A stretch of DNA of 24,808 nucleotides from positions 1 to 24,808 of the IMG/VR virus record IMGVR_UViG_3300006802_000522. The stretch is one strand, 5' to 3'. Below are positions 1 to 24,808 of this stretch, piece by piece (position 1 is the stretch's first letter; each line of letters opens with the position of its first letter). A model generated the notes under the pieces. The model was not told where the DNA came from and ran no database searches. It saw nothing but the letters and a program-made list of their open reading frames with translations. Source of the stretch: a virus. The translations under genes were made by a program, and so were the position numbers.

Positions 1-1
1 G

Positions 2-160
2 ATTCCGGCAGAGAAGGCGTACCAGATCATCACTGAGAAGCCCGTAGTGGCTACGGAGGTTGAGAACCCAATCGGGCAATCGGAGCAAGAGCCAGTGGAA
101 GAGCCGGCACAAGAGGCAGCCGTGGAAGCTGCGCCGGAGGCAACAGATGCGGTTCAGTGA
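2..160 (+). CDS. C-terminal end of an acidic Ala/Glu/Pro-rich protein (partial)
   Basis: An open frame enters from the left edge and ends at the TGA at 158-160, leaving 52 residues. The visible part begins IPAEKAYQIITEKP and turns into a Glu-, Ala- and Pro-rich acidic tail (EQEPVEEPAQEA and similar). Such tails are common at the ends of many phage proteins, so function cannot be assigned. The next gene starts inside its last codons in another frame, and the GGAGG serving that gene lies within this reading frame, which suggests translational coupling. The evidence that it is real is the open frame, the non-random acidic composition and the compact overlap. Confidence 0.55.
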   Translation: MPAEKAYQIITEKPVVATEVENPIGQSEQEPVEEPAQEAAVEAAPEATDAVQ

Positions 161-311
161 TGGGATGACCTTCGACACAGAAGGCAAGCTGCGGGTGACC
201 CGTAGGAGCGATGGGTACTATGTCGTCGGAAATGGCATGTTGATCCCAGTCGACAGCCGCGAAGAGGGCGTAGAGTTCATCAGGCGGTGGGAAAAAAGGC
301 AAGAGAAGTAG
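147..311 (+). CDS. small hypothetical protein, 54 aa
   Basis: A small protein starting MRFSDGMTFDTEG and ending in a basic tail (RRWEKRQEK). The frame is open further upstream to 60, but the ATG at 147 is preferred: GGAGG lies six bases before it, and the upstream part reads as a basic shadow of the preceding gene. It overlaps the previous gene by 14 bases. The central part (GKLRVTRRSDGYYVVGNGMLIPV) alternates hydrophobic and polar residues as a small beta sheet would. I recognise no family. A strong hairpin follows eight bases after the stop. Confidence 0.6.
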   Translation: MRFSDGMTFDTEGKLRVTRRSDGYYVVGNGMLIPVDSREEGVEFIRRWEKRQEK

Positions 312-318
312 CTGTGTG

Positions 319-351
319 TGCGCAGGCGGGGGGTTCACCTCCGCTTGCGCA
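319..351 (+). terminator. GC-rich hairpin after the first small genes (possible terminator)
   Basis: The arms at 319-332 and 338-351 pair over 14 positions with two G-T wobbles around a five-base loop (GTTCA). There is no run of T afterwards, so an intrinsic terminator is not certain. The right arm is shared with a second inverted repeat at 345-362, so the two hairpins exclude each other. Confidence 0.4.
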
Positions 352-362
352 CTAATGCGCAA
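345..362. repeat. perfect 7-bp inverted repeat (operator or alternative hairpin)
   Basis: TTGCGCA at 345-351 is mirrored by TGCGCAA at 356-362 around a CTAA centre. It overlaps the right arm of the hairpin at 319-351 and the -35 part of a promoter-like sequence. It could be a protein-binding operator, or the competing arm of an attenuator-like switch. Confidence 0.4.
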
Positions 363-373
363 CATCGTAAGAT
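345..373 (+). promoter_or_regulatory. sigma70-like promoter candidate
   Basis: TTGCGC at 345-350 and TAAGAT at 368-373 are separated by 17 bases. A start about seven bases after the -10 would fall at the ribosome binding site of the gene at 389. That leaves almost no leader and weakens the call. Confidence 0.3.
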
Positions 374-388
374 CATTTGGAGGTAATG

Positions 389-772
389 ATGGCAGGTAGT
401 GAATGGCCCAAAGGCTTCTTTCTTGTGCAGCAAAATGAGTCTTCTACGCCAGAGGTTGTTGGTTCGCTCGACTTGGGCTCAGATGTCCTCATGCTGCTTT
501 CTGAAAGGGGCTGTGCTGTGCATACGCCGGACACCTTCGAGCAAGCATGCGAGAGGATCGCGGCTGGTCATCAAGATGTCCCAGAGCACTTCGTTTACGC
601 GATGCTGTTTGAGGACATTATCCAAAGACCGAAGCTCATGGAGCTTGTTCACGCCATCGTCAGCGTGGTCGGCGTTTACGATGACCCGGAGCAGCAGCTT
701 GAGAAAGTCAAGCAGGCAAGGGCAATCCTCAGTGCTTGCGGCTTCTACAACAAGAACAAGCAGGAGAACTGA
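389..772 (+). CDS. hypothetical protein, 127 aa
   Basis: Starts MAGSEWPKGFFLVQQ. A TTG at 377 and an ATG at 386 are in the same frame. The ATG at 389 is chosen because GGAGG at 379-383 sits five bases before it, whereas the other starts would overlap or abut that site. The protein is mostly helical in appearance (DTFEQACERIAAG, QLEKVKQARAILSACG) and lacks membrane segments or catalytic motifs. The next gene begins one base after its stop, and the pair leads into the terminase region. Genes in this slot of tailed phages are often regulators or packaging accessories, but nothing here identifies which. Confidence 0.65.
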   Translation: MAGSEWPKGFFLVQQNESSTPEVVGSLDLGSDVLMLLSERGCAVHTPDTFEQACERIAAGHQDVPEHFVYAMLFEDIIQRPKLMELVHAIVSVVGVYDDPEQQLEKVKQARAILSACGFYNKNKQEN

Positions 773-773
773 G

Positions 774-1235
774 ATGCCAAGGTTCCACGGAGAGACTTTC
801 GACTACGAGATCGACCAAGACAGGCTCAAGAACAACATGCAGCGCGTGTTCTTTCTCATGCTTGATGGTCAGTGGCACTTTCCAGCAGAGATTCAGAGCG
901 TGGGTGGTGCGAAAGGGCTCACCCGTGTGCGGGCCATGCGGGAGACGCAGTTCGGCAGCCTGCGTATCGAGAAGGAAAGGGTTTCTGGTGGGCTTTGGAG
1001 GTACCGCTTGGACCTTGAAACTGTGAGCGAGGACATTGTTCGCCGCTACAGGGAGTGGGACTTCTCAAAGAAGCAGGAAAGCCACGCTGCAAAAGAGAGG
1101 AGGAGGATGCGCAAAATGATCGACAGGCTTTCTGACGAGCAGGTTTTGCTCCTGAGCAGGTATGCCAGATTTGAGCGGTGGCACGCAGTCGGCAGATCGC
1201 TGTACCAGTGGGGGGCCCGCCATGGCGGACAGTAA
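774..1235 (+). CDS. winged-helix-like putative DNA-binding protein, 153 aa
   Basis: Starts MPRFHGETFDYEID at the ATG at 774, which overlaps the previous stop region (GAGATG). The frame is open back to 399, but that part is the shadow of the preceding gene. Residues about 18-85 look like a winged helix: a helix (NNMQRVFFLMLDG), a short linker with HFPAEIQSV, a recognition-like helix (LTRVRAMRETQFG), and a beta wing (LRIEKERVSGGLWRYRLDL). A basic helix follows (AAKERRRMRKMIDRL). It overlaps the start of the putative small terminase by 14 bases. A role in packaging-site recognition or late gene control fits the position but is inference. Confidence 0.6.
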   Translation: MPRFHGETFDYEIDQDRLKNNMQRVFFLMLDGQWHFPAEIQSVGGAKGLTRVRAMRETQFGSLRIEKERVSGGLWRYRLDLETVSEDIVRRYREWDFSKKQESHAAKERRRMRKMIDRLSDEQVLLLSRYARFERWHAVGRSLYQWGARHGGQ

Positions 1236-2088
1236 AGAACACCCCTCAGACAGCCGTGAGGGGGCCCACAAGCCGCTCCACAGCAACGCCCCACACGCAC
1301 CCTTTGAGCAGCGGCAGAACGAGTCTGATGTGGCTTACGCCTGTTTTCTGTTGTGGTGCATGCAGACACCGGACGGAAGAAGCAACAGGCTACTCGCAAG
1401 AAGTGTGGATACAGCAGAGTCGAACATTCGGCACTGGAAGAGGAAGTTTGCGTGGGACATGCGGGCCGCAAGGGTCAACGACCCAGAGTACGAAGCGCTG
1501 CGCAGGTATCGCTCCATTATGGAGAAGCATGTTGGTGCGGACAACGCCAAGATGATGCGTGCCGCCCTTGATCTTGTCCTCAATCAAGCGGGCTATGCCA
1601 AGCTACGAGACAGTGTCCAGAAGCAGCGTGTCGGTGTCTCAAGTGAGGAAGAAAAGAAGTCTGTTGGGCCAATGACTGCCGTTGAAACAGACCAGTTGGA
1701 CCCGGCAAGATACCTGCGCGATCTTGGGTACAAGATCAGGAACAAGCACCTGAGAGAAACAGATGTCAGCAAGCAGGTGATGCTGATCGACGCTGTGCTT
1801 GGCCTGATTGCAAGAAGAGTTCAGGATGGCAGCTTGCAGGTCAAGGTTGGCGATATTCCGAACCTGATCAAAGCAAGGGCGCTTCTGACTGGACTGCCTA
1901 CAGAGCATGTGGCTGTGCAGCAGCATATTGAACACAATGTCCATGTGACCGAGACGCCAAGGGTCGCTGCGGCCAAGAAGTCAGGCGGGGAAAGAGAAGT
2001 GCTGCTTGCGCTCAAGGAAGAAGTCAAAGAGCTCAACACTGTTCTTGGGGCGATCCCTTCACCGCTGATCGATGTGGAGCCAGCATGA
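1222..2088 (+). CDS. putative terminase small subunit, 288 aa
   Basis: Starts MADSKEHPSDSREG at 1222, after a G-rich stretch that can act as a ribosome binding site. The frame is open back to 1162, but that start would overlap the previous gene by 74 bases. After a polar N-terminus, residues about 37-77 include a helix-turn-helix-like segment (RLLARSVDTAESNIRHWKRKF), as in small terminases that recognise the packaging site. Long helices follow, with a lysine/glutamate-rich middle and a helical C-terminus (REVLLALKEEVKELNTVLG). At 288 residues it is long for the family, and no signature was checked. The call rests on this motif and on position two genes before the large terminase. Confidence 0.55.
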   Translation: MADSKEHPSDSREGAHKPLHSNAPHAPFEQRQNESDVAYACFLLWCMQTPDGRSNRLLARSVDTAESNIRHWKRKFAWDMRAARVNDPEYEALRRYRSIMEKHVGADNAKMMRAALDLVLNQAGYAKLRDSVQKQRVGVSSEEEKKSVGPMTAVETDQLDPARYLRDLGYKIRNKHLRETDVSKQVMLIDAVLGLIARRVQDGSLQVKVGDIPNLIKARALLTGLPTEHVAVQQHIEHNVHVTETPRVAAAKKSGGEREVLLALKEEVKELNTVLGAIPSPLIDVEPA

Positions 2089-2399
2089 GCATTTTTGGAA
2101 GCCGGATTCAGTACGGGGAACAGGGGCCGCAAGAGGACAGGGTGATCGGTGAGAACATCATCGGTGGGCCGTTGAGCGGAAAAGATGTTCGCATGTACTT
2201 GGATGCAAAGACCTTGGGCTTCCTGCTGGAAGTTGCGCAGCAGAGCCTTAGCAGCAGGGCAGTGCTTCACGGTGTGGGCTTGAAGGTGACCGCCAGAAGA
2301 GGAAGCGATGGCAACCAGTACGAGGTCTGGTCGATCGTAAGCCTTGCTCCAAAGGCTGAAAGGTCTGCTGTGCTTGAAGGTCTGACGGGCAGGAAATGA
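2085..2399 (+). CDS. hypothetical protein, 104 aa
   Basis: Begins at an ATGA overlap with the previous gene and ends in an ATGA overlap with the large terminase, so it is translated within the packaging operon. The N-terminus MSIFGSRIQYGEQG is polar. The middle holds a helix (YLDAKTLGFLLEVAQQSLSS), then a beta-rich stretch (HGVGLKVTARRGSDGNQYEVWSIVSL). I recognise no family. Tight coupling with the terminase suggests a packaging accessory or a second DNA-binding subunit, but this is inference. Confidence 0.65.
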   Translation: MSIFGSRIQYGEQGPQEDRVIGENIIGGPLSGKDVRMYLDAKTLGFLLEVAQQSLSSRAVLHGVGLKVTARRGSDGNQYEVWSIVSLAPKAERSAVLEGLTGRK

Positions 2400-4054
2400 A
2401 AAATCCAACCAAGAAGGTGTATGACGCCATTGAGGAGCAGTACCCGCTTCTTGGCATCGCGTTGAACCACCACAGGACGACCCGTGGCCAGCCGCTCTCC
2501 TTTGCGGACAAGCCGTACCTGATTGAGCTTTACTGCGATGCGCCAAAAATAGATGGCTTCGATGCGATGAAGGCGGTGCAGATCGGTTGGAGTGAGCTGT
2601 TGATCCAGCTTTGCTTGGAGCGGGCAAGGATTGGCCGCATCGCCGCCTACATTCTTCCGACATACCAGCTACGAGATCGCTTTGTTCAGCGGAGAATCCA
2701 GCCACCACTGGAGCAGGTTGCCTACTACCGGCAGTTTCTGGATGAAGGAAACCGTGGCAGCTTGAGAATCAAGCGTTTCGGTAAAGGCAGCTTGCTTTTC
2801 CTCGGCAGCAACACCGTCAACGACTTCATCGAGTTCTCAGCAGATGTCATGGTGGTCGACGAGTTTGACCGCTGCGTAGAGCAGAATCTTGCGCTGGCTC
2901 GGGACCGTCTCCGTGCCAGCCCGAATCCGCAGCTTTTCCGTATCGGAAACCCGACGCAGGCGAAGCGTGGCGTGGCTGCTCTCTATGACAATAGCGATGG
3001 CCGCAGGTGGTTTCATAAGTGCGGCAGATGCGGGGAAAAGCAGCCTCTCGAATGGCAGGTCAACTTTGTAACCAGAGATGTGAATGGTCGCTGGATGCTT
3101 AGGGACCGTAAAGGCGCATCATCAGGTCATATTCGGCCAGTGTGCCGTTCCTGCGGTAAGCCTTTTGAGAGGGTGGCCGAGGGTGGTCAATGGGTAGCAG
3201 AAAGGCCATCAAAGAACAGGCGTGGGTACAACCCGACGCGCCTTGATGTTCTTTCGCAGGACATCAGGGGTTTGTGGCTGGAGTGGCTGGAGGCCCAGAA
3301 CGACACCTACAAGATCCAGGCTTTTTACGCGAGTGTCCTTGGCAGGCCATACGAGGCAGAGGGCTCTGCGGTAACGGCGAAAATGCTTGCAGATGCTTCT
3401 ACTGGTAGCCCCATGGACTACGGTGGATCAGCAGAGTTGAAAGATCAGACCGTTGTTGCAGGGATCGATGTTGGTTCTGAGGAACTACACATGACGATCT
3501 CTACCGTGCAGGAGAATCAAGACGAGTCCATGGTCCGCACCCTCGTTTGGACTGGCACGCTGCGCACATTTGATGAAGTGTACGACGCCCTTGTCCGGTA
3601 CAGGGTGAACTCAGCCGTGTGCGACTCGCGACCAGAGATGAGAAAAGCGCAGGAGCTTCGAGACAAGTGCGCGAATGTCGGCAATGTGGACCTGTGGCTT
3701 TGCCAGTTTCACCCGACAGGAAAAGTTGGCTCTGAGGCTTACGGTATGCGCAAGAACTATGTGACCAAGATGGTTACGGTTGATCGAACGCAGCTACTGG
3801 ACGCGACAATGGATGATTTGCGTTCAGACCCAAGGCGCAGAATCTTCTGCGAGGATGTGTGGAGTGTTGCCGGCTGGGCAGATCAGATGCAGGCACCGAA
3901 AAGAGTGCCGAATCAGACTGGTGACCGTGTGCTTTGGGATTCTGGAAACGCAGCAGATCACTACAGGTTTGCGGACGCATACGAGAGAGTCGCAACAGAC
4001 TTGATCAGCAGTGGTGGCAGGTACATTTCTATGGAGGTCAGACCAAATGGGTGA
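2396..4054 (+). CDS. phage terminase large subunit, GpA type
   Basis: ATPase and nuclease of the DNA packaging motor, docking on the portal of the empty prohead. The N-terminal ATPase shows a deviant Walker A (KAVQIGWSE, residues 59-67) typical of GpA-type terminases, and a Walker B VMVVDEF (151-157). Two cysteine pairs (C209/C212 and C250/C253) form the zinc-binding insertion seen in this family. The C-terminal RNase H-like nuclease has likely metal ligands D358 (GIDVGSEE), D410 (AVCDSRPE) and D521 (NAADHYRFAD). At 552 residues it is slightly shorter than lambda gpA. It starts in an ATGA overlap with the gene before and overlaps the gene after by eight bases. All expected motifs are present. 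Confidence 0.93.
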   Translation: MKNPTKKVYDAIEEQYPLLGIALNHHRTTRGQPLSFADKPYLIELYCDAPKIDGFDAMKAVQIGWSELLIQLCLERARIGRIAAYILPTYQLRDRFVQRRIQPPLEQVAYYRQFLDEGNRGSLRIKRFGKGSLLFLGSNTVNDFIEFSADVMVVDEFDRCVEQNLALARDRLRASPNPQLFRIGNPTQAKRGVAALYDNSDGRRWFHKCGRCGEKQPLEWQVNFVTRDVNGRWMLRDRKGASSGHIRPVCRSCGKPFERVAEGGQWVAERPSKNRRGYNPTRLDVLSQDIRGLWLEWLEAQNDTYKIQAFYASVLGRPYEAEGSAVTAKMLADASTGSPMDYGGSAELKDQTVVAGIDVGSEELHMTISTVQENQDESMVRTLVWTGTLRTFDEVYDALVRYRVNSAVCDSRPEMRKAQELRDKCANVGNVDLWLCQFHPTGKVGSEAYGMRKNYVTKMVTVDRTQLLDATMDDLRSDPRRRIFCEDVWSVAGWADQMQAPKRVPNQTGDRVLWDSGNAADHYRFADAYERVATDLISSGGRYISMEVRPNG

Positions 4055-4358
4055 GAGACGGCTATCTCTATACTCTTCTGTTATTTCAAGTGCAGAGGAA
4101 GACCCTGTCCTTGTTGGCCTGCTCTCAAGAGCGACTGACCAAGAGGTCAAGGCTGTTTCACACGCGCTTCGATCTGCGTACCTTGCTGGACAGGACGAAT
4201 CAGATCAGCGCACAGGGAAGTTGATGGCTCGCATCTTTGGTGGGTTTGTGGGCGTGACGCCGGGGATTGATGTCGATGGTGTGGAAGAGCAATCGCCAAG
4301 GAAGCGGCTTCTCGGTATAGTGCGGCTGCTGTCTTCTGCCGCTTCGCGAAAGAAGTAG
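4047..4358 (+). CDS. small hypothetical protein between terminase and portal, 103 aa
   Basis: Starts MGERRLSLYSSVISS at 4047, overlapping the terminase stop by eight bases, with GGAGG about eight bases upstream. A longer reading from 4011 would lie wholly inside the terminase gene and is rejected. The protein looks helical, with an acidic patch (SAEEDPVLVGLL) and a basic end (SPRKRLLGIVRLLSSAASRKK). In lambda this slot holds gpW, the head-tail joining protein, but I see no clear similarity to it and would not assign that function. A weak five-base inverted repeat (4362-4375) follows before the portal. Confidence 0.6.
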   Translation: MGERRLSLYSSVISSAEEDPVLVGLLSRATDQEVKAVSHALRSAYLAGQDESDQRTGKLMARIFGGFVGVTPGIDVDGVEEQSPRKRLLGIVRLLSSAASRKK

Positions 4359-4410
4359 TAGGGAAAGAGTTTTCCTTGAAGTGTTAGAACAAGCGAAGCT
4401 GGAGAAAACG

Positions 4411-7400
4411 ATGCCCACAGAACCCAAGATCAGACTGGTTCAGCCCGGTGTTGTGCGCGTTGGCAAGCCTGAGATCCGGGCCGGAAACTGGCTTGGCCAA
4501 AGACCTGCACCCCGCTCGTCACAAGCGATGGACCTGCGAGATCGTAAGGGTTGGTCGCATGCGGCTTACACTTCAAGCCTCTACAACACGCCGAACAGCC
4601 ACTACTCGTTCTATTCTCAGTACCGCTCACTGATGCCAGAGCAGTATTGGCAGCTATACAAGTCCACTCCCGATGTTCGGGCCTGTGTGGATTCCATCGC
4701 CCGCAGAATCTCTACTTGGGACTGGTTCATCCGTGTAAACGAGGACCCAAGAAACCCAGAAGAGTACCAGCGCCTCACAGATGTGGCTGCGCGTATTCGG
4801 GACTTTCTCAAGACTCCGAGCACAGATGGTACGACTTGGCAGGAGATGATGGTTGCGGTCGTCACGGACCTGCTTGTCTACGATGCAGGCGCAATCGAAC
4901 TTGTCAGTGATGCAGATGGGAGACTTGTCGAGCTACAATCATGGCTTGGCTCTGAGTGGTTTCCTGTCACAGATGAACACGGGCATCTTCTTCGGTACGA
5001 ACAGCAAACAGAAGACACCCCTGAGAACCCAATCGCCCTTCCGCCGCAGAGCCTTGCGTACTTCAAGCTCTACAACAACAACCGATCTGTCCTTGGGCTG
5101 CCTGTTCTTGAGACTGTCATCAACGAGTGCCTGACATGCGTGCTTTCCAGCGAACACGCAATGCTCGCCCTTGATGCGGACGAGATCCCTCCGGGGCTGC
5201 TTGTGCTGGGTGGTGTCGCTGGGCAGGCGGCAGAGCGAGCCAGAGCGGACCTGATGTCCATGAAGGGCAAGGACCACCGCATCCGTGTGGTCACAAGCCC
5301 GCAGCCAAATGGCATTGACGCAAAGTGGCTGGAGCTTCGACACACCCCAAAAGACTTGGAGATGCAGCAGGTCGTAGAGACCATGCGGAGAGCGATCTGG
5401 CGCACCTTTGGCGTGATGCCGATTGAGCTTGGCGAGTCCCAAGGGGTTCCGAGGGCCACGGCTGAGATTCAGATGGATGTCGCAAGCAGCCACCTGATTT
5501 CTCCTATCCTTGAGCTATTGCAGGCAAGAATCAACACGCAGGTTCTCCCGAGGCTCTTGGACGAGGCAGACGAAGGGCGCGTCTCGTTCAACTTCGACCG
5601 AGCCGCCCCGCTTACAGCAGGTGAGAAGCTGGAGGCAGCAAAGCGCTCTGAGATCCTACTGGAGCATGGCGTAATCACAGTCAACGAGGTCCGCGCGGAG
5701 ATGGGGATGATGCCTGTTGAGGGTGGTGATGTGCCGACTGTTGTGACAGCTCTCGGCCCACTTCCTCTTGCAAAGGTGATGACTGGCATGTCGCCAGCGG
5801 AGACTCTTCCCGCCGCGCAGCAGTACGGGGGAGAAGAGAAGGCAGGTGTGATTACGGCAAGCCAGATCGTACAGTCGTTCCTCCGCAGCAGGGATGGCGC
5901 GGGCCACACTTGCACCGCAGAGTGCAACCACGACAAAGAAGAACGGAAGTATGAAGATATCGACTTCAGTGTTCCAAAGGGTGTGGTGGAAGAACTTGAG
6001 AAGGGCCTGAGGTGGAACGAAGAGGGGCATGGCGGCGGCGGTCTGCGGCCAGAAACAGTCGCATGGGCGAGAAGAATGGCAAACGGGGCTGACATCAGCC
6101 CAGCCAAAGCCGTGAAGATGCGAGCTTGGCTTGCTCGTCACGAGGTAGACAAGGAGGGCAAAGGCTTCTATCCAGACCAAGAGGGGTTCCCGAGCCCTGG
6201 AAGAGTTGCGTGGGCCTTGTGGGGTGGTGACCCGGCTGTTCCTTGGTCAAACAAAATCGTGAATCAGATGCGTAGAGAGGACGAGGAAGAAGGCAGAAAC
6301 CTCTCGGATCTCTCGGAGAAGGTGCAAAAGGCACTCAAGAAAAAGGCAGATGACTTCAACGAAGAGATGGAAGAAGGCGGCTTCGCTGAGTGGAAGAGGA
6401 CAACAGCAAGAACGCTGGCGGCTGTCTTCAAGCGTGGAGTGGGTGCATACAACACGAATCCTGAGAGCGTGAGGCCGACGGTCAACTCTGCGGACCAGTG
6501 GGCTTACGCAAGGGTCAACTCCTTTCTCTACGCAGTGGAGAAGGAGAAGTTCAGGAGCGGCAAGCACGACACGGACCTGCTGCCAGAAGAGCACCCAATG
6601 AGCACAAAGGGGAAGTCTTGGCGGGAACGGGCACTTGATTCGCAGTGGTTGCCGAGCGCATGGGCCAAGCCGTCCAAGTTCAAGGATGTCAGGACTGTGG
6701 ACCTGCGTGCGCTGGCGGGAGATGTGGAGGACTACACCAGAGGTGTTGCAGAGCTCTACATCAGTACCGCAGACGAGGTTCAGGCCATTGTTGCCTCTGC
6801 TATTGCTTCTGGCGGTGGCAAGATGTCTGTCCCTTCCTCCAACACTGCTACCAGAAGGATCAACGAAGCACTGGACGATCTGGTTGTCAGGTGGTCGACA
6901 ATGACGCTTCCGTACTACATCAGCGTCTCAAAGAGTGCATACCAGTCATGCTCGGAGTGGATGGGCCAAGAGCCGGCAGGGGACCCGGCAAGAGTTGCGC
7001 TCTCCTACCACAATGAGGCAATGCTCTACTTGACCGACTCTATCGGCCTTGTTGGCACGCTGAGGAACAACATTCTGCAAATCGTAAGGGCTGCAACCCT
7101 CTCGCAGCGCTCACGAGCAGACGAGGTTGATCCAGACACAGACCCGATTGAGATTTTGCGGCTGCTGGATGATGAGTTCGCTGCGCAGTCTCACCGCATC
7201 ACCAACTGGTCTGGAAAGCTCGTTAGGCTCACATGGCTGGCTGTTGGTAGCTACCTGCTTTCCCGCACCATCCTCCAAGATGGTTCTGCAAATGTCTGGT
7301 ACTACGAGTGGGTGGCGCAAGAGGGCAAGAACTGCACAACCTGTGTTTCGGAAGGTTCTCAGGGTATCAGGCGGTTCGATGAGATCAGCGTCTACCCGGC

Positions 7401-7506
7401 AGAGGACACGAAGTGTGGGGCGAACTGCCGGTGCGTCCTCAGCGTCTGGACGCAGCGTGAGATTGACAGTGGTGACTATGTCCTGCTTTCTCACTTGAAC
7501 GAGTAG
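4411..7506 (+). CDS. portal protein fused to extra modules and a MuF-like C-terminus, 1031 aa
   Basis: Forms the dodecameric ring at one vertex of the head through which DNA enters and leaves. Residues about 50-455 look like a portal core: YWQLYKSTPDVRACVDSIARR near the start, LVYDAGAIELV, and the helical IWRTFGVMPIELGESQ typical of portals. After it come a Cys/His stretch (HTCTAECNHD, 499-508), a module at about 525-620 (KGLRWNEEGHG, ARHEVDKEGKGF, FPSPGRVAWALWGGD), and another at about 640-735 (FKRGVGAYNTNPES, DTDLLPEEHP). The end (about 780-1031) resembles Mu gpF minor head proteins, with C975/C978 and the closing CGANCRC (C1002, C1006, C1008). Portals are usually 400-600 residues. The start is ATG 4411 with GGAG upstream, preferred to GTG 4381. 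Confidence 0.87.
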   Translation: MPTEPKIRLVQPGVVRVGKPEIRAGNWLGQRPAPRSSQAMDLRDRKGWSHAAYTSSLYNTPNSHYSFYSQYRSLMPEQYWQLYKSTPDVRACVDSIARRISTWDWFIRVNEDPRNPEEYQRLTDVAARIRDFLKTPSTDGTTWQEMMVAVVTDLLVYDAGAIELVSDADGRLVELQSWLGSEWFPVTDEHGHLLRYEQQTEDTPENPIALPPQSLAYFKLYNNNRSVLGLPVLETVINECLTCVLSSEHAMLALDADEIPPGLLVLGGVAGQAAERARADLMSMKGKDHRIRVVTSPQPNGIDAKWLELRHTPKDLEMQQVVETMRRAIWRTFGVMPIELGESQGVPRATAEIQMDVASSHLISPILELLQARINTQVLPRLLDEADEGRVSFNFDRAAPLTAGEKLEAAKRSEILLEHGVITVNEVRAEMGMMPVEGGDVPTVVTALGPLPLAKVMTGMSPAETLPAAQQYGGEEKAGVITASQIVQSFLRSRDGAGHTCTAECNHDKEERKYEDIDFSVPKGVVEELEKGLRWNEEGHGGGGLRPETVAWARRMANGADISPAKAVKMRAWLARHEVDKEGKGFYPDQEGFPSPGRVAWALWGGDPAVPWSNKIVNQMRREDEEEGRNLSDLSEKVQKALKKKADDFNEEMEEGGFAEWKRTTARTLAAVFKRGVGAYNTNPESVRPTVNSADQWAYARVNSFLYAVEKEKFRSGKHDTDLLPEEHPMSTKGKSWRERALDSQWLPSAWAKPSKFKDVRTVDLRALAGDVEDYTRGVAELYISTADEVQAIVASAIASGGGKMSVPSSNTATRRINEALDDLVVRWSTMTLPYYISVSKSAYQSCSEWMGQEPAGDPARVALSYHNEAMLYLTDSIGLVGTLRNNILQIVRAATLSQRSRADEVDPDTDPIEILRLLDDEFAAQSHRITNWSGKLVRLTWLAVGSYLLSRTILQDGSANVWYYEWVAQEGKNCTTCVSEGSQGIRRFDEISVYPAEDTKCGANCRCVLSVWTQREIDSGDYVLLSHLNE

Positions 7507-7517
7507 TGAATCTTCCT

Positions 7518-7547
7518 TTGTTGTAAACATTCGTGCTATCTGATAAT
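7518..7547 (+). promoter_or_regulatory. sigma70-like promoter before the protease/scaffold/capsid unit
   Basis: TTGTTG at 7518-7523 and GATAAT at 7542-7547 are spaced by 18 bases in the 92-base gap between portal and protease. It would give a leader of about 45 bases. A five-base inverted repeat (ATCTG/CAGAT, 7538-7556) overlaps the -10 and could bind a regulator. Called by eye. Confidence 0.45.
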
Positions 7548-7598
7548 CTTCCAGATGACGCCATCAGGTAGGCGCGGCCCAAACTCTTGAGAGTGAAA

Positions 7599-10016
7599 AT
7601 GCGCGTTTCTGTACCTTCCGAAGGCGGCGACCATCAGCTTGAATGCTCCCTTGTGAAGCAGGGCGATGGCCGCAAAGTATGGTCTGCCCGCTGCCGAATC
7701 CCATGCGCTGGGTTCGGCTTCACTGGTGTGACTGTCGGTTCAAGTGAAAAGCCTGACGCACAGAGGGCGGAAGTAAACCCGGAAGAGGTCGGCAGGGGTG
7801 TTGTCTTCTTGGAGGGCTTTGCCAGCAGCAGCAGTGTGGATTGGCATGGCACAGAAATGAGCATGCGTGCGCTCTCCCATATGGAACAGCAGTTCAAGAG
7901 CGGCGTGCCGTATGTCCCATCCCACCGTGATGACGAATGGGATCAGGTGTTTGGCCGCACGGTTGACGCGCAGGTTGTTTCTGGACAAGTCCGAAAGAAC
8001 GGCGACTTTGATGGGCCAAACGACGGCTTTTTGCTCCGTGTTCGCGTAGCACTCGACTCCAGTGACCCAACGACAAAGAAGCTGGTCAGAAGCCTCGACA
8101 TGGGCAACACGGTTGGAATGTCGATCGGTGGCTGGTTTACAGAGATGGAAGTCATCACAAATGATGACGATGAAGTGGAGAGAATGATCATCCATGCGGT
8201 TGATCTGGACCACCTTGCAACGACCAGACGCCCGAGCAACCCGGATACTTGGATCACAGAGATGCACCGTTCTGTGCAGAGTCTGATCCAGAATAGCAGG
8301 GAGAAAACCGCAGGGGTTCGGGCCAGCTACAGCGGGGACTCCAACGGAGAACGCGCAGATCACACCGACTTCGAGCCGCACATGATGTACGACCCGAAGA
8401 CTGGTGAAGAGAAGATGGTGGAGACCTACGAGGAGCACCTTCGGCTTGCGGACCTTGGCTGGACGCACCAAAAGCCAGAAGAGGAAGAGGAAGAGGAAGA
8501 GGAAGAGACGCAGGAAGTGCCGGCAGAGGGTGAGAAGAAGAAGCACTACTACAGCCGTTCTGCAACCGCCTTCGCCAACCTGCCTGTCGCCCCAGCAGAG
8601 ATGCCTTTCAAGGGATCGAATGTCTCAGACAAGCAGATCAGGAACCACATCCTCACAATGTTTGAGACCAAAGAAGGTCCGGGGTGGGCAGAGCTGAGGA
8701 AGGCAAATCTCTGGTTCGACGAGGCAGACCCGGAGAATGTGGATTCATACCGGTTCCTGATTGCGCGGCCTTACGACCCGGATGACCCGGAAAATGCGCT
8801 GACGGAAACGGGCGACCTTCATGTTTTCAAGGATGCTGTCAGCGCCTCCATGGAGGAGCTTGAATCTGGCCCGAATCTTCCGGAAGAAGATGTTGTGGAG
8901 TGCATGGAGCACGCGCAGAAGTACATGGAGAAGTGGTCGGGCGAGGAAGAGGGCCTGGAAGAAGAAGAGATGAAGGGCGGCGGGTACTACAAGAAGAGGG
9001 CCATCAGCAAGTTTGAAGACTTTGACTTTGCAGAGCCGATGGATTCCTCTTGGAGCTTCGACCTCAAAGCGCAAGATGCTTTGTTGTACGAGGGTCGGGA
9101 AGAGGGCGACCCGGATTGGGAGCGGTATGGCCGTGCTCATGTCTATGTGGACAAGAGCAGAGCCGATACAAAAGCAGGGTACAAGCTCCCAATCGCAAAG
9201 CTCGAAAATGGAAAGATGCTTGTTTACTGGAAGGGCGTTGTTTCAGCGATGGGCGCTGTAAACGGTGCGAGAGGCGGCGTTGACATCAGCGACGCGGAAA
9301 AGAAACAGGCATACGAACACCTTGCCAAATACTACGAAAAGGCAGACAAGGAAGCCCCTGCGTTTTCCGGTCGTGCTATCGTAGATGAAACCGTTAGCCC
9401 TGTTCTTGACAAACAGGTGCAGACGAGCCAAAGTTCCCACAAAGAAGTAGACGCACATAGAGGCGCGACAGGGATTCTCACCAAAACCAGACCGGAGGGT
9501 CAACCAATGTCCGACCACACCACCAGCGAGGCTCCGCAGCCCGCTGAAACGGAGCAGGTCACGCTGGAAGCAATCGCTCGGAGCCTTCAGGCTCAGACCG
9601 AGCTTCTGAAGGCTGTGGTCGCTGCGAGTCAGCCCGCCGCCGAGCGTGCAGTCCCTGAACCTGTTGCCGCAGCACCCGACGAAAGCGAAGCTCTCAGAGG
9701 GCAGATTGCAGCACTCCAAGAACGCGTTGCCATCCTCGCTGCTGCACCGCAGCGCGTTGGTCGCGCAAAGCGCCTTGCCCCGCATCACCTCGATCGCACC
9801 ACCGGCACCTTTGGGTCGCTGGTCCGCAGCATCGAGACTTCGATGGGCGACACCGCACTTCACGCAGTCTGCAAGCGCCAAGCAGAACGACGAGACGCTT
9901 CCAACAAGGATCTCCCCACCCGTGGTGAGTTGCTGGAAGACCTCCGCGCAGTCCTTGGTGCAGCCTTCGCAGATGGCGTCATTTCCGATCCCGACACCCG
10001 TGCAGGCTGGAGGTAA
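7599..10016 (+). CDS. HK97-type prohead protease fused to repeated modules and a scaffold domain, 805 aa
   Basis: Maturation protease that cleaves prohead proteins before DNA packaging. Residues about 65-220 match the HK97/S78 protease pattern: VVFLEGFASSSSVDWHGTEM, the likely catalytic His109 in VPSHRD, and Ser175 in GMSIGGW. Most such proteases are about 200 residues. Here a ten-glutamate run (294-303) follows, then two related modules (about 322-447 and 469-585) sharing an LIARP/LPIAK strand, a VFKDAVSAS/YWKGVVSAM segment and a C-terminal EHAQKYMEK/EHLAKYYEKA helix. The last 169 residues look like a scaffold with its own internal start at 9507. ATG 7599 has a weak GAGAG ribosome site; GTG 7593 and TTG 7587 are alternatives. 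Confidence 0.85.
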   Translation: MRVSVPSEGGDHQLECSLVKQGDGRKVWSARCRIPCAGFGFTGVTVGSSEKPDAQRAEVNPEEVGRGVVFLEGFASSSSVDWHGTEMSMRALSHMEQQFKSGVPYVPSHRDDEWDQVFGRTVDAQVVSGQVRKNGDFDGPNDGFLLRVRVALDSSDPTTKKLVRSLDMGNTVGMSIGGWFTEMEVITNDDDEVERMIIHAVDLDHLATTRRPSNPDTWITEMHRSVQSLIQNSREKTAGVRASYSGDSNGERADHTDFEPHMMYDPKTGEEKMVETYEEHLRLADLGWTHQKPEEEEEEEEEETQEVPAEGEKKKHYYSRSATAFANLPVAPAEMPFKGSNVSDKQIRNHILTMFETKEGPGWAELRKANLWFDEADPENVDSYRFLIARPYDPDDPENALTETGDLHVFKDAVSASMEELESGPNLPEEDVVECMEHAQKYMEKWSGEEEGLEEEEMKGGGYYKKRAISKFEDFDFAEPMDSSWSFDLKAQDALLYEGREEGDPDWERYGRAHVYVDKSRADTKAGYKLPIAKLENGKMLVYWKGVVSAMGAVNGARGGVDISDAEKKQAYEHLAKYYEKADKEAPAFSGRAIVDETVSPVLDKQVQTSQSSHKEVDAHRGATGILTKTRPEGQPMSDHTTSEAPQPAETEQVTLEAIARSLQAQTELLKAVVAASQPAAERAVPEPVAAAPDESEALRGQIAALQERVAILAAAPQRVGRAKRLAPHHLDRTTGTFGSLVRSIETSMGDTALHAVCKRQAERRDASNKDLPTRGELLEDLRAVLGAAFADGVISDPDTRAGWR
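8478..8507 (+). repeat. five tandem GAAGAG hexamers encoding poly-glutamate
   Basis: Five perfect copies of a six-base unit inside the protease fusion encode ten consecutive glutamates (residues 294-303) between the protease domain and the first repeated module. The unit is a multiple of three, so copy-number changes alter linker length without breaking the frame. Confidence 0.9.
9507..10016 (+). CDS. nested in-frame scaffold protein (internal start), 169 aa
   Basis: An in-frame ATG at codon 637 of the protease fusion is preceded by GGAGGG (9494-9499) with a seven-base spacer, a better site than that of the full-length gene. It would yield a separate protein starting MSDHTTSEAPQPAET. The sequence is helical and Ala/Glu/Gln-rich (LEAIARSLQAQTELLKAVVAA, LRGQIAALQERVAIL), as capsid scaffolds are. 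It ends three bases before the capsid ATG. Lambda does the same: Nu3 scaffold is made from an internal start in the protease gene C. Arginine codons shift towards CGC/CGT here, as in the capsid gene, in keeping with separate high-level translation. Actual internal initiation is inferred. Confidence 0.72.
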   Translation: MSDHTTSEAPQPAETEQVTLEAIARSLQAQTELLKAVVAASQPAAERAVPEPVAAAPDESEALRGQIAALQERVAILAAAPQRVGRAKRLAPHHLDRTTGTFGSLVRSIETSMGDTALHAVCKRQAERRDASNKDLPTRGELLEDLRAVLGAAFADGVISDPDTRAGWR

Positions 10017-10018
10017 TC

Positions 10019-11029
10019 ATGTCGAACCCCGTGAGCCCTCAGTGGGCCAATCTCGATGATCGCCGCAAGGCCGCGTTTGAGCGTGCGATCAATGTCTCCG
10101 GTGCAGGCAGCGTTCTGGTCCAGAACTATGTCAACCGCATCATCCAGCAGCTTTCGATCCGCGAGTTCGGCGCTCTTGGTACGATGGATCGCCGCCCCGG
10201 TCAGGGCAAGCAAGCCGTCATCAACAGACGGACTTCCTCGACCATGACGGCTGCGAATGTGTGGGTGAGCGATACCGCAGGCCTGACGGAATCGACCGGT
10301 TCCTACGCGCAGGCGACCTTCGACTACCAGACGCTTGCCACCCGTGGAAAGCTGACCCGGAAGATGCGTGCCATTGGCCGCAGCTATGTGGACATTCTCG
10401 CAGAAGAGATGACCATGAAGCTGGATGACTTCAACGACTCGCTTGAGTCCGCGATGTTCATCGGCAACTCCGGCGCGATCTCCACCCAGATCGACGGTCT
10501 TCTCACTCAGATCACCGGCTTTGGTTCGAGCCAGTATGTCGCCAACACCACCGCTGTTGGTGGCGATTCGCTGACTCTCTCCAAGCTGGACGAAGCAATC
10601 GACGCAGTGAAGGGCTCCGCATCCCGTTCCGACCTTGCCATCTACGGCTCGTTCGCTGGCATCCGTGCCCTCAACGCTGCGCTTGCTTCCCGTCAGCGTT
10701 TCGACTCCATGGTCGAGATTGCTGCCGGCTTCCGTGTTCGCAGCTACGACGGGATTCCGCTCATCGTCTCGACCGGCGTTCCGGACGATTCGCTTGGTGC
10801 CGCGACCACCGGTCAGATCCTCGACATCACCGGCGAAAGCAGCAACCCGACAACCAGCTTGGTCATCGTGAACAAGCGGTACAACTGGGTGGAAGAGCTG
10901 ACCCCGACCACGATGATGCCGCTGGCTCGCGACGACAGCCAGTACGAACAGTTCGACCTCTTCTGGGATGGGGCGCTTGTTTGCTCCAACACCAAGGGTG
11001 CCTCGCTGCTCACGATGATCAAGACCTGA
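10019..11029 (+). CDS. major capsid protein, HK97-fold type, 336 aa
   Basis: The main shell protein of the head. It starts two bases after the protease/scaffold stop behind a strong GGAGGT. Length, position and texture fit an HK97-fold capsid protein: a helical N-terminus (VLVQNYVNRIIQQLSIREF), a glycine/threonine-rich loop region (RRPGQGKQAVINRRTSSTM), the segment GKLTRKMRAIGRSYVDILAEEM followed by a helix (LDDFNDSLESAMFIGN), an A-domain-like YGSFAGIRALNAAL, and a C-terminal strand DDSQYEQFDLFWDGALVC. There is no long N-terminal delta domain, which fits a separate scaffold. Codons favour C-ending forms and CGC/CGT, as expected of a highly expressed gene. A terminator follows. Confidence 0.88.
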   Translation: MSNPVSPQWANLDDRRKAAFERAINVSGAGSVLVQNYVNRIIQQLSIREFGALGTMDRRPGQGKQAVINRRTSSTMTAANVWVSDTAGLTESTGSYAQATFDYQTLATRGKLTRKMRAIGRSYVDILAEEMTMKLDDFNDSLESAMFIGNSGAISTQIDGLLTQITGFGSSQYVANTTAVGGDSLTLSKLDEAIDAVKGSASRSDLAIYGSFAGIRALNAALASRQRFDSMVEIAAGFRVRSYDGIPLIVSTGVPDDSLGAATTGQILDITGESSNPTTSLVIVNKRYNWVEELTPTTMMPLARDDSQYEQFDLFWDGALVCSNTKGASLLTMIKT

Positions 11030-11052
11030 TCGTCGTCGCAGTATGCGGCATG

Positions 11053-11089
11053 GCCCTCGGCTGATTTTCAGTCGGGGGCTTTCTGTTTT
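11053..11089 (+). terminator. intrinsic terminator after the capsid gene
   Basis: The arms at 11053-11064 and 11068-11079 form a 12-bp stem with two G-T wobbles and a TTT loop, followed directly by a T-rich run (TTTCTGTTTT, 11080-11089). This is a classical rho-independent terminator 24 bases after the capsid stop. Confidence 0.85.
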
Positions 11090-11108
11090 GATCCAGTCGT
11101 GATACAGT
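11080..11108 (+). promoter_or_regulatory. promoter candidate directly after the capsid terminator
   Basis: TTTCTG (11080-11085) and TACAGT (11103-11108) are 17 bases apart, with TG one base before the -10 (extended -10). The -35 part overlaps the T-run of the terminator. The same TGNTACAGT is found at 20811-20819 after the tail tube gene, which supports both. It would restart transcription for the gene at 11126, with a short leader that still includes its ribosome site. Confidence 0.5.
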
Positions 11109-11125
11109 CTCCGAAAGGAGTGCTG

Positions 11126-11593
11126 ATGTCAGGTATCCCGAGAAAGCCACCGGAAGAGGGCTGCTACCGTTTCGTCGTCACCAACCGGCAGATCCATGCG
11201 GAAGGCTCAGATGTCTATCCATTCGAGTTCATTTCGTATGGCGAAAGAAAAATGAGCCGTGTGATCTACATTCCATGGCTTGAGAAGAACCAACACTGCC
11301 TGTTCTTCAACACAAAGCCAGCGTTCGACAGAGCGTGCGCAGAAGGGTGGCAGGACATTACGCAGCAGTGGAAGCAACACCTCGAAGAAAACAAGGTGGG
11401 CCCGACCACCGAGAGCCAGCAGGCAATCATGCGGGCGTTGAGCACCGCATGGGAGAGCAAGTCTGATATTGTCGCCAGAAGCCAGATCGCTGACTCCGAA
11501 TGGCGTACTGCAATCAAGACCCTGATCGAAAAAGGGCTGGCTGAAAAGAAGGGAAACACAAACCGAAGCTATCGGTATCGCTTGGCGGAGTAG
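11126..11593 (+). CDS. winged-helix protein between capsid and connector genes, 155 aa
   Basis: Starts MSGIPRKPPEEGCYR at ATG 11126 with AAAGGAG upstream; GTG 11099 lies over the promoter and is rejected. Residues about 10-65 look beta-rich (YRFVVTNRQIHAEG, MSRVIYIPWLEKNQHCLFF). Residues 98-153 form a winged-helix pattern: a helix (QQAIMRALSTAWESK), a turn with DIVARSQIADSEWRTAIKTL as the recognition region, and a wing ending NTNRSYRYRLAE. Such domains bind nucleic acid, so this may be a regulator of late genes or of its own promoter. It follows a terminator and promoter and precedes the connector gene by three bases. A structural role is not excluded. Confidence 0.65.
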   Translation: MSGIPRKPPEEGCYRFVVTNRQIHAEGSDVYPFEFISYGERKMSRVIYIPWLEKNQHCLFFNTKPAFDRACAEGWQDITQQWKQHLEENKVGPTTESQQAIMRALSTAWESKSDIVARSQIADSEWRTAIKTLIEKGLAEKKGNTNRSYRYRLAE

Positions 11594-11596
11594 AAG

Positions 11597-12166
11597 ATGG
11601 CCAGTCTCACATCGAAGGAAAGTGTCAAACGGGCTCTTGGGATTCCCGCTGGCGTAACGATGCACGACACCTACATTGAGGAGTTGTTGGTCGTTGCGGA
11701 CGAGCAGATCATTTCCTTCTGTGGGATGTCAGGCATCACTGCTACAACCGTCTCGGAGACATACGACATTGGAACGAGGGGAGAAGACTCGTTGACCCTT
11801 CAAGGGTTCCCAATCACATCTGTTTCCTCTGTCGTCTCAGCAGGCCAAACGCTCACCAGCAGCCAGTATTATGTCGACAGCAGGTCTGGAACAATCAAGC
11901 TCACCTCTGCTGGGGCGTACTGGCCAGAGGGAAAGCAGGCCGTCAAGGTCGGGTATACTTTCGGGTATGCCACAACACCAGCAGACTTGAAGCACGCAGC
12001 TACGATCCTGACCTGCCAACACTTCAACAGCACCGGTCACGCTGGCTACTTGCAGGAAGCGGCGGGCGGGTATCGCTACAAGATGGATTCTTACGCGATG
12101 CCACCAGCGGCAGCGGCAATCCTCGCACGGTACAGGCGAATCTTTCCCAAAGGAGACTACCGATGA
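11597..12166 (+). CDS. head-tail connector (HK97 gp6 / phage connector type), 189 aa
   Basis: Adaptor protein that binds under the portal and joins head to tail. The features match this family: an N-terminal helical part (TSKESVKRALGIPAGVTMHDTY, then IEELLVVADEQIISFCG), a central beta region (ITSVSSVVSAGQTL, YYVDSRSGTIKL), the aromatic/glycine stretch VKVGYTFGYATTPADLKHAA, and a closing helix PPAAAAILARYRRIFP. The YxxGY...P.dlk.A segment is a recurrent feature of gp6-like connectors. The length is normal. It starts three bases after the previous stop with GGAG upstream, and its stop overlaps the next start as ATGA. Confidence 0.82.
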   Translation: MASLTSKESVKRALGIPAGVTMHDTYIEELLVVADEQIISFCGMSGITATTVSETYDIGTRGEDSLTLQGFPITSVSSVVSAGQTLTSSQYYVDSRSGTIKLTSAGAYWPEGKQAVKVGYTFGYATTPADLKHAATILTCQHFNSTGHAGYLQEAAGGYRYKMDSYAMPPAAAAILARYRRIFPKGDYR

Positions 12167-12564
12167 AGTTTTTTCGAGCAGACTGGGCTGGCGGCACGGT
12201 GGAGCTGGAAGGAAAGAGACTGAAGCCTCAAAAGGCAGGCTCAGTCTACATTCTGGAAGCGCATGCGAAGCACCGCGTCTCCCTTGTTGGACTTGGCTGG
12301 CGGGTGCTGTGTGCCCCCGTAGGCGTTTCAGGCAAGCCCGCCACGGCTGCACATGGGCCAACCACGCAGAACGCAGCCAGCGGGCCCTCACGGGCCGCTA
12401 TGGCGCTGTCTGGCAACGCCCGCACGGTAGCCCGCGCCGTAAAGGCAGGAAAAATGGATGAACTGCTTGTGGAAATGCTGGATCTTGAGAAAGCAAAGAC
12501 AAGCGGCAAGCGTGTCACTGTAATCTCGGTGATCGAACGCAGAATCGAGGCGATCTCAACATGA
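12163..12564 (+). CDS. small putative structural or neck-associated protein, 133 aa
   Basis: Begins and ends in ATGA overlaps, locked between the connector and the dehydratase. Residues 1-50 look beta-rich (KFFRADWAGGTVELEG, HRVSLVGLGWRVLCAP). The middle is a low-complexity Ala/Ser/Thr/Gly linker (about 51-85). The end is helical, with MDELLVEMLDLEKAKTSGKRVTVISVIERRIEAI, a short leucine-rich pattern seen at the ends of several phage neck-region proteins. No family is assigned with certainty. Position suggests a neck component or the last structural gene before the accessory cassette. Confidence 0.6.
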   Translation: MKFFRADWAGGTVELEGKRLKPQKAGSVYILEAHAKHRVSLVGLGWRVLCAPVGVSGKPATAAHGPTTQNAASGPSRAAMALSGNARTVARAVKAGKMDELLVEMLDLEKAKTSGKRVTVISVIERRIEAIST

Positions 12565-13580
12565 AGGTACTCGTCACAGGCGGCTGTGGTTTCATTGGCC
12601 AGCACCTTGTACAGATGCTCGTAGACAAAGGAGAGCGCGTCCTTGTCTTGGACATCGAGGACCGTTGCGCAACTGGCTCTGTCCGTGTCCGAGAGCTTGT
12701 AGGCGAGGGAATGTTCCATGGAGATGTGTGCGATCCAGCGATCGTCGACACTCTCGTTTCTTCTGTGGACATTGTCTTCCACCTTGCCGCACAGTCGCAT
12801 GTGGACGCGAGCATCGCAAACCCGCTGGGTTCCATGTATGTCAACGCAGTTGGAACACAGATCGTTGCCGCTGCTTGTGCGAAGCATGACACCGCACTTG
12901 TCTACTGCTCCACGGATGAAGTCTATGGAGACAACTATGTAGATCACCCTTCTGGTGAATACATGACTCTCAATCCGAGCAGCCCGTACAGCGCGGGAAA
13001 GGCTGCTGGCGAGTTCGCTGTACGGGCCGCAGCAAGAAGCCTCGGCCTCGAAAGGTGGGCCATCACAAGAGGGTGCAATGCGTTTGGGCAGAACCAGTAC
13101 ACCGAGAAGCTGATTCCGATTGTCTGCAACCTGATCCAGCAGGGCAAGCCGGTCACCATCCACGACAATGGTACGCAGATTCGGCAGTGGATCCATGTGG
13201 AAGACTTCTGCCGTGGGCTGATGACCGTTGGACGCCATGTGCTGTGCGGGGCAGAGAAAGTCTGCCCCATCTACAATCTCGCAGGCCCAAGAAGAATGTC
13301 CGTGCTGGACCTTGTGGTGCGATTCCACCATGTAGCAACCGGCAAGCATGTTCGAGACTTCAAGTCCATCTGCAACTTCGTCGGTGGCAGGCCGGGTCAA
13401 GACTGGAACTACAACATCTGCGACAAAAAGATGCTGGCAGGCTTCGGTTTCAAAGCAAAGCGAGACATCTGGTCGGAGAAGGAGATCCAGCTACTCCTGA
13501 ACCACTACGGCTCTGACAAGGAGTTGATGATCTCGGACTACTCGAATGTGGAGAACAAACATGCTTCCACTGGCTCGTAA
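12561..13580 (+). CDS. NAD-dependent sugar-nucleotide dehydratase/epimerase, RmlB-like SDR
   Basis: Extended short-chain dehydrogenase acting on a nucleotide-activated sugar, most like dTDP-glucose 4,6-dehydratase, which makes the 4-keto-6-deoxy intermediate of deoxysugars. Visible are the NAD-binding GGCGFIG (7-13), the strand IVFHLAAQSHVDAS (71-84), the dehydratase triad TDE (118-120) in STDEVYG, Y143 and K147 (YSAGK), NAFGQNQYTEKLIP (173-186) and the substrate-side RQWIHVEDFCRG. The late motif GRPGQDWNYNI resembles RmlB's GRPGHDxRY but with W and N changes, so substrate may differ. Length 339 is normal. It overlaps genes on both sides (ATGA before, 20 bases after), so it belongs to the phage operon. 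UDP-sugar epimerase activity is an alternative. Confidence 0.85.
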   Translation: MKVLVTGGCGFIGQHLVQMLVDKGERVLVLDIEDRCATGSVRVRELVGEGMFHGDVCDPAIVDTLVSSVDIVFHLAAQSHVDASIANPLGSMYVNAVGTQIVAAACAKHDTALVYCSTDEVYGDNYVDHPSGEYMTLNPSSPYSAGKAAGEFAVRAAARSLGLERWAITRGCNAFGQNQYTEKLIPIVCNLIQQGKPVTIHDNGTQIRQWIHVEDFCRGLMTVGRHVLCGAEKVCPIYNLAGPRRMSVLDLVVRFHHVATGKHVRDFKSICNFVGGRPGQDWNYNICDKKMLAGFGFKAKRDIWSEKEIQLLLNHYGSDKELMISDYSNVENKHASTGS

Positions 13581-14103
13581 TCAAGACTTCTACGGGTTTT
13601 TGCCGTGCAACAACAGCGAGAAGACCCTGCGAGACTCGCTGCACTACGCCAACACCACATTTCTGCTCTCTGGCAAGCCGCAGAAGTATGGACGCACAGA
13701 TGTTGTCTCAGCCCAAGGGGATGTTGATAGCTTCCGCATCCCTGGAGGAACGGTCGTATGGGGGCACGACGACAAGAAGATGGCAGAAGAGATTGTGGCA
13801 GCGGGTGGCTTCGTTGTTGTGCTCTCCAAGAAGGCTCTTGGGCGAAAAACAAAGGCTGCTGTAGACTCTCTCGTCAGGGGTGGCGTGAAGGTCTTTGACC
13901 TTGCACAAATCAAGAAGCCGCACCGGCTTGTCTATGTGGCTGGGTGCCCGGTCATGGAATCGTACCGTGAAGTCGATGGGCTCAAAGCGTTCCACACGCT
14001 GCCGATGCCTACTGTCGAAACAGAGAAACAAGAACAACAAGGGGTGCCTGATGCACGGAACAGTGATGGAATACCTGCGCAAGATGAAAGCCCGCTACCC
14101 TGA
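13561..14103 (+). CDS. hypothetical protein in the sugar cassette, 180 aa
   Basis: Starts MLPLARNQDFYGFLP at 13561 with GGAG upstream, inside the last 20 bases of the dehydratase gene. GTG 13546 is a weaker alternative. The body alternates strands and helices: GGTVVWGHDDKKMAEEIVAAGG, FVVVLSKKALGRKTKAAVDSLV, GGVKVFDLAQIKKP, RLVYVAGCPVMESYREV, suggesting a Rossmann-like alpha/beta fold. It loosely recalls nucleotide-binding SLOG/DprA-type folds, too weakly to assign. The last 35 residues are polar and probably disordered, and 53 bases are shared with the methyltransferase. Its place between dehydratase and methyltransferase suggests a role in the same pathway. Confidence 0.6.
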   Translation: MLPLARNQDFYGFLPCNNSEKTLRDSLHYANTTFLLSGKPQKYGRTDVVSAQGDVDSFRIPGGTVVWGHDDKKMAEEIVAAGGFVVVLSKKALGRKTKAAVDSLVRGGVKVFDLAQIKKPHRLVYVAGCPVMESYREVDGLKAFHTLPMPTVETEKQEQQGVPDARNSDGIPAQDESPLP

Positions 14104-14560
14104 ACACTTCAAGGGTGGTGTGGTGCTGGAATACGGCAGCAGGGACATCAACGGAACACCACGGCCACTTTTCGACAGTCCAGAAAAGTATGTCGGAATC
14201 GACTGCCACGAAGGCGCTGGCGTGGACTGGGTTGGCATCTGCCACGAGTACACGGAGATGGAAGAAGGCTCATGCGATGTGGTCGTCTCGACGGAGATGT
14301 TGGAACACGACCCGTATGTCGAGAAGACAGTCGCAGCAGCGTGGAAGATGCTCAAACCCGGTGGCATCTTTCTCGGGACCTGTGCTGGAAGATTGCGTGG
14401 TGCGCATCATCTGGAAGACAGCCCGACCCCCGGCTACTACGGTGGAGTGGACCCGGAAGACATCAAGGCATCATTGGCCCAAAACGGCGAGTGGAGCATG
14501 ATTGAGGCATCATTCGTGCGCGGTAGGCTCGACACGACTTGGTGCGCAGTCAAACAATGA
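14051..14560 (+). CDS. class I SAM-dependent methyltransferase, 169 aa
   Basis: Transfers a methyl group from S-adenosylmethionine. Motif I is VLEYGSRDING (25-35), the acidic residue after strand two is D51 (YVGIDCHEG), the motif IV region is SCDVVVSTEMLEH (74-86), and the helix and strand KMLKPGGIFLGT (99-110) follow, all in the order of Methyltransf_11-type enzymes. At 169 residues it is minimal, without an added substrate domain. The start is ATG 14051 with AAGGGG upstream; the frame is open back to 13895 but only as a shadow of the preceding gene. It overlaps neighbours on both sides. Its neighbours suggest a sugar or small-molecule substrate rather than DNA, and no DNA methyltransferase (D/N)PP(Y/W) motif is seen. 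Confidence 0.82.
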   Translation: MHGTVMEYLRKMKARYPEHFKGGVVLEYGSRDINGTPRPLFDSPEKYVGIDCHEGAGVDWVGICHEYTEMEEGSCDVVVSTEMLEHDPYVEKTVAAAWKMLKPGGIFLGTCAGRLRGAHHLEDSPTPGYYGGVDPEDIKASLAQNGEWSMIEASFVRGRLDTTWCAVKQ

Positions 14561-15132
14561 ACCGCAACATCGAAAGCAGGGAGCAGGTGCTTGCTCTCGC
14601 AGGCCGGTACAGGACCATCATTGTGACTGGTCCGCAGAGGTCTGGAACGACCGCTGCTTCACAGATGATCGCAGAGGATCTGGGGTACGAGTACATAGAC
14701 GAGGCACATCACGCGAATGAGATGGCCATGCTCACCCGTGTGTGCCTTGGTGCTGATGGCCTCAGAGATGGTGGCTTTGTTCTACAAGCACCTGCCCTTT
14801 CTTGGTGCATTGAGATGCTGCCGAGGGTCGGGTCAGTGATCGTGGTCTGGATGCAAAGAGACAGGGCCGCGGTCATTGCCAGCCAAGACAGAATCGGATG
14901 GACGAAGCAATGGGAGAGAGTTGAGCTTTCAAGGTACATCACCAAGTGGGGGTGTGATGCTCAAGAAAGGGTGGTGGACGCAAAAGTAAGAACATGGGAG
15001 AAGAAGCAGCGCAGTAGGATGAGAGTAGACACCGCAACTCTTTCCTACGAATCAGAGTATTTCCAAAACCATGATCGCTTCTTGGTCCAAGAAAACCGCG
15101 ACTACTCTCACCCAAAGCAGAAAATCCCATGA
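14557..15132 (+). CDS. sulfotransferase-family P-loop protein, 191 aa
   Basis: Starts MNRNIESREQVLALAG at 14557 in an ATGA overlap with the methyltransferase. The motif GPQRSGTT (25-32) after strand IIVT is the 5'-phosphosulfate-binding loop of PAPS sulfotransferases. VIVVWMQRDRAAVIASQDRIGW (about 94-115) fits the second region, where Arg and Ser contact the 3'-phosphate. TLSYESEYFQNHDRFL (161-176) resembles the usual lxyExL segment. The protein is shorter than most sulfotransferases, and a different P-loop transferase or kinase is possible. Position after dehydratase, unknown protein and methyltransferase suggests modification of a sugar, but the acceptor is unknown. Its stop overlaps the next start. 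Confidence 0.68.
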   Translation: MNRNIESREQVLALAGRYRTIIVTGPQRSGTTAASQMIAEDLGYEYIDEAHHANEMAMLTRVCLGADGLRDGGFVLQAPALSWCIEMLPRVGSVIVVWMQRDRAAVIASQDRIGWTKQWERVELSRYITKWGCDAQERVVDAKVRTWEKKQRSRMRVDTATLSYESEYFQNHDRFLVQENRDYSHPKQKIP

Positions 15133-15755
15133 TTACGACCTCCGCAAACAGGTACATGTCTGTTCTCAGGCAGACCTCCTTCATCATGGATGCAGCTTCT
15201 GCCGCAGCAACGATGAGTGTAGACCGCTCAGTCGCTAATCAGGTCACAGGCACCTATGCGCAGGTCGTTGTTTCTGGCGGGACAACAGGCAGCGGCACGG
15301 TAACGATCTCTGGCACTGATACTTCTGGTGCCGCCACCAGTGAGACGCTGACATACACCAGCAATGGAACCATCGTTACGACCAAGAAGTGGTCGACCAT
15401 TACTGGAGTCACCACTACCGGTTTGGAAGACGAGGCGACCGTGCCTACTGTATCGGTAGCTGCTGTCAGTGCAGACGGTGTCAGCAACCTGATCAGGAAG
15501 ACGATCGTTACAGGTAGACCGGCTCTTTTGGTTGAGAAAACCGCGCCGGGGTATCCAGCGACTACGGCTGGAACAAAAGAGGTAGACAAGGCCGTCATCA
15601 GATTCGACTTTGAGGAAGTCTGGAGACCAAGGGTCGATGACTTGCTTGTGGACGCGGCCACTTCTGAGGAGTGGCTGGCTGTCGGTTGTAGGCTTGTCGG
15701 TTTCGGCTTAGGAAAACGCCATTGGTATGTGGAATCTCACCGCTACCAAACATGA
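15129..15755 (+). CDS. putative head-closure or neck structural protein, beta-rich, 208 aa
   Basis: Starts in an ATGA overlap with the sulfotransferase-like gene. Residues about 40-110 are rich in Thr, Ser, Gly and Val with alternating strands (GTVTISGTDTSGAATSETLTY, then TTKKWSTITGVTTTG), a texture common in Ig-like or neck and tail proteins of phages. The C-terminal third (DKAVIRFDFEEVWRPRVDDLL to the end) has a different, mixed composition. It lies between the connector genes and the tail completion gene, the slot of the head-tail stopper in HK97-like phages. No enzymatic motif is seen. It could be the substrate of the glycosyltransferase that follows, given its Ser/Thr content, but this is speculative. 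Confidence 0.6.
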   Translation: MITTSANRYMSVLRQTSFIMDAASAAATMSVDRSVANQVTGTYAQVVVSGGTTGSGTVTISGTDTSGAATSETLTYTSNGTIVTTKKWSTITGVTTTGLEDEATVPTVSVAAVSADGVSNLIRKTIVTGRPALLVEKTAPGYPATTAGTKEVDKAVIRFDFEEVWRPRVDDLLVDAATSEEWLAVGCRLVGFGLGKRHWYVESHRYQT

Positions 15756-15781
15756 CACGAAAAACGCCCGGGAGGTGAAGA

Positions 15782-18610
15782 GTGTCTTTTGAGATCCAGA
15801 GAAACGAGGCCGTTGACTACACGGTCATCATTCCAACGATGGCAGAGCCACGGCTGATTGTGCCGTGTGTCGATAGTATTCTTCGCAGTGTGCCGAAGGG
15901 TACGAAGATGGCTCTCGTCATCGGAAGCAACACCGAAAATGCCGAGCACAACGCTGCCTCTCGGTATGCGGTGAGTGCATCTGTCGAAGCATACAACGAA
16001 GCGAACCAGACGGAGATCCACCTTGATTGGGTGGAGTTTGGCATGCCGATGGGCTGGACCGGTGCAGTCAACGGCTGCCTCCATGCGTGCGCAGAAGACG
16101 CAGATGGCCTCGCGGACACGGTTGTCATTATGAACGATGACACGATCGTGACCTTTGGGTGGCTGCACAAGCTGGAAGCTGGCCTCCATACAGACAAGAT
16201 CGGCTTGTTCAGCAGAAAAGCAGCAATGGACGCTCAGGGCCTTCCTTCCTCTCATGCGCTGGTCGCGATGGAAGAGAAGCGCCCATGGAAGGTCGGCATG
16301 GTCGGCCCGGTGACAAACAATGCTGCTGGAATGCAGCGCGTCAATCTGCCGCAGGTCAACCTCGACACCGCCTCCTTGTTCTCCATGCAGGAGAGCGAGA
16401 TGATCAACCAGTTCTCGCGGCAGAACGAGGAGCGCAATCTCGGGCAGGTCTTTGAGACCGATTTCCTCTCCGGCTTCTGCGTTGCGTACCGTCGAGAGAT
16501 GATCAACGATCTGCTGCTGGAAGACCTGTCAGGCTGGCACTTCCTTGATCCGGTCTTTGGTGTTGGCGGCTATGACGACAACGACATTGCAGTCCGCGCA
16601 CGGGAAGCTGGCTGGAGAGCCGGCATCTGCATGGACACATATGTTCATCACTTCGGCCACCAGACGCTCGACAACATCGCGCCAGAGATGATGCGGGGAA
16701 TGAAAAACGCGAATGTGTATGTCAAGAAGTGGCAGAAGTACACGCAGCGTGATCAGCGCATTGTTGCCACCTACAGAGTCAAGCTCAACACATTCCACGA
16801 CTACATGCTTCTGCGCAGCAGTGTGGCCCGCTCCGCGCAGCTTTTCGACGGCATCAGTATTCTCTGGACAGGTGCGCCTTCCAGCGTGTCAACTGCACCG
16901 GACTGGCGACCAGAATCCTTGAAAGATGAAGAGCTCTCCTTCATCCAGAAGTCCCTCAAAGCCTACCAGCGCGGCGGAAAGAAGCTGCAAAAGCTCACGG
17001 AAGACTGGGTGGGCTTGATCTCCGGAGAAGAGGTTTCTGTCGTTGCGGAAAAATGGAACGGAGACTTTGACGAGAGGGAAGAGAGAAACAAAGGCATCGA
17101 GCTTGCCTACAGCATGGACCCAGATTGGGTGATCTCCATCGACCACGACGAAGTAGTGGAAGACAGAATCGACCGGGCGTTCATCGAGCGGTTGATGAAA
17201 AACCCCAACCCGCTCGTCAGCGTGTACGACTTCAGCTGGATCAACCACTGGGATTCGCCCCGCCTCTACAGAAGCGATCAGCCTTGGTGCTGGGGCTACA
17301 GTAGCAACATGCGCGGCTTCCGCATGTGGCGCACCGGCAAGAACAACCGGCGATACATTCCGCTTGGGTACGGAGAAAAGGGTCTGCACTGCGGAAACTG
17401 CCCAGAGTACGGGTTCATTTCTCGGCGTGTCTGCTCAATGCGCTTCCGGCACTACGGGTACATCAGGTCCGAGGACCGGTATCGTAAGTTCAAGTGGTAC
17501 ATGGAGAAAGACCCGAACCCAGACCCGATGCTGACAGGCAACCCGGATGGGTACACGCACCTCGTCAACGAAGAGAACATGACGCTGTCGGCGTTCCGGG
17601 CAGACAACGGCATCTGCTATACGATGCTCCTGCACAAGGAAGAGCAGACAAACGACTTCCACAGAATCATCGACCGGCTGTACCCGGTATGCGACTACAT
17701 GAACATTGTGTGGACAGCCGAGGGGGAGGTGCCAGAAGGCATTGCCGACATCGCTTCTGCATACGGTGTCGCCATTTGCCGGGAACGGTTTGAGAACGAT
17801 CTCGCCGCTGTGCGGAATCGGGGCCTGCAAGACATTCACGCAAACCGCCCAAAGCATGCCCGGTGGGTGCTTTCTCTGGACTCGGACGAGTATTTTGAGG
17901 ATGAGTGGCGTGCGACCGTCAACATCAGGCGCATGGCCGAGTGCAACAACTCTTGGGCGTGGATGTTCCGTTTCAAAAATCACAGGCCAAACGGGACTCA
18001 CAACTACAGTGAGACGGCCCGCATGTTCTTCTTGGATCCAAGTGGAATCATGCAGTACACCGGAAAGGTGCATGAGACTGTCGAGCACTCTCTTGCGGAG
18101 CTGAAAGCTCGTGGAGTACACCCGCAGGTCAAGTACGCTCCATTTGAGATGGACCACATTGGCCTTGCGATCGACAACGAGGGCCTTCAAAAGAAGCTGG
18201 AGATGTATACCCGCTTGCTTGTTGAGGAGATCAAGGAGCGGCCCACAAGCTGTGGTCCGTGGGTTTCTCTCGCCTTGCAGTACGGCAACGAAGGTGACTT
18301 TGATTCGATGGAGCGGTGCCTGATTCAGTCTGTGAATCTTGCGGGCACAGCGTTTCTTCCCTTCAAGGAGATGGGCACCTTCCACCTTCGCAAGGCGCAG
18401 GTGATGCTCAACCAGTGCCTTGCCCGCCTTGCAGAGGGCCACCCGATGCACTCGTACATCGCTGGCATGAGCAGCATGCTTGCAGAGTATGTGCAGCCGC
18501 AGGCGGTGTCTGGATTGGCCGCAGAGGGTAAGCCTCAGAAGCTCGATGTCGACTTGGAAGACTTGATGAAGCGAAGCCATGATGCGATGGTGGGTCATCA
18601 AGCCAAGTAG
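15782..18610 (+). CDS. multi-domain GT2-type glycosyltransferase, 942 aa
   Basis: Transfers sugars from nucleotide donors. Domain one (about 12-320) has a GT-A start YTVIIPTMAEPRL, a metal site NDD (118-120) in VVIMNDDT, and the acceptor-side GGYDDNDIAVRAREAGW (262-278). Domain two (about 355-570) lacks a clear start but has RNKGIELAYSMDPDWVISIDHDE (D454/D456). Domain three (about 611-795) has CYTMLLHKEEQ, RNRGLQDI and WVLSLDSDEYFED (D700/D702). A helical TPR-like tail (WVSLALQYGNEGDFDSMERCL) follows. The start is GTG 15782 with GGAGGTGA upstream. It sits between structural genes with short gaps. No signal peptide or membrane segment is seen, so it should act in the cytoplasm, on virion proteins or on a host glycan precursor. 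Confidence 0.85.
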   Translation: MSFEIQRNEAVDYTVIIPTMAEPRLIVPCVDSILRSVPKGTKMALVIGSNTENAEHNAASRYAVSASVEAYNEANQTEIHLDWVEFGMPMGWTGAVNGCLHACAEDADGLADTVVIMNDDTIVTFGWLHKLEAGLHTDKIGLFSRKAAMDAQGLPSSHALVAMEEKRPWKVGMVGPVTNNAAGMQRVNLPQVNLDTASLFSMQESEMINQFSRQNEERNLGQVFETDFLSGFCVAYRREMINDLLLEDLSGWHFLDPVFGVGGYDDNDIAVRAREAGWRAGICMDTYVHHFGHQTLDNIAPEMMRGMKNANVYVKKWQKYTQRDQRIVATYRVKLNTFHDYMLLRSSVARSAQLFDGISILWTGAPSSVSTAPDWRPESLKDEELSFIQKSLKAYQRGGKKLQKLTEDWVGLISGEEVSVVAEKWNGDFDEREERNKGIELAYSMDPDWVISIDHDEVVEDRIDRAFIERLMKNPNPLVSVYDFSWINHWDSPRLYRSDQPWCWGYSSNMRGFRMWRTGKNNRRYIPLGYGEKGLHCGNCPEYGFISRRVCSMRFRHYGYIRSEDRYRKFKWYMEKDPNPDPMLTGNPDGYTHLVNEENMTLSAFRADNGICYTMLLHKEEQTNDFHRIIDRLYPVCDYMNIVWTAEGEVPEGIADIASAYGVAICRERFENDLAAVRNRGLQDIHANRPKHARWVLSLDSDEYFEDEWRATVNIRRMAECNNSWAWMFRFKNHRPNGTHNYSETARMFFLDPSGIMQYTGKVHETVEHSLAELKARGVHPQVKYAPFEMDHIGLAIDNEGLQKKLEMYTRLLVEEIKERPTSCGPWVSLALQYGNEGDFDSMERCLIQSVNLAGTAFLPFKEMGTFHLRKAQVMLNQCLARLAEGHPMHSYIAGMSSMLAEYVQPQAVSGLAAEGKPQKLDVDLEDLMKRSHDAMVGHQAK

Positions 18611-18618
18611 GAGCCGCT

Positions 18619-19107
18619 GTGAGCGTGACCGTTGAGCTAAAGGAGATGAACGCCGTAATCAAGAGATTGCGGTCCATCGGCAATGGCCGCATCGGTAGGC
18701 GTGCGAAGCAGCGCGCGATTCGAGCGGCAGGAAAGCAGTTGGAGCGTCACACGCTGGTCAATATCAGCAATACGCAGTATTCTCTGGCACAGCTTGAAGC
18801 GATGGATCACCCCTACGCTCGACGGCACGGCTCGATCGGGGTCCACCCTGAAAAGCCGTACACGATTCACCGCCAAAGCGGCACCCTTTCGAGAAGCCTT
18901 GTCAGCAAGATGAAGGAAGGAAAGGAACCGGTTTGGCGTATCGGGTTCAAGTACGCTTCCAAAAGGTATTTCAAGTACCTGATTACTGGTACAAAGGTCA
19001 TGCTTCCAAGGAATGTCCTGTATGATACTTCGCAAGAAGAGGTGGTCAGGACGAGCATGATCAAAGCCGTCAAGGGCGTGCTCTCCAAAGAGCTTCCGAA
19101 GGAGTAG
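18619..19107 (+). CDS. tail completion / neck protein, HK97 gp10-like, 162 aa
   Basis: Joins the tail to the neck. The sequence fits the gp10-like family: a short strand and helix (VELKEMNAVIKRLRSIG), a basic helix (RRAKQRAIRAAGKQLERHT), then a region with Tyr, Arg and His (YARRHGSIGVHP, YTIHRQSGTLSRSLVSK) and the segment YLITGTKVMLPRNVLYDT near the end. GTG 18619 is the likely start, with AGGAG just upstream and only eight bases after the glycosyltransferase stop. Position directly before a DUF3168-like tail terminator matches HK97 order. Identity is moderately secure. Confidence 0.72.
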   Translation: MSVTVELKEMNAVIKRLRSIGNGRIGRRAKQRAIRAAGKQLERHTLVNISNTQYSLAQLEAMDHPYARRHGSIGVHPEKPYTIHRQSGTLSRSLVSKMKEGKEPVWRIGFKYASKRYFKYLITGTKVMLPRNVLYDTSQEEVVRTSMIKAVKGVLSKELPKE

Positions 19108-19110
19108 CAA

Positions 19111-19542
19111 ATGGCTGCTGTAAACATGGCGAGCCTTGAGCAGTTGAAGTTGCTTCTTCGGAACACGCTTCTACAGGACGCCTCAATCACCGCCATCGTC
19201 GGCAACCGTATTCATGGTGCCCACATACAGACTCCAGACATAGGCTCCATCGAGTACCCGCTGGTCGTCCTGGATTTTTCTGCTGGGGCTGTGGACCAGC
19301 CGGGGGCGTACCAACTCGTCACCCTTGATGTCTGGTGCTACACGCGGTCAAGTAGTGGTGATGCTCTCTCGCTTTACGACCTGTGCTTTGACGCTCTGCA
19401 CATGCAGACGCTGCGGCAGGAAGGCATCAAGGCTGCTGGGTATGCGAGAGAGTCAATCCGGCCACGAGAGGGCTGGAATGAGATGCTTCGCTCATACTAC
19501 GCGCAGGGTGAGTTCGCTCTGCGTGCAGCATACAGGGGTTGA
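19111..19542 (+). CDS. tail terminator / tail completion protein (DUF3168-like), 143 aa
   Basis: Caps the tail tube and sets the end of tail growth. Residues match the family texture: N-terminal helix (LEQLKLLLRNTLLQDASITAIVG), the NRIHGAHIQTPD turn where the protein meets its ring partners, YPLVVLDFSAG, a central LVTLDVWCYTRSSSGDALSLYDLCFDAL strand and helix, and a final EGWNEMLRSYYAQGEFALRAAY strand pair. Length is normal. The ribosome site AAGGAG precedes ATG 19111, three bases after the previous stop. The stop overlaps the start of the next gene. Confidence 0.72.
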   Translation: MAAVNMASLEQLKLLLRNTLLQDASITAIVGNRIHGAHIQTPDIGSIEYPLVVLDFSAGAVDQPGAYQLVTLDVWCYTRSSSGDALSLYDLCFDALHMQTLRQEGIKAAGYARESIRPREGWNEMLRSYYAQGEFALRAAYRG

Positions 19543-19748
19543 TGATGAGAACACCGGACTGGAGCACAAGTAAGCGCGATAGGTCTGCACCAGATCTGAG
19601 CATTGTCTGCCCGAGTTGCAAGTCTCAGGTCGCCACGCTTGGGTCTTCAATGACGATCAGCAGGGACCGGAAAGATGCGGAAAGAAAAGAAGCAACCTGT
19701 AGCCCTTGTGGAGAGAAGATTGTCTTCTGGTGCAAGAGGAATGGGTAA
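19542..19748 (+). CDS. small zinc-ribbon protein 1, 68 aa
   Basis: Starts MMRTPDWSTSKRD at 19542, overlapping the previous stop; ATG 19545 is an equal alternative. Two cysteine pairs, C23/C26 (CPSC) and C53/C56 (CSPC), with an extra C64, form a compact zinc ribbon. The spacer between the pairs is basic and polar. Small phage zinc ribbons can act in translation control (Com of Mu) or transcription, but no specific function can be given. It and the next gene form an unusual pair between tail terminator and tail tube. Confidence 0.65.
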   Translation: MMRTPDWSTSKRDRSAPDLSIVCPSCKSQVATLGSSMTISRDRKDAERKEATCSPCGEKIVFWCKRNG

Positions 19749-20067
19749 GCCCTTGGACAGGGAGGACAGGGTTTCTAAGTTGGAGGCAACAATCTCCGAC
19801 ATTGAAGTTCATGTCCTAAGCCTGCAAAGAGCTTTGATGCCGGGTGGCCAATCAGGCGAAGATCAGAAAGTGCAGAGCCAGATGCGTGATGATGTCTGGT
19901 GCTGCGAGGCTTGTGGTGCCCGTTTGGGTATCTACAACAAGCAAAAGGATGAGCTTCGCGTAAGGTACAAGGACTTCTGTGTATACATCATGCCCGGAGT
20001 GGGCGGCAGGACAATGGTTCCATGCCGCCGCTGCGGAGAGCAGAATGTCTTACAGGACACCCGCTGA
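19741..20067 (+). CDS. coiled-coil plus zinc-ribbon protein 2 (Com-like layout), 108 aa
   Basis: ATG 19741 overlaps the previous stop by eight bases, with AGAGG very close upstream. The frame is open to ATG 19675, but that part reads as a shadow of the zinc-ribbon gene before. Residues about 6-32 suit a short coiled coil (REDRVSKLEATISDIEVHVLSLQRA). A zinc ribbon follows with C55/C58 (CEACGARLG) and C95/C98 (CRRCGEQN), separated by a strand-rich stretch (ELRVRYKDFCVYIM). The pattern recalls Mu Com, an RNA-binding translational activator, and other phage zinc ribbons. A coiled coil suggests oligomers. A 110-base gap with a promoter candidate follows. Confidence 0.62.
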   Translation: MGKPLDREDRVSKLEATISDIEVHVLSLQRALMPGGQSGEDQKVQSQMRDDVWCCEACGARLGIYNKQKDELRVRYKDFCVYIMPGVGGRTMVPCRRCGEQNVLQDTR

Positions 20068-20078
20068 AAATGATGGTG

Positions 20079-20107
20079 TAGACTGCAAAGCACAAGTGTG
20101 ATAGAAA
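20079..20107 (+). promoter_or_regulatory. promoter candidate before the tail tube gene
   Basis: TAGACT (20079-20084) and TAGAAA (20102-20107) are 17 bases apart, with an extended -10 TG at 20099-20100. Each hexamer matches consensus at four of six positions. It lies in the 110-base gap before the tail tube gene and would give a leader of about 60 bases. Confidence 0.4.
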
Positions 20108-20177
20108 AACCGAGTATTGACGCCAGAACAGGCGCATCGGAAGCCCAAAAACTTCTTCGATAAAGAGGCCATTGACG

Positions 20178-20729
20178 ATGCCCTACAATATTCCTACCGT
20201 CACTACCAACGACATTTCCTTTGGCCCCGCCGTCCTCTACATGGGCGCATCCGGCTCGACCCCCACTGTTGATGTTGGTTCGATCACGGAAGATGGTGTC
20301 ACCATCGAGATCACTTCTGAGAAGAAGTACATCACTCAGGGCAACCCGAAGATCAACATCTACTCCTTCTCGCAGGCGCAGTCTGTGATGTTGAAAGTCT
20401 CCGGCATCGAATGGGACTTCACCAATCTCGCGTACGCGATCGGGGCCGGTGTCACCACAGTCTCGGGTACGGAAGAGACTTTCGCAATGGGTGGCGATCC
20501 GCTGATCGAAACCGTTGCACTCCATGTTGAACACTACATGGCTGTCAGCGGCAACACCATGAATGTGTACATCTGGAAGGCGGGCAGTGACGCTGGCCTT
20601 AGCTCCGTCTTCGGTGCAGATGAACATTCCTTCGAGTTCAGCTTCACCGCCCTGCGCTCCACGACCGACTGGAACGGTGCCTCCCTTGGGCCGAAGCAGC
20701 AGCTTGTGAAGTTCGAGCGGGTGCTGTAG
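20178..20729 (+). CDS. major tail tube protein, 183 aa
   Basis: Forms the stacked rings of the tail tube. The call rests on position directly before the tail chaperones, on length, and on a beta-sandwich texture: FGPAVLYMGASG, VDVGSITEDGVTIEITSEKKYI, INIYSFSQAQSVMLKVSGIEWDFTNLAYAIG, and a final SSVFGADEHSFEFSFTALRSTTDW strand, all as in gpV-type tube proteins. ATG 20178 is chosen, with AAAGAGG nine bases upstream; TTG 20172 is an alternative. Codon use is biased to C-ending forms as in the capsid gene. A large hairpin and a promoter candidate follow it. Confidence 0.8.
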   Translation: MPYNIPTVTTNDISFGPAVLYMGASGSTPTVDVGSITEDGVTIEITSEKKYITQGNPKINIYSFSQAQSVMLKVSGIEWDFTNLAYAIGAGVTTVSGTEETFAMGGDPLIETVALHVEHYMAVSGNTMNVYIWKAGSDAGLSSVFGADEHSFEFSFTALRSTTDWNGASLGPKQQLVKFERVL

Positions 20730-20752
20730 CACTTAGCTCTTTGTTCAAGAGC

Positions 20753-20791
20753 ATCCCCAAGTTGCTACTCACTGAGTGGTGGCTTGGGGAT
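20753..20791 (+). terminator. 18-bp hairpin after the tail tube gene
   Basis: The outer nine positions (ATCCCCAAG, 20753-20761, with CTTGGGGAT, 20783-20791) pair perfectly. The inner nine pair with wobbles, closing on an ACT loop (20771-20773). Only scattered T follow, so it may terminate weakly, act as an mRNA 3'-end stabiliser, or be a processing site. A smaller six-base inverted repeat (20736-20752) precedes it. Confidence 0.6.
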
Positions 20792-20819
20792 TGCTGCGTT
20801 TCGAGGGCTGTGCTACAGT
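20791..20819 (+). promoter_or_regulatory. promoter candidate before the tail chaperone genes
   Basis: TTGCTG (20791-20796) and TACAGT (20814-20819) are 17 bases apart with extended TG at 20811-20812. The -10 region is identical in form (TGNTACAGT) to that at 11100-11108. It begins where the tail tube hairpin ends and leaves a short leader before GTG 20845. Confidence 0.5.
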
Positions 20820-20844
20820 TCCAGCGACACCCAGGAGGTGCTTC

Positions 20845-21336
20845 GTGAGCGGATCGGAAGAAAAAGTTGGGAAGGGAGCACTGGACGCAGCAGATGCGTT
20901 TGGTGGAATCGAGAAGTTCCTTGAAAAGCTGTGCCCACCGGACAGCTTGGAGCTCAAGACATTCGACGGCAACAGCTTCAAGCTGCCCGGAGCGATTCCG
21001 GCACGCCGTCAGGTTGTGGTCTTCCGTCTTCTCAAGGAGCTGTTGGAAGAACCAGAAGTGGTTGCTGCTCTCAGCGGGGTCAACGCGTCCAGCTTGGAGG
21101 CTACCGGCGTGGTGGACCTGCTGGTGAGCCTCTGCACCAGTGAGGAACTGGTCAACAAGCTCGGGGTGATCTTTTCCTCTGCGTACCCGGAGGTCGCCAA
21201 AGAAACCGGTGACCCCTTGGACGCCTTCGCATTGGAGGATCTGGTTCAGAGCCTCATCCCTTTTTCGGAGAGATTTTTGAAGAAGGTGGGGGGCGGCCTC
21301 ACCACGCTGGGGAGGGTGGCGGAAGAGGTCAACTGA
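20845..21336 (+). CDS. tail assembly chaperone (lambda gpG analogue), 163 aa
   Basis: Binds the tape measure protein during tail assembly and is absent from finished virions. GTG 20845 is chosen because AGGAGG lies six bases upstream; the frame is open to 20776 over the promoter. The sequence has a short strand-rich part (DSLELKTFDGNSFKLPG) and IPARRQVVVFRLLKELLEE, then helices (ASSLEATGVVDLLVSLCTSEELVNKL, FALEDLVQSLIPFSERFLKK). The position between tail tube and tape measure genes, and an overlapping open -1 frame at its 3' end with slippery heptamers, are characteristic of gpG/gpGT pairs. Confidence 0.75.
   Translation: MSGSEEKVGKGALDAADAFGGIEKFLEKLCPPDSLELKTFDGNSFKLPGAIPARRQVVVFRLLKELLEEPEVVAALSGVNASSLEATGVVDLLVSLCTSEELVNKLGVIFSSAYPEVAKETGDPLDAFALEDLVQSLIPFSERFLKKVGGGLTTLGRVAEEVN
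21258..21294 (+). other. candidate -1 ribosomal frameshift sites in the tail chaperone gene
   Basis: In the zero frame, C CCT TTT (21258-21264) and G GGG GGC (21288-21294) both fit the X XXY YYZ slippery pattern. Both lie within the stretch where the -1 frame is open (21213-21336). The second is followed by GC-rich sequence that can pair (GGCCTC at 21295-21300 with GAGGTC at 21325-21330, one wobble). Which site is used, if either, cannot be told from sequence. Confidence 0.6.
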
Positions 21337-21632
21337 CGGAGCATGAGTTGAAGCTGGGCATCGGTGTTCTGATGTCCGCAGGGTGGACGCTGGACGAAAT
21401 ACTCGACTTGAGTGTCTCGCAAATCGCAGTGTCTCTCGACTGTGTGATGACATACAAGGCAGAGCAGCTTGACCTTATTCTCGAAGTCGTATCCTCAGCA
21501 CTCGGTGGAAAGAAGAAAGGTAAGACGAAGGCATCCAAGCGGAACCGCAAACCTGAGATGGATGCTGGAAAAAAGGAAGCTGCGCTCTTGCGAAACATAG
21601 CTAACAGCGGTCTGGTAATCGAAGACTCGTAG
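21294..21632 (+). CDS. -1 frame extension of the tail chaperone (lambda gpT analogue)
   Basis: This reading frame lies at -1 relative to the preceding chaperone and is open from 21213 to the TAG at 21630-21632. It has no ATG near its beginning and no ribosome site before the first possible start (TTG 21348), so independent translation is unlikely. Slippage at either heptamer gives a 262-residue fusion whose added part includes GQLTEHELKLGIGVLMSAGW, VSLDCVMTYKAEQLDLILEVVSSAL and a Lys-rich, probably disordered end. In lambda the gpGT fusion bridges tape measure and tube proteins. The coordinates given assume slippage at the second heptamer. Confidence 0.68.
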   Translation, partial: RPHHAGEGGGRGQLTEHELKLGIGVLMSAGWTLDEILDLSVSQIAVSLDCVMTYKAEQLDLILEVVSSALGGKKKGKTKASKRNRKPEMDAGKKEAALLRNIANSGLVIEDS

Positions 21633-21686
21633 CACGGGCCTCACCCCGCGAGATTAGCTATCATTGTCATAGACACGGGTAGCTGA

Positions 21687-24600
21687 ATGGCTGGTTCCAC
21701 AATCGCAAAACTGTTCGTAGAGCTTGGTTTCAAAGATCAAGGCATGCAGCGGGGTCTCAGGTCCGCAGAACGCAGCCTTGGCAGACTAAACTCCAGCATC
21801 TCCCGCATGAACAGTGCGCTCGGTGGTGCCGCCAGCAAGGCTTTCTATGCCTTCACTGGCTCTATCACCGCGTTCGCTGCGGCTTCTGCTGTAGCTGGTG
21901 CGAAGTTCGACCGTGAAATGACCTTTGTTGGCGCGGTGTCAAACGCAACAGAGGAAGACCTGAAGGCCCTGACAGACCAAGCGAGAGAGCTTGGTGCTTC
22001 GACCATGTTCACGGCGACAGAAGCTGCGACGGCAATGCAGAACTTTGCCCGTGCAGGCATGGATGCCACGACGATTCTTGAGTCGACTGGCCCTGCGCTG
22101 AAACTGGCTGGCGCTGCTGGCGAAGACATGAGCTTGTCCACGCAGACGCTTGCGGCGACAATGGCCCAGTTCAGCTCGCAGGCGTACGAAGCTGGCACCG
22201 TTGCAGATGTTTTCGCAACAGCGCTCACAGGCTCTCTCTTTGACCTGAGAAGCCTGACAGAAGCGATGAAGTACGGCGGTACTGTCGGCGCGAACTTCGG
22301 TATGTCTCTGGAAGAGACGACTGCTGCACTGGCTCAGTTTCGTAACCTCGGTCTTGAAGGCAGCTTGGCTGGTACGAACTTCCGTATGGCCATGGCCCAT
22401 GCGGCGAAGGCGACCAAGAAAGCCAGAGATGTGCTGGCCAAGTACAATCTGACTGCGAAGGACATCAACCCGGAGCTACACAGCTTCGGGGAGATCATGG
22501 AGACCGTTGGCGCGGCGTCCATGTCTACTACGGACCTGCTCGAAGTCTTCGGCCGGCGGGCTGGTGCCAACATTGCCGGTATCGCCACTCAGTTTGCAGA
22601 AGGCTCTACCACTTTCTACGAGCTACTTGGCGATATTGAGGGTTCTGCTGGTGCTGTTGAGAGCCTGTATCAAAGGTCCACAGCAAATGTCTTGGACGAG
22701 TTCAAGATTCTCAAGTCCGCCTTTGAGGAGTTGCTTCTCACAGTCTTTGACCAGTACAAGGGGCCCGCACTACAGCTTCTCAAGGACATTACCTCTGGCA
22801 TCAACTCTCTCACTGCCGGCGTACAGAACGACACCACAGTCATCAAGAACTCAGTCAACGAGCTTTTTGCGTATGTGAAGAGCCTGTTCTTGTTTGCGGA
22901 GGGTGGTGCCGCTGGCGCGGTTGCAGAGATTTTGACCTATGTGCTGGAGTTGTTGATCACATTTCAGCTCTTGGTCCCGCTGCTTGGAGATGTTTTCAGG
23001 GGCCTGACTGCGATGTTCTTGATCGGAAAGGCTGTCGCCTTTGCGCAAGCAGTCATGCAGCTTGTCAATACATTCAAGATCCTGCAAACCGCAATCATGG
23101 CCGTCCGCGGTGTCATGCTTGCGTTCATGGGGCCCGCAGGGTGGGCCATTGCCGCTGTCTTGGCCATTGGTGCCGCTGTCTACAAGCTCTCGGAGGCATG
23201 GGACGAGAACAAGCGTGCCATCGAAGCAAACAAGGCAGCTACAGAGTCGTTGCTGAAACGACAGCAGGACATGGAGAAGCTGAGGAAGAAAGCCATTGAG
23301 GCGAATGTCTCAGCAACATCTGCTTGGGCTGGAAACACGCTGCTCAGACTGGAGGCCGAGGGCAAGGTCGATAGGGTCTACAAGCGAGAGCTTGAAAGCC
23401 TTGCGGCGATGAGCGCAGAAGAGATTGATCGCGGAATCGCTGCTGGCCAGATTGTCGAGACACTTGAGGACGGGGAGACCGTCTACAAGTCTATGAACCT
23501 CCTTGTGCAGGACCTTGGGAGAGGGTTCATTGACGAGGCAAAATCACAAGCAGACATCAACTCTACGATTGAACGCAGGAGGGCAGAACAAAAGATCCAG
23601 CTTGAAGCACAGCAATACTACAACGGTGCCTTGGAGAAGACACGAAAGACTTTCAGCCTCACCAGCAACGCACAGATTGATTCGCTTAGTGCCACTGAGA
23701 AGGAGCAGTTGCAGGTCTTGAAGACCAGCATGAAGATTGGGGGTAGCTGGCGGGACTGGGTCACTGGTGCGGTACAAGCCAAGGAAGAGGCCGCTCGGCT
23801 TGGCAAGATCATTGAAGCCTTGGAGCTGACCCAAGAGCGTGCAGCGATCAACACGCAGCGTTTTCTGCAAGCCTTGGAGGCCTCTGACGAAGCAGCTTTG
23901 CGTCTCGGGGAGACGGAGACGGAGACGGCAGAAGAGAGGGAGAAGAGGCTCGAAGCGTACCAAAAAGCCCTCGAAGCCGCGTACAAGAAGCGGATCGAGT
24001 TGGAAGAAGAGGTACAACAGAGGCACGCAGAGGCTTTCCTTTCTCGCACAGCGCTCGCAAAGCGTGAGCTTGCCAAGCAGATTCAAGAGATCAAGGACAC
24101 CTACGGGGAAGAAATCGCTCTATACAAGGGCAATACCCGCAAGATTCAGGAGCTTGAAAGGAAGCAGCAGGAGACTATTGCGACCCTTCGCCGTGCAGCG
24201 ACGAGGGAGCAGTACAACGAGCTTCTGAGTATGGTTGAGCAGGCCACACAGGAGCGCATTGACTCTGTCCAGCGGACCGAGAAAGAGGCACTACAGCAGG
24301 CTTTTGCGGAGGAGGTGAAGGCAGCAGAGGAACAGGCGGCATTTGCTCTTGCCCTTGCAGAAGGGGATGCAGAACAACAGAAGCTGATTGCGTACCAGAC
24401 GGCTGCACAGATTGCTGAGATCAAGAAGCAGCAAGCTCTCAACATGGCAGAGTTTGAGAAGCAGCAGTCTCATCAGGTTGCCCTTGCAGTAAACGAGATC
24501 CGCACAGGAACGCTCGGTGCCTTGCACACTGAGATTCAGCAGATGGAGCAGGACTTGGCGGCTGCTCTTTTGCAGGCTGAGAGCGCATCTGAGGAAGACA

Positions 24601-24808
24601 GGGCCAGCATCCGTGAGGCGTTTGCTGAGAGACGGGCGCAGATTGTTCAGGATACCGAAGACAACATCCTTGTGTTTCTTGGCCGCAAGAACGCAGATGT
24701 ATTGAAGCTGGAGCAGGAAAAGGCTGTGATGCTGGCAGGCATCACGGAAGAGAACGAAAAGTACCGTGCTGAGATCATTCTAAAGTACGATGCGCTGATT
24801 GCGGCAGC
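21687..24808 (+). CDS. tail tape measure protein (partial, 3' end outside window)
   Basis: Sets tail length and is the scaffold around which tube rings assemble. The frame is open from ATG 21687 to the window edge: 1040 residues so far. Residues about 73-330 match the TP901-type core (KFDREMTFVGAVSNATEED, LTDQARELGASTMFTATEAATAMQNFARAG, LRSLTEAMKYGGTVGANFG). About 417-500 is a strongly hydrophobic region (LLITFQLLVPLLGD, MLAFMGPAGWAIAAVLAIGAAVY) that could insert in the host membrane at DNA delivery. From about 500 on it is long charged helix with coiled-coil character (KRLEAYQKALEAAYKKRIELEEEV). The ribosome site is weak (GGGT). No lysozyme or peptidase domain is visible in this part. Confidence 0.9.
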   Translation, partial: MAGSTIAKLFVELGFKDQGMQRGLRSAERSLGRLNSSISRMNSALGGAASKAFYAFTGSITAFAAASAVAGAKFDREMTFVGAVSNATEEDLKALTDQARELGASTMFTATEAATAMQNFARAGMDATTILESTGPALKLAGAAGEDMSLSTQTLAATMAQFSSQAYEAGTVADVFATALTGSLFDLRSLTEAMKYGGTVGANFGMSLEETTAALAQFRNLGLEGSLAGTNFRMAMAHAAKATKKARDVLAKYNLTAKDINPELHSFGEIMETVGAASMSTTDLLEVFGRRAGANIAGIATQFAEGSTTFYELLGDIEGSAGAVESLYQRSTANVLDEFKILKSAFEELLLTVFDQYKGPALQLLKDITSGINSLTAGVQNDTTVIKNSVNELFAYVKSLFLFAEGGAAGAVAEILTYVLELLITFQLLVPLLGDVFRGLTAMFLIGKAVAFAQAVMQLVNTFKILQTAIMAVRGVMLAFMGPAGWAIAAVLAIGAAVYKLSEAWDENKRAIEANKAATESLLKRQQDMEKLRKKAIEANVSATSAWAGNTLLRLEAEGKVDRVYKRELESLAAMSAEEIDRGIAAGQIVETLEDGETVYKSMNLLVQDLGRGFIDEAKSQADINSTIERRRAEQKIQLEAQQYYNGALEKTRKTFSLTSNAQIDSLSATEKEQLQVLKTSMKIGGSWRDWVTGAVQAKEEAARLGKIIEALELTQERAAINTQRFLQALEASDEAALRLGETETETAEEREKRLEAYQKALEAAYKKRIELEEEVQQRHAEAFLSRTALAKRELAKQIQEIKDTYGEEIALYKGNTRKIQELERKQQETIATLRRAATREQYNELLSMVEQATQERIDSVQRTEKEALQQAFAEEVKAAEEQAAFALALAEGDAEQQKLIAYQTAAQIAEIKKQQALNMAEFEKQQSHQVALAVNEIRTGTLGALHTEIQQMEQDLAAALLQAESASEEDRASIREAFAERRAQIVQDTEDNILVFLGRKNADVLKLEQEKAVMLAGITEENEKYRAEIILKYDALIAA

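What the first reader, a model, noticed from the sequence alone, without database searches (positions are those of the whole stretch)
12561..18610. A dispersed sugar-modification pathway built into the head-tail joint of the virion operon
Seen: an RmlB-like dehydratase, an unknown alpha/beta protein, a methyltransferase and a sulfotransferase-like protein are joined by overlapping start and stop codons between connector genes. A 942-residue glycosyltransferase follows one structural gene later, still inside the structural operon. Known: RmlB makes 4-keto-6-deoxy sugars, which are often methylated or sulfated; some tailed phages glycosylate their own capsid or tail proteins. Inference: these genes may make a methylated and/or sulfated deoxysugar and attach it to virion proteins during assembly, since they are expressed together with them. 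The alternative is modification of the host surface glycan. I do not know of a described phage system with this exact set in this position.
Basis: partly seen in the sequence, partly recalled or inferred. Interest (0 to 1): 0.75.

Follow-up and report, generated by a model that had tools for sequence, protein, structure and literature searches.

The report
Sugar-decorating gene cassette in phage virion operon
An uncultured tailed phage carries, wedged between its neck genes, a compact set of enzymes that probably builds a methylated or sulfated sugar and attaches it to its own particle; the same set sits in the same place in many related phages, with swappable decorating enzymes, which makes it a new, modular variant of the little-known habit of phages glycosylating their virions.

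Summary
The genes are real and placed as described. Between the head-tail adaptor (11597-12166) and the neck1 gene (18619-19107) lie an RmlB-type 4,6-dehydratase, an unknown protein, a methyltransferase, a sulfotransferase-like protein, a beta-rich connector-region protein and a 942-aa glycosyltransferase (GT) with three GT2-like modules. Methyltransferase and sulfotransferase mostly replace each other; sister lineages carry other sugar SDRs, a GDSL-like protein, or a DegT aminotransferase. GT module 1 keeps its motifs in all lineages with a sugar SDR and has lost them in six of eight without one. GT module 3 resembles SunS and GmaR, both protein glycosyltransferases. The 'unknown alpha/beta protein' follows the GT rather than the dehydratase and is predicted to have a phosphoesterase (Vps29-like) fold without catalytic motifs. 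Published precedents (Corndog, Che8) place sugar and methyl genes in phages with glycosylated virions. Best reading: a modular virion-protein glycosylation cassette, new in its parts but not in kind. The virion target remains inferred.

The parts
10019..11029 (+). major capsid protein (HK97/SU10-like); anchor used to find relatives
   Evidence: PHROG 212 2e-13; 13 and 62 loci found with it
11597..12166 (+). head-tail adaptor; 5' boundary of the cassette
   Evidence: PHROG 442 1.3e-30
12163..12564 (+). short variable protein between adaptor and dehydratase
   Evidence: a 74-167 aa gene at this place in most relatives, little sequence conservation
12561..13580 (+). RmlB-type nucleotide-sugar 4,6-dehydratase (extended SDR)
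   Evidence: Pfam 1e-48; PDB hits dTDP-glucose 4,6-dehydratases to 3e-38; STDEVYG and YSAGK motifs; TIGR01181 208 bits, under cut-off
13561..14103 (+). conserved protein of the GT-bearing lineages; predicted metallophosphoesterase/Vps29-like fold without catalytic motifs, Pro/Ala/Lys/Glu-rich tail; possible scaffold or acceptor
   Evidence: leave-one-out HMM support for most members; AF model pLDDT 86; Foldseek Vps29 1.6e-4, VIA Z 8.5, rmsd 3.6 over 126; motifs absent
14051..14560 (+). SAM-dependent methyltransferase
   Evidence: Pfam Methyltransf_11 5e-7; PHROG 32762 8e-25; same family beside GTs in S-CBS4 and phiPsal1
14557..15132 (+). sulfotransferase-like P-loop protein
   Evidence: GPQRSGTT loop without Walker lysine and R101-x7-S109, invariant in 8 homologues; fold model pLDDT 84, top Foldseek hit Teg14, kinases tied
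15129..15755 (+). beta-rich, Ser/Thr-rich (25%) protein of the connector region, probably structural
   Evidence: retained in L074, which lacks sugar genes and GT; composition
15782..18610 (+). three-module GT2 glycosyltransferase with TPR-like C terminus
   Evidence: Pfam Glyco_tranf_2_3 1.6e-11; module 3 matches SunS 4e-5 and GmaR 2e-3; motifs across 28 homologues
18619..19107 (+). neck1/tail-completion protein; 3' boundary
   Evidence: PHROG 5 7.6e-6
20178..20729 (+). probable tail tube protein; second anchor used to find relatives
   Evidence: PHROG 2175 1.3e-11, Ig-domain protein; 27 loci
11052..11080 (+). terminator-like hairpin after the capsid gene
   Evidence: 13 pairs, 8 G-C, T-rich tail; consensus match only

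Best explanation
A late-expressed virion glycosylation cassette. The RmlB-type enzyme turns a host-supplied nucleotide sugar (dTDP- or UDP-glucose) into its 4-keto-6-deoxy form; the methyltransferase and the sulfotransferase cap the sugar or the finished glycan; the soluble three-module GT2 enzyme transfers sugars in the cytoplasm onto one or more virion proteins made from the same operon. GT modules 2 and 3 are the constant core; module 1 would add the special sugar, as it degenerates where the sugar genes are missing. The capping enzymes are swappable, so related phages would carry chemically different coats. Shown: gene content, order, motifs, co-occurrence, replacement of MT by ST. Inferred: donor, reaction order, acceptor, late expression, and that the target is the virion.
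For: Conserved order HTA - small gene - SDR - 13561 homologue - MT and/or ST - 15129 homologue - GT - neck1 in relatives; L009 and L020 overlap by 1507 bases at 100% and together show one complete slot. MT alone in L037, L086, L091, L093, L102; ST alone in L036, L038, L094 and L009/L020; both in the window and L089. Alternative sugar enzymes at the same place: TylF O-MT 2.5e-20 in L010, DegT aminotransferase 4.5e-78 in L065 and a GDSL-like protein 0.003 in L100, other SDR types in L041-L044 and L100. Module 1 motifs intact in 15 of 15 lineages with an SDR in the slot, 2 of 8 without (Fisher p 2.8e-4, not corrected for kinship). Module 3 matches SunS and GmaR. No predicted membrane segment in the window's cassette proteins. 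dN/dS about 0.08-0.27 for RmlB, MT, ST and GT. The same MT family stands beside GTs in the virion operons of phiPsal1 and S-CBS4. Corndog carries an O-methyltransferase and GTs between portal and protease (PMC4351075); glycosylated proteins reported for Che8, Corndog and Myrna (PMC12363180).
Against: No acceptor identified; no proteomics of any member; no cultured member found. RmlB is below the curated equivalog score. The sulfotransferase rests on motifs and a weak Pfam hit, and its relatives L022-L030 sit beside DNA-handling genes, not sugar genes. Eight GT-bearing lineages lack the SDR, and L010 has sugar genes without a GT in its 27.6-kb fragment. The module-1/SDR link rests on two independent losses. 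The slot also holds genes unrelated to sugars in some relatives.
Confidence: 0.62

Rival explanations
1. Host-surface modification: the enzymes change a host cell-envelope glycan late in infection, for example to stop re-adsorption of progeny or superinfection.
For: Nucleotide-sugar and transferase genes are typical of envelope glycans; large contigs L031-L034 carry ST and RmlB relatives inside long sugar islands.
Against: No flippase, lipid-carrier transferase or membrane protein in the cassette; no segment over the usual hydropathy threshold in the window's GT, RmlB, MT or ST. Placed between adaptor and neck genes and kept there across the lineage. GT module 3 resembles protein glycosyltransferases.
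Confidence: 0.13
2. No single pathway: the slot is an insertion hot spot that collects unrelated cargo genes, and sugar enzymes are only part of it.
For: The slot or its edges also hold non-sugar genes in some relatives: a phosphoesterase-like 355-aa protein in L042, an MT-A70-like gene in L065, a cytosine-methylase-like gene in L059 (read from sequence). The SDR types differ between lineages.
Against: Same gene order across strongly diverged phages; what is swapped in is mostly sugar chemistry (SDR, MT, TylF, DegT, GDSL-like); GT module 1 degenerates in two separate clades that lack the SDR.
Confidence: 0.15
3. The MT and ST act directly on amino acids of the virion proteins or on another small molecule rather than on the sugar; the ST-like protein may even be a P-loop kinase.
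For: ST fold comparison ties with small-molecule kinases; ST relatives also occur beside non-sugar genes.
Against: The kinase Walker lysine is replaced by Thr in all eight homologues, while the sulfotransferase loop and the R-x7-S motif are invariant. MT relatives in cultured phages sit directly beside GTs.
Confidence: 0.07

Closest known systems
Mycobacteriophage Corndog (cluster O), gp35-gp38
   Same: O-methyltransferase, two glycosyltransferases and a putative GlcNAc-transferase inside the virion operon; enzymes seen in infected cells but not among the purified-virion proteins; capsid modification proposed (PMC4351075); listed among phages with glycosylated proteins (PMC12363180)
   Different: Located between portal and protease; no dehydratase or sulfotransferase is named in the passages read; several separate GTs instead of one three-module GT. 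Homology to the window's GT was not tested.
Mycobacteriophages Che8 and Myrna virion glycosylation (Freeman et al. 2023, known here only through papers citing it)
   Same: Phage-encoded GTs reported to glycosylate capsid and tail tube (PMC12363180)
   Different: In the Che8-like phage Maravista the GTs lie near the 3' end of the genome, not in the structural operon (PMC11256854)
Pontimonas phage phiPsal1 (MG835450)
   Same: GT - MT - GT genes between major capsid and neck genes; MT of the same family (E 6e-38)
   Different: MT on the opposite strand, small separate GTs, no RmlB or ST; its discoverers state that they do not discuss the phage further (PMC6106888)
Synechococcus phage S-CBS4
   Same: Two GTs and an MT of the same family (E 3e-43) in the head-gene region
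   Different: Between portal and protease; no RmlB, ST or three-module GT found in the region
SunS (SPbeta prophage) and GmaR glycosyltransferases
   Same: GT2 enzymes that act on a peptide or protein (general knowledge); detectable sequence similarity to GT module 3
   Different: Each is much shorter than this three-module protein; not known as virion-modifying enzymes

Membership tests
dTDP-glucose 4,6-dehydratase (RmlB) | Rossmann GxxGxxG, catalytic T-D-E and YxxxK | tested here: met
   GGCGFIG, STDEVYG, YSAGK; conserved in close relatives
dTDP-glucose 4,6-dehydratase (RmlB) | NCBIfam TIGR01181 equivalog cut-off (365.1 bits) | tested here: not met
   208 bits; so called RmlB-type, not RmlB
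dTDP-glucose 4,6-dehydratase (RmlB) | activity on dTDP-glucose | not testable with these tools
   needs enzyme assay
PAPS-dependent sulfotransferase | 5'-PSB loop (R/K)SGT(T/S) without Walker lysine | tested here: met
   GPQRSGTT in all 8 homologues
PAPS-dependent sulfotransferase | 3'-phosphate site R-x7-S | tested here: met
   R101 and S109 invariant
PAPS-dependent sulfotransferase | fold closer to sulfotransferases than to P-loop kinases | tested here: inconclusive
   Foldseek top hit Teg14, kinases tied or ahead in VIA
PAPS-dependent sulfotransferase | Pfam PF13469 gathering score | tested here: not met
   18.8 vs 27 bits; so called sulfotransferase-like
GT2 glycosyltransferase | curated Pfam score and DxD-type motifs | tested here: met
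   PF13641 45.1 vs 27 bits; acidic motifs conserved in modules 2 and 3
Phage virion glycosylation system (Corndog/Che8 type) | phage-encoded GT | tested here: met
   GT at 15782-18610
Phage virion glycosylation system (Corndog/Che8 type) | glycan found on virion proteins and lost in a GT mutant | not testable with these tools
   needs mass spectrometry and a knockout
Phage virion glycosylation system (Corndog/Che8 type) | homology to Che8 gp110 or Corndog gp38 | not tested
   Corndog record not found under the accessions tried
GtrABV-type host-surface (seroconversion) system | membrane flippase and membrane-bound GTs | tested here: not met
   no segment above the usual hydropathy threshold in the window's GT, RmlB, MT or ST
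Calcineurin-like metallophosphoesterase (13561 protein) | DxH, GDxx(D/N/R), GN(H/C)(D/E), GHxH motifs | tested here: not met
   no motif set in the window protein; only isolated matches in the 20 homologues

The most novel reading that the evidence does not exclude
A whole uncultured phage lineage carries a modular 'virion glycotype' locus: a constant three-module glycosyltransferase with its partner protein (13561), plus exchangeable sugar-building and capping modules (methyl, sulfate, GDSL-type acyl chemistry, amino sugar), so that related phages would present chemically different, in some cases sulfated, glycans on their particles.
Probability: 0.4. Interest if true: 0.78.

Novelty: new variant of a known kind. 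Interest (0 to 1): 0.58.

Why it matters
Virion glycosylation by phages is documented in the sources read here only for a few mycobacteriophages. A fixed locus with swappable caps across an uncultured lineage would suggest that coat chemistry is under diversifying selection in nature (evasion of defences, adsorption, stability), would offer a phage enzyme for sulfated protein glycans, and gives a direct test: which virion protein carries the sugar.

Tried and rejected
Full-length tblastn of GT, ST, 15129 protein and tail tube against 50,697 phage records: no hits, so no cultured member was found. Hosts: the one clear genome hit is a 78-kb scaffold in a Myxococcales MAG, too weak for host assignment. 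A narrow GT profile scan reached few relatives; capsid and tube profiles worked better. ST relatives in L022-L030 were first taken as sugar genes but lie beside replication-type genes. 15129 protein: no PDB match. The viral fold library gave nothing usable for the 13561 protein. Paper searches for phage sulfotransferases or this gene set found nothing relevant. Freeman et al. 2023 itself is not held; cited through other papers. Corndog's record was not found under two accessions. Corrections made on the way: the generic 'RmlB' labels in L010, L041-L044 and L100 are different SDR types.

Full report
WHAT IS THERE. The window is a 24.8-kb virus record with a left-to-right virion operon: TerL, portal, protease, capsid, small wHTH-like gene, head-tail adaptor, the cassette, neck1, tail completion, tail tube, tape measure. 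The finding's genes exist, co-oriented and tightly packed; the junctions from the adaptor to the 15129 gene are ATGA overlaps or longer overlaps. Near-identical sequences occur in other public contigs, so this is not an assembly artefact.

GENE BY GENE. The dehydratase has the SDR nucleotide loop, the T-D-E triad typical of 4,6-dehydratases and YSAGK; its best solved relatives are dTDP-glucose 4,6-dehydratases. It stays under the curated RmlB cut-off, so I call it RmlB-type. The methyltransferase is a short class I enzyme. The sulfotransferase-like protein has GPQRSGTT, where a kinase would have a lysine, and an invariant R-x7-S, as expected of the PAPS sites of sulfotransferases (general knowledge); fold comparison alone does not separate sulfotransferase from kinase. 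The GT holds three GT2-like modules and a TPR-like end; module 3 is the part related to SunS and GmaR. The unknown protein has a confident model (pLDDT 86) whose fold matches are phosphoesterase-fold proteins, Vps29 first, at modest Z; the catalytic motifs are absent. The 15129 protein is probably structural, as it stays in L074, which lacks the sugar genes and GT.

RELATIVES. Capsid and tube profiles brought in about 80 loci, many of them overlapping stretches of the same contigs. In the clade nearest the window the slot reads SDR - 13561 - MT and/or ST - 15129 - GT - neck1. MT and ST mostly replace each other; only the window and L089 have both. Farther out, the SDR type changes, a GDSL-like family or a TylF methyltransferase or a DegT aminotransferase appears, or the sugar genes are missing while GT and 13561 remain (L011, L014, L068, L111). 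Across four pairs of relatives, dN/dS is well under 1 for the cassette genes; 13561 is the fastest or second fastest gene compared.

A LINK BETWEEN GT AND SUGAR GENES. Modules 2 and 3 of the GT keep their acidic motifs in nearly all 28 homologues. Module 1 keeps its motifs ([NS]DD, and [DE]DND) in all 15 non-redundant lineages with an SDR seen in the slot, and in 2 of 8 without; the two exceptions carry a protein at the position of the GDSL-like family. On a GT tree built without module 1 the motifs changed twice, each time in an SDR-less clade. The Fisher value (2.8e-4) ignores kinship and the paired test has too few contrasts, so this is suggestive. It is still the most specific sign that GT and sugar genes work together.

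TARGET. For virion proteins: cassette embedded between adaptor and neck genes; soluble GT without membrane segments; module 3 like protein glycosyltransferases; the same MT family beside GTs in the virion operons of phiPsal1 and S-CBS4; and the published precedent of Corndog, where methyl- and glycosyltransferases in the virion operon were proposed to modify the capsid (PMC4351075) and glycosylated proteins were later reported for Che8, Corndog and Myrna (PMC12363180). For host glycans: only the general association of such genes with envelope polysaccharides. Caveat on expression: a hairpin after the capsid gene may reduce downstream transcription; co-expression has not been measured.

VERDICT. 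Observation confirmed; interpretation partly supported. It works like the virion glycosylation of mycobacteriophages, extended by its own sugar synthesis and by a sulfate/methyl capping choice. Filed as a new variant of a known kind, with the virion target inferred, not shown.

Noticed in passing
L022-L030, e.g. L022:578-1129: Relatives of the sulfotransferase-like protein sit between a conserved ~150-aa gene and a YqaJ-like exonuclease gene in another phage group; L022 also has a PAPS-reductase-like gene nearby (read from sequence). Role unknown.
   Followed up: no
L031 and L032, around 9950-11505: ST relative directly followed by an RmlB relative inside a long sugar-gene island of contigs of 89 and 139 kb: the same pair in another setting.
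   Followed up: partly
window 4411-7506: The portal protein is about 1030 aa and its C-terminal third ends in a Cys-rich MuF-like motif; possibly a portal-MuF fusion.
   Followed up: no
window 11126-11593: A gene with a weak winged-helix match lies between capsid and adaptor in nearly all relatives; possibly structural rather than regulatory.
   Followed up: no
L041:6367-6984, L043:10229-10789, L044:13686-14264, L045:11108-11851, L058:4097-4825, L100:3428-4072: A 186-247 aa family (GDSL-like in L100 only, E 0.003) takes the MT/ST place, between SDR and 13561 homologue; otherwise no Pfam match.
   Followed up: partly
window 11052-11080: Strong terminator-like hairpin right after the capsid gene.
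   Followed up: no
L111 (Myxococcales MAG scaffold): A related virion operon with GT and 13561 homologue in a genome collection, the only clear hint of a host group; may be binned phage DNA.
   Followed up: no
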